From NCBI RefSeq assembly GCF_030247195.1, contig NC_080672.1:365296271-365360270 (forward strand): DNA of 64,000 nucleotides. Reading direction: 5' to 3'. Origin of the DNA: Topomyia yanbarensis. Its lineage: Eukaryota > Arthropoda > Insecta > Diptera > Culicidae. Below the pieces are notes generated by a model. That model saw only the letters and a list, made by a program, of their open reading frames with translations. It made no database searches and had not been told where the DNA came from. Positions within the stretch are counted from its first letter, which is position 1; each line of letters begins with the position of its first letter. Both the position numbers and the translations under genes were made by a program. This document shows positions 1 through 64,000 of the stretch, in pieces.

Positions 1-583
1 TCGAACGGAACCTTGAATTGTATAGAGGCTGATCGAATACTGGCACCATCTTGAACAAATTCAATTGCGTTCTTTATGTCCTCTTCAATGTGTTTTGACG
101 TTTTTATAAATTGCGCACCATTTCCTGTCAAAATAATTAAAATTTACATTGTTGACATATAATGTGTCCAATCAGCTGACATATCGTGCCCCAAGTGTAT
201 GTTTTATGTTGATGTCCGTATTTTTTTTCAATACAACAATTATCGAAAAGCTAACGGAAAACAAGTGTTCAACATTAATTTTTGCATATGAAATAACTCA
301 CTTGACCATTTTTTAAATTGATCAAATCTACTGTACTGAGGACGAAAGACAATTCGTTTTCACAGAACAACATGCAAAAAAATAAACGACACCGTAAATA
401 AATACTGCTGATCCACTGTAACAGCCGAAATGACAGTCGTCAACGGGCTTCTCTACCGTGTATCTAATTCACGCAATACGATCGACCTCTGCAATGAAAT
501 AGCAAATATAATACCCTATACCTATTGTACCTCCATAACTATTTGACCCCGGTCTACTCTACCTTCGTTAAGTTACATGATAG
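1..583. other. Unassigned AT-rich sequence
   Basis: No open reading frame, repeat or RNA gene that I can support. It leads directly into the mariner-type transposase remnant. Confidence 0.5.
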
Positions 584-838
584 TCCGTTACGTTTTGGGC
601 AGACTTAGCCCAAGCCAGCTTCACTTACAGCAAGGATAAGGTCATGTATGGAGTCCAGCTTATTTAAAAAGAGCAGAATCCCCAGCTCCGTCAAATAGCA
701 AAGTGTTGGGCAATAATGAAGCGGAAACTGAAGGTGAAGAGCACAGGCTCCACAGACATTGGTCGGTTGAAGAATTGGTGGAATTAGCAGGCCAAAACTG
801 TGACTGAAGAAAGTGTGCGCCGGATGAGAGTGACATGA
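584..838 (+). pseudogene. Degenerate Tc1/mariner-type transposase, C-terminal part
   Basis: One frame reads as the last third of a DDE transposase. A WADLA block (599-613) corresponds to the FWPDLA block that carries the second catalytic Asp in mariner-like transposases. YSKDKVMY and PQLRQIAKCWAIMKRKLK follow, matching the usual PQLRPIE-YWAIVKRKLK pattern. It ends at TGA 836-838 after a basic tail. In-frame stops lie at 665-667 (TAA) and 785-787 (TAG), and the frame is also closed just upstream at 578-583. The Glu expected in the RPIE motif, the third catalytic residue, is Ala (698-700). The protein is therefore broken and catalytically dead. No N-terminal helix-turn-helix part or terminal inverted repeats were found nearby. 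The superfamily assignment is from motif recognition; the exact family is unknown. Confidence 0.75.
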
Positions 839-2317
839 ACAGAAAAGTGTGTGGATTTCTTTGAAATTACGATTAATTGTTTATTTTAGGTATTTTCGCA
901 AAATTAAATGTTATTACCTATGTTTTATCTTCAGTATATAGCCAATATTGTTTGTTGAAGAGCTTGTAAATTTCCTTTTCATAAACTGACATATGGACGA
1001 TATGCCTACTATGGAAGAAAAACTGCTTGTAGTGAAAAGGGTAAATCTTTTGTCATGAAAAAAGAGCCAATTTCAAACTCTTGTTGGTTGCAAAGAAAAC
1101 CGCAGTCTTCAGTCCACGACTGCAGATTCTATGCCGTATTTTCCATGCCAGATTTTGATAAAATGAAGCACTATCGAACTAAATCGCCAAACAATTCGCG
1201 TGACCATTACCACCCTATCACTAGTTACAACGAACGAAAACACTTCGTTGCAGAAAACAACGATGAACTCGTGCATTGTACGACCACTTGCTTTCCTTTT
1301 ACGAATTTATTTTATCAATGTGCTACTTGGTTTTTGTTTTATTGCCGATTGTGCTGGTTGTAGATTTTAAGAAACTGGACGCAGCTGTTGCAGGTTTTTC
1401 ATTAATAGTCACCAATTCGGTAAATCAGAAATTGGCAGTGTAAACTATGTTGTAGATTTGTTTCCCGTAAATGAGTTTTCCTTATCCGTGTCTGAGCATA
1501 ATTTCTCATATAGTTCTAGTCTAATTACGAAATTTACACATATTAATTTTTGTTTGATTTGTGGAACAAATGGTACATATGTGTAATAGTATAACCAAAA
1601 AAAAAAGATACAAGCACGACCTGCTCGGATTAGATATATCAAAACGCGTTGCCATTTCTTATTATTTTTCAGGATTTGTCACTTGTCAAGCGAAATTCAT
1701 GCATAGGGTTCTTTAAATCTAGTTTTCGGTGAGTCAAAAAATGATGATCATTTTTTTGGGACCTTGGCGTATTTAATTTGTATTTGGTATAACTTTGTGT
1801 TTTGTATCGTTTGATCAGGTAGGAATGATTGCATCGGTTCAACCGCATTCTTATCATAAAATTACCACAGCATTGGAAAAACCTTTCTCCGTATTGGGTC
1901 TCACTACTCAGAATTGTGACATATTTTTTTAATGACAACGTTGTAAATACTTGGTGCCAGGTCGAGTAACCGTACCTCGACTTTCCAGTCGTTCATGTAT
2001 ACGGGGTTATGGTTTTACTACTGGAACACATTACCTATCCCAAGTAGCAAATCGCAACTAGTTTTAATCGTCTAAGTCCGAACTATGTTGCAACGACAAA
2101 ACATTAAAGTTATTTTAGTTGCACTGGTTAAGCATGGATAACATGAAGGTTATTTAATAACATTTTTTGTCACCAAATAGTCATTTATGTTGCCAGCTGT
2201 AACATGTTCTGAACTGATTGTTGAGACTGCAGAATTTGTTGAAATTTAGTTACGAATTTGATTTTGTGATATATATTTTGACAATTGCACATTTGTCCAA
2301 CACCAAGATTCTTACTG
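839..2317. other. Unassigned AT-rich sequence
   Basis: Only short uninformative ORFs, the longest 102 codons (1055-1363), with low-complexity composition and no recognisable domain. I see no gene, RNA or repeat here. Confidence 0.5.
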
Positions 2318-2606
2318 AAAACGTTTCAGTTTACAAAGTCATATTCGTGTTATACATATGTATCCGTCACATACCATCATTACGCCTTTCAGCACAAACT
2401 CACATGTATTAATAAAATGCTTTCGCAACACTGGATCAACAAATTCACAACTAATGCTTAGCAAAACGAAAAATAAGTTGTATTTTTGTTGGCATTACAT
2501 TGCGAAAATTCACCGACGACACTTCATGCACTCCACTTAACATTATAGAAGCATTGAACTGTACGGTGGCGCCAACTATAATATGTTCGGTGTTTTGGAA
2601 AAATAT
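2318..2606 (+). repeat. Left arm of inverted repeat pair 2.3/4.2 kb
   Basis: The segment matches the reverse complement of 4174-4465 over roughly 290 bp with scattered substitutions and small indels. The best conserved part is the inner end, CGGTGGCGCCAACTATAA (2564-2581), found inverted at 4202-4219. Either two MITE copies in opposite orientation or the arms of one foldback element with a 1.57-kb spacer. Confidence 0.7.
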
Positions 2607-4173
2607 AATCAAATAGCATGTATGTTATTGCTGATTTTGAACAAAACGATTCAATCCTTTCTACACAGATTATACAATTAATATATTAGAAAATAATTTC
2701 GGAACTAAGAACAAGAAGGGTTGAACGAGTAGTACGAATTTGAAACAAATTATTTACTTAGAGTACCTCCCGAAAACAAAATAGTGTGATCTTGGGAGTA
2801 ATACTATTTAGCGAATTCCTTGTTTAATATGTGCAGCGTATGAAAATACTAGTCCATGATATGTTAATTTAAAAAAAATTGTAATTGTTTTGCTGAATGA
2901 AATTTTATCTATGAATGTAAAAATTTCTTGATAACGCCACCCGGAAAGGGTCAACAATCTGTGTAGAAAAAATTCCGGCATTTTTAGACCCACTAGACTT
3001 TTCTCAACAAAAAGTATTTAAAAATGTTCCTCTAAAACATTTTTTTCCAATTCGTGCGGCGGTATAATGGGTATTTTGTAGCATTTAGTTACAATTGAGA
3101 TTATTTACCAAATGAGTTGATGTAGTATCCTTATTTTTTTGTTGCAGCCTTCATGAAAAAATCTACGCTTGAACTACCTTCTCGAATTTTGATATTTTAC
3201 ATAAAACAATTACTTTTTTAGACGAGACTACTTTTTGGTTAAATGAGTACGAAAAATGAATAAAACGATGTTGTCGGTATGATGAGTGGCCTAAAGATAT
3301 CCTAGAAACTCCGTGGCATCCTTTAAATTTTGTATTTTTTTTCAAAAATTATGCAGAGAACTGATTGTTTCTAAATATTGCGGTACAAGGTTCGCAACAC
3401 CCTTAAGTTTCAATTTTAGTAATGTAATAAGTCATACGGCCGACCATCGATTTATTGAAACCAAGTTCGAAAGATGAATCATATTGAAAATAAGGGTAAT
3501 GTCGATTGACCGCGTGCTCTTGCGCTTCGATACCATTCGAATTAATGAGGTTAAATACGTCTCTCATAATCGTAACAACTGATGAGCTAGATGCCATCAT
3601 TGAATGCGTTTTTCACGTTCTCTAGAAAGTGACTAAAATGGTGAACTAGGAAAAGTTTGGTTCAACGGACTGCCATTTTTATAATAATTCAGAAGATAAC
3701 GAAAACTGAAATAATGAAAAAAATTTATGATCACATGCCAACTCAGTCGTCATATAATCTAAAATAAAAATAAAACGTTGAGCACCCTTTATCGATAAAT
3801 GTATTACTAAGTAGAAAAATATTGCAGCAATACTCTTAATGCCTATTTTTTAAAAAAAATATCAAAGTTGCGATTAAATTTATTTTTTAATTTGTAATTG
3901 CGTTATTACCAATTTCAGTTCCTATAACCATTGAGTCCGTATTCCTATCCATTCGTTTTTATAAGATGCGCAAGTATAAATACATTTGATTTGCCGTTGG
4001 TTTAAAATTCAGAAGCTCCTATTTTAGTGGAAATAGTTTATTTTTATTGTGTCTAGTAATAATATTTCCCTGTGCTTCGCATAGGAGTATAACCCAATAG
4101 TTCAACTATTGGTATTAATGCTACTACTGCGGCAACAGAAAGATTTCGTTAAAATCATTCATGTCACATGTTT
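2607..4173. other. Spacer between inverted repeat arms
   Basis: AT-rich, with no long ORF or recognised domain. If the arms belong to one element this is its interior, and it does not encode a transposase. Confidence 0.45.
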
Positions 4174-4465
4174 ACATTTTTCCGATACACCGAATATGTT
4201 ATAGTTGGCGCCACCGTACAGTTCGACGCCTGTATAATATGAAGTGTAGCGCATGAAGTGTCATCGGTGAATTTTCGCAACGTAATGCAAACAAAAATAC
4301 AACTTAATTATTATTTTGCTGAATTTTAGTTATGAATTGGTCAATTCAGTGTTGCGAATGCCTTTCGTAAATACGTGTGAGTTTGTGATTCAAGGTTTAA
4401 CGATGACATGTGTCTGATACGTGCGTATGACAAGAATACGACTAGAGCGTTTTCAACTAGAATAG
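4174..4465 (-). repeat. Right arm of inverted repeat pair 2.3/4.2 kb
   Basis: Reverse-complement copy of 2318-2606. The similarity begins at the inner edge (TCCGATACACCG, 4180-4191) and fades near 4465, where the outer ends of the two arms no longer align. Confidence 0.7.
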
Positions 4466-6724
4466 TATAGTACAGGGTCATATTAAGGAAAGGTATGTTT
4501 TGATGAGAACTGAAAATTGTTCGATGGAGCAAAACGTATGCTGGAATAATAGTTGTTTACAAATAAAAATCTTTGCTCATTGATATAAATTTGTTCGAAA
4601 AGCACATTGTTTCGTATTCACCAAAATCACATCCTGAATTTGGCCCTGGATGGCTTGAAAGCCATGTTGCTTATATGCATCATTTTCTATTGTATTGGAA
4701 ATAAAACCTCAACCGGCTCGCGAACATTTATAAGTCTATCGTTAAAGCAATTTATGTTCCTGATTCATGATTAATGTGTGTTTTATTAAATAACCTTAAA
4801 CTTCTAATATGATTCGGTTCCCCCCTTGAAAAACTGTTTTTAAATACTATTTATAATTTGGTTTCACCAAGAGCGCGTGAAATAATAAGAAGTAGAATAA
4901 AATATCGCTCGATAGACACTGATGCGCAGTAAAATTTGATACTTCATTGGAAATTTTTGATATGAAGAATGACGCTACTGCTCATATTTAAATAATCAAC
5001 ATGTATTTTGACTTGGTCTTCATTTTTATTTCAACTAGTAACACAATCTTAACTAATTGCATGAACATATGTTACTTTTCAGTTGCGATTGTCAGTCCAG
5101 GTCAACGACAAAAAGGTATCATTAAGTAATCTTGTTGTGATATACATTCAACATATTGACAACAATATGATTTCATTTAGCTATTCTCGAATCGTTATTG
5201 CAACGAAACGGGAACTAGTTTTTACAATTTTGCTCAATCATAATTATGTTGAAAATCGGCCTAAAACTGCGCTTTTTGGGTCGCGCAGGAAGTTAGATGT
5301 CAGTTGCAACAGCACCTATTTTTTGTTACCAACTGGTTATGAAATAGTTACTCAAACAAAAATTGCTATTTGGGATAGATAGTTAAGCAAAATGAATTTT
5401 TTCTTCAGGGCTAATTTGTTTAACATTATCATTACTAATTACCTTATATGATGGAAATGAATATAAGCGGCTTACGCCTACAGTACGTGCCTCCTATTCA
5501 ACCGAAATGGGCTTTGTTGGATTAAAGATGTTTCCATTAGCCTCCTTTAATATGCTAATATTTTAGAAGTGTTACACAGCAAGTTCATGAATAATGATTG
5601 CACGCCGCCTTACAAATCGAGCGATATCATCTTTGAGCTCCTGCAGTTGCTAGCTCAGTGCACCATCGACTTTAGTGGCATAGGGTTAAATTAATTGGCT
5701 TAGATATAAATTCTGAACGAGTGTTTTATGGCAAACATGTTTATCTCCGTTTTGTAGAGGAAATTAGCTCTATCTGAATAATGAATAACATAACATAACA
5801 TTTTTGCCCATGGAAAAGTTATGCAGGTTCCAAAACAGTTGAAAGTAAATACAAAATCTATCACAATTCTTTGCAAATCACAGTGATTGGGTCTCTTCGT
5901 TAATGTGGTGTAATTTGTTATGATAAAAAATGCCTTTGAACATTGTTAACACGAGAAATCACAAACAAAAATGTTAGAAGCAAAAAATAGAATTTAAGAA
6001 ACTCGTTATCGAGAATGTTCCATGCATCGGTAGCTATGAGGGAGAGAGACAAGATATGTTCAGTCAAATTTATGTAAATACTCTCCTCTACTTTCTTAGA
6101 GACAATGAAATGCTCCTTTTTGTTCAAAAGTTAGATTTTCTTTAGCCAATTTGAAAGTTTAGTTTTTAGTGTGTAGGATTCTTCTCGTCAGTAACAGACA
6201 TCAACTTAGGTAGATAATTCGAAACCAACTGGTTCATCGATGAGGAAGTCCAAAACTAATCTTTTGGTTTGCGGATCAATCGCCTGGCACTATCCAATTT
6301 TTTTTCTCGAAGGGGAAAAAATTGAGTAAGTGTTTTTAGCAGCACTGTACGCAAGTCGGTCAGTTTGATTCCGTCGCTGAGGAAAAAATGTCATTTAAGT
6401 GTTTAAAGAATAAAAATAAACAATGCATCGGCCCAAGCTATAATATTTGCGAATTCAAATTGAGAATTGAAGAAAATACCGGTTCTACAGCTGAAAAGGC
6501 CGCACAAGTGAAGATGACCTCTGAACGAAAAGCAGCCATTGTTTAATATCTGACTTTTCTGAGCAGGAGATTTCAATAGTATGCGTGAGCGTTCCGGATC
6601 AATTCCCGCACACGGTGCACTGCTAATGGAGAATTAGTTGGTAGCCCCAACGATTCATATACACTTGCTTGAAGCATATAACTATGGTAGTATTGAAGGT
6701 CAGCGGATCTAATAATAAAATGAC
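4466..6724. other. Unassigned AT-rich sequence
   Basis: The longest ORF is 99 codons (5083-5382), of AT-driven composition and without a recognisable motif. No RNA gene or repeat structure was identified. Confidence 0.45.
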
Positions 6725-6800
6725 TATTTCCATATCAACTTTTCAAACGGGTAATTAGATTTTGTAAACAAGATTTTGATTAGCTAGTTTCCTTTAAATA
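6725..6800 (+). repeat. Fragment of the TTTGTAAACAAACTT MITE family
   Basis: TTTCCATATCAACTTTTC followed by GGGTAATTAGATTTTGTAAACA resembles the left end of the two full copies at 53.7 and 56.7 kb. The rest of the element is missing or too diverged to see. Confidence 0.5.
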
Positions 6801-7131
6801 AGTAATGGAATTGCGTTTCGACTTTGCCTCGTCAGAATCCGACACTTACTTAGTGACAGAACTAAACTAGCACCGGATTGACGCTAGATCCAAAAAAACG
6901 GAGACACAATTTGTGTTCCTGAGCAAACCCCTAGCCAAGCGTGATATTTTGTAAGAAAAGGAGCTCATTTTAAGCTGATGAGAACTAATGAAATCAAAAC
7001 AATTGATTTGGCTTTGCATGCCAATGCAAGTGGCACTATGCAATATTTCTCCTTAATGGAGAACAATTTAGGTTCAATACAGAATTGCTCAACGAAAACT
7101 GGCATATATTTGAAGATGCACTGAAATGTTT

Positions 7132-9165
7132 TATTCGAGATGTCCTACTGGAGCTGTAGAGCTAGTGTCTCAGAAGGGCTCCGCGTCAAAATCACTTACT
7201 ACAATTGAAGACGAGACGGTAAATGTCACCCACTAAAACACTGCTTAAGGCTAATTGCAGTGGGCCGTGATTCTGAATGTGATATTCATTGCTCAGATAT
7301 GTGCGAGCGCAGAGACTTTACGGTCGCGTGTATCATCGCGAACGACTCGAGTGTTTGTACGTTAACGTGTTCGATCGCGTGGGCGTTTGTATGTCAAGTG
7401 TGCTAGCGTGTGTATTATGTTGTAATTATTCACTTTGTAAAAAGGGACATGTGAATACTAATTAGAACACTGTGTTTGTTACTGTCTTAACTTTTTATAG
7501 TGCACTACTACATACGTAACTTAAAGACTACTTTCTGATCGGATTCGTCGGAATCTAACGGGCGTGGTTGCCGGTTCGTCATTTTTATTCTGGTTGGTTC
7601 TGGCTTAACTTTAAAGGACGTGTAGTAATGCTAATGTATGTGTGAGGAGAAGGGAGATGACAATGTGTTTGATTTCTCTCTGCGCTGCGCTCATCGTGGT
7701 GCGCATGCGCGTCAGACCGTCGTCTCTTGAGTAATTGGAATTTGAGCGTGAGTTACTGAGTTTCTTTGTTTGTTTAGTTTGTCTTTCGGTCTCGGTCTCG
7801 GTCAAGAACTCTGCTGAGTAATCTGACTCTGTACAAATTCTGATTTTTTTCTGGGTCTTAAGTATTTTGATTAGGTGTGAGCGGAAATGCACTTGGTGGA
7901 ACGTTTATTTCCAGGTTTCTGGGTTACTAGTACATGCCTTTTCTGCAGCGCTTTCTGGGAAATCCTAATGGAGTGTTTATCGATATTTTGTGTTTAGATT
8001 ATTTCGGTGTGAAATGATGGTTAGCTTTAGTCACTGAGGTTTTACTTTTTGGCATGGAGAATTATCGTGAGGTGTGAAAAATGTGGGCTCTTGGGTGATG
8101 TTCAGAGTTTATTTGGGTAAATCGAGTTTTTGAGTCATGGGAAACTATACGTTGGAAATGTGATATATGGTCTACGGTTTGATTTATATTATCGTTACCG
8201 GGAATTAATGTATGGTACAATTTTGTCACACTGTATTCATGTTTGCAAGACCGCAGGCTTAGGTGTGCGTGGATCATCGCGAAGGTTTTAAGCGTACGCA
8301 TGTTGTCGTGCTGATTGCTAGAAGATAGTGAGATTCCCCTTATCCTCAAGATTCCCGGTCATGTCGCCATGGACGCGTGGTTTAGTAGATATGAGCGTCA
8401 TTTTTTATTGGTTCACTTGAACGCATGAACCTATGATGCTAGGGCCATGGGTAGGGATTTTCGGACGTAACCAATTCACGATCCCGTGAACAGGGGCGTT
8501 TGTAGGTCCACTATTGAGACCGCGTTTGTAAATTTATAATTGCCTAAACGTTCACGTAGTCATCGGGGCGTTATCCAGTTTCTGAGGCGTGGGCGCTGGT
8601 TTGCGTAGATAACCGAGAAGGGCTCGAGCGTTTGCATGTTAACGTGTATTTCGCGTCTGCTAACGTGTATGTACCTTCGCGTGGATTAGTTCGATTTTAT
8701 ATCAGTGTGGCCATTCTCAATTTCGCGTGTATTCATGAATGATCGTGCGCTGACTGTGAATCTGATACCTAATATTTTTTTGTATTGTTCAGATGCTAGT
8801 AGAGAGTAAGTTTTCCTATATCACTAGCGTTCCCGGTCATGTCGCTATAGAACGTGTTATCTAGTGAATGTTAGTGTCATTTTTTGATTGGTCCAACTGA
8901 GGGCATGAGGCAAGGCTGCTATAACCGAGGGTAGAGCCTTCCGAACGTGACCGATTCATGTTCGCGCGTGTGGTGGATGAATGCATAAGACGGCGTATGT
9001 AAATTTACAGGTGTTAAAACGTTCACTTAATTACCGGAATGTTTAAAATTTGGCGAAATCGTGGGCGTAGTATTTGTTTTATTTATTAGTTTTGATTATT
9101 ATAATCGCATATTCGCGTTTGTGACCAGGGTTGTGTTATCGTGAAGGCCACGAGCATTTTAACGT
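7132..9165 (+). repeat. Degenerate array of ~0.48-kb repeat units
   Basis: Landmarks recur. TTCCCGGTCATGTCGC appears at ~8352 and ~8831 (about 480 bp apart), each followed by TCATTTTTT-ATTGG and later by a GTATGTAAATTTA-like block. Blocks with CATGTTAACGTG or GTACGTTAACGTG recur at about 7360 and 8635. The same family is present inverted at 21.7-22.1 and 24.2-24.65 kb. Composition is unlike the flanks: CpG-rich, with many GCGTGT words. The first ~130 bp (7132-7260) is a distinct end shared with the 24.6-kb copy. ORFs inside it are incidental. Its class is unknown; a satellite or the non-coding part of a larger transposon would both fit. Confidence 0.65.
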
Positions 9166-10122
9166 TTGGAATGAGAGAGATTGTGAGTGTATATGAGAGA
9201 GAATGCAAATTATTGTGTTAAAGAGTGTTAGTATGAATCCAATTTAAAATATTGCAAGAAAGGGAAAAATAATATGACGAATAAATAAAAAAGGAAGGAA
9301 ATTAATTGGAAGCGTATAAATTGATCGATATTATTTTTGGTACACATACGTAACGGAAAAGTAAACAAGGAGAAAAGCGGCAACACTGGCGAATCGTTCG
9401 GATGTGTCGTTGGGCTCGTTCAATATTTTTTAAAGTTTTCCAGTAATATAAAGCATATCTAACAGTAAATCGCAGTAACTCGTTCAGTAGGCATTTTGCC
9501 TGTTGAGTTGTGTGTTAGTAAGTTGGAATGTCGCGAGAAAAGTGTAATTTTATGTAGAGATTTATAGTCAAATTCTAATAACTTAGACATTGACGTGTTT
9601 GAAGTAAACCGCCAAAATATGCACGTACGTTTCGCTTAGTGCCTACAGCGCCATCTGTACCTCAGTAGTTTATGTAACAATTCCACGGAAGGAATTGATC
9701 TATTCGAAGCAACACGCTGGTGAGATCGTTTCATGTTATTTTTTCAATGCTTATCTGTATTCCCCAAATATTTTCCTGCCAGAATCAAAAATATTATTTT
9801 TCATTCTGGAAGTGCGAATATATTTTGCAAATATCCAATTGATGCGTGGATGAATTCGACGGGGCTTATTGTATATGGAGGCGGCCTTAGAATGCACGTG
9901 TATGAACAGACATTCCTGGAACATAAACAGATTAATGAAGTAGAAAAAAGCACACACGTAACATGCAATCAAACTACTTGAACTCGCCTAAATGCCAGCA
10001 AATGATATTGATTTACCATTAACGACAATATAATTCTGTTAGAATATTATCATGCTATGCTGATGGTTCACGTGCGTCTGTAAATTAATCGTACCTTAGG
10101 TCATCCAATCCGATCTTCCCGA
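9166..10122. other. Unassigned sequence
   Basis: Begins with a purine-rich GAGAGA stretch and continues as ordinary AT-rich DNA. An 82-codon ORF at 9733-9981 has no recognisable motif. Confidence 0.45.
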
Positions 10123-10593
10123 ATGAATCGAATCAAATGCACGAATGCGGTATTCGAGAAAAGTGACCAACGAATCCTAAGAAAGATTGATTACCCATTA
10201 TTCTATCATATACGCCAGTTCTGCATCCATTCCCTGACCCAGCTATCGCAAATATTCAGACGAACACTGATAGACATACGACTACCACATAACAATTGTA
10301 CAGTACTAAAAACTTCCATTATTACTACACTAGCACTAATAGGTTTTTACTTTTACATTTATTTAATTAATAAGCCTGAACACGATGCCCAAAAATTGAC
10401 ACACAATGACTTCCACTGCGAGCCTCCAACACCGCCATTAAGCCGTGGAACAATGTTTGCAAACACGGCCCACAGCGAAAGTCATAAAAACAAAGCATTA
10501 AAAAGGCCGATAAGCCTTCTCGGCCTTCTCGATGCACCACTATCGAAGCGACCAATAACCATCTTAAAGAAGTTGTCTGTAAGAAGTCTTTAA
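10123..10593 (+). CDS. Hypothetical 156-residue single-pass membrane protein
   Basis: This open frame is longer and less AT-biased than its surroundings. I do not recognise the protein. A hydrophobic stretch at about residues 66-86 (TSIITTLALIGFYFYIYLI) could span a membrane once. Before it lies a basic segment with several Arg, Lys and His. After it come a Pro-rich block (PPTPPLSR) and a tail with two similar pieces, RPISLLGLLDAPLSKRP and ITILKKLSVRSL. The start context is moderate, with no clear splice sites. The neighbours are non-coding AT-rich DNA. Against its being a gene: no family match, and an overlapping 79-codon ORF on the other strand. It could be a chance ORF or a fragment of a repeat. 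Confidence 0.3.
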   Translation: MNRIKCTNAVFEKSDQRILRKIDYPLFYHIRQFCIHSLTQLSQIFRRTLIDIRLPHNNCTVLKTSIITTLALIGFYFYIYLINKPEHDAQKLTHNDFHCEPPTPPLSRGTMFANTAHSESHKNKALKRPISLLGLLDAPLSKRPITILKKLSVRSL

Positions 10594-11203
10594 AACTGAT
10601 GCACAAAATATGCTTGATGATGTTTGAAATGCCGTCAAACCAATGAACCTAGGGGAGGGGAATTGTATTCTGGTTTAAAATAACTTTAAAATAATAGAAA
10701 TATTTAAAATTCTATTAAATAAAAGTTCATCATTTTCAAAACTAAATATTTGATAACCGACCCGTGAAGTGTAACTTGCTATTCGAAATAACAATTTAGT
10801 TGTAAGATTCATTACCTACAATAACATGGAATGCAAATTTTTAAATAAATTAACAATACAATAAAAATTCAATACTTAATACCTACCACCTAACTTTCTA
10901 TAACTCTTCGATTATATTCTATTATCTTTTGAATAACAGACCATGTAATAGCACATTACGGTACATTTTTTTTACAATGATAATGACTGTTTGAACATCA
11001 CACAACCAAACAGTTTTTTAGTACTCTTCTTTGTTTGAAATTTTGATCTTTCCATGTACCAGTTCGACACCAACCTAATCCGAAATCTAATTTACCTTCC
11101 CCGATCATCAATTTAAGCAACAACAAATATATATTTTCCTCCAAACCACGCTCCAAGTTTGCTATTTCAAACCGAACACGCAGCTAAATAGATGTTATTT
11201 CAG
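10594..11203. other. AT-rich non-coding sequence
   Basis: Very AT-rich, with no ORF worth noting. It would be intron if the exon-like block at 11204 is real. Confidence 0.45.
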
Positions 11204-11307
11204 TTGCGCTAGCCTCGAAGTCTGGTGGCGGCAGCACAATCGCCAAGCTGTACCATTCACCATCACTTTTGTGCCGAGATGGTGAAATTTCTATAGACAA
11301 AGCCTAA
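11204..11307 (+). CDS. Candidate terminal coding exon, unknown gene
   Basis: A splice acceptor (TTATTTCAG ending at 11203) is followed by a locally GC-rich open frame that needs one base from an upstream exon (phase 1). It encodes 33 residues, including SGGGSTIAKLYHSPSLLCRD, and stops at TAA 11305-11307. Codon usage is more gene-like than the flanks. No upstream partner exon could be identified in the window, and I do not recognise the peptide. Short length makes chance openness possible. Confidence 0.3.
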
Positions 11308-12741
11308 TATATGTAAATCCCGCTTTCGAGCGAGAAAAGCGCGATATTCTGATCCACGCCGTCATAGGCCGAGTCAAATAAAACCAGATCCCGTTTGTTT
11401 CGGCGAGAGACATTGCCGACATACCGGCCGTAGCACGTATAGAAACTGGTGAAGCACAGTGGGCTAGATGTGTGGAAAAAGCGGTCGAAAGTGATGGTCT
11501 CGTGAATATTGCGTTTTTGACAGGTGTTGTCTTTGGTGATTTTTTTGCATATGAAAAGTCCCTTAGATGTTCGGAAGATAGCTCGAAAAATATTTTTTTC
11601 TGCTTTCATTTTTCATTATTTCTGGTCTCGATAAAATATGTTAGATAATATCACAAGAATTTTTTTTGCTGAGAGTAAAAGATGTCGTTTTTTTCATCTT
11701 ATCGAAAAATGGAACGTTTTATATAGCAGACCCTCAACAGAAATTTGTAATTATTTTCTTCGAACTTCTGCCGTTTAATTAAGATTTAACACCATTTGTT
11801 TTGTTTTTCCCTGAAATGGGCAAAATCAATGTTAGTAATTTGGATCTTAAGTTGGGGATGAGGACATATTTTTTAAAATTGTTCTTTTTCAAGTGCATAT
11901 TGAAATTTTAAAAATAATTAAAATACAATATGATGACATATTACTGAAAACACCAGAAGCACGAAAACGTAAGTAAAAGCCACAAAACATTTATGACCAC
12001 CGCCTTCCCCAATTTAAGACCACTGTGCGATACAAGCTAAATATGGATAGGATTCGCTCCACAAGGCATCAGGAACGAATTAGCGTGCCGTCGAGGAAAG
12101 CTGCCATTGCTCAAACTGTCGCTTGGTTTTCCATTGCACGGCTGCACTACCAGTACATATGTAGGTGTACCTATAGGTATCGGTACTGAGCGGGTTCCTT
12201 AGCAACAACTCACGGTACGCTAGTGGTGATGGAGATGTTAACTGGAAATGACTGTAATAATAAGCTTGTATTCCCAGCGACCGGCTGACGACGCGCACGC
12301 GGTGGTCGGAACAGGCGGGGGGCGAGAGCGGATTATTTCGAAGCTTTTGTTTCCAGCTAAATACCGGTTCCATTGTTGTGTTAGCTGCACACTATTCGTC
12401 GTGACTTAGTAGCGCCAGTCGCGGTAGTCCGGGTGGATGATATGCTTGCAACATTCTGTTGATACTGTTACCGCCGACGCGTCGTCGCGACGGACGGTTC
12501 GTTGACTGCCGGATGCGAAAGCTTTGTTAGGGTGTTGATAACTTTGCCCAGAAAGTTGTAATCGCTGTACAGTACCCGTCAAAAGAATGGAATATTGCTT
12601 CAATACGTATTGTAAAACCCATACTAAATATTGTAACACCTTCCGAAAAGTTTAGCATCACCTAAAAAAATTAAATACGTAATGTTAAATTAGTGATGCT
12701 ATATCTCGCAATCGTTATTATATATTTTCTCTTTCCACAAT
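11308..12741. other. Unassigned region with a GC-rich block at ~12060-12640
   Basis: The first part holds a 101-codon reverse ORF (11304-11609) with no known motif. 12060-12640 is clearly richer in G+C and CpG than the surroundings, with the core GCGTCGTCGCGACGG near 12480. Such blocks in mosquito DNA can be promoters, 5'UTRs or repeat pieces. No start codon plus splice donor arrangement was convincing. Confidence 0.4.
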
Positions 12742-12998
12742 AATTGGTCGGTGTTAAGTCAGACCGGACTAAGTGACAAGAAATTGATTTCGAGAAAAAC
12801 GAGTTTAAAGTTTGAATCGCAGCATCCTTACCGTTATAATTGAAAAATTATTTTTGCCATAATTCTTGTTTATTGTTACATATTTCAAATCTGGCAAAAG
12901 TCTAATGTAGCTGAAGAACTTCTTTATCCAGTGCTATCATTATCTTATTTTTTGATGTTTTGCGACTTAGTCCGGTCTGACTTAACACCGACCAATTG
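12742..12998. mobile_element. MITE with ~33-bp terminal inverted repeats (GGTCGGTGTTAAGTC family), copy 1
   Basis: The ends are inverted copies: AATTGGTCGGTGTTAAGTC at the left and its complement at 12980-12998, continuing inward through AGACCGGACTAAGT. The element is about 257 bp and non-coding. A second, shorter copy in the opposite orientation lies at 18997-19172 and shares the interior, including a GCACTGGATAAAGAA block. The target duplication is not clear because the ends are themselves palindromic (AATT). Confidence 0.85.
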
Positions 12999-15450
12999 TT
13001 CTATGTATCAAGGAGGTGTGACAGATAAAAATACACACCAGTTCACTCGAAGGTTCAAAACAATTTTCAATTTGTGTTGCTAGCGTAGTAAATAGACTCA
13101 CGTTATCGTCAATGCTAAATTCCCGAGCAGGTAAATTTTTGGATGCGGCCAAATTTTTGGGCTTGAGGACACAAGACCTAACATATAATATACGTTTGTT
13201 TTTAGTGTGCTGGATTGGACTTATCTAACTAGCATTAAGGTTAGTTGGTGTTAGTTTCTGACGAGGAGAGTCCGAAACACTACAAAAAACCATGCAGCTT
13301 TGTCATGATTTTCGTCATATCTATTTATATTATCGTGATATTTTATTCTTGACCTTCCCATCTAAATGTTTCACACTTAGTGTTGTGGCTTACATTCGTG
13401 ATTTTTAAAGCCTTATCGCGATGTTCAGTATTTTACGAGCTTTAATCTGATTCACGTAGTTCCTCCTTATCGCCTTACGGAGACATTTTGTCGCTGACTT
13501 GACCATTACACTTACACCCAAATCAGCACGCTCACATTCCCTGTTTTTACGCTCATAATCTCATGCCCAAAAGCAATGTTTTCTGATCATGGAGCTATTC
13601 GCGTACTGTTTAAGGTGTCATTACGACACACACTCGTTGAGTCGTAAAATAGTATATAGGTACAACTGTAATATTTATGATGAGTGTTATAATTTTGTTT
13701 GCCTCACCGCCGGTGGCATTTCAGCAGTATCATTGAGGTATTTTACTTTGTACCATTTTTCCACTGTTATTAAGATCCCGTTTGTGGTTTGTATGTGTTG
13801 GGAACTAAGCCTTACTAGAAAAACAACTGATTAGCATCAGAACTTGAACCGACAAACATCTACTGGTTGAAAACGTCACTACTCTCTAGGCCATATGCAT
13901 GATTACTAGCTCTTCGAATGAACTATATAAACTTCTCGTCATTGCAGCATCATTATTATCCAATTTATCTCTGACTTATGTAGCCAATAGCATGTTGCTA
14001 TGTAGTTCGATCTTGTATTCCAAAATTATGCGGTTGGTTGAACACTAACAGATAATTTGGGAGCTTTTCACGCACAGTCTGAGAGCAGAAAAAACAGATG
14101 CGTTTACGCTCCCTATGAATCCTTTTGGATGTAGTAACCGGACGACATGAACTGGTTTCAATTAGTTAGGTACCTATTGTGTTGTTTTTGTATGGTTTTG
14201 AGGGATTAAGGGTCTTTTAAATTTTTAAACTAATTCAAGTTTACTTTGTGTTTATTTGTCCAAACAATGAATATGAGACGGAAATACGCATTGTTTTGTC
14301 TGAGTGATTAGTGAACCTACTGATTTGGCATCTTTCTATATTCCGTCTTAGGCTGGCACAGATACAATGATGTTATATTTCTCCCAAACTCCACCCTCCC
14401 AAAAAATAGAAATGACTCCATGATGCTGAGGATCATTTTTGATCATCCTGCGCTATAGTCTACCTCTTCAATTATAGGGGCTCCTTAGCTCAGTAGTCCC
14501 CAGGGGCCCCGAGTGGTCTTAAGACGGCCCTAGAAAATACTCTTGCAGTACTACTTCAGCGGAACCCAAGATTAACTGTAATAACTTCTGTTCTACTGAT
14601 TATATTTATAATTGTTAGTGCTCAAATGAAAGATAGTATTCCCAGTTATAAGCCTTGCGTTGTAAACATATGGTGTGTAAACCAAAAGTTAGAGCCGCTT
14701 AGAAACGTGGTTATTTATCAATAATATGGGCATGAAGGGATTAAAGATACCATTGGAATTCTGAGCAAGAATCAATTGTTGAAGGGGATAGAGGCTGAAG
14801 AGCAATATGGCATCAAAGTCCACTGGAACTCAAAGCAGAATATTCATCAAAAATTTTCACTGGATTTTGTTGAATAAATCATAATCTTCAGCAGAATTCT
14901 ATCTTGATAAGGATTCCACCAGACCTCTATGAAGCTTTTCTCTAGAATCGTGCATCAAAATTCTATGGAAAAGCCGTACGAATACGGATAACGATTTAAT
15001 CGAAATTCTGAAATAGATTCCATTGGAATGCTAAGAAAACTTCGATCAGAATCCTGGAAAGTATACAAACAGAATCCTGAGAAGCATGTCATCATTATCC
15101 CAGAGTGCCAGAAACCAACCAAACAAAGTAGGTATAATGGTATTTTATGTGTCAAAATGTGTCAAAGGGAGTTTAAAACTAAAAAGTTTCATTTTTGGCA
15201 ATACTGCCGTCCAAACTTTGTATTTTTCTAGATTCTTTGAACTAATCCTTCAAAAATTATTTCGCTCATTAATTCTAGTTCAAACACTATCAGAGATATC
15301 ATCCGAAGAAAAACAATGTTTTATACAATTTGTTAAAATTATGAGTGTTCCCATGGACCGAGGGGTGGTTCAAACAATTTCTTACAAACTGGTTCTAATC
15401 CCTGAGGATCGATTCCAAGTTTTGATTTTTTTGGTCATTTTTCGCAGATT
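12999..15450. other. Unassigned region with degenerate GAATCCT/GAATTCT repeats
   Basis: No gene recognised. 13310-13370 contains a short match to the CATGATTTTCRTAATTT / ATCGTGATATTTT repeat of 20.9-21.2 kb. Between about 14740 and 15090, words such as GGAATTCTG, GAATCCT and AGAATCCTG recur every 20-40 bp, suggesting a decayed tandem repeat. A 122-codon ORF (15086-15454) overlaps the LINE tail and has no motif. Confidence 0.4.
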
Positions 15451-16200
15451 TTAATTTAATTTATTTATTTCCGTCAAGCATATGTAGACTACATAGAATA
15501 GTATTACAATATTTGCTTATATACTATACATTATTTCTACGATTGAGTTTAATTTAATTTAGTAAATTAATTTGTTTTCTGGACATGGAAAGGTCGATTA
15601 TTGCACAATTTTCATTATAATGACGCATCATTCTATTGATGGGGCGATTTTAGCATAGTTTGTCCTAAAAGATTGTTTTCTTGGAATAAATTACGAGTTC
15701 TTAGTTGACGGCTAGGTACATAAAATTTGATTTGCGAGAGTAATGATGCGGATTGTACACGTTGAAAAATAATATCTTTGATAAAGCAAAGTATGGCAAA
15801 TTTGCAGCGTTCTTTAAGTGTTAGTATATTAATGAGCATACAACGTGCTTTATACGATGGAAGAGGAAATGTCGTCCAGTTTAGTTTACGAAGTGCGTAC
15901 AAAAGAAATTGTTTCTGGACTGATTCGATGCGTTCTTCGTACAGGACAGTGTATGGGTTCCATACTACGCTGCAATATTCCAAAATTGGCCTGACATGTG
16001 TATTATAAAATGATTTGATTGTGTGGGGGTCTTCAAAATTATATCTGAAGCGTTTAATAAAGCATACTATTTGCTTTATTTATTATTGTATTATAATGTT
16101 CCACAAATGTGAGCTTGGAGTCTAAGATTACGCCTAAATCTTTGAACAAAACACATCCTTCGAGCTTCTTCAGCACATATATTTCAATGCTTTAATATAC
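15451..16200 (-). pseudogene. LINE reverse transcriptase remnant, 3' end (Jockey-like)
   Basis: On the reverse strand, from about 16190 down, the frame reads DLGVILDSKLTF, then after a frameshift near 16065 FIKRFRYNFEDP, then RPILEYCSVVWNPY and QKQFLLYALRKLNW to a stop at ~15633. This is the usual thumb/C-terminal part of Jockey/CR1-type reverse transcriptases. It continues into a 3'UTR and an AT-rich tail of AAATAAATTAAATTAAA type near 15451. It lacks the endonuclease and the palm with the catalytic Asp residues, so it is a 5'-truncated dead copy. Confidence 0.85.
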
Positions 16201-16403
16201 ACGCATTAAAGCTGTATGAATGCGCAATTTCAAAAACCTTTCAATTGAGCCTGTCCAATAGCGACGATCGCTCCTGAGTCGTTTCCATTTTATCGATTCT
16301 TTTTATTCTGTTACGAACACAAAAAAGCACGAGATACGATACTGCGCTACGTGTTCAATCATCGAAAGTTGTTCTGTAAGGATTTAAGCTTAGTAGTTTG
16401 AGC
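16201..16403. other. Spacer between LINE remnant and foldback element
   Basis: Nothing recognised. Confidence 0.4.
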
Positions 16404-18083
16404 CATGTACACAGGGTGGGGCATTGTTATATGGAAAAACGTAATCATAGCCACATCAACCGAGCACAGCACTTTTTTGGTTCCTTTCGGGGTCCCAAAC
16501 AACTGTGCAAAATTTGGGGTCGATTGGTGTTGACCCGGCGTAGCGCATTGCGTTTGAAATTTGTATGGAGATTAGTATGGGAAAACCTACATTTTTGCAT
16601 TTTTAATTCTACAGACTACAATTCTTCCTTTACTATGCAAACAAATAGATAGAAGTATAGTCCAGGAAATGCTGAACAACTTTGCCGAAGGATGTATGGT
16701 GTTAGAATGTCTCTAAGCCATGTTATAGCTGTTCAAAGTTCGATACATCGAATTAAATGCCAAAAATCATTTTTATTGCCAACACTGCGGGTGTACCAAT
16801 GGTATTTCATATAGCATTCCGAAATAACATTATATATTTTAGTTTTACCACATTGGTATATTTGAATGAATTATTCAAAAGCCTTAGATCAATTTCATGA
16901 GCGTAAGTAGTTGAGCAATAGGGCGTAGTGAGGGGTGAGGGGGGATGGGGGGGACTTTAATATGTAGAAATTCGAACTGAAATGTTGTCGAGTTGGAATG
17001 TTCAGATGAATTATTTCAAAACAATTACACAATGTCCTACGCATAACAGTAATGATGAAATAAAACATACTGTATCCCTTTGCCTTGACTTTTAACAATA
17101 GAAGTTACGTTACAGACTGAATCAACTGATGTCGAGTTGATATGTCTGAGGATTATATTTCGGTTTAATACGCATTATGATTTGATAGCATGCTCATTTT
17201 TATGCTGTTCGATCACGAGGCGTGAATCTAATTTCTGGATTTCAACACGAAATCCACCAGATCCCTACAACAATTTTTGCTTCAGGTGATCGAACAGCAT
17301 CGAAATGAGCATCCCATCAAATCATAGTGCCTATTAAACTGAAACATAATCAATGCAATCCTCTGACATATCAACTCGACATCAGTTGATTCAGTCTGTA
17401 ACGTAACTTCTATTGTTAAAAGTCAAGGCAAAGGAATACAGTATATTTTATTTCATCATTACTGTTATGCGTAGGACATTGTGTAATTGTTTTGAAATAA
17501 TTCATCTGAACATTCCAACTCGACAACATTTCAGTTCGAATTTCTACATATTAAAGTCCCCCCATCCCCCTCACCCCTCACTACGCCCTATTGCTCAACT
17601 ACTTACGCTCATGAAATTGATCTAAGGCTTTTGAATAATTCATTCAAACATACCAATGTGGTAAAACTAAAATATATAATGTTATTTCGGAATGCTATAT
17701 GAAATACCATTGGTACACCCGCAGTGTTGGCAATAAAAATGATTTTTGGCATTTAATTCGATGAATCGAACTTTGAACAGCTATAACATGGCTTAAAGAC
17801 ATTCTAACACCATACATCCTTCGGCAAAGTTGTTCAGCATATCCTGGACTATACTTCTATCTATTTGTTTGCATACTAAAGGAAGAATTGTAGTCCGTAG
17901 AATTAAAAATGCAAAAATGTAGGTTTTCCCATACTAATCTCCATACAAATTTCAAACGCAATGCGCTACGCTGGGTCAACACCAATCGACCCCAAATTTT
18001 GCACAGTTGTTTGGGACCCCGAAAGGAACCAAAAAAGTGCTGTGCTGAAAAAACGATCATTTTGCCCCACCCTAATGTACAGG
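16404..18083. mobile_element. 1.7-kb foldback element with ~0.8-kb inverted arms
   Basis: The left arm (about 16404-17217) and right arm (about 17286-18083) are near-identical reverse complements around a ~68-nt loop centred near 17250. Both arms start from a TGTAC / AGGGTGGGGC end. The same reading frames appear mirrored on the two sides, for example a 67-codon reverse ORF at 16895-17098 and a 70-codon forward ORF at 17413-17625 with nearly the same peptide. They are mirror images of repeat DNA, not genes. The outermost ~50 bp of the arms differ, with extra sequence in the left arm between GGGGC and the shared CAGCACTTTTTTGG. The long arms without a transposase fit a foldback transposon or two recent copies of one element head to head. 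Confidence 0.9.
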
Positions 18084-18996
18084 GCAATCGATTTACCAAC
18101 GCCCCACAGTGGCTGGAGGCTGGCCAAAACATCAAAAATTTATTTTTGAAATATTGATATTTTATATTTTTCCTAAATTTCTCATGTATTGAATGATGTA
18201 TGTTCAAAATTTTATGATCATTGGATAAGAACTCGATTTTTAACATGAGTTTAAACGTAGCAAAGTCCGGATTTTTTAATGATTTTCATTTCCAAAACCA
18301 CCATTGCTCTGTTCACATCAAATGCATGTTGCTCTTTTGATTTTGGTCCGATTTTAGCACAACTAGTTTCGTTGTGTAGAGGAACAAAAAAACTTGGTTA
18401 TCGAATAAAATACATTCGGTAAATTTGCTTGGAACTATGACTTTTTCATTTAAATATGTTTGAGGTAGTCAGATCAAAAATACTTTTTTCACTAATGTAT
18501 TCTGTACAAATTTCGGAATCATTTCGGAACGGTCACATAGTATACATTCTATGGGAAATATCCTCTACTTTTCGAATATCATGGTCTCGTTCTGCGCCTA
18601 GGTGCGCAAAAAGTTTTAAGGAGATTTTGAAGCTTTATTACTGATATGGAGGCGCATGGTGTTTTGTGTATAATAGTTAGACAATCTACAGTAAACCAAC
18701 ACGTTATATAATGGATTTAAAGTAGTGTTCTTCATTTTTTATGATATTGCTGACTTTGGTAATCAGTAACGGAAAATCTATCATGAAAACGGGATCATAG
18801 TTATAAGAAAGGTTCAATGACACTGTATGGAAAAATGCACTTAATATTTTACGACTTTTGACATCAAAAATGAGCTCACCACCTCAAAATTAGCTTAAAT
18901 AGTGATTTTCAGTCAAATTAGGTAACATTTGAGGTTTTGTCCGACTTTTGTTTGAAGATCCGCCACTCTGCGCCCCTAGATGCAAGATTTGATTTA
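18084..18996. other. Unassigned sequence
   Basis: AT-rich, with short uninformative ORFs only. Confidence 0.45.
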
Positions 18997-19172
18997 GCCG
19001 GTGTTAAGTCGCAAAATCTTAAAAATTGAGATAACGTTAGCACTGGATAAAGAATTTTATCGGCTACAATCGACTTTCGTAGGTTTTAAATATGTTGTAA
19101 TAAGCAAGAATTATGTCAAACCTTAACCTTATATGCAAGGCTACTTAGTCCGGCCTGACTTAACACCGACCA
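18997..19172. mobile_element. GGTCGGTGTTAAGTC-family MITE, copy 2 (internally deleted)
   Basis: The left end reads CCGGTGTTAAGTCGCAAAAT; the right end reads ACTTAGTCCGGCCTGACTTA then ACACCGACCA. Compared with copy 1 at 12742 it is inverted and about 80 bp shorter. The left terminal repeat has lost the AGACCGGACTAAGT section. The interior GCACTGGATAAAGAA block is kept. Confidence 0.8.
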
Positions 19173-19440
19173 CACACTAAATAATATGTAAATAGCATTC
19201 CTTATTGATATGTATGATATGTAAACAATACTTTTCCTAGACAAGTTACCATTTTGGTAAATTCATTACCCTAGTAATTCGATAACAACTCTGTACACGG
19301 AAAAAATACGTTCATGAATTCTTGAAAGAGAAAGTACGCTTTCTTGAACTGAACGATTTAAGAAAGCCGTGGCCAACTTACTAAAATTATGAATAATAAA
19401 CCTCGTATTATTTGTGTTTCCAAAGAAACTAGCTCGCCCC
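19173..19440. other. Unassigned sequence
   Basis: Nothing recognised. Confidence 0.4.
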
Positions 19441-20235
19441 GATAATATACATGACGTTATATTTGGATGTTTGGTTCGGTTACTGTTGTTGTTCCCTGGG
19501 CATGTTTAGTTTTGTTATGATTCTTGTTCATAATATGGGATTACTGTTACCTCTTGGTCAGACGGACTTCGACAAAACCCCTAGTCCCTGGTCAAGCCAC
19601 GGGGACCGTCTGGGGTGGGCTCTCAACGGCCTCTTTTGCATAGGCAAGCTCGAGCGTGAGAGACGGGACTCTCAAGGTCGGCTATAGGGACACCAATCAG
19701 AACGACAAGAACGCGACTCGAATCAATCCAACTTAAATTTTATTACCTACAATGGGTGTGTGTGTGTGTGTATTTGGGGCCGGCCGACGATGACTGGATC
19801 TGCAGCTGGTGACGATTTCCCGACCTTCGACGGTGTTCGACCTGTTGGGTGGATGGGTGGTCGACTATTTGAGCATACGGGGCGCTTCGGCGAATGAACA
19901 CACGCTCGATGCTGCTGGATACTCGACGGATGAACTCGGTAGCGACCGTATGAAGCGTCCCTTGAGCTGGTCGTTTGGATGTGTGGATTTGGTTTTCCAC
20001 GTGCGGCGATTACCTTTCCCACAAGGGTAGCGGTTGTCTGGACCCGCGTGGTCGTTATGAAAGGTCCTGACCTCGTATTGTTTCCTGGGCTTTTAAGGCA
20101 CGGGATTTCCACTCGTGCGGCACTTCTCGAAGGTTTCGTAAAAGAAACCGAATGGGTCCTGGTTAGAGGGAAATTGGCGGATGGTGTAAAGTTAGGCTAC
20201 TACTTTAATGAGATTATGCTACTGGGTACATGAGT
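19441..20235 (-). other. GC-rich block, possible LTR of a retrotransposon in reverse orientation
   Basis: This block is much richer in G+C than both flanks. Read on the reverse strand it has a GC-rich region overlapping ORFs of 121 and 85 codons, a (CA)n run near 19755, and AATAAA (19736-19741) followed by a GC-rich stretch, an order like U3-R-U5. The ORFs overlap each other in several frames and look like non-coding GC-rich sequence. I found no convincing TG...CA ends or target duplication, so the LTR idea is inference. A promoter/CpG island is the alternative. Confidence 0.3.
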
Positions 20236-20889
20236 GTAGTCTGTTTTTGACATACCTGATTCTTGTATAATTTTAAATGCTTTCACGCTTTTATTATAAA
20301 TAACTTTTGATTTCCGAATATTGCCTTACTGTTTTACTCACTAACTTTTTCAGTTAAACTTTCCATCTGATCACTGGGCTGTTCGGTCGTAAAGTGAACC
20401 TAATGAAATTCTTAATCCAGTAGCCACCTATCCTTAACCAATTCCCTCTCTTTTCTTCCCTTTTTCCACAACTTCTCGCATTTTCCTCCTTTTCCGGCAG
20501 ATCAGTCAGTGAATGTATGTGTTTTGTGTTGTAATCTTAAGTGTACTGTTTAACAAATTTTGTTCTAGGATTTTTAAAATGACCGTTAGTCGCATATATT
20601 ATAGTGGAGTATTTTATCTTTTTCTTATAATTTACAAAAATTAACATTAACCTAACTACAAAAGTAATAATTTTCGAAATACATTTATTTAATTATTTCT
20701 TCTCAACATCATATGTGTATATATGTAACTAATTATAACCGGTTACTAGTGTTTTTATGGCAGATAAGCACTCATCGATCTGCGCTCATTTGTAATGAAC
20801 AGCAGTATGACCTGTGCCTCTCTCACGCTCTTACTACTCACTTCCCATAGCTGCATAGGGTAAAGTACCCAAACGGTAACATTACTCAG
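20236..20889. other. Unassigned sequence
   Basis: AT-rich with a pyrimidine-rich stretch near 20440-20500. No gene seen. Confidence 0.4.
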
Positions 20890-21240
20890 CTAACAATCAA
20901 TCGATGTTCATGATTTCAGGAGCTTAGCGATTTTTATGATTTCTAATCAGGTTGCCGTGCTGTTTTATTCATGAGTTTACTATCGGATTTTTCTGTCAGA
21001 CTATCGGGATTAATGTTCATAATTTCAGAATCTTAGCTGCGAAATACGCTAATTTTTAATCACATTATCGAAATATTTCAATCATGAGTAGAAAGATTCA
21101 TGATTTAAGGATCTTAGTCACTATTTTTTATATTTTAATCACGAGCAATGTTGTTTATATCATGATTTTCATAATTTCCATTCACGTTTTCGTGATATTT
21201 TAATCACGAATAGAGATTCATGTTTAATTACCTTTTTGCA
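20890..21240 (+). repeat. Degenerate ~80-bp tandem repeat (ATTCATGATTTCAGGATCTTAG)
   Basis: About four diverged units, each with a TTCATGATTTCAG-like start, a GATCTTAG(TCAC) middle and a (G)TGATATTTTAATCACGA end. Further pieces occur at 24655-24760 and 13310-13370, so the unit is dispersed as well as tandem. Confidence 0.6.
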
Positions 21241-21724
21241 GGTTGATGGTATTGACGGTATTGTGAACATCATCAAGCCACAATAGATTCAATAGAGTTA
21301 TCTAAATATAACCTTGGATCTTTTTAGTTTCTATTTTCACCAAGTTCTACTACTAGTTCTCATGTTAATAATCCACCAATCATTATAACTGCTGAGAATT
21401 TTATTTATATAAGAAACTCACTTCAAGATGTTGATTACAATACACCTCGATAGTGGTGTAGCGAGGAGGCCGGGAGGGCTGCTGTGAGCCTATTTTTTGT
21501 TCCGTCGTTTCCTCCATTTAACAGCTCACATCCAACAATCAACCAAGAAGGAAATAGATAAATGAGAAAGTATATGCTATGTCATGTGATGGTCACAGTT
21601 TTAGTTGTATCTTGTACCTGTCTAGTCTATTACATCTCTCATCTATTGCCTCTTATCTCTTCTTTTCGAGTTCTATACTGCCATTCTACACACACCTTCA
21701 GCTGGACCAGTCAAGAAATAACGC
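21241..21724. other. Unassigned sequence
   Basis: No gene or repeat recognised. Confidence 0.4.
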
Positions 21725-22105
21725 CCATATCCACCAGATAACATGACATGACCGGGAACTCTAGCCAATACGAGGGAACTCACTCCCTCCTAGCATCTGA
21801 ACCGCACACTAATCATTTAGTATCAGATTCACGGCCCGCGCGATCAATCCGGAACACACGCATATATGTGAATGGTACCACAGTTAAAAAATCAACTGTA
21901 TACCACACGAAATCACATACGCACATACGCCTGCACATGTGAAAAAGACGTTAACATACAAACGTTTGAACTCCTCGCGATCGTCCAAGCAACCTACACC
22001 CGCGATCTCCCCCACATCCCGGTGATAAGAAGAACGTTTCAGTACTCATAAACTTACAAACGCAATCTCAAGCTGTCAACCTACGCGCTCGCGGTCCATG
22101 CATTG
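21725..22105 (-). repeat. ~0.48-kb repeat family, reverse orientation, LINE-distal part
   Basis: The reverse strand carries the same landmarks as the 7.1-9.2 kb array: a CCCGGTCATGTCATGTTATC block near 21740, GCCGTGAATCTGATACTAAA near 21830, and GTATGTTAACGTC near 21955. It is separated from its continuation at 24.18 kb by the LINE copy. Confidence 0.65.
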
Positions 22106-24130
22106 TATTGTTTATGCTTATGTTTATTACCTTCACCAACAGGCCTCTTGGCCCCAATGGGGTTCTTAAGCTAATTATATTTCAAAATAGCCAATATTTT
22201 CGCATTTATCACATTCCGCGTCCGGTTGAAGTCAAAGGCCGTCGCCACACTGTTAAAAATTCGCTGGAGTTCGGTAACAGCGCTCTACCAACCATCCCAA
22301 GTCGCAATTGAAGTTTTATAGCACACTACAAGTGAAATCTAAGTTTTATCAGAGGCTATAAAACTATCATAAAACCACGATTGTTACTAGGGATAGTTGG
22401 TTCTCCTGAGAAGAAGAGAGTTATTACGCAGAGCTCGAACGCGGGCTTGAAGATCCAGACGTCCGAGGATTGTAGGGCAATCCACTCTGGCGGAGAGTAA
22501 GTCCGAGACGAACAGGGCTCGAGAGCAGTCTCTCCGAATGCTGAGTGCATCGAGATATATGAACTGGCAACGGTTTTCATAGCTTGGCAGTTCGAATATG
22601 TTTCGCCATAGGAGATGTCGAAGGGCCAAGCGTATGAACCTGCGTTGGACAGCCTCGATTCTGTCAATCCCGTTCTGGTAGTACGGATTCCAAACAGCTG
22701 AACAATATTCTAACGTTGAGCGGACCAACGCGCAGTAAAGCGATTTAAAACAATATACGTCCCTGAAGTTTTTCGCTATTCGGAAGATGAACCCAATCTA
22801 CGATGTATGAAGTATGTGGTTTGAACATTAGTGCCGAATCCATAATGACTCCGAGATCCTTGATGTGAGAGTATCTAGTCGAGTCGAAGAAATGGTAGTT
22901 AAACTGAGTGGCGTTTCCGCGTGAACGTAACGATTGAGCATTTACTCGGATGTAAAACCATGTTTAGATTACATCACGTACAAAAGCTCTCCAGTTCCCT
23001 CTGAAGAAGCTTGGCATCGGTTTTATCCCGTATTTGTCGAAAAAATTTCATGTCGGCAAAAGAAAGGCGGAGTCCTTGTAATGTGGTATTGACGTTATTA
23101 AAGTAAAGCAGGAATATTACTGGACCGAGATGGCTTCCTTGTGGGATGCCGGATATAGCGAAGAATGGTGCAGATAGACAGTCCTTAATGTTGATTTGGA
23201 GAAACCAGCGCAGAAGATTTCCACGAATACCGAGTTTGTCCAGCTTCGCTAATGTGATATCATGCTTGATTTTGTCGAAGGCCGCAGATATCCAAGATCC
23301 AAGTAAATAGCATCGGTTTGCAATGCGTCAGCAAATCCATCGAGTACATATGTTGCGAACGAGAGCAGGTTGGTCGTTGTTGATCGTTTAGGCATAAAAC
23401 CTTGTTGGTCGTCTGTAATGTAGTGTTTGCAGTGAAAGAAAATAGGGTCTAACAACCAGCTCGAATAGTTTTTATACGGCACTTAAACACGAGATTCCCC
23501 GATAATTGTCAATGTTCGATTTGTTTCCTTTTTTATGAACTGGAAACATGTGTGCTGCTTTACAGCAGGAAGGAAATTTTCCAGTAGTGAGTGTAAGCTC
23601 GAACACTCTCTGAAGTGTCATCTGGCCCCGGGGAACTAGATTCATTCAGTTGGAATTTGCTATAGGTATGGCAGCATTATCGACACAAATTCGGTTGATG
23701 GTTCGTCCTAGAGAAGGAGTTAAATTGGCGGCGGCAGCGATTTGTTGTGGTAGCAGGCGCTCGTTGGAAAAAACGCTTGGAAAATTGTCGGAGAACTGTT
23801 TGCAAATTTCATTAGTGTCGATGGCCAAAATTCCATGAAATGTCATACAAGATGGTAAACCGGATTCTGTTCGCGGCTCGTTCACTTACTTCCAGAACTA
23901 CATTTCGCTGGTATCTAAAAAGGCGCGCTTTGCTGTTTGTATTCGTGGTTGAGTTGGTTTCGTAATGCAAGTGTCTTATGTTTCGAGAATTTTTTAAATG
24001 CGGCTTGTTTGGTAGTATTTAATCGTCTAAGCACGATGGATTGCCAAAGAAGGTGCTGATCGGTACTAATTGTTCGTTTTGGCAGATGGCGGTCGATTAG
24101 GTAGTTGAGAATATTAGAAACCCAATTAAT
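22106..24130 (-). pseudogene. Degenerate Jockey-like LINE reverse transcriptase
   Basis: On the reverse strand, pieces read in order. A pre-RT region runs from ~24120 down to 23646. RT fingers/palm follow (DDQQGFMPKRSTTTNLL, QTDAIYLDL) at 23482-23249. Then come GIPQGSHLGPVIF near 23150 and the C-terminal STLEYCSAVWNPY part (22728-22387), ending in a 3'UTR and an AATAAACATAAGCATAAAC-type tail near 22110. The catalytic FADD motif is FADM (23049-23060): one Asp codon has been lost. A Trp codon is TGA at 22974-22976, and frameshifts separate the pieces. It is dead and lacks the endonuclease. It sits inside a copy of the ~0.48-kb repeat, whose two halves flank it in the same orientation. Confidence 0.9.
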
Positions 24131-24174
24131 AAAAAAACTAAAATAAAAAAAGAAAAAAAAATAATTCTCTTATC

Positions 24175-24650
24175 CACTAGACAACACGTTCCATGGCGAC
24201 ATGACCGAGAAATCTATAGCATTAATTACTTTTTTCTGGTATGTGAACGGTACACCGAAAATTGAGTATCAGTTTCACGGCCCACGCCCGATCATCCAAG
24301 AACAGACGCGAATATGCGAAAAGACAAACGGTCGTGGTCATAAAATAGAATTTTGTACACGCGAAGCTACAAACACGTTAGCACACGAGTTGGAGCACGT
24401 AAACGTACAAATGCTCGAATCTTTCGCGATGATACACGCGCTCGCGAAACCCGTGTGCCCGCACATATCTGAACCGTACATGAATATCACATTCAGAATC
24501 ACGTCCCGTTACACTTGGCCTTAAGCAGTGTTTATTGGGCTACATTGCCTGTCTCGTCTGCAATTGTAGTGTGTGATTCTGACGGGAAGCCCTTCAGAAA
24601 ATCTAGCTCTACAACTACAATAGGACAACTCTCGACAAAAATTTAAAAAT
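24175..24650 (-). repeat. ~0.48-kb repeat family, reverse orientation, LINE-proximal part
   Basis: The reverse strand matches 7132-7420 (start with GTAGAGCTAG, then TACAATTGCAGACGAGAC, then GTGATTCTGAATGTGATATT) and continues to CATGTCGCCATGGAACGTG next to the LINE. A 107-codon ORF on the forward strand (24201-24524) lies wholly in this repeat and is not considered a gene. Confidence 0.65.
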
Positions 24651-24654
24651 AATG

Positions 24655-24760
24655 GAGATTCATGTTTAATTATGTTTATGATTTCAGGATGTTAGTCACG
24701 ATTTTCGTAATTTCCGTTCACGTTATCGTGATATTTTAGTTTACTTTCGAAATTGACACA
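24655..24760 (+). repeat. Dispersed piece of the CATGATTTCAGGATCTTAG repeat
   Basis: Matches the last unit of the 20.9-21.24 kb tandem repeat, including GATTCATGTTTAATTA and CACGTTATCGTGATATTTTA. Confidence 0.6.
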
Positions 24761-25845
<1,085 letters not shown>

Positions 25846-26864
25846 TATTGAGAGAAAAATTAACTTTTAATATTCAACTGAAAACATCGCATAGTTGGCA
25901 GCACTGACGGCAAAAACAAAATAATATTTTTTATAGATTCCTCCAACAATTTTCTTCAAAAGCCATCTTGTGGTTTGATTCTAGGGTAAATAGAACCGGA
26001 GATATGATCAAAAGAAAATCAAGGGTTTTGGCAATTTGCCAAAACGGGGGGTGCTCCCATGCCTCGAGGGGTGGTTCAATTGTCTCGAAAATTTGGGTTT
26101 TTATATATTGGCCCTAGATGAACAATTCCTTTCAATTTGGTTCAAATCAGTGAAGGTCGATTACACGTGCCTTGATCACTTCGCATGGAATGACCCATAT
26201 TCATCTCAATTTTTCAAGCAATATCATCAAATTTAAATTAGAATACGATGGAAAAATGTGGTTCCAGGAAAAAAGTTGAAAGTATGCATTTTGTGTACAT
26301 TTTCAACTTCTTACGGTCTTTTAGTCATTTTCAGGTCATGCAAGTAGCATCAACAAACTTTTATAAATAAAAGACATGGATTTTTTTCTGGGCTCACCAT
26401 TCATATTTTTAATATTAGAGGTTATAAACATACGGAAAACAAACAGTTTGACGCAAAATTCGATAAAAAAAATTTCGTCTGTGGTTGCCATTTTCGGAGC
26501 CTTGACCATTTGAAGACCAAAATGTATGCCGAATTTCGATGACTTTGAGGTCGCTGTCAAGTGACAGATCATGTCAGATATTTTTAGTTGAACTGCAAGA
26601 TTTTCTCCGAAAAATAGTGGCAACCCTGGTTCAAGGTCCTAATGGTTTTCTTATATCTACTGCTCGTACCTATTACTGGTCGCTAGCAGCTGGACATTTC
26701 ATGAAACAATGCATGGAACAAAGATGAATTCACAAACAATACTCCAAATTTTGTGAAATGGTTCACGTTAAAATTTCACCACATGTTGCATGAAATTGAA
26801 ATTGATTAAGGACATCACCTGAATACCACAAGCACGCAAAATAGATCGTAAATTATCTAATAGG
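25846..26864. other. Unassigned sequence
   Basis: AT-rich. The words CCATGCCTCGAGGGGTGGTTC near 26057-26077 resemble CCATGGACCGAGGGGTGGTTC near 15351-15371, a short dispersed repeat. No gene recognised. Confidence 0.4.
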
Positions 26865-27280
26865 AATCATGAATCAGTTCACGAATACATGATATTTCAT
26901 GATTTTGTGAACTATTTCACGAGACCGAGTGTTGGTTCGTGACTAATGTATTAGACATCATGAGCCAGTTCATGAATTGTAATTTTGTGATTTATTTAAC
27001 GGGCACACATGGTCTGTTATGACTATTATGCTCAGAATCATGAACCAGGTGACGAATACATGAATTGTATTTTAATATTTTGTGAACTATATCACCAGCA
27101 CGGATATTGGATCGTGACTAATATTATAGGAATTATGAATTAGTTCACAAGGATTGAATGGACTCACTAGAAAATGTTTTGATTTTGTGAACTAGTGTTC
27201 CTAAGTTTATTAATAACATCATGAGGCAACCTTTGGTTTTAGGAAATTTTTTCATAAAGTTGTGAACTAGTTCACGTACA
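26865..27280 (+). repeat. Degenerate 80-97-bp tandem repeat with GTGAACTAnTTCAC motif
   Basis: About three and a half units begin AATCATGAA(T/C)CAGTTCACGAAT and contain TTTTGTGAACTATTTCAC then CGTGACTAAT. A perfect 14-bp palindrome GTGAACTAGTTCAC lies at 27262-27275, just past the array. Related words occur at ~25140-25170. Confidence 0.65.
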
Positions 27281-27954
27281 GAAAATCCTTTTGGTAATGA
27301 CATGGCGGAAACCGTAACCATTATTGAAAGGATATAGAACATAATTATTAAACATGATTTTTGTTCATGGTCCAGTTTTCGTAAAGCAAAAGCGTGATTG
27401 TTCCAGAATGCATGGCACTTTATTCACGATTTCGGAAACATTTTTTTCAGTGTAAGTTATCGTCAAGTCATATGAATCTGCAAACGAATTTAGATCCTGA
27501 TGTAAACATTGATTTTCTATTCCAACGCAATCTTTCTTGCTACTACCCAGCCCGAGAGACGTCGGCGCGGCGTCATTTCATTCAGTTCATTCAGTACCCC
27601 TTCACTCTTTCTCTTTTCTTGCCACCAACCATGTGATAACGTGTATTCTCAAACAAATCATCCGAATCAGTACTCACGTTCCCACTTGATGAGAAGCATC
27701 CATTCTGTTCTAAAAGCTAATCATCCAATCAGTCGAGACTAGAAAACATTCAAGTGGTCACTGAACGCCATTTAAATGGCGAGAGTCGCATTAACAGATT
27801 AATAATTTTTCGTTTGTGAATGCTTCATACTTCCTAAATCCAGTCCTGTCACCTAGCCAGAGTGATAAGATTCATTTCGCAGAACCGAAAATTACCGAAA
27901 AACCCCAAGCTGTGATACGGTGTTTGAGAACTCACACGCCGATTAAGAATTTGG
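27281..27954. other. Upstream region of the protease gene
   Basis: Contains a TCAGT-type initiator-like pair (TTCATTCAGTTCATTCAGTA, 27578-27597) about 360 bp before the first Met, and a 16-bp palindrome at 27766-27781. The true transcription start cannot be fixed from sequence alone. Confidence 0.4.
27766..27781. promoter_or_regulatory. 16-bp perfect palindrome CGCCATTTAAATGGCG
   Basis: Perfect dyad 190 bp upstream of the protease start, between the initiator-like sequence and the start codon. It could be a dimeric transcription factor site in the promoter or 5'UTR. No factor is assigned, and chance is possible. Confidence 0.3.
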
Positions 27955-29816
27955 GTGTTTGGATTCCACCACCGAAAATTCGGAACCAGTTGGATCGCGA
28001 TGCTCACTGCTTACGCACTGGTTTCAATCGTCCTACTGGTTAAATCGGCCCTCGCCGACCAAGGTTTCAGCTGTGAACCACTATTTTCTCCGATTCGGTG
28101 CGGAGTTCCAAAGTTACAACCGGACGCCCTACCATCGCAACCGTCCGAAGCAATCCGGGGTGAATTTCCGTGGCATGCTGCGTTGTATCAGGAGGCGGAT
28201 GGGAATTTTAGCTACAGCTGTGGAGGATCACTGATCAGCGAGCGGTTCGTGATTACGGCGGCACACTGTGTGATCAATCAGAACAATGGTTATCGGATTA
28301 CAGCGAAGCGGTTGAAGGTGCTGCTGGGTGGCCATGAACTGGGAGCGGAGGATAGGTGCGTGCAGGAGATGAAGGTTCGGGAAATTCACGTTCACGAGCA
28401 GTACCAGCTGGGGGACTATCGGCATGATATCGCGCTGGTGGAATTAACGGGACGGGTTGGTTTCACGCAGCGAGTTTTGCCGATTTGTGTGGATTTGAGC
28501 GAAAATGAGGATAATCATTTCTATAAACAGTACGGAAAGGTTGCCGGTTGGGGTTATACCGAGTACGATTCCGTTTCCAGTTGGTTAAGGATGACAGAAC
28601 TGCCGTTCGTTAACTACACTAGCTGCCTAGCGAGCAATCCGGCGGTGTTTTCTCAAACCATCTACGATGGGATGTTCTGCGCTGGTTATGCCAATGGGAC
28701 AAGTGTCTGCAATGGAGACTCGGGTGGGGGTCTGGTGTCTTTCAACCGGGACCACTGGGTCCTGCGAGGAATCGTTTCGTTTACTGCTCTTCGCGATAAT
28801 GAGAGGACGTTGTGCGATAGCGAAGAGTTTGCAGGGTTCACCAAAGTCCGATATTATCGGGGCTGGTTGAGCGGTATTCTCGATAGGAAGGACTTACCCG
28901 ATCGTTCCAAACTTCCACTAGCGAAGAAAAAGGTCGAAGAACCACCAGAGGAGGAGGATGAGGAGGATCAGGTACCTTGCGGTGAACGTAAAATCAACAA
29001 ACGGCAACTGATCGTGAACGGAGTTCGTAGCTATTCCGGCGAGTGGCCTTGGCATGTGGCAATATTTGAAGTGACCGGTCGCCAAAAAAGGTACATCTGT
29101 GGCGGAACGCTTATCAGCGATCAGTTTGTAATGACAGCAGCTCACTGTATGTTGGATGACGCTTTGAAACCGCGATCAGGAACCATAGTGGTGCAACTCG
29201 GACAGAACGACCTCTTCGAAAGCTCCGTCAATATGCGGGAGGTTCGAGTTGACAAGATCTCACCTCACAAACAGTTTGATCCTGTTAGTAAGACGCATGA
29301 CGTTGCATTGCTGGAACTCTCGTCGAATGTTGAGTTCAACGATTACATTCAACCGGCTTGTTTACCGAAGAAGCAGGACGGTAACGGATCGAATCTACTC
29401 GGGACGCTTGGGTCCATCATCGGTTGGGGATATGAGCAGCCATGGTCGTTTATGATCGCCAACACGCTGCAGTCCACTAGACTTCCCGTCGTCAATCAGT
29501 CGCTGTGTGTGGTTGGAGGGGATTTCGGTGCGGAAATGGATGGTGTTATCTGCGTTGGATCCGGCAATGGTAATCAGATTAAATTGGGTAATGCTTTGAG
29601 CTGTTTATGAACAATACATTCGTAGGGTCAAACGCGTGCACCGGAGACTCGGGAGGAGGAATGTTCTTCGAGGAAGACGGACTCTGGACAGTTAAAGGAG
29701 TAGTTTCTGCACTAGATACTGTTAATGGTTTTTGCAATCCCGAAGGCTACCTAAAGGTAGCTAGTACTGGTCATTTTTTGAAATGGATCAAACATGAGGT
29801 TGTAGCCAAAAAGTAG
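27955..29816 (+). CDS. Secreted double-domain serine protease (two S1 chymotrypsin-fold domains)
   Basis: Two exons, 27955-29569 and 29626-29816, give 601 residues. The first Met of the frame is at 27955, but Met16 (28000) starts a better signal peptide (MLTAYALVSIVLLVKSALA), so translation may begin there. Domain 1 spans ~68-308, with triad His104 (TAAHC), Asp158 (HDIAL) and Ser256 (GDSGGG). An acidic linker (PEEEDEED, ~331-338) leads to domain 2, ~353-600, with His397, Asp449 and Ser547. Both triads are complete, so both domains could be active. The S1 pocket base, six residues before each Ser, is Ser250 and Asn541 rather than Asp, so neither domain should have trypsin specificity. The activation sites are unusual: domain 1 begins AIRGEFPWH and domain 2 QLIVNG, without Arg or Lys directly before the new N-terminus. 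No CLIP domain is seen. Likely extracellular (haemolymph or gut); cascade role is inferred from the family. Confidence 0.93.
29570..29625 (+). other. 56-bp intron in the protease gene
   Basis: GTAATC at the 5' end and CATTCGTAG at the 3' end, phase 1. Removing it joins GSGNG to SNACTGDSGGG and restores the catalytic Ser of domain 2. Unspliced, the frame ends at a TGA (29608-29610) inside the intron. Confidence 0.93.
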
Positions 29817-30022
29817 CATTATAAAAGAGCAAATAAGATCATTCTTTTCGTTACATTGCAGATTAAGGCTGCATTGCAGATTACACAAGGAGGTTCAGAT
29901 AGGAAAATGTCATTCCTGCATTCTGCTGCCAATTATGCAACGACACAGCCCGAGCTTGGTATCTTAAAATTCTGGACGCATTCCCAGTTTAAATTTGCTC
30001 AACTTCTGATTTATTGTTTCAG
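29817..30022. other. Protease 3' flank / intron before next exon
   Basis: 206 bp of AT-rich sequence ending in a good splice acceptor (TTATTGTTTCAG, 30011-30022). No canonical AATAAA is seen directly after the protease stop. Confidence 0.5.
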
Positions 30023-30240
30023 CTACCACCAGTCCATCCCAGTACCCCGGTGAATCGCACATCCATCACCATTATCACCACCATTACCATGGCGGCGATC
30101 AGCAGAACCAGCAGCGAAAACGCTGCAAAAAGGGCAGCGGTTCAGCGGAGAGCAACGAGAGCGGTCTTAAGCGGATAATCACGAAGAAAAAATGTTTTAT
30201 CAAGGATTTGACAAGCGACCTGCTATCCAAACTGTTCTGA
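30023..30240 (+). CDS. Candidate terminal exon, His-rich and basic C-terminus
   Basis: After a strong acceptor the frame is open for 71 residues and stops at TGA 30238-30240. It needs one base from the previous exon (phase 1). The peptide has a His/Tyr run (HIHHHYHHHYHGG), a Gln-rich piece, a basic cluster (RKRCKKG) and the tail TKKKCFIKDLTSDLLSKLF. GC content and codon use are gene-like. I do not recognise the protein. Its upstream exon is not certain: the protease donor at 29569 is also phase 1, so the two could be spliced in frame. Otherwise the exon belongs to a gene whose intron contains the protease. Confidence 0.55.
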
Positions 30241-31060
30241 GTGATAAAACGTGGGAGAGAGAGAGAGAGACCTTCATTAACATGTCGCCTATAAGCCTCT
30301 TCACATAGTAGAGAATATATGACCCAAATTCGTATAATTACCAACTCTCGTCAGAGCTGTATGTCCGGTCCGGCAAAGTGTGTGTGTGTCTGTGCCCGGG
30401 TATGTGTCCCTCCTCATTGTAACTTTATCCTTCAACTTTGTCGACACCAACCAGCAGCACAAAGGTTTTCTCACTCACATTCAGGACCCGGCAATGTGTG
30501 TCTTGTGGTAGTCCTACCATACTTGAGCATCGCATTACGGCACTTGTGAACGACAATTTCCTCGGAATTCGCAACCATTCACAAAATTAATGGCGACTGG
30601 TACCGGGCAAAGTGCTCTGATGCTACTTAGGCACAGGCAGCGGGGCGTTTGGTGGAGGAAGACGGTAATTTTCTTACCGAGACAGACTTGGCGAGGACCT
30701 TTTTCGAAACGACAGCCAACGCCGGCACAAGTGTTGGTTAGTGGGCCGACACGGACGGAGAGTACTTTGCTCGAAATACTTATTCAAGTACCATATATAT
30801 ATATATTTCGACCAGGGAAAACAAGATTATATCCATCCCGCCCGTCCTGTCCGTTTGTAATCGAGCAAATGCGGTGGGGTTTTACAAGACTTGACACAAA
30901 CGGAGATGATAGCAAACATGTTTTCTGGCAGCTGATGGGAATGCGCGGGAAAGATGGCTGTGCCCGTGTTTATTTTATCGGACGTGGCCATCGACTCTAT
31001 TAGAGGCCCACGTTTAGTCAAATGTTCCGAGACAATAAAATAGTAACAATATGAGTCTGA
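30241..31060 (+). other. Probable 3'UTR of the gene ending at 30240
   Basis: Begins with a short (GA)n run (30253-30268), has a GTGTGTGTCTGTG stretch near 30380, and remains moderately GC-rich up to AATAAA at 31034-31039, a possible polyadenylation signal. A 137-codon ORF (30590-31003) has no recognisable domain. Confidence 0.4.
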
Positions 31061-31310
31061 ACTGTCATGGGTCATCTGGTTGAATAGCAATAACAAATCT
31101 TCATAATAACATTCTTCCGTCATGTTGCACAATTTTATTTTGCATATAAAACCAAAAAAATCTGCGATTTTTCTATTATTTTTTTTTCAAGCTGATTCGT
31201 TATTATTGAATGCGATTCTGACATGATTGGTGTAAGTGTAGATCAATCGGCTATAATTTTACGATGTGTTATATATTGCTGATTGCCATAGGCGTGCGCA
31301 GCCTTTTTCC
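31061..31310. other. Unassigned flank of the nested transposon cluster
   Basis: Nothing recognised. Confidence 0.4.
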
Positions 31311-31416
31311 TTAACCCATTCATGCCCATGTTGTTTGTGGACAACAACGTTTTTAAACAGCTATAACTTTTGAGTAAGGCAAAATTTGCTCACAAAAACA
31401 AGTAAGGCTAATAAAT

Positions 31417-33008
31417 AGGGTTCGTCGCGGTTGTGGTAATTACCGCAACCGCGCGGTATTTACCGCACCCGCACCGCAAAAACTGCGGTGCGGTGAGACA
31501 CTTTTTCCCGCGGTTGCGGTGCGGGAAATGAGCTTTTACCGCGCGGTATTACCGCAACCGCACTACAAAAAATAATTGATAAAGTCTGCAGTCTGCATTA
31601 AAAAGTGAATTAAAACTATGACTTTTACCATTTGAGAAGGACGCAACTAGATTTATTTTCTGAACGAATGCTTAGCAATGTCATTATTAGGAACATCTCT
31701 CTGTCACAACCTTCGAGTTTTTTATTACCCTACATTAGAGAAACATGATAAACATTAAATTGCTCTAATTTCCATAGGCTTGACAATGATTTGAAAAGAA
31801 ATCCGAATATAATCTGTATTCTCGACCTATCGCTACTTGATTTTTTATATTTTGGTCATTCAAATGTGATAAAACATATAATTTGACAGCATTATTTTTA
31901 AGACATATTTTGAAAACTATTTATTTTATACTTATACCTTTTCAAATACATAAAACGCAAAATCCAATCATTGAAAAACAATTGAATTTTACTGTCAAAT
32001 CCAATTACAAAATGCATCATTTCTCCTGATTCCTCTTGACAATCGTGGAATTATGAATCGTTTTCGATGACATTTTCTCAACTGTGAATTTTGATGAAGT
32101 AATGATACTACGACTTAAAAACAATCCAAAGAATGTAATTATCATCATCAAATCAAACGAATTTGGAGGAATTTTTTTTCGCGTGCCTCCTTTGTTCGTC
32201 CAACTGGGAATATTTTCTACCAAATTAACAAATAATATTTTTTAGTTAGGAGTATTTTGTAACTTTTGAAAGTAAAGCTTTCGAAGTTAGTGTAGGGCAT
32301 TGCGATTTTTTTGTTTTTCTCAAAGTCCCCCTCAAAGTCTTCCTTCATATTGTGACAAGTGTCAAAGTTAGCCCAGATGCCAAATTTTGCATAGTTTGGA
32401 TAGTTTTTGCCTTAATTGAAAATTTATGTCGAAACTTTAACGTAGGGGTTAGGTATTTTTACATAGAATCTGTACACAAAGTTTGAAAGAAATCGGCTAA
32501 ATAGTTTTTGAATGGCAGGTAACACCGCAAATCGTGTTTTTCCAGAGACGTTCTACAAAAAGCTTCGTCACCGAGTCGTTTGTCGATATTTTTGCATGGA
32601 AAAATTACAACATGTTATTGAAATGATACACTATAATGTACAAATGTTTTGATCAGTTCGCTTCACGCAAAGTTTAAAAAAAATCGAGAAAAAGTGTTTT
32701 TTTTACGCCAAAACCCCTCTTAATAAAACTTGCAAAGTTGAATAATTTTATAAATGTTACATTCTGTCAAAGATAATTTTCGTGTAAATAAGAATAACAT
32801 TTTACTATAAATAGCTCTACAAAATAAATGAATAATTTTTCAGCACAATTTTTAAAATGCATGATTTTTACCGCATTTACCGCATTACCGCGCGGTGCGG
32901 TGCGGTAAATGCAATGCGGTTCGGTAGGCGGTGCGGTTTTATTATTTTGCTGCGGTTGCGGTGCGGACTATCCATTTACCGCCCACATCCGCACCGCGAC
33001 GAACCCTA
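31417..33008. mobile_element. 1.6-kb element with AGGGTTCGTCGCGG ends and 9-bp target duplication
   Basis: Termini AGGGTTCGTCGCGGTTG and CCGCGACGAACCCTA are inverted and followed inward by dense ACCGC/GCGGT repeats on both sides. CTAATAAAT is duplicated at 31408-31416 and 33009-33017. The 62.3-kb copy of the host MITE shows a single CTAATAAAT at the same point, proving the insertion. The interior is AT-rich without a transposase. A part near 32610-32730 recurs inverted at ~57940-58080. A 9-bp duplication fits Mutator-like elements, but the superfamily is not proven. Confidence 0.85.
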
Positions 33009-33860
33009 CTAATAAATGTGACTATTGCCTTTTATTTGAGTATTAATAGTTTCAAGGACTAGCTCTAGAACTGAAGTTATTGCAATTAGTCTGATTGGAT
33101 TCCGATGGAGCAGTGCTGCCAGGAACAATAAGCCGTATGAATAAAAATGAGCATTTACTCAAGACAAGTTTGCTCTGCTCGATTCTGAGCAAAGTAAACT
33201 CTCGTAGCATTTGCTCAACTCGGTATGAATAAAAGCATACTTTGCTCATTTTAGACTGTAGCAAGTTCGAAATTCGAACTTAGCTTTTACTCCGTCATTC
33301 ATCTGTCAAAAATCGCGGTTACTCAAAGTAGAAATAAAATTCTGGTTGTTGTAAAGGTAAATAAAAATATTCCAACTAATATTTAATAATTTTAATGTGA
33401 TAAAAAACATCTATTCTACGCAGGGGTGGGCCAGCTCAAGGTTAAAACATCCGGTTGTAGTGAATTGAGAGTGGTTTAGAAATATGATGAATATGGGTGC
33501 AGGAACAGATGTGCCGAGTTTCTCTTGTTAGCCAGTAACCTGATTGCGAGGGCCCCTGGCTAAAGTTGTGAAGTGCTGGAGAGTTTAAAAGCAACAGCTT
33601 GCATTAGGTGGACAGTTATTCCTGCTTGCTGGCTCCGCTAAATTTTGCCTTCACCTTATAATGGTCCCATCCATACTGATTTGCTCTCACGTAATCAATT
33701 TATGTAATCGTTGTATTTGTTGACGCGGTATACAAAACAACTGTATGCTAAATAACGTTATGCCAACTGACATGACACCCTGAAGGTCCATACCATCACA
33801 AAAACACAACGAAATTCTGGTTTTCCAACCAACGTTGAATAAAAATGGCACCGGTACGTA

Positions 33861-34179
33861 GGGTGATGAGCCTATTTTCACCTTACTAAGCAAGGCGCCT
33901 CACTAATTCGGTAATTTCTTGCCTCACAATCAATGGAATGCGTGAAAATTGACATCAACCGCTTTGCTTCGTTGTTAAGAACCAATATAAAATCACAAAT
34001 GCGTTGAAAACAGTAAAATTCTCGTGCTTGAGCACAATGAAAACTCCAATCGAGTGCCCCTATTGTTGCGCTACCATTTGACTCAATGCGTTGAACAAAG
34101 ATGGCAGACACTGCTCTAACCAACGGCTTCAAATGAGTAGGCTGATAATAGAAACATGGCGCAAATAGGCTCATCACCC
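33861..34179. mobile_element. 319-bp MITE, ends GGGTGATGAGCCTATTT, TA target
   Basis: Inverted ends GGGTGATGAGCCTATTT and AAATAGGCTCATCACCC, flanked by TA on both sides (33859-33860, 34180-34181). Fits a Tc1/mariner-type MITE. A 99-codon reverse ORF lies within it and is incidental. Confidence 0.85.
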
Positions 34180-34732
34180 TATTTGGATCAACTCTTTTAA
34201 TCTAACCAACTAACTGACTTAACTCTTATTACAGGTTACAAAGAAGTGTAAGAAGATGTAAGTGTTGAGGTAACTGACGTTCTATGTACGTGCTAGTTCA
34301 AACAGTTGAATGAGGATCAGCTACTATGCTGAAACGAGCTGTTTACAACTTCGAAGATGCTCATCATGTGGCCGCTTCAATTAGTCTGTAAAATAACCTT
34401 TTCTAAGCTATTTCCAAAAACTTCCCCGACGGGACTATACATGAAACCGGTCAAACCACTCGGAAATCGGTTCGGAATCCTTAATTAATGCCAGCTCAAA
34501 TCGATTCCAAAACCTGGAATTCAGCATTCCAAACCGTTTTTCGAATTGTTCAACCAGCATACTGTTGTCATATTCACCACCGGTTGAACCTATAGCTCTA
34601 GATAAACAACGTGCATGTAATTATATCTCATTAAGTTTGCTTGCACATAGAATTTTAAAATATTTCTTCCCTACTTGCTTCTAGATGGAGTGTGCATAGA
34701 CAGCAGTAACCTTATTCTACCCTTTGCTCTCT

Positions 34733-35470
34733 TAGAGCGCCCATTAACTTGTCACTTTGCCGTGCTAACTTTCATATGGGATTTTCGATTGATTGACACC
34801 GGTGTAGTGGAGTGCACTGGAACTGCACTATTTTTGCACTTTCTAGCAGAAGTGCAGAAAACTGGGTATGTTCCATTGACACTTCTGCTAGGAAGTGCAA
34901 AACCAGTGCACTCCACTTTACCTAGGGTTGCCACCTCTGGAGAGGCTTTGACCCGGTGATTTTCACTGACCTGGGGGGGGGGGATGGATTTTGAGTGGAA
35001 CTAGACGAAAGCGATTGCTCGGCATTTTAGAGCTTAAGCTGTAAATTTCAACGTTTAAGAACGGTTTTATCGGTTTAATCTGGTCGGTTGTAACATATAG
35101 CGAAATATTACTTTTCTTACTTGATAGTAAATTTGATTTGTTTTTCATTTTCATTGCTTTGTGAAAGAAGTCAGCAATATTTGGTGAACTCATCTTTGCC
35201 ACCTTAAAATCAAGGGTTAGTCGGACAAAATAAATCTGAACCAGAGTAATAGTTAACTTAGACTTTTTAAATATTTTGTAAAGAATCAGTTAATTCCATA
35301 AAAAATGAAATTATGCTTCTTCCCACCAAACCCGGAGAAATTGATGTAAAATCCGTAGGCCCGGAGGTTGCTCCCGAAAACCGGAGTCTCCGGGTCAAAC
35401 CAGGAGGGGTGGCAACCCTAACTACACCGGTGCACATCAATCGAAAATCTCAATAGTAATGAGCGCTCTA
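34733..35470. mobile_element. Palindromic MITE (TAGAGCGC ends), interrupted
   Basis: Left arm TAGAGCGCCCATTA, ATTTTCGATTGAT and CACCGGTGTAGTGGAGTGCACTGG pairs with a right arm containing ACTACACCGGTG, ATCAATCGAAAAT and TAATGAGCGCTCTA. The right arm is cut by the insertion at 34925-35418. Without it the element is ~0.24 kb and folds into a nested hairpin with a second palindrome (CAGAAGTGCAGAA/TTGACACTTCTGC). Confidence 0.75.
34925..35418. mobile_element. 494-bp MITE, ends GGGTTGCCACC, TA target
   Basis: Inverted ends GGGTTGCCACCTCTGGAG and the complement of GGGTTGCCACCCCTCCTGG, both followed by a TTTGACCCGG match. TA lies at 34923-34924 and 35419-35420. It sits within the right arm of the palindromic MITE. 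A G-homopolymer (34973-34982) lies near its left end. Confidence 0.85.
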
Positions 35471-36197
35471 CGAGAACGAAAGACGCAAAGAAAACGGTAC
35501 AACTAGCTACAATCCTAAGCTAGTCTTCTGTATCCACTGGCGAAACTGAGTTAGGCTCTAATCCCAACTGCTGTCAAGATGTATGAACTGGCCAAACTAG
35601 CAGCGGTTGAGGATAGAACTTGATACATTTTAAGGGCCAAACAAAAAACGACACAAAATTGCTATTTCTTGCATTTTGGGTTTTATCATATGTGTGATTT
35701 TAATAGTAAGTTTAAACATATATGTAAAAATAGCTTTTATGTTAACTGTAGATAACTTTTCGGACACCAGTCCGATGCCCTTGAAACAATTACTACATGT
35801 GATATCAAACGTTACCGGATTGGCAGAAATTTCTGTGTATTAAAGATATGCTGCCGGCTCCAGCTATGATTTCATGATTTTCTCAAGACCAATTACTGAA
35901 ATGGCGACTGGACGTGGAAAACATACAATTACGCTCAATGCAAAGAGAACCCATCGTTTGTTATCCCTACCAAATTTCCACCGTATTCCGAGTGTTTTCA
36001 CCTATTATTACTGCAAAACTAGATTTGATTGACTGCATTCGAACATAATTTATTTCTTCGAAATTGTAGATATTCTTTTTTATCCTGTTTAAAATAATAA
36101 AATGTCACCAATAATAAATTATTTATGCTATATCTCAATCTAAAAACTTTCACAGACATTTCACTTAAAATATATGGCATTCCTGTAATGAGATGCG
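35471..36197. other. Interior of the 6.6-kb element
   Basis: AT-rich, with no ORF or repeat recognised. Confidence 0.4.
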
Positions 36198-36244
36198 GTT
36201 TGATGTAGAGCCCTCTAGTTAGAGTGTGGCCAAGAGGCCATGAA

Positions 36245-36393
36245 TAGAGCACTCTAGTTAGAGTGCGGCCAAGACGCGTTTGACGTATCCAAACGAGCAG
36301 AAATCTGACGTATTTCTATTGTGTATACGTCAAATTTCATGTTTGTTTGGATAGGTCATGGCGTCTTGGCCACACTCTAACTAGAGTGCTCTA
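36245..36393. mobile_element. hAT-like MITE B, a second copy of A inserted into A
   Basis: TAGAGCACTCTAGTTAGAGTG at the left and its complement at the right, ~149 bp. GCCATGA(A) at 36237-36244 and GCCATGA(C) at 36394-36401 form a 7/8 match duplication. So a relative jumped into MITE A close to its end. Confidence 0.82.
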
Positions 36394-36407
36394 GCCATGA
36401 CGTATTG

Positions 36408-36575
36408 CCCAGTAAAGCTCAGCCGGAATTGAACTGGAATTCTGGATGGTTCCAGTTCGTACACGGGCTCCAGTGACACAACCGATTCTAACTAGAATCG
36501 ATTGTGTCACTGGAGCCGGAATACGAACTGGAACCAGCCAGAATTCCGGTTCATTTCCGGCTGAGCTTAACTGGG
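36408..36575. mobile_element. 168-bp MITE C (CCCAGTAAAGCTCAGCCGG), inserted into A
   Basis: Near-perfect palindrome with ends CCCAGTAAAGCTCAGCCGG / CCGGCTGAGCTTAACTGGG, and centre CCGATTCTAACTAGAATCG. It splits a CGTAT-CCAAACG sequence of MITE A. Another copy is at 38625-39022. Confidence 0.88.
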
Positions 36576-36778
36576 TCCAAACGAACATGAAATTTGACGT
36601 ATTTCTATTATGTATACGTCAAATTCCATGTTCGTTTCGATACGTCATGGCCTCTTGGCCACACTCTAACTAGAGTGCTCTAGTTTGATGCGGTTTCACG
36701 CTTTATCGGCATAACGACGCTGAATCCCTCTGGATAAAGACTCGACACGTCAATCGTTCGTTTACCATTTATCTGACA

Positions 36779-36893
36779 GTGTCATTCCAATCGTGCACGA
36801 GACCTGTCAATGGCCCTAGTTCCAGAAGGATTCGAAGCGATTTTTATCGGATTGATTGCTTCTGACAGGTCTCGCGCTCGATTGGAATGACAC
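36779..36893. mobile_element. 115-bp hairpin MITE (GTGTCATTCCAATCG)
   Basis: Left GTGTCATTCCAATCGTGCAC, GAGACCTGTCA; right TGACAGGTCTCGCGCTCG, ATTGGAATGACAC. The stem is ~30 bp with a ~55-nt loop. No clear target duplication. Confidence 0.75.
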
Positions 36894-38361
36894 AATAATA
36901 ACGAATACAGGTAACTACATCCGATCAACTGGAATGCAGGAATAAAAATCGCACTGAAAATTAAAACTGATTGGAACATACACCACGTCCTGGTTGTCAT
37001 GGTGATCACCAGTTGGTCATTGATCCTCTTGATCCTTTAACTAGCTCTATTTACCTGCTCAGTACTTGGGACGATACGCGAATGTTGTGGATGTGTTTTA
37101 GATAGCGCATCCGGTACCGAGGATAACATAAACAGTGATTTTTATCTGTGTAGTACTATATTGAATGTATATGGGAGACGCAAAAGGAGCCCAATTTATT
37201 CTGGATATATGGCGATAGTCCTGCATATCGAACGCTACGCGACATCTGGAGATAACGTGCCATGAATTCCTGAATTTCACGTACTGCAGCTATCTCGAGC
37301 TAAGACCTTGAGCAATTTTTAATGTACGTGTTTTAAGAATAGGGTAAATAGCCTATATTGGTCCCGTTAGGCAGAGCACTGCACTATTTTTTTGTTTCAA
37401 TTGTGCATTTTTTTAGATTTGGGTTATTTACCCTCTGTATTCGATCAAAACATTCTAAACATTTGTGCTGTTGTCAGGAATAGAACCCAGGGGAGCAGCG
37501 TACAAGGTAATCAGCTTATGTACAACGAAACACCTGTCCGCAATTTGAAAAACCATTCACCTCTTTTTGTTTCGGATCAGTTTCGAAACGGCACAGTGAT
37601 AATAGCATCAGTGATTCGCTGGAAAAAGGGACAGTCTACGTGAAACAGAATGCTGAATATATGGACCGATTTGTTAATCCAAATATGACCAACCTAGTTA
37701 AACTTTAGAGAGAAATATGCGGTGACGCCATCTTGAACCAGCGGGACTGCAATATTCTTCAGCCAGCCGAGCCAATCTACTTTTTTTAGATTTTAACGAT
37801 GGATTAAAAGGTTGCCATTTTTTCTGCATTTTTCTCCGCACATCTCTCCCTGAAGGATAGCTAGACCAACCTACATGGTGGATTTTTTGTTAACGAATAA
37901 AAACGATACGAATAAAGTTCCTGCTCACAGGCCTTATAGGCATATTTTTTACAAAAGATTGCCTCTAAGGCCTATTGGCTTAGATTGGCGATCACGCTTT
38001 TGGAACTGCTTATCCATCATCTCCCAGTGGATAAACGTATGCATCGGAAGGTGGCCAACAGAGTGGCGGCGACAATTTGAGGACGCGAGAACCTGCTTAC
38101 AGTAAATTAAATAAAGCCTGTCAGAGTAAAAGAAGGTAATTCACGCCGATTCGCTGGGCTTTTACTTTACCATCGTTCAAGCAGGTTTCGTATCTTGGCG
38201 TTAGTACTAGCTAGGCTTCTTGCCATCACTCTGTTTGTAGCCAAAGACTGTTTTACACAAGTTATCTCTTGCCAAATATTTTACTAACGTGTTTTCTCTG
38301 TTTCGCAAACTTTACATGATAACGGTAAAAAGCTGGCTTTGCGCTTTCAATCGGAACATAA
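36894..38361. other. Interior of the 6.6-kb element
   Basis: No gene seen. GGGTAAATAGCC at ~37343 and GGTTATTTACCC at ~37422 could be the ends of another small TA-type MITE, but the inverted match is short. ORFs of 76-83 codons here have no motif. Confidence 0.4.
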
Positions 38362-38363
38362 TA

Positions 38364-38538
38364 GGTTTGTTCCAGTACATGGAAGTTACTCCCTGTTGCT
38401 CCGGAGCAAAAAATTTTTGCTCCTTTTCACTCCGGTTTGCCACCAGACGAAGAAAAAAGAGAAGAAGATAGTACAGGAACGATTTTCTCCCTGTTTGCTC
38501 CGGAGTACTTCCAGTTTCTCCTGGTACTGGAACAAACC
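38364..38538. mobile_element. 175-bp MITE, ends GGTTTGTTCCAGTAC, TA target
   Basis: Inverted ends GGTTTGTTCCAGTAC and GTACTGGAACAAACC, TA flanks at 38362-38363 and 38539-38540. Inside, CTCCGGAG occurs twice, adding to the hairpin. ORFs on both strands in it are incidental. Confidence 0.85.
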
Positions 38539-38624
38539 TAATTATTTCCGACAGAATGATAAAGTTCCTCTGCACTATTAGTATTGCATAAAAATCGTGT
38601 TTTTGCATATCAGTCAGACACAAA

Positions 38625-39022
38625 CCCAGTAAAGTTCAGGCGGAAATGAGTCAGAATTCTGGTTGGTTCTAGTTAGTATTCCTGGACGGAAATTGGAATC
38701 GGTTGTCACTGGCAGTGACGTATCCAGGGAGAGGGTCTTGGAAGTCCGCCCCCCCCCCCCCAAAAAATGTTCATCATCTTGAGAATTTTTAAAAAAGTTT
38801 CTTTTTTAAATTCATTCTAAGTTCAAAATCTTTGCAAATCAGATTCGATTACCAAAACTGAGTTTAATTAAATGAAGGTATTACATATTACGTATTGTAC
38901 AATGGACATTTTAAAGTCGAAATTTTGGATCCCCTCCAAAGAAATTTTCTAGATCCGCTCCTGGTCACTGGAGCCGGAATGGGAATTAGAACTAGCCAGC
39001 ATTCCGGCTGAAGTTTACTGGG
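38625..39022. mobile_element. CCCAGTAAA-family MITE, second copy, interrupted
   Basis: Ends CCCAGTAAAGTTCAGGCGG and CCGGCTGAAGTTTACTGGG. The outer parts match MITE C at 36408; the middle is an inserted hAT-like element at 38713-38963. Removing it and one GTCACTGG restores a GTCACTGGAGCCGGAAT sequence like that in MITE C. Confidence 0.85.
38713..38963. mobile_element. 251-bp hAT-like MITE with 8-bp duplication GTCACTGG
   Basis: GTCACTGG at 38705-38712 and 38964-38971. Termini CAGTGACGTATCCAG and CTAGATCCGCTCCTG are imperfect inverted repeats of the CAGnGnCGnATCnAG type common in hAT elements. A C-homopolymer of about 12 lies near 38750. Confidence 0.88.
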
Positions 39023-40050
39023 AAGATGAACAAAGGGTTGTGTTTGAACAGTGATTTTTCATTTTATGCGTAAGCCATTTTGGTTATATTCATGTTTCCT
39101 CCTATGCCTCGAACCTGTTTCTCACAACAGTTACATTTATAAGACATTTCCTTCTCCATCCATATAGGGAATCGACAAATTGTTGGAAATTTAATTTTTT
39201 TTATAAAACAATTCGCTTATCCGGCGAATATTCCCTTCATAGGGAACAATTGCGAATTCTGTTCGAACGAAACAACTATAGAAGTACTATTTACTGTTAT
39301 CAGCTACAAAAAAAGCAATCTGTTTTAAAGTGATACATAAAATAAAAATACTAAATATTTACCTCTTGGTATATTTTGTTGGCTCCTGATTGTTTTATTT
39401 GTGTTTTGTACCTGTTCAGGTCCGATTTAGATGACAAATAGAAACTTTTAAAACTAGATTGCTTTTTTAAAAACATAGAATTAAAAACTTTAGCATGCAA
39501 CCGAGCATGCTCAACATTTACAACCTTTTGCTTAACTTTTGCTGAGCATTTGCTCACGATTTATACTTTTAATCATACGGAATCAGATGTTCGAAAAACA
39601 AACACTCAAATTGAGAAAGCAACTGTCAAAGCAAAGTTTTATTCATACCAACTTGAGTAAATGCTCAACGCAGCTGCTCGACTGCTAGAATCTCAAGAAG
39701 CTGAGCAAATGCTAGTTTTTATTCATACGGCTTAATATATACGTTGACGATGGAAAATGATTTTTTCATATATCTTCGTTATGGTGCAAAATTATTGAAA
39801 AATTATTAAACTTATCAATTTAGACTGTCGTTGGCTACATTTTCCACGTATTTGTACTATTGTAATTATTCTAGGAGAATTGTAATGAGCATTAGAAGGT
39901 AAAAATTGACCAGCTCCTAGCACTGCCATGGAAGCACCTATCTTTATGCAAAAAAGGCTTTTCGTGTTTCTTGACCCCACCGTTCTCAAGGAAAAATAGT
40001 TTTGAAACCATACATGTATAAGAAAAAAAAGTTGGGCATGAAAGGGTTAA

Positions 40051-41997
40051 GGCGGCTAACACCTCAAATACATTCAGTTTCGTCAAGCCTTCATTATCAG
40101 TTAGATTTTTGGTAGAGGTTTCGATACCAAAATTCAAAACATTTAAATTATTTTTTGATGTAGAATACATTTGAGCATTCAATATAGGGGTTCCGTTTCA
40201 AAATATTGGCTGTGGCAGCCGCGTCAGATTTTGAACGTTAAAAACTTCCATTATACTTAAGGAACCACTTTAATGGAAATAATGTGTTGATAGTGATAAT
40301 ATTCTAGGAACACTGTTGGTTACTTTGATTAGGTTTTACACAGGTATCTTCTACACCGCTATGATTTCTATGCCAACATCTAAAACGTCGCGTTAGTGTC
40401 GATCCACAATAAACCCAATGTCGTATATACAGGTCTAGCAAAGATGGCGCTTTGGTATTCGTAAGATGAATCTTACATGAGTGGTGTGAGTGATCACAGT
40501 ATAAATCAACTTGCTTTCGTCATTGCGGTCGTTCCGCTCCCATTGAATCGTGTGACCGCTATGACGTCGACCCGTTGTGCTTCTGGATTGTTTACATATT
40601 TTTGGTTACCAACACTAGCAAACCGTGTGCTCTGCCACACCTATATATACCTCATTGCAATAAACCAACCCTCCCGCAACTTGACGTTTAGCCTAAGTTG
40701 CTTGAAACCACCGTGTTTCGAATGATGTCGCCACCATAGAACGCCGTCCACTAATTGTGATACTGTAAATTTCTATGCGAGAAAATAATTTCGTGACGTC
40801 TTTTACGAACTTGTTTTCTTTATTTACATTCGGAAGAGGTAATCAAGATGATCATTTCAAAACAGCGTAATAATTTAATATAAATACAAACAAGTTAATT
40901 CGTAATTTTGGAGTTTCATAAAAAGATTACAAATTGTGCCGAATGTAAAATGTAAAACGCATGATTTGATTTGAGTACGCTTCTAGTGTGAACTTTTTCT
41001 TCTCCCGTCGCTCTTGAAACATCTTTCGTATATGACAATTTTCGAAAGTTTATCGTTAATCTTTAAATACATTTAGTTTTGTGATTATTATTTTTCAATT
41101 CGCATTTAACAAGGCGGGATTGACATCGATTGATTATTTCTGACAGCATAGTATCTAACTGATAGGCGCTGCGACATTTACGATGTAAAGGTTTCCACGA
41201 AATTCAGAAGTGATGACGGCTTTATCGGAGAGGAAGAAAAACAGTCCAGTACCATTGTGTGTGTTGTTTACATTGCAATACAGATATTACTACCTAATAC
41301 CTTAAGACTAAATGAAGGTGCTCACTAACTAGTATAAGCGCCGCTGGTTTGTATGCTGATGATTCCAAAAAATCATGAATCATTTAAAAATAATGCATCG
41401 GAATAAAGATGCATTATTTTTATAACAAAACAACACTAACCCCCCAAAAAGTCTTCAAAAATGAATTATCCAAAGTAAAAAAAAATCTGAACAAGAAAAT
41501 TTTCGCTGTGAACAAGTTTACGCTTTTTTAGAAGTTGCTCTTGAATAAAGTTTGAACCGCCATTTTAGACCCACAGACCCAAAAAAGTGGTTTCAACTAT
41601 TTGTATAGTAGCTGTAAAGTTGTTCCACCTCTGCAATAAACAGAATCAATTTCATTCAACACAATTTTGTGATAGTCGAGTTTGTTTAATTTGTTGGTGC
41701 ACTATGGTGTAAAATTTTTGTTATTCACCGACATGTCCAAAACAACACACTTCTTTTATTAGCTATCTAATATTTTTGCTTTTTAACGAATGTCTAAAAA
41801 TTGAGTCGTGTCGTATGGTATCTGACTAGTGTAAATCGAGCTTCGAGCAAAACAAGCAGAACAATTTGAACTGTCAGTGGGGCCCATAATTTGTGTGCCC
41901 GCTGAGCTGTTGACTTATGTCAGTTCAATACAAATAGGATAGGGGTGCCATATACGTGGTTTTACACCAACCGACATAACCCCACAAAATGAGCCAG
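40051..41997. other. Unassigned region
   Basis: 40470-40730 is more GC-rich, with a TATATATACC, AATAAA order (AATAAA at ~40660) that might be an LTR or promoter fragment; no ends were found. The rest is AT-rich, with no gene recognised. Confidence 0.4.
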
Positions 41998-42006
41998 ATG
42001 AACTTC

Positions 42007-42131
42007 GTTTGACAATTCTCGGTGGTTTGTTTACATGGTAGTTATGTGAGTTCGAATGTAACAGATGAGCACCCATTGCACTCGCACTCACGCAACTGAC
42101 AAAGTAAACAAACCACCGAGAATTGTCAAAC
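42007..42131. mobile_element. 125-bp MITE with 9-bp duplication ATGAACTTC
   Basis: Inverted ends GTTTGACAATTCTCGGTGG / CCACCGAGAATTGTCAAAC with a stem of about 28 bp. ATGAACTTC at 41998-42006 and 42132-42140. Non-coding. A 9-bp duplication is compatible with Mutator-like elements. Confidence 0.88.
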
Positions 42132-42369
42132 ATGAACTTCATTCATTATGAGTTCATTCGTGTGGTCGTCTTATAGAACTCAATTGCTTTGACATGACAT
42201 GCCAAACAAAAATCTAGCGTTTCATTTGAAAAAGTCATTTTTCACAAATGTTTACAACATGCTCAACAACAAAATCGGAGTGCAAAAATAAGATTATATC
42301 CTATAATATGAGTACCGCGTAACTGGAACTGGTCAAAGCATCATTTAGCTCATTTATTATGATAGTGCC

Positions 42370-42990
42370 ATTAGTTTTACAATAACTTTTTCGGATTTAT
42401 ACAAGGCAGGGTAACTGTACACAGAATAAATGGTTCGACAGGGACACGCAAGGAAACAGTAGAACTTCGCCCTTCTGGATCGTGCAATCATTTTTTTTAT
42501 AACTGCTCTAAAAATTGGAATCAGTATGTATTGACTCGATTGGCACGCAACCCATGTTATAGGTGCTCCTAATAACATTCCTAATGGGAAGGGAAAGGGA
42601 GACAAAAGGAAGGGGAATGGAAAATGACAACAGGATACAATCAACACTCCCGGAACAATAATTAATCCTACTGATAAAGCCTATAGCTCTTTGCCACACT
42701 GCAGTGTGCACTGGGTTAGGAACAATAGCATATCCTACCTAGCTGCCTGTACAAAAGTTCGTCTATGTATGGAGAACCAAAAATCCGATTACGCAATTGC
42801 ATTACTGTAAAGCATTGCATATCAAATGATATGAAGTTCCGAATCCACAAATATCACACAAATAATACTCAGCTAGCTGAATAGTAACCATGCGATAATT
42901 GAGTTTACAATATCCAGTCAGTGCTTTGACTAGAATATTGCAACCGATAGAAAAGTAAAAAATATTCGGATGAAACATTCATTGCTGTAG
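42370..42990 (-). pseudogene. LINE remnant: RNase H / C-terminal tail (I-like clade)
   Basis: The reverse strand from ~42955 reads NILVKALTGYCKLNYRMVT, AEYYLCDICGFGTSYHLIC, then after a frameshift QLRNRIFGSPYIDELLYRQL and LGRICY. This resembles the end of ORF2 in RNase H-bearing LINEs, with its Cys-His knuckle (CDICGF...HLIC) and the GSPYIDE block. A pyrimidine-rich 3'UTR follows toward 42370. The reverse transcriptase and endonuclease are absent. Clade placement is by motif memory only. Confidence 0.6.
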
Positions 42991-43399
42991 AGAGGAGGTA
43001 AGTTTTGCACAGCCTCTGTTGTATTCAAATTATCATTTAGTTACTCAATTTTTATAAACTTTTTTCACTGTCATATATCTACTAATTCAAAAAAATTGTA
43101 AACACTTCTTGCTATAAAAGATATTTGAAAAACTATAATAACGACCCTAATCGAACTGGCAATCTAGTTGAAGATTGGCAGATATGATTTCGTTTTTTTG
43201 TAACGCAATGCTTATCTACACGTTCTACTCATTTGACACTTCATAAACTTATCTCATTTTATTGAAATGTTGTTATCACAATATCTTCAACTTCTTCTAG
43301 CGAGAGTAGATTCATAGTCTGTCTTTCATCATCAATCCTTTTTCTGTGATTTCATTCTCTATTTGATTGTCCATTCTATGACAACCGCTGGCAGTTGTC
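42991..43399. other. Unassigned sequence
   Basis: Nothing recognised. Confidence 0.4.
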
Positions 43400-44240
43400 T
43401 TTGTTTAATTTGACAACAGATTTCTCATCCTGATCCTATCTGATCCTGCAGAACTTTTCTTTTTTGTGCTGAAAATAGTCCCGTATTTTTTTTTTTGCAA
43501 ATCTTTCCAGAAAAAGCTTACCTTGGACTTTTTCTTCTCGTGGTACCCCTCTTTACATCGATAAAATTTTACACCGGCTCTCACTTCAAAGTGTAAGTTG
43601 CCTGCATAGCCGCTGCAAGCATTCGACTCGCAGTCTGGATGTTCTTGTTTGTCGCTATTGGTCATTCAACGTCGATCCAGCCGTTCCTTTTGTGTTTCCT
43701 AACACTTTGTGACTGTAGTAGGCCGCCTCGTGATCCTGATACCTTGCTCTATTTAGTTTATCTCTGATTAGTAGCTCATATATTTGTTCTTTATGCCTCT
43801 CAGCATATTCTTTTGCAGCATTCTGATCCAACAGTCACTGTTTAACCGAGCACGTAAATAGTTCTCTCCCAGCACATCATGATCAGAATCGACGATTTTT
43901 GGATATTGACGACATCAACGAAATAACCATTTGTCAAAACCTGGTTGTTTTAAAAACTCGTTTCACCATTCGGATGTCTACAGGTGTGTTTCCCAATATT
44001 GTGTTGTTCTAAGTAAGTATTACGCATAGTCATTTCTCTGGCTGCTGCGATATTTACGTTTACGCTGTCATTGGTGGTTCTGTGGCGACTTTCACCTTCA
44101 CTAACTAGTCGAAAAAATTCTTCCATACCGGCCTTAGTATTTGCCACCCCGCTGATCAGCTTCACGCCATGTTTAAAGTACTCTTTATACGTCATGTCTA
44201 CACGTTTGTTGAACTCCCTTTCATATCATCGGGCTTTTCG
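43400..44240 (-). pseudogene. Unidentified frame-broken coding remnant
   Basis: The reverse strand gives consecutive protein-like stretches in changing frames. From ~44225: EFNKRVDMTYKEYFKHGVK, ISGVANTKAGMEEFFRLV and NTYLEQHNIGKHTCRHPNGE, stopping at TAA near 43948. Then DHDVLGENYLRARLNSDCW at ~43885. Then DQNAAKEYAERHKEQIYELL to HEAAYYSHKVLGNTKGTAG, ending near 43667. Then an 86-codon piece (43665-43405) with CESNACSGYAG and FYRCKEGYHEKKK. Composition is charged and protein-like, with Cys/His clusters. I do not recognise the family. It could be a decayed DNA transposon protein, a retrotransposon gag-like protein or a processed host pseudogene. The frameshifts and stop make it non-functional as it stands. 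Confidence 0.5.
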
Positions 44241-45210
44241 TTGGCGCGTATACGTTGATAGTTCAATAACTTGCTTTTTCTCTTCTACAAGTAACTCAAC
44301 TTATCATCACATTTCTACCGACGACTGCAATATATTTTTCACAAACCATCGCCAGATGCAATCATTATTACCTTACGTCGGTTGCAATCAGTTATTAGAC
44401 TGAATGTAGTAAAAGTATATTCTTTGTTGGATAGTATTACAAATTTAGGCACTCCAAAAAACGATTGGCTATATTGCAAATGTTCTTTAGAGACATATGA
44501 TGTCTGCCTCAGGGATAAGTTTCATTTATATACTACCTTTAGTATCTTTATTCACTATTGAATACAAAGTTTTACTAGAACCGGAAATACCAACTATTGC
44601 ATTTATTCAATTTTTGCCAAATCGGTTCCATAAATTTGATATAATCGAAAAAAATACGCACCAAAATTAAAAAAATATACTGTCGATGCATTGTTTAATA
44701 ATAATATTAATAATTAATTAATAACAATAATAATTAATAATGTTTCGAAATTTATGTCTCACATGATTCAATATTGAATACTGACCACATTGCAACAAAA
44801 TGCACACAGTGCGCGCTAACTTTTACAAATTCCATAGTGTTGCCAATATGAATGTAAACAAAAGGTTACTTTCATAAAACTTTCGGACAGGAAATTCCGA
44901 TTCAAGAGTCTATTTTATGGATTCTGCTGACTTATAGAGCTTTCTTTGGGTGTCACAAAGGGATCAAGGTGAGTTGAGTTCTATCTATTTGGTAGAGGCT
45001 GAGGGGTTTAGGCCCAAAAAATTGCAGCAACAGGTAGCACCATAGCATTGCAATCTGTACTAGGCCTTTAGTTTTCTGGACAGGATATCTTTGCTAAGAA
45101 TGAATTTATGAATTTTAACGCCGTCAGCGCCATAGGTACGGTGACAAAAATCGTTATATGCAGAAGGTAAATATTCACAGTTTATTACGAAGTGGTCCGT
45201 TAACAGAAAG
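44241..45210. other. Unassigned AT-rich sequence
   Basis: Includes an (AAT)n-like stretch around 44690-44740. No gene seen. Confidence 0.4.
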
Positions 45211-45214
45211 ATTT

Positions 45215-45469
45215 CTCGAGTACTTTTTCAAATGGACGTAAGTAACAATGAGAGATTCTCTTTGAGGTCTTTCTCTTCTGTTCATTACTCGGCCATTTCA
45301 ACATTTACTACTCTACTCTTTGCATAATATTGTAGTAAAAACCGTCGGCTTTCGATATGTACTGGAAAATTAGTACAAAGTGTTGTAATGACGTCGTAAT
45401 AAACGAAAGAGAAAGTAAACAAAGAGAGGCTCTCAATGTTACTTACGTCCATTTGAAAAAGTACTCGAG
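45215..45469. mobile_element. 255-bp MITE, ends CTCGAGTACTTTTTCAAATG
   Basis: Inverted ends of ~40 bp (CTCGAGTACTTTTTCAAATG, GACGTAAGTAACAnTGAGAG) and ATTT on both sides (45211-45214, 45470-45473). Non-coding interior. Confidence 0.88.
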
Positions 45470-45633
45470 ATTTGATGTTTGGGCCATTTTGTCGGAAATA
45501 TGTTCAGCAATGTTGTATTAAAATTTGGAGTATGTATAACATGTTTTGAAAAATCTTTCAAAAAATACTAGGAAATGGCGGAAATTTACAGCGCATCTCG
45601 GTCAGAGCCATCAACATGGTGCACCAATCGAAC

Positions 45634-47528
45634 ACTTAAATGTATTGTATTGTATATTGTCTTCGACTAAAAATATTACATCGCACAGACTAAATAACTA
45701 TAATCTAACTATAAACTATTTTTAATTTGAATGATTCTTTGCTTATACCTCAAATCAAAGAGATGATAAACATTGTTGAAAAGCAGGCAGCGAACATCTA
45801 GCGGATTATTCTGGCCGTATAGCGTGCGGTGTGTTGAACGCCGGAAAAAAATCATTTCTCCGGAAAGACCTTCCCGGAACGTTGAAATCAAGCTTTGCTA
45901 GCAGCGCAGGGGAATCTATGTTGTCAGCAAGCAAGTCGAAGATGAAGAGTCGTTGCAGAAAAATTCGCCTATTTCGCAGCGTAGGGAGATTGATGAGAGC
46001 GCAGCGATCTTCGTGTGGAGGTAGCCGTAATCGATTTTGCCAGGGCAGCCGACGAAGGGCAAACCTCATGAAATTCTTCTGTACCCGTTCGAGACGATTA
46101 ATGTGGACGATGTGATACGGGACCCAAATGGTAACTCCGTATTCCAGAACACTGCGTACCAGTGCGATGTATAGAGATTTAAGACAGTAAACATCATTGA
46201 AATCACGAGTGTTGCGCTTGATGAGTCCGAGTACAGCTATGACAGAAGAAACATGTGCGGTGAACCGGTGAATAAGTGACATTTAAGTCGAGAGTGACAC
46301 CTAGATCTTTGACTGATGCGACTCGTTGTACAGGAGCAGAACACATCAGGTATTCGAAAACAATGGGCGATCGAACTCGTGCGAAAGTAATTATGCTGCA
46401 TTTCTGAATGTTCACACTCATGCCGTTTCTCTCACACCAATCCATAACCCTTTCGAGGTCCATAGTTGTTATAACACGATACATTTTCAAATCATCTGCA
46501 AACATGACTTTAGATGACGACAATTCACTCCCGAGGTCGTTCACGAAGAGTACAAAAAGAAGAGGTCCAAGATGACTTCCATGAGGAACGCCCGATGTAA
46601 TATGGAATGGATCTGAGAGTGTAGTTCCAAGTCGCACAGAAGCACTGCGATTTGAAAGGTACGATGAGATCCAATTTGTCAGCCAGTCCGGAAATCCATT
46701 GCGCCTTAGTTTTTCTACATCAAGTTGATGAGGAACACGATCGAAAGCTTTCGAAAAATCAACATACACCGCATCGATCTGTTGTCGTTTTTCCATCTTG
46801 TCAACGATGGACGACGACACATAGCTCATGAGGTTAGTAGTTGTAGAGCGTTTTCTCACAAAATTATGCTGATCGGAACTGATGATGTGTTTTACGGCGG
46901 GATAGATAACATCTAACAACATGCTCTCGAAGATTTTTGGGAGGCAGCTTAGAATTGAAATCCCTCTGTAATTTGTGACATCATGTACATTACCGGTTTT
47001 GTTGATAGGGCTAATCACAGCCTCTTTCCACTTAGTGGAACTATTTTCAGCGAGAGAACGATTAAAAAGTATAGATGCCGGTAGAGCCACCGATGAAGAG
47101 CATTCCTTGGTTGAAGTCCGTCCGACCCCGGTCCTTTCGAACTATCAATACCGCGTAGCTTGATATATACCTCTTGTTCGGAGAATGATGTTGCAGGCAA
47201 ATTCAACGTGAACATCGGCAAACTACTCAAGTATGATTCAGACAAAGGTGGTGAGTTATTACTTAGCACGTTTTGAAAGAATGACGAGAATAGATTTGCT
47301 GATTCTGCAGCTGTCGTAGATGTCCTGTCTCGATAGTTGACGCTTGCAGGGATTCCTCCGGAAGACGTTTTGTTCCGCAGATAAGACCAAAATTGCTTAG
47401 GCTCATCCTTCATGCTGCACTCAATGATGAAAAGTTTTAAATATAGATCAGCTAAAGATTTGTTTCTAATATCATTCGTATTTGGCTGCTTGGTGCGAAC
47501 GTAGGGCTGTACAATACCGAGAAAGGAA
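45634..47528 (-). pseudogene. 5'-truncated Jockey-like LINE with nearly intact reverse transcriptase
   Basis: The reverse strand carries a pre-RT region (47590-47090, FWSYLRNKTSSGGIP, KGPGSDG), then after a frameshift near 47090 the RT palm (47090-46203) with YVDFSKAFDRVPH, GVPHGSHLGPLLF and the catalytic FADDLKMY. After a second frameshift near 46250 the thumb/C-terminal part ends at 45806 (VRSVLEYGVTIWVPYH, RFALRRLPW). A 3'UTR and a TACAATACAATAC tail end near 45640. The three RT catalytic Asp are present. The endonuclease domain and the 5' end are missing, and two frameshifts break it. The 5' edge abuts the MITE at 47531. Confidence 0.92.
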
Positions 47529-47530
47529 TA

Positions 47531-47922
47531 CAGTGAAGACCCGTTTTTATCAGCCCCTTGATGAATTTTGGGCTGATAAAATGGGGACATTGATAAAATC
47601 GGGACATATATTTTTCTCTCTTTTTAAGAAATATTCTTCTTTCGTCCCTAGATATAGCCTCATAACCTTTTCTGAAAATTTAGCTTAAACTTCCCTTAAG
47701 GGGGTCTGACAGCGAAAAATTAAAAAATTTTTTTTGCATATTTTGGATCTCTAAAGTAAGAAAAATGTGCTCAAGAAAGGATTTACTCGATTTCGACTTG
47801 ATTCGTCTGCTAGAGCCCATCAAACTACCAACTATCAATTTTCGTATGAAGCTGATAAAATCGGGGATAGATAAAATCGGTGGCTGATAAAACCGGGTGC
47901 TGATAAAATCGGGTCTTCACTA
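47531..47922. mobile_element. 392-bp MITE, ends CAGTGAAGACCCG, TA target, copy 1
   Basis: Left CAGTGAAGACCCGTTTTTAT, CAGC; right complement TAGTGAAGACCCGATTTTAT, CAGC. TA at 47529-47530 and 47923-47924. GCTGATAAAA-type words repeat at the right end. The CAGTG start and TA target fit a pogo/Tc1-type MITE. Related copies: 48895-49080 and 62240-62810. Confidence 0.88.
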
Positions 47923-48424
47923 TAAAAGTTCTTATGTAAAAAAAAGTCTATTTGACCCTCATTCTTCCCATTACACAAACTACCACTTAAAATGGCTTCG
48001 ATCTCTGAAGCAGGCTTGGATTTGACGTCAATAGAGAAAGCTTGTTCTGTGAAGATTTTTTAACTATCGATAATTTATTTCTTGCAGTATCCTTCATAAT
48101 AAATATTTTCAATTACACTAAGGTTTTTTGCATGGTTTTTTCACACGCTTTTTAGACCGTTTTTGCAATTAGCACGGTTTTAGCAATAAACACGGTTTTT
48201 CGCAAAAATATTGAGGTCCTTTTAAAGGCAAAAGACTTACACGATTTTTAATCAAGTTTTTTTGTACTGATTTTGCAATTAACACGGTTTCTGCTTTTAT
48301 TCCAAGACCTTTTGAATGCAAAGAAATTAGAAGATTTTTGGAAAAGTGGCAAAGGCTTATCTTGAAGATTGCTTTTAGCACTTCAACAATCTTGTTACTT
48401 TTGAAACAGTATTAACGGATGCCA
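47923..48424. other. Unassigned, with two GCAATTaACACGGTTT units
   Basis: Around 48160-48330 the words GCAATTAGCACGGTTTT, GCAATAAACACGGTTTTT and GCAATTAACACGGTTTC repeat with AGGTCCTTTT/AAGACCTTTT spacers, a short degenerate tandem repeat. No gene. Confidence 0.5.
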
Positions 48425-48870
48425 AACGTTCATGTCTGAGGCCATTTTTCCGGTTCAGTGAATTTGTCTAAAACCCAATCAATATAGAACGGGATTGATG
48501 AGTGAACGGCAAAAATCGATCCTGAAAGCAATTTTGAAAACCAAGATGGCGACTTCCGGTTAAATGGAATTCTCCAAAACCCCATCAATATGGGAATTTT
48601 GGCAATAGGCTTGACGAGTAGATGCCAAATATCGATGTCTGAAGCCATTTGGAATACCAAGATGGCAACTTCTGGTCTAACGGAATCCTCTGTAACCCAA
48701 TCAGTATGCATAATTGAATGAACGCATGATAGAGATCAATGTCAAAGGCCATTTTGAAAACCAAGATGGCCACTTTGGGTTAGTAAAATTTTCAATTACC
48801 AAAACAATGTGAGTTTTTTTGGAATAGCGTTGATGAATGGATACCGGATTTCAATTCCGGAAGTCTTCTG
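48425..48870 (+). repeat. ~115-bp tandem repeat, about four units
   Basis: Each unit has GGCCATTTTGAAAACCAAGATGG-like sequence split as GCCATTTTGAAAACC and AAGATGGCGACTTCCGGTT, then AAACCCAATCA(A/G)TATG and a GATGAGTGNATG block. Diverged reverse-orientation units lie at ~49240-49350 and 50331-50440. ORFs of 62-93 codons through them are incidental. Confidence 0.75.
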
Positions 48871-48894
48871 ATCATCTCATTCATCTGAATAATA

Positions 48895-49080
48895 CAGCGA
48901 AGACCCGATTTTATTATTCCCCCCTGATTTTGTCAGCTTTTTGATTCGATTTTGAACCTCGCATAAAAATCCGCTCGATGAGCACTAGCAGACGAACCAA
49001 CTCCAATTCGAGTAAATCCATTCATGAGCACATTTTTCTTATCCTATAAAAGCAAAATATACAAAAATAAACCTTTGTTT
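48895..49080. mobile_element. CAGTGAAGACCCG-family MITE, truncated copy 2
   Basis: Starts CAGCGAAGACCCGATTTTAT and, in inverse orientation to copy 1, shares AATTCGAGTAAATCC and GAGCACATTTTTCTTA. The other terminus is missing. Confidence 0.75.
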
Positions 49081-50330
49081 TACGCTGGATATTTATAGGG
49101 GGCTATTCAGACCAACCTAGGAAAATCTTTGTCAAATTTAAAATAGCGGATCCACGATATGTACGACAGTCAGAAAGTCTTACGATTTTTTGAGAAATCG
49201 AGGGAATTATCTGCACGGTCCTAATAGCCCCGGGTCCCCCTACCAAACGTTCCAAAACACTCCACGTTGTCTGAGATATACAGAATATCGCTAAGCCGAT
49301 AGTCGTTATTTTGTATTTCAAAACGACCTCAGACATTGATTCTATCATGCGTTCATTAGACCCGCTCTGAAAATGCGTAGGGGAGAGTGAGGACACCTGA
49401 TCCTTGGGGATATTTGAATCCCTGGCCATATCTCCTAATATATATTTATAAAGTTATCATAATATAAAAAGAAAATGAAGTATTTGGTCGTTTATGATGT
49501 TTAAAGAACAAATATAATGTAGTACATTTGGTTTGGAAAAGTTGTATAATATTTTAGAAAATATGTGTTTAAATCCCTCTCGAAGCTCTTTTCACAAATT
49601 TTTTGAACGGTTGTATGACATCGTCGAACTAATTATTTATGAATATTTTTAAGTACGATTATCTTCTAAGGGTTTTTGTCTAGAAAAACACATTTTTCGA
49701 ATAAAAAGTTTCACTACACGTACAAAAAAAAATAAATTTTGTTGACCTCATATTACAGGTATCTTTGATCCCTGTAACACCGGGTATTCTTGATCCCTAT
49801 TATTTGTTCTCTCAAACCCTTTCGAAATGTATAGAAATAGGAAAACATCATTTTTATAACGTACCTGACACTATTAATTGATCTAAAATGTTTTTCCGTG
49901 AACAAATGTTGGTATAAGTTATTTAAGGTTGAAAAAACTAGTTAAACTGCATTCATTTACCGGAAATGCTTGTCTTGACTTTTTACTGTGGTTAAAGTTT
50001 ATCGTACACCTAAAAAGGTAGTCTTATTAATTACTTTGTCAGGATAAGTGGTTAGCCTAACATTCGTATCTATAGGTCATAGTGTGCTTTGTTTGTTTAG
50101 TCCTAGTAGGCAGGGGATCAAGTTACCACACGTTTTTACAAAAACCTCGTTTTGGCATGATTTTCAAAACTTTTCATATTACTGACAGGACATAGTATTC
50201 GGATTTACACATTTTTCATAGCTCTTACAATTCGAATTGACTAGAAGATGGCGAATTGTGCAATTGAAATTTTTATTTCATTGAAAAGTTATGGGAAAAA
50301 ACAAAAGTGGGATCAAGCGTACCCTCACTC
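49081..50330. other. Unassigned, with one diverged reverse unit of the 115-bp repeat
   Basis: 49240-49350 resembles the reverse strand of the 48.4-48.9 kb unit (TTTGTATTTCAAAACGACC TCAGACATTG). The remainder is AT-rich, with no gene seen. Confidence 0.45.
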
Positions 50331-50480
50331 CCCTACTGATTGGGTTATAGAAAATTCCGTTAGACCGGAAGTCGCTATCTTGGTATTCAAAATGACCTCA
50401 GGCATCAATATTTTGCGTCTACTCGTCAAGCTCGTTACAAAAAATGCATCGATAGGAATCGGCATTTCAGTTTGTTTTAA
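50331..50480 (-). repeat. Reverse-orientation unit of the ~115-bp repeat
   Basis: GATTGGGTTATAGAAAATTC, GACCGGAAGTCGCTATCTTG and CAAAATGACCTCAGGCATC mirror the forward units at 48.4-48.9 kb. Confidence 0.65.
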
Positions 50481-51114
50481 TAAAGAACTTCTGTAGGCGC
50501 TCTTCTTCCGACGTTTCGGTCGTTATCGGACCTTTTTCAAGGAATCTGCGAATTTTATTGGACGTCATTCCATGATAAAATTAGGATTGCAAGACTAGCC
50601 AACTTTATGTTAATGTTCCAATTCACTCTACAGTTAGGCACAGCTTGACAGCTATGCGTTTAGAAAAAAAAAACTAATCGACAAAAGAACACAAGAAGGT
50701 CAAATCTGAGGAAGACATGAAGTAAAAGTTCCGTACAGAAGATACTACAGCCAGATGTTGTACAGAACCTAATGAGTGGAGTTAAGCGTAAGGTATGAAA
50801 GTACAGTTATGGTATTGAAGTTGAATGAAATAAATATGCCAAAAACTTACCAATAAGTTATATTTTATTGTCTGAAAGTTTGAAAAAAGGATCAGTCCAC
50901 TAGATAATTTTCTACAGCGTTTTTTCCATGATGCAATTTGATTTGGGACACCCTTTATTTTAACTACTAATGAGATCAAATTTGTATCAGGACTTATAGC
51001 GAAAATTGCATTCTGTTTTAATTCTGTTATAGCATTCTAATTGGGATACCGCCCATAAAGTACTCTTCCGTATTCTGTTTAGCAGACTGAGCCCCTAGGC
51101 TGAATCCTTTGTCG
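50481..51114. other. Unassigned, with a short CGACGTTTCGGTCGTTATCGG block
   Basis: 50505-50550 (GACGTTTCGGTCGTTATC, CCTTTTTCAAGG) resembles the 3' regions of some retroelements, but is too short to assign. No gene. Confidence 0.4.
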
Positions 51115-51800
51115 GCGAATGCCAAAGCAAGGTTGCGACAAGGACGATTACCGACAGACCGGTTGTATATCATGCAATAAATCATGAATAAAATTCGGGA
51201 AGACAACATGTGGACTCATAATCTGTTTGTTGATTTCAAGGCAGTATGTGATTCAGTGAAACGCAAACGTCAGAATAGTCAAAGAGACAGTCAACTCGTT
51301 TTCAACCGCTAGCTTGTTACACTGACAAGAAGAATCTGAAAGACTAAAACCCCTGACTTAACGTGCGAGGAATCGAAGTGGGATGATGCACTTTTTAATT
51401 GGTTGTTCATCATAGCGTAAGAAGATGCGATGCAATGATCTGATGCTTCTTGGCTTCGTAGATGACATTAGTATTATTGGACGTAATCGTATGGCTGTGG
51501 AAGCGGCGCTTGTCCCTTTTAAATGGATAGCTATGTAAATAAAGCTGACTATAAATTCAGACTAGACGAGTTTACGTAGTAGTTGGAAAAGAATAAGGCA
51601 TCTCGGAGGGTGTTGGTTTGTTTTGGAACACTGATGGCATGTGATAGCAATGATAGCCGCCAGGTTAAGGGACATATTGCGGCTGCGAATACGACTTGCT
51701 ACGGTTTTTGGTAGTAAGCTGAAGTTCCGTAGTTTCTGGACGCGCCCAGAAATAAATCTATATAAGTCGCTGATATTTGCTGCTACTCCGTACTGTCATA
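51115..51800 (+). pseudogene. Degenerate non-LTR reverse transcriptase (FVDDI)
   Basis: Forward-strand pieces in shifting frames read LPTDRLYIMQ, INKIREDNMWTHN-like sequence and LFVDFKAVCDSVKR (51223-51264; VDF at 51229). Then come LLGFVDDISIIGRN (the YADD-type motif FVDD at 51455-51466), RQVKGHIAAANTTCYGF, and KLKFRSFWTRPEINLYKSLIF in sections ending near 51800. The block order matches the palm and thumb of non-LTR reverse transcriptases. It is a different lineage from the Jockey-like copies, judged by the TDQ, HLFIDFKAAYDSV and LGFADDIDIIGR-type blocks. Several stops and frameshifts make it dead. Confidence 0.75.
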
Positions 51801-52399
51801 GGTCATGGTCATAGATGATGTGAATGTCAAATCTAAATCTGGCACTTTTTTTCATTTTTTAAATCCGAATTTGACAAAAAAATTACCCGACATGGCTCAA
51901 AAATTTACAGAGGCTTCTTATTCGGAAAGTGCAAAGCCCATTGGGGCAAAATTATTACTGATAAAAGAAAGTTCCGATTCCACTGTCAATTTCAATTAAA
52001 TCTACTAAAACTATCGCTAATTTTAATAAACTCCGAGAAATCAATTTTCATCGTTCTGCAAAAGACCAGCTCCATCGGAACATAAAACCAAATTGAAGGA
52101 ACTAATTAATCAGCTACTGCCAACCCACAAAACCAACCAACACAATAGATTTAATTAGTAAACTCCCAGATTGAGTAGACAACTTTCAACTAGTTAGTTC
52201 TCATTGACATTTCGAGAAGTTAGACGACAAACCAACCAACCAACCAGAACCGGTTGGCAAACAATTAAAATATATCAGGGTGAGCTAACCGAAACCCCAT
52301 AAAAACTCACGCGCTACACGATCGCAACGGTTTATTACTCCCGGAATTTCCGGTTAGTTAGACCGGCTAGAGCAGATAACTAGGCCAAAGACAAACAGT
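51801..52399. other. Unassigned AT-rich sequence upstream of GC-rich block
   Basis: Contains a short ACCA tandem run (52231-52246). No gene seen. It could be upstream promoter DNA if the next block is a first exon. Confidence 0.4.
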
Positions 52400-52829
52400 C
52401 CCCGGACGACGCAAATTGGACTCGGGCACACTCGTTCCAATTTGCCGGGAGAAGGTTGTGAATTTTCTTCAGCTGTGCGAACCACCGCACAACACAGTTT
52501 GGCCCAAATGTTTTCCAATTTGCCACACCATTGCCTTTGTTTAGCATATACCACCGAACATTTGGAACGGACAACGACGACGACGACCGGAACCGGGCTG
52601 ATCTGGTGCCAGGGAACGGGTCCACATGTGGGAAACTTTTCTCCAAATTGTTCTCGATTCCTTTCTGGTGGTTTCGCACAAATGGGCCGAGCCATAGATA
52701 TGGAGAAAGTTTATTCCGATTCAGAATCCGGTTCCGGACCGAACCGATTCGGGTGCTCTTTGTTTCGGATGCCGGTGCTAGACGGCGGAAAGGGTTGCAG
52801 CTTCTCAGCCGTACGTAGTTCCCAGGATA
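52400..52829 (+). promoter_or_regulatory. GC-rich candidate promoter / 5'UTR
   Basis: Distinctly GC- and CpG-rich compared with flanks, with GACGACGACGACC and many CCGG/GAACCG words. ORFs overlap on both strands (136 codons forward 52442-52852, 214 codons reverse 52380-53024, and others), which is typical of GC-rich non-coding DNA rather than of one coding frame. The arrangement before an ATG with a good context and a splice donor suggests a 5'UTR on the forward strand. Confidence 0.4.
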
Positions 52830-52899
52830 ATGGTGAAAATCGAGCAGGATAAGAAAACTCATAAATCGAGGTCCGAGCGAGGAAAAAAACGAAAACAAT
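52830..52899 (+). CDS. Candidate first coding exon of an unknown gene
   Basis: ATG at 52830 has A at -3 and G at +4, a strong start context. The frame encodes a short, very basic N-terminus (MVKIEQDKKTHKSRSERGKK, then RKQ) and reaches a consensus donor, AAT|GTAAGT, at 52900, leaving one base (phase 1). Following bases are T-rich, as expected of an intron. No downstream exon is recognisable in the window, which is common in mosquito genes with long introns. The basic run would fit a nuclear protein, but no family is recognised. Confidence 0.4.
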
Positions 52900-53556
52900 G
52901 TAAGTTTTTTTCTGATTCCGTTTTCCAGGTCACATGTTTCGCTTGTACCATTCAGTAGTCTGCCGGTTGTAGGAAAATTTCGTACGCTTATGTCCGTTTC
53001 GTGCATCCGCAGGCAAATGTTCACTGACAGTCTGTTATATTTTAATCAACTAGAAAAGCCAGACAGATAGAACAAAGTAATTGTCCTTCAAGTCGAGCAC
53101 CATCCCGGCCACAGTGGAGCAGCTTCTTCTGCTGTCAATTTATTCCTCGGCACGTCCGTTTTGTATTCGTCGACCATCATCTTTCACTACTCGATACAAC
53201 TTGTCGTACGCATAATAACCTTGCAGGGGAAAGGGAAATTCACGGTCTCACCAAGCGACTGACACAGACTGACGTCCCGGCTCAGACTTTGACCCTTGGT
53301 TGTTGGTTTTTCTCTTTCCATTTTTTTGCAGAATATAAAACATCATAAATTAATGCCTTGTGAAGGGCACAGAACCGCATCAAAGCAGGCGACGTGTTTT
53401 CCCGGCACAAGATTGCGACGTCGTTGGAATCTGTCAATTCAGAGTTTATGTAAAGAAATGTTCTTATTAGGCGCGTTCTTAAATCCACCAACAACTCATC
53501 GGTATTTTGATGACTTTTTGTTGCGGGAGAGTAAAGCGACGCGCTGTGACACCAGT
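52900..53556. other. Possible intron start / unassigned
   Basis: Starts at the GTAAGT donor. Contains moderately GC-rich pieces and ORFs of 70 and 102 codons without motifs. Confidence 0.4.
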
Positions 53557-53589
53557 GCGCAACATAAACAAAGCTTGTTTATGTTGCGC
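53557..53589. repeat. 33-bp hairpin GCGCAACATAAACAA / TTGTTTATGTTGCGC
   Basis: Perfect 15-bp inverted repeat with a 3-nt loop (AGC). Isolated in moderately GC-rich DNA. Function unknown; it could be a regulatory dyad or the centre of a decayed MITE. Confidence 0.7.
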
Positions 53590-53695
53590 GAGAGTCATCG
53601 GTGAGCTCAACAGTTGAGTTACTACTCACCGTAGGGTGACGGCTGATGCTTTGGTCAACAAATGGATTCTCTCGCTTTTGAGCGATAAAGAGAAT

Positions 53696-53930
53696 TTCCA
53701 TATCAACTTTTGAATAGGGCTAATAAGATTTGTAAACAAACTTTTGTTTTGCTAATTTCTCTTATTTTGTTATAATTTCAACACAGAAAACATTTGAAAT
53801 TGATTCTACCAAGGGTAAAGATGTTGATTCATGTGTATTTGTCATGAAATTCAACTCGGCTGCGGAGTAATGAGCGAAAGAAGTTTGTTTACAAAAATCT
53901 CATTAGCCCTTTTGAAGAATTAATATTGAT
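53696..53930 (+). mobile_element. ~235-bp MITE (TTTGTAAACAAACTT family), copy 1
   Basis: Ends TAGGGCTAATAAGATTTGTA, AACAAACTT and inverted AAGTTTGTTTACAAAAATC, TCATTAGCCC. Copy 2 at 56694-56927 is in the same orientation and nearly identical. A fragment is at 6725. Target duplication not clear. Confidence 0.85.
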
Positions 53931-55047
53931 TTATATTTCACCCCCTAGCAAAGTTGCCACATTTACAGATTTTTCTGTCATATTTCAGATTTAATTAATC
54001 GTTTTTGGATATGTTTCTTTTCCACAGATGAAGGATTTTTGCACGTTTTTGAAAGATTTCACAGGTTTTATAAGAATTTCTATATTTGTACCTATTTCTA
54101 TGGATTGTCCCACGTACATTTATAGATATTTTTTTTTATTTTAACTATCACAGACGATAAAAGATTCTTTCGTTTTGAATACCGATTACAAAATGGCATC
54201 CCTGCCCCATATATACATCAGTTAATCATCTCAACGAGAGTGCTTCTGTTCTGTTTGTTTTGACAAGCGGATAAGGAAAATTCAGAAAAAATAATCTGGA
54301 TGTGAACATCATTTTGATCCAGATTACGTTTATCCTACGGGTACTGAACAAGCTGATGAAACACTAAATCGAAACGGGAATTGGTACTGGACATATCACG
54401 TGAGTACTGCGATGTTTATTTACATTCGATTAATGTCTAACATACGTTTCCATTCCTTTATAGGAAACCAATATCCGCGAGGAGTTATGGCCTATGTGCC
54501 CTAACCTTAGGTCTCTTTGATGACATTAACGGTCAGGATACGACATGGAGGTAACCGCAAAGATAAACTCAAGATTACTAGGTCTCAAACAAACCATTAA
54601 CGAAAGATGGATCAGTAACCGTGAACCAGTGAACTCAGTAATAGTAAGCATTAGCTACCCCCTCGTTAATAGGCGTCGATGTTTTTTAGAATGCGTCGAC
54701 AAAATGCTATGGTTACGAATCAAATCAAAGTTGTAAACAATCTTGTTATGAAACAAACATGTTGTCCAAATCGACGAGTGAAACATTGTTCAACTACGTT
54801 TACTACTAAATGCCTATTTCTGGAACACTGATGACCAGAATTATTGATATGAGCTCGTCCGTTTCCTACAGTTAGTATCCTGATCAGGTGAATCTCGTAA
54901 GAATTAAGAATAAAAAAATTCGTACAGCTCATATCCACTTGATTCTTCTGCAAAATCTAATACAAAGGCTTCGGTAAATCTAATACAAAGGTACTTCGTT
55001 GCAGAATTTGACGTAATATATCAGTCAGTAGACTAGTTTATTAGTTA
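53931..55047. other. Unassigned AT-rich sequence
   Basis: 53950-54060 repeats CAGATTTTTCTG/CAGATTTAA words like those at 25.3 kb. A 63-codon ORF at 54545-54736 has no motif. No gene seen. Confidence 0.4.
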
Positions 55048-55055
55048 CTTATTAA

Positions 55056-58000
55056 CAGGGCAGGAAATATTCGAACCGAACCTATGTTCGAATACTTTCA
55101 AAGCGCGAAGCTTTGCGTTACTGGTTCGTATTCACAAGCTTCGCATCACAATCGCTTACCATCGTAATTGCGGACATTTGGGCGATACTTTTGCATGCTC
55201 TTCGGCGAGGACAAATGAAGCTTCTTGTTCATTTCATTGATGTTCGGAAAGATATGTAAAAGCTTTTGCGTAGTTTTCGACGAACACGAGCTAAGCTCTT
55301 GGTTCGTGTGATCGATATTTTTGAAACAGTTACACGGAGCTTCTAAGCGATGTTCGCGAACACAGAAAAAAGATTACGTCGAAGTATTTCAGAATCGCGA
55401 ACACCAAAGGATTATATCAATTTAGCATCGCGAGGGCCATCGCTAACATGTTCGCCGGACGATATTAGTTTTCTTTATTCAAATACCTACCTACTAGTTA
55501 TGCAAAAAAAAAGTATATTCTAGACAGAGGCCTTGTATTAAGGGTGGAATAGGTGAAAAATAATTGTGACAATGTGTAGCTTATGGATGCTGGGGTTAAC
55601 TGAAAAGTGACGTAACAAGTTTATTTAAGATACCCTACTGATATATTACCAGTAGGAATAAAATCAAGATTTCGTGACAGGGCGGGGATAAATTTTCAAA
55701 TGAAATAAATTAGGGCTAGAAATGAAGTTAAACACAATGTACACAACGTATTGAGTGGCTCGCTTATCTTAGTCATGTTCCTATGTCAGTTTCTTGAGGA
55801 TCCAGTTATGTCAGTTTCTTGAGGATAAAGATATCGATATCCATTCAAAGGAAAAAATCGATTATCAGTTAAATAAATAACGTCATGATGTGTATGATGA
55901 ATCCTAGAAATAAATAGGGAATGTCAATAAACTCGACCATTCCCGATTCATATTTGGCAGCTCTGGTCGTTTTGTAAATCTTGTTTTCGACTAACAGTAA
56001 AACCATTTTGATTCAGAAGTATGTTTTAGAAGGGCGCATGTTTTTTCGTGCACTTATTTAAAAAAAACGCTTTGAATCCATCTACCAGTGTGATGAGACA
56101 TTTTTATAACTGTTTTCGAATATTATATCGGTTGAGAACTTTTAGAGCATGATATTTCGAGAAATTTTGAAAGTGACATTAAATCAGTTGTAAAGTTATA
56201 GAAAATAGCCTTTTAAAATGAACGGACAATCGAATTATTACTAATACTTTATGAATACATTATCTAAGTTCTTCATTCAATGCAATATGTATGCAAAAAG
56301 TTAAAAACTGGATTTCCCTTGAGAACTGGGCCAAAAAATCGAAAAAAATGTGTTGGCGATCCGAGAACTAGAATAGAAATTGTAACCCTTGGACCTCTGA
56401 AGTGCATGCGTACAAAATGCTATAGTCTAATGTTTGTTTTCATTCATTTCATTTAATAATTTTCAGTTGAGCAATTCTGTCGCAAACTGCATTGTGGAGC
56501 GAGGGTCATAACTTCCTAAATTTAAGTGTTCCTATTAATTTAGTACACTCTCTTTAACATAAACTACTCTAACGAATGAACGAATGGGAGTAGGTTCGAT
56601 AAATTTTGAAAGAAGCCGTTAAATCAACCACTTAAGGGATTACACCACCGCAAAATTAAAAAAAATCGAAATTGATCTTGATTGATTTTATTATTCCATA
56701 TCAACATTTGAATAGGGCTAATAAGATTTGTGAACAAACTTTTGTTTTGCTGATTTCTCTTAATTTGTTATCATTTCAACACAGAAAACGTTTGAAATCG
56801 ATTCTACCAAGGGCAAAGATGTTGATTCATGTGTATTTTTCATAAAATTCAACTCTGTAGCGGAAAAATGAGCGAAATAAGTTTGTTTACAAAAGTCTCA
56901 TTAGCCCTTTTGAAGAATTACTATTGTATTGATCTTAAATATGGGTCTTCAAAATAATATATCAAAATATGGAATGCGACAAAAAGCGAATAATAATGGA
57001 AAGACAGTATTCGAAAAAGTTCGAGTTTAGATCGACTTTCATTCTACTTGGAGTTATTTATTTCGCTTCTCATTTTCCGAGATTTCCCTTACATAAAGCA
57101 TTTCGGCTATAACTGATTCAAAAAAAAAAATACAGGGGGCCCTAAAGATTTCTTTCTTTTATTTTTTATTAGTAAAAGTCAAATAAAGGAAAATTACATC
57201 ATGGAGAAGATAAACCAAATTTTGTCCTTTTCAGAATTGTTTTTGGATTTCTAACAAAAAAAAAAATCACTAGAACATTGTTTGTAAGTTCTTTGCGTTT
57301 CTCCATCATTAATTAGTTAACAAATACAATACAAACAAGTTGGAATATCCTTCTCATTATTTATCACAAAACACATGTACAGGAGTCAGGAAAAAAAATT
57401 TCATAAAAGTGGAACATGTAATAAGTTTGACACTTCATTTATTAAGTGAACAGATTCTGTCGAAAATGTTTGAAAATAAATATTTTCTCTCTTGTGATTA
57501 GGTAATCAACCAATAAACTTATAAAACAATATTATAAAAATCATTTGGAAGCTTTCCTCTTGGTTTGGTACAGATGCCAAGAAATTATAATTCAATTAAT
57601 GACAATAATAATGGATTCAAGTATGTAGGTATTTGTTAATAAATTCATTTGGTAAAATTAAAAATAACGTTTAACACACAAATCATCGCATATTATTGAG
57701 TGAATATGACTAGCCGATTTAGGAATGTTGCGCAAGAACGTTAGAAACTGCAACAAGTTGAAAACAAAGGCCAACGGACTACGCCTAACTACCCCTCAGT
57801 GGATGCAAATAACTGAAGTTCGCCGTCTAACTGAACTCGGACGTCAGCAGTGAGATTCCATCCGAAAATTGTTCTTTTTAGGAAGAATTTGTTTTAGATA
57901 GGGAGATTATTAAGAGAGGGGTAATGGTTTTTAGCGTTAAAAAACACTATTTGCGATTTTTTTAGAAATTTGGGCGAAGCGAATTGATCAAAACTTTTGT

Positions 58001-58765
58001 ACATTATAATGTATCATTTCATCCAAAAGAGTCATTTCACCAAAAAACATTTTTTCACGCTGAAACCCTTACCCCCTTAAACATACTTTATACATCTTCA
58101 CCTAAACTCCTTGGCAGGGAAAATATACTCTGATTGAAGAAGAAAAGACGAGTTTGCAATCAAAGTAGCTAGTAAACATAATTGTATTCCGAAAAAAAGA
58201 ATTTGAATTTCACTACCACTACGCTCATTCAAACTCGTGGCTCATAAATTGGTAAGGTATGCGACGCACCTAATCCCTAAATCCTAAATTATAATCTTAA
58301 AATAATCCATTTTATTTATACTCAAAATAAGATTTACAGTTTATGATTTTAAGACAGATAGTCACGTAGCGAACATGTTCGCGGTGGCCTCATGATGCTG
58401 ATGCTTGAAGCGATATAAAACTTCGATGTTCGCGATTCTCAAATAAACGAGGCATTCGCTTTATATGTGTTCACCGAATATCGCTTCGAAACTCTGTGGA
58501 AATGTTCCAAAAACGCAAAAACCACGAGCCAAGAGCTTACCTCGTGTTCGACGATGTGTGCTTCTAAGGTTAATGTGAACTTTTTCGAACATTGTAAAGA
58601 GCGAACTAGATGCGAAGCTCGCTTCGTCCGAGCAGACATAAGTTTTACCCCTAAATGTTCGCAGCGATTGTGTCAAACTCATCGATTGCATGTGGTATGC
58701 TTGAGAAGGTGCTTCGTGAAGCTTCGAACAGCAATCAATTCATTTTTCGAAATTTTCCTGCCCTG
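55056..58765. mobile_element. 3.7-kb hAT-like element with perfect 8-bp duplication
   Basis: CTTATTAA at 55048-55055 and 58766-58773 flanks termini CAGGGCAGGAAA and TTTCCTGCCCTG. Subterminal arms of about 400 bp (55056-55470 and ~58360-58765) are inverted relatives full of TTCG, GAAGCTTCG and GTTCGCGAAC words, for example GCGAACATGTTCGC at 58367. The interior is AT-rich, shows no transposase, and contains the second TTTGTAAACAAACTT MITE and a piece shared with the 31.4-33.0 kb element. A non-autonomous hAT element is the best fit: 8-bp duplication, CAGGG ends and subterminal repeats. The ORFs in the right arm (58.44-58.79 kb) are not considered genes. Confidence 0.88.
56694..56927 (+). mobile_element. 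~235-bp MITE (TTTGTAAACAAACTT family), copy 2, nested in hAT element
   Basis: Same ends and interior as copy 1 at 53696, differing by scattered substitutions and short indels. Lying inside the 3.7-kb element, it arrived after that element or was carried by it. Confidence 0.85.
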
Positions 58766-58773
58766 CTTATTAA

Positions 58774-60829
58774 TAGCAGAAATTTAACTTAGACACATTA
58801 ACTAATTACCGATCTACGAAAAGCTCAGTTTGTTTATTTTTCTGCTGAAAAATGTATTGTTATTTTCGTAATAAGTGATTGTCATGGATACGACGCAAAG
58901 ATCGACGTTGCATCCTTTTTCGCAAAGCTTCGCTTTACTTTAGTATTGAGCTGTCACTCTGACGGTGAACCGAGTTCATCGAGGGGTCGCATTTAGATGG
59001 TACATGGGAAACCTTTGACCACTCTATCTTGAGTTTATCTTTGGTAACCGTGCACACCGTAAAATTCTTGATTTGTTGTTATTTCGATGTATTGTGCACA
59101 TATTCTTGTCAAGGGAAAGGCATCTGACTACGTGTTGCGAGCTTTGATTTAATTTGCAAGCTGTGCGCAACCGGTCGCTTTGATTGAATTTGTCGTTGCC
59201 CTAATATGCTGGAGTAAATTAAAACCAAAACAAAGCTTAAACATTCAGGAAAGATCATTATTTTCACCTATCACTAGATCCTGCCACACATCACATCGAA
59301 TCTACCGCACGCTTTAATATGGCGCATATTTGCAACAAGTTTGGTGACCGGTTCCATGCGATGTTAGAACCAGCAAACCGCAAATCTCGTACGTACTATA
59401 TGGGAGTGACCGATGGCGATCAAAGAATGCGATCTGTCTGGAGCAGAGTGAATTTATTACAAGCGATGCCAATAATTATGTGATGGCACGGAATACTATT
59501 AAGTAATTGTTCAAATAAATGGAGTTTTTTAATTTGATAAAGGTGTGTTACTACATTTCTCAATCTTTTCATTCTAAAGTTTTTGGCACGGCAAAGTGTC
59601 ATTCTACTATGATTGTAGAATTAATTTGAAAGTGTTTTGTATTGTCACGCTTTTAAGAGGCTTGACAAGTTTGATTGCCCAAACTAAAACTTTCCCATGC
59701 ATCGATGGATTAAGCATTCGCAACGTATGCTTAGTAAGGCATTCCCGATACATCGAAAGATAAACTCGGATAAAACCAAATTTGTAAGGCAACAATTTTC
59801 AATAATTTCGCTTCACGCTATCCGTAAATACTTATCGTCATTTTTGGACCATGTTTTAATCATTAGCCTTTCTGAGTTCCCGGTTCATTCTGGTCATTCA
59901 TAGGTTGCGATTGGACTTAGTTTCAGAGAAGTTCATTGGATCAATCCTTGTGGGTAGAAATGCATAAAAGTAGCTCAGCATACTATCAGAATTTATTTCG
60001 ATGCAAATATCGACATTCTGATCCAATCCCAAGACCGATCCTTGAATCTTTTTAATAATCTGGTATCTGCCGAATTCGAGATTATGAACCATTTTTCATA
60101 ATGTGCGATTCCATTTAATTTTTTGTTTACGGTTCCAATTCATTCACTTCTCTCTTGACCACCACAAAAAGAGAGGTAAGGGGAGGAGGAGATTAAGCGT
60201 AAGGCGGAAGTGTAAGATTTTTATAAGAAGCGAATTGTTGAATGGTTACTGGTAGTTTGATATATACTGATGAGAATGCTTTATCCATTGATCCATCGGG
60301 TAGTTTGTTTTTTTACAACAAATAACCAAAATTAACATTTCGCATTTTTATATAATCACTAAAAACTATTCAGCATTTTACGTGCTATAAGGGACCATTT
60401 AAAAATTATGTAACAATTTAAGGTGGGGGGTCGTATGACAAAATGTGACATATGCGATAGAAGGAAGATGTTCTAGATTTTACGTACCATGTTTTACTAA
60501 AACAAAAAACGGCTTAATCCACCTATCAGTAGGATGAGACATTTTTTACATATATCACTGTTGGATCATTCATTAGTTTTCAGAACTCATACGAAGTTGG
60601 AATCTCGAATAAACTGAATAAATTATAGAAAATCGAAATAAAAAAATGATTAAAAGAAAAATAAGGTTAGTTTTTTGGATTACATGAAACCTCGACGTTT
60701 AATGCAATTTAAGGACATTTGGTATCAAAAATACGAATTAGATTTTTGAAATTTCATGGGAAATTTCATGGGGAATAAAAATTTTAGTTCTCGTTTATAC
60801 GGGATTTTCTTATGTGACCGGACGATACA
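58774..60829. other. Unassigned region
   Basis: 58900-59420 is slightly GC-richer, but no ORF is meaningful. 60500-60560 (GGCTTAATCCACCTATCAGT, GATGAGACATTTTT) recurs as a diverged copy at ~56065-56105, a short dispersed repeat. No gene seen. Confidence 0.4.
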
Positions 60830-61735
60830 TGTTCTATTTCCGGAACCATATAACCGATCCGTACGAAATTTCATAGCAATCTAAAGGGATAATATACCTT
60901 TCATTTGAGATTGAGTTTGAGAAAATCGGTCCAATCGTTTCCGAGGAACTGATAAGCTTTTTAATTTTGAATCCATTTTGCCGGACACTTCCAGAACCAT
61001 CTATGGTGGTCAATGTGGCCAAAATATTACGATGGGCCGCCAGTAACCTAGAACTGCAAATGCAAGATGTTAGGCTCCTATTCTAGAAAAAAAACCTTTT
61101 TGCTTTCATCGCGGTATCGGTTCGTATGGGAGATTTCTCTGTGACCACACTCCACAACCCGTAACTCCGCAACGGGAAGTTGGATCGAAATAAAATTTAA
61201 TAAGATCCAGTCATTACGGAGCAATTGGTAACAGTTATTCTGAATTTGGATACTCCCGCGGGGGCTTCCGTAGCCGTCGATGGTGGCCAATGTGGCCAAA
61301 GAGACTTTGAATGACTGTGAGTGACCTAGGTTTAAAAATTCAAGCAGATGTGGTCACATTTTAGAAAAATTTTCACCTTTTGGAGAAAAATTCACCTTAT
61401 TATATATTTATCACCGTATACCGTGAAATCGAGATTGGCTGTGTTTTCGTACTCATCACCCTGTAATTCCGGAACCGGAAGTCGGATCCATAACAAATTC
61501 AATAGCAGTCAATGAGAACGCTGTACCTTTCATTTGAGATCAAGCTTGTGAAAATCGGTAAAGAATTCGCTGAAAAATAGGTATGATACATATTAACTTC
61601 GAAACTTGGCAGGTTCCCCGGGGGCATCAAGAACCGTCATAGGTGGACAATACGTCAAAGCAACTTCGATGGGTCATTAATGATCTAGACACGAACTCTC
61701 GACTCCGGAACCGGAAGTCGGATCAATAAAAAAAC
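60830..61735 (+). repeat. ~310-bp satellite-like tandem repeat (CCGGAACCGGAAGTCGGATC)
   Basis: Three diverged units and part of a fourth. CCGGAACCNNAA(G)TCGGATC-like blocks occur at ~60840, ~61170, ~61470 and ~61703. Each is followed by ACCTTTCATTTGAGAT and GAAAATCGG, then a CCATCTATGGTGG / CGTCGATGGTGG block with AATGTGGCCAAA. ORFs of 62-73 codons in reverse orientation are by-products of the repeat. Confidence 0.75.
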
Positions 61736-61744
61736 AATAACGAC

Positions 61745-62160
61745 AAATGGGAAGGTGGATATTTTATTTTTAATTTTTAATATGAACAAAATGTAAAATC
61801 TATACAAAATGAATAAAATATAAAAAATGAAAGCAGTAAACAAAATGAGCTAAATGAATGATCTGAAAAAAAGGAATAAAATGAAGACACTGATCCAAAT
61901 GATCCAAAAGTATAAAACAAATGTAATATATAATAGTAATAAAATGAACTGAAATGAACAAAATGAATAAAATGAATACTGAATCAAATTAAAGATTAAA
62001 ATGAAATGATCATGTGGATAATATTAGTCAAATATTCAAAATGAATGAAATAAACAAAATGAATAATATCCACGAAATGAATAAACTGACAAGAATTAAC
62101 ATGTAAATTAAAATTTAAAACAAAAATGATTTAAATAAAGTAAATAAATGAAACGAATTA
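61745..62160 (+). repeat. Degenerate (AAAATGAA)n low-complexity tract
   Basis: About 400 bp of imperfect AAAATGAAT/ACAAAATGAA repeats, strongly A-rich on the forward strand. Confidence 0.75.
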
Positions 62161-62239
62161 GACGAATTCGAGCACCATTGTTTCTGAAAGTTCTGAAATG
62201 CTTGTAAAAATCGCTTTTTTTAAGTATGGCTACCTAATA

Positions 62240-62810
62240 CAATGAAGACCCGTTTTTGTCAGCATATATTTTTCTTTCTTTTTAACCCTTTCATGCCCAA
62301 CTTTTTTCTAGTGCATGTAGGGGTTCAAAACTATTTTACCTTGAAAACGGTGGGGTCAAGAAACACGAAAAACCTTTTTTCATAAAGATAGGTGCTTCCC
62401 TCGCAATGCTAAAAGCTGCTCAATTTTTATCTTCCAATGCTCAATACAATTCTCCTAGAATATTTACAATAGTCCAATTGCCTGGAAAATGTAGCCAAAG
62501 GCAGTCTAAATTGATCAGTTTTATCAATTTTGAATAATATTGCAACATAAAGAAGATATATAAAAAATTCATTTTCCATGGTCAATAACTAATTGCAATA
62601 ACTTCAGTTATAGAGCTGGTCCTTGAAACTATTAATACTCAAATGAAAGGCAATAGTCACATTTATTAGCCTTACTTGTTTTTGTGAGCAAATTTTGCCT
62701 TAATCGAAAGTTATAGCTGTTTAAAAACGTTGTTGTCCACAAACAACATGGGCATGACTGGGTTAATAAACCTCTTAAAATATTCTTCTTTGGTCCCTAG
62801 ATACACATAC
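62240..62810. mobile_element. CAGTGAAGACCCG-family MITE, copy 3, interrupted
   Basis: CAATGAAGACCCGTTTTTGT, CAGC at 62240, then TTTTTCTTTCTTTTTAA, resumes after 62766 with ATATTCTTCTTTGGTCCCTA as in copy 1. The break is the TTAA-targeted insertion 62286-62762. The right terminus is missing. Confidence 0.8.
62286..62762. mobile_element. 477-bp piggyBac-like MITE, uninterrupted copy
   Basis: TTAA at 62282-62285 and 62763-62766. Ends CCCTTTCATGCCCAAC and CCCAGTCATGCCCATG (reverse strand). It matches the three parts of the 31315-40046 copy in inverse orientation, and gives the empty site for the insertion at 31417-33008. Confidence 0.92.
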
Positions 62811-62815
62811 AAGGT

Positions 62816-62900
62816 CTGTACCCATTTATGGGTACAAACTCTTTACCCATTCAATGGGTTATTCCACTTTTATTGAAAATGCGCATTAATGGGTGCTTTA
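62816..62900. repeat. ACCCATTnATGGGT palindrome cluster
   Basis: ACCCATTTATGGGT (~62820), ACCCATTCAATGGGT (~62846) and a CATTAATGGGTGC sequence (~62884): short imperfect dyads within 85 bp. Confidence 0.6.
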
Positions 62901-63205
62901 TTTTATCAGTGTTCGGGCGCGACAAAATCTGGATACAAGGATCTTTTGAAATATTAAACCAAAAAATGAAATGTTTCTCACATATATGGACTAAATACTT
63001 TTAAAAAAGCTTGGCTTATCTGCAAGCTCTGTTCACAGAGTTTCAAAATCGTCTAATACTCGATTGCCAATAGCTACAAATAAAAAATGCAAAAAACTTA
63101 AGAAACGACCAAATGGATACGATAGTGAGACAAACATTCAGAAGAATGCCAGCCATTCTTTATTTGCACTGTTGCTAGGAATACACCAGTAAGGAAGTCA
63201 TTTAA
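62901..63205. other. Unassigned sequence
   Basis: Nothing recognised. Confidence 0.4.
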
Positions 63206-63716
63206 GGCTGTGAACCATTTGGTGAAATTTTTAACTTTTGGTTAAAATCTGACACTTCGAAAGTTATTTGCAGAATAACCCTACTCTGGAGCATGGTTAA
63301 AATTGACAGAGAGATAGTTAAATTGGACAGCTCGATGGTTAAAATTTTGCCCATGATGCAGAATAAAAAGGTGGAAACATTTCCTGTACCTAATTGAGGT
63401 TATCAATATTTTTCAATACGAAATTAAGGGATAAAGATGAAAACGATAACGTGTTAAGATTTGTTTGAGTTATTTCATGACGTGGATGTTTACTTTTCGT
63501 GGCTATGACTGTCATACTTAATGTAATAAGAAAAAAAACTAATTTTAAAATATTCCAACTTGTGATCATCGCAGCTGCAATTCTAAATAACTATCCTTAT
63601 GTCAACTTTTGAAATGGTTCGCTCTCTCGGTTAAATTTTTCCATTCAAGAGAAAATAACTTTCGAACTGCCAAATTTTATCTAAAGGTTAAAAAAATCGC
63701 CAAATGGTTCACAGCC
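63206..63716. mobile_element. 511-bp MITE, ends GGCTGTGAACCATTTGG
   Basis: Inverted ends of about 60 bp: GGCTGTGAACCATTTGGTGA and, on the reverse strand, GGCTGTGAACCATTTGGCGA, continuing to TTCGAAAGTTATT. Subterminal GGTTAAA words repeat. No clear target duplication. Non-coding. Confidence 0.8.
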
Positions 63717-64000
63717 AGGTTCAGGTTGTGACTGTTCCGTACCACATTGATAGGCAGAATGTGAGGGCTAAATACTTGTTCGAATAGTTCTTCGTGGATA
63801 TTTGACCAAATTTTCCTGCGCGATAATGGATGACAACTTAAGACTTAAAAGACTCAAAAACTAAAAGATGCTCTTGACATTTATCGTTATCATCATACAA
63901 TATTGATTACCCTTTCTGTTTAGGAGGACGTTATCATTAAAAATTTTCAAAGAATTGATTTCTATTTTCTTTGCATTTTTGAAATGTAGGGGGAGTGGGG
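63717..64000. other. Unassigned end of window
   Basis: Nothing recognised. Confidence 0.4.

Follow-up and report, generated by a model that had tools for sequence, protein, structure and literature searches.

Transposons of the hAT superfamily are recognized by two hallmarks, the 8-bp length of their TSDs and their end motifs. Nested transposons have reportedly been used as a chronology in an earlier study, by interruption analysis. The hallmarks of piggyBac, as given in one source, are terminal inverted repeats (TIRs) of 12-19 bp with a CC[C/T]T motif, and TSDs of TTAA (PMC2872659). Nested insertions encode relative ages, and the TinT report describes a method that rebuilds the order of transposon activity from nesting frequencies (PMC3014933). 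Its human example rests on 2,268 nested Alu insertions (PMC3014933), whereas the present case offers a single nest, in which 12 elements are nested. In the blow fly Calliphora vicina, a 600-kb survey gives 11 of 322 repeats (3.4%) as nested in others (PMC3630058); that 3.4% and the 12 of 13 found here are not comparable rates, because the Topomyia nest was chosen for being a nest.

Five elements of the locus described herein are like hAT-type MITEs in that they have 8-bp TSDs and short TIRs, and its outermost element is like the TTAA MITEs attributed to piggyBac (e.g., Wuneng and the coral CMITEs) in its TTAA TSD and a short TIR starting with CCC. This outermost element differs from the latter MITEs, however, in that its left end reads CCCA instead of CCCT and that its family is without a linked piggyBac transposase. 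The labels “piggyBac-like” and “hAT-like”, used in a preliminary description of the locus, are based on TSDs and terminal motifs; no transposase was found in the scanned ORFs. The hAT-type elements are placed in their superfamily by TSD length and end motifs, with no hAT transposase found in those ORFs.

In this report, we found that positions 31315 to 40046 of the window (the whole 64,000-nucleotide stretch of Topomyia yanbarensis DNA that was analysed) are a genuine and well-preserved transposon nest. Such a nest is an ordinary feature in a transposon-rich genome. The coordinates previously given for it proved accurate. The nest comprises 13 elements of 11 terminal-repeat types, with one outer element, two elements at level 2, six at level 3 and four at level 4; 12 of the 13 are thus nested within another. 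Coordinates in the nest are given without a strand.

We consider it very likely that independent insertions of cut-and-paste DNA transposons, stacked one upon another, built the nest in the genome of Topomyia yanbarensis or a very close relative. A 524-bp piggyBac-type MITE would have entered at a TTAA; two larger elements, one of 1.6 kb and hAT type and one of 6.6 kb with TIRs, would later have struck it. Six smaller TIR elements, of which one is unproven, would then have landed in the 6.6-kb element, and three of the six would have taken up four further insertions, one of these being from the same family as its host. All of the elements appear to be non-autonomous as far as is visible, and their transposases presumably acted in trans.

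The inner levels lie within the 6.6-kb element (33130 to 39733), and all six of the MITEs previously placed in it, at 33.86, 34.73, 36.21, 36.78, 38.36 and 38.63 kb, were found with TIRs. Three of them carry further insertions, as had been claimed: one in the 34.73-kb MITE, two in that at 36.21 kb and one in that at 38.63 kb. The four levels of depth are real as well, but they are reached in three places rather than one. When the inserts are cut out, the remaining sequences align with siblings or refold into hairpins.

Among the uninterrupted level-3 MITEs, one (33861 to 34179; 319 bp) has a TIR of GGGTGATGAGCCTATTT that matches at 17/17 positions and a TSD of TA, and another (38363 to 38539; 177 bp) has a TIR of AGGTTTGTTCCAGTAC (16/16) and a TSD that is either AAT or, with the ends moved by 1, TA. 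Between them stands a foldback MITE with (TA)GAGCGCYCATTA ends at 34733 to 35470, which is about 232 bp long without its insert. That insert, a level-4 hAT-type element of 498 bp (34923 to 35420), is bounded by TIRs of TAGGGTTGCCACC (13/13) and a TSD of ACTTTACC/ACTACACC (6/8), and its excision leaves the 34.73-kb element as one continuous hairpin. A candidate level-5 element in this MITE was rejected: with the 498-bp insert excised, the palindrome at approximately 34805-34918 runs on without a break into the outer arms.

The level-3 foldback hAT-type MITE at 36206 to 36682 (about 152 bp without inserts; TIR TAGAGCMCTCTAGTTAGAGTG..., 37/38; TSD GTTTGATG, 8/8) received both of its insertions in the left arm. 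One of them (36245 to 36393; level 4; 149 bp; TSD GCCATGAA/GCCATGAC, 7/8) is a hAT-type MITE of the same family as its host, to which it is identical at 131 of 149 positions. The other (36408 to 36575; level 4) is a 168-bp foldback MITE of the CCCAGTAAAG type; at its insertion site, the nested copy at 36245-36393 and the right arm of the host retain GACGTATCCAAACGA / GACGTATCGAAACGA. Reduced to 152 bp, the host aligns with its 149-bp sibling and folds into one hairpin. A second CCCAGTAAAG MITE, at level 3 (38625 to 39022; 139 bp when the insert is left out; TIR 19/21; TSD of at most 2 bp, AA), is interrupted by a level-4 hAT-type MITE of 251 bp at 38713 to 38963, with ends of CAGTGACGTATCCAG... 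and CAGGAGCGGATCTAG... that were placed by eye. The TSD of this insert, GTCACTGG (8/8; 38705-38712 and 38964-38971), was also read by eye, the automatic end search having returned nothing; with the insert excised, the 38.63-kb element aligns with the copy at 36.4 kb.

The last of the level-3 elements is a candidate foldback of 115 bp (36779 to 36893), with a TIR of GTGTCATTCC and 31-nt arms that are 94% complementary. No clear TSD was found beside it or beside 36408-36575; for 36779-36893, insertion is thus unproven. TSDs of only 2 bp were found at 33861-34179, 34733-35470 (a bare TA dinucleotide) and 38625-39022. The missing TSD at 36779-36893 and the bare TA at 34733-35470 raise the possibility that part of the inner inverted repeats did not arise by transposon insertion and are simple palindromes, which we regard as unlikely. 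The hAT-type elements carry 8-bp TSDs (8/8 at 31416, 36206 and 38713; 7/8 at 36245; 6/8 at 34923), and long TIR pairs are rare in shuffled sequence, which argues against chance palindromes but not against palindromes of another origin. Over 100 dinucleotide shuffles of the nest region, pairs of 13-nt TIRs with 8-bp TSDs averaged 0.01 with a maximum of 1 (3 in the real sequence), while 30-nt TIRs with at most 3 mismatches appeared in none of 100 such shuffles (27 overlapping real pairs, at two loci). For 16-nt TIRs, 146 overlapping real pairs stand against a shuffle mean of 0.48 and a maximum of 5.

The outer MITE (level 1; 31315 to 40046) survives as three pieces, 31315-31415, 33017-33129 and 39737-40046, and is flanked by TTAA at 31311-31314 and 40047-40050. 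Its TIR is CCCWTTCATGCCCA: CCCATTCATGCCCA stands at 31315 and its inverted copy, a 13/14 match, ends at 40046, with the motif CCCA at the left end and CCCT at the right. The window has 5 sites at which this end adjoins TTAA, where 0.12 would be expected, and none of 100 shuffles reached 5. An uninterrupted sibling lies 22 kb from the nest in the same window (62282 to 62766, minus strand; 477 bp, flanked by TTAA at each end); it aligns with all three pieces, in correct order and orientation. The claim that a TTAA-flanked MITE was split by a 1.6-kb and a 6.6-kb element is borne out. The preliminary description had held that the outer element would fall if its pieces never occurred contiguously elsewhere; in the sibling they are contiguous, and the outer element stands. 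The length of 0.48 kb formerly assigned to it does not: the pieces sum to 524 bp, and 477 bp is the length of the sibling. That shorter length was ruled out because the sibling lacks approximately 47 bp spanning the site of the 6.6-kb insertion, a stretch whose counterpart remains in a third, partial and more diverged relative (14542 to 14747, minus strand).

The first interruption of the outer MITE is a level-2, non-autonomous hAT-type element of 1.59 kb (31416 to 33008), with TIRs of TAGGGTTCGTCGCGGT (16/16) and a TSD of CTAATAAA (8/8). The sibling at 62282-62766 has one CTAATAAA at the matching site, and the element stands between two copies of it. A transposase domain was absent from the five ORFs scanned in 31416-33008, as is expected for a non-autonomous element.

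The second, the 6.6-kb element, also at level 2, comes to 4.36 kb without its six inserts and has no directly visible empty site, since its insertion site is missing from the 62-kb sibling. Membership of the Tc1/mariner or PIF type, for which a TSD of TA or of 3 bp and a DDE/D transposase would be looked for, was considered for this element, but it is left unassigned. It is conceivable, though distinctly unlikely in our estimation, that this “element” is the ends of two copies of one family joined by recombination, with the outer MITE a chimaera of two copies. Consistent with such a history, the TSD of the 6.6-kb element is only 2-3 bp (AAT with ends at 33130/39733, or TA with ends at 33131/39732), and a scan of 14 ORFs that overlap its backbone wholly or in part revealed no DDE/D or other transposase domain. 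Further, the outer MITE is identical to the sibling at 178 of 186 positions in its left pieces and at 271 of 306 in its right piece (Fisher p 0.008, post hoc), a difference not predicted by a simple split. This difference is equally well accounted for by gene conversion or by a chimaeric sibling, however, and the outer pieces keep their order and orientation. In addition, the 6.6-kb ends match at 29/32 inverted positions (AAGCCGTATGAATAAAAA...), AAT or TA stands at both ends, and the subterminal parts, which contain repeats built on a GTATGAATAAAA motif, hold further inverted matches. That the nest or a part of it (e.g., the 6.6-kb element together with the MITEs inside it) moves as one composite is scarcely credible: intact outer ends might in principle allow a trans-acting transposase to move the whole block, but the inner combinations have no second copy within the window.

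The nest had been proposed to provide a relative clock for eight or more families. The order of nested pairs is readable, and there are 11 terminal-repeat types; only 26 of the 78 element pairs are ordered by nesting, however, even with 36779-36893 counted as an insertion. Identities between sibling pairs do not follow the nest order (434/477 at level 1; 131/149 and 109/139 at levels 3/4), and the nest is a weak clock. At the search settings used, a second copy in the window was found for 3 of the 11 terminal types, so that for the other eight the case for mobile-family status is structural.

We give little credence to the broader idea that the 6.6-kb element is one of a group of large, non-autonomous mosquito transposons that has yet to be described and that foldback MITEs are preferred landing sites, with nests growing preferentially from palindromes. 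Elsewhere in the window, the 6.6-kb end recurs at five unpaired sites with 3-4 mismatches, a raw count without a chance expectation. Foldback MITEs as hot spots were not supported: they make up 1,134 of the 5,497 bp of target and received 4 of the 10 level 3-4 insertions (binomial P 0.13), in a rough test that treats 36779-36893 as inserted and assumes equal time for all targets. Of three scans of viral contigs, two gave no match and the third gave two contigs with one 18-base match each; blastn of both 6.6-kb ends against those contigs returned 18-19 bases at those places and nothing longer than 21 bases elsewhere, which we take as chance. Of the 58 ORFs of at least 50 aa that overlap the nest, 20 were compared with Pfam and yielded only weak, unrelated matches under the curated cut-offs, and an Rfam scan of the whole window at gathering scores yielded none.

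A literature search that covered the species name and mosquito transposons found, judging by title, no transposon study of Topomyia yanbarensis. A single nest settles no open question; this one illustrates cleanly how DNA transposons, inserting one after another, build up a stretch of mosquito genome. The elements and empty sites listed for it could be the starting point of a Topomyia repeat library and an interruption matrix. The window also holds a 560-aa protease ORF, which is 99% identical over 95% of its length to Topomyia yanbarensis protein P0001.

The nest of transposons at 31315-40046 is real and was accurately described in the preliminary description; its kind is ordinary. That transposons nest, and that nesting can serve as a relative chronology, is already established (PMC3014933 and PMC2517846); other papers describe nested elements in a fly (PMC3630058) and link TTAA MITEs to piggyBac (PMC2872659). 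In rice, MITE Tracker counts 20 of 17,651 MITEs as nested by the tool's own definition of the term (PMC6171319). The genus Topomyia belongs to the mosquito tribe Sabethini, and the open-licence literature matches listed included neither this nest nor any account of Topomyia transposons.

The outermost element is a piggyBac-type MITE of 524 bp, the sum of three pieces (31315-31415, 33017-33129 and 39737-40046), with TTAA duplicated at 31311-31314 and 40047-40050. Its inverted ends, CCCATTCATGCCCA and CCCTTTCATGCCCA, match at 13/14 positions. A scan of the 64 kb with TTAACCCWTTCATGCCCA, allowing up to three mismatches, returned five sites where chance predicts 0.12; in 100 shuffles the count never reached five. 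Two of these sites are the ends of the outer MITE, two belong to an uninterrupted sibling copy at 62282-62766 (-), and the last is one end of an incomplete relative at 14542-14747 that has diverged further. The preliminary description would have fallen had the outer pieces never occurred contiguously elsewhere; the sibling matches all three, in the same order and orientation.

The sibling is 477 bp long, and its alignment with the outer MITE has 47 gap columns, at the site that the 6.6-kb element occupies in the nest. A counterpart of the missing stretch is still recognisable in the 14.5-kb relative, which suggests that the sibling most likely lost it, and that the 6.6-kb insertion did not bring it. 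Identity to the sibling is 178/186 for the left parts of the outer MITE (31315-31415 and 33017-33098) versus 271/306 for the right (39740-40050; post hoc Fisher test, p 0.008). Any one of three events would account for this difference: gene conversion, chimaerism of the sibling or recombination in the outer element.

Two elements interrupt the outer MITE directly. The 1.6-kb hAT-type element (31416-33008) has 16/16 matching TIRs and a perfect 8-bp TSD, CTAATAAA. The sibling carries only one CTAATAAA at the corresponding site, and thus the empty site of this insertion is directly seen. A 98-bp stretch of the element (32619-32716) has an inverted counterpart at 57926-58021 (84.7% identity), where no TIR matching the element was found. 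The 6.6-kb element (33130-39733) has TIRs matching at 29/32 positions and is flanked by AAT on both sides, or by TA if its ends are shifted inward by one base; its ends hold additional inverted matches, together with less exact copies of the terminal motif. Without its six inserts it measures 4,363 bp. The nest is overlapped by 58 ORFs of at least 50 aa. Pfam scanning of 20 of these (14 at least partly in the 6.6-kb backbone, five in the 1.6-kb element and one in a 498-bp element) found no transposase, the sole matches being weak and under curated cut-offs.

All six elements previously named inside the 6.6-kb element are present. One of them, at 36206-36682 (TSD GTTTGATG, 8/8), hosts two insertions: another member of the host's family at 36245-36393 (TSD 7/8) and a CCCAGTAAAG foldback at 36408-36575. 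For plant LTR elements, PMC6911290 describes same-family "autoinsertions", and a weak preference for palindromes that is not significant in the nested subset. The 498-bp hAT-type element (34923-35420; TSD 6/8) lies inside 34733-35470, and a 251-bp hAT-type element (38713-38963; TSD GTCACTGG, 8/8) lies inside 38625-39022; the ends of the latter were set by eye, the automatic search having given no solution there. Elements 36779-36893 and 36408-36575 showed no clear TSD, and those of 33861-34179, 34733-35470 and 38625-39022 are only two bases long. These five elements speak against every insertion being a clean one. A possible degenerate 94-bp element at 37341-37434, absent from the earlier list, comprises AGGGTAAATAGCCT and an inverted copy with two mismatches. 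Its left end differs from the left end of the 33.86-kb MITE at 4/19 positions, a resemblance between the two, and the end search gave no solution for the 94-bp element.

As an internal empty-site test, inserts were removed in silico from their hosts. The 36.2-kb host then becomes a single hairpin of 152 bp that aligns with its nested 149-bp sibling (131/149 identical). The 38.6-kb CCCAG copy is reduced to 139 bp and aligns with the 168-bp copy at 36.4 kb (109/139 aligned bases identical, 29 gap columns), and the 34.7-kb element becomes one unbroken hairpin.

To assess chance, the 8.95-kb region was dinucleotide-shuffled 100 times. TIRs with 8-bp TSDs numbered three versus a shuffle mean of 0.01 (maximum 1), or two versus none with a stricter seed. 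The 34923 element fails this test because of its two TSD mismatches, and the 38713 element because its ends are imperfect. TIRs of 30 nt formed 27 overlapping pairs at two loci (none in shuffles), and those of 16 nt formed 146 overlapping pairs (shuffle mean 0.48, maximum 5). TIRs of 13 nt with a 4-bp direct repeat, where any matching 4-mer and not TTAA specifically is demanded, numbered six (mean 0.26, maximum 2).

The relative clock proposed earlier is weak. Nesting sets 26 of the 78 pairwise orders among the 13 elements, with 36779-36893 counted as an insertion; neighbours within one host receive no order from it. Only three of 11 terminal types showed a second copy in the window. The identities of these sibling pairs are 434/477 at level 1 and 131/149 and 109/139 at levels 3/4; divergence is thus not greatest in the outermost pair. 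Because these values are family divergences and not insertion ages, they do not contradict the nesting order, nor do they support the clock.

Elsewhere in the window, a 560-aa protease reading frame (27928-29607 or 27928-29610) ends some 1.7 kb left of the nest; across 95% of the frame, identity to a Topomyia yanbarensis "transmembrane protease serine 9-like" (TMPRSS9-like) protein is 99%, the second-best match being from Malaya genurostris (79%). This points to T. yanbarensis or a very close species as the origin of the DNA. A candidate 1.9-kb TIR element at 2424-4356 has 13-nt ends and an 8-bp TSD (each with at most one mismatch), with long inverted arms at 2337-2624 and 4156-4443 (80%). The broken reverse-transcriptase frames at 45806-47623 (-), with RVT_1 in 46206-47141 (E 5e-29), are probably a decayed retroelement. 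The related short inverted-repeat elements at 12739-13000 and 19005-19172 are possibly another MITE family. Further, a 243-bp direct repeat (53696-53937 and 56694-56936) is 91% identical, and an (AT) dinucleotide array of 111 units occupies 25627-25848.
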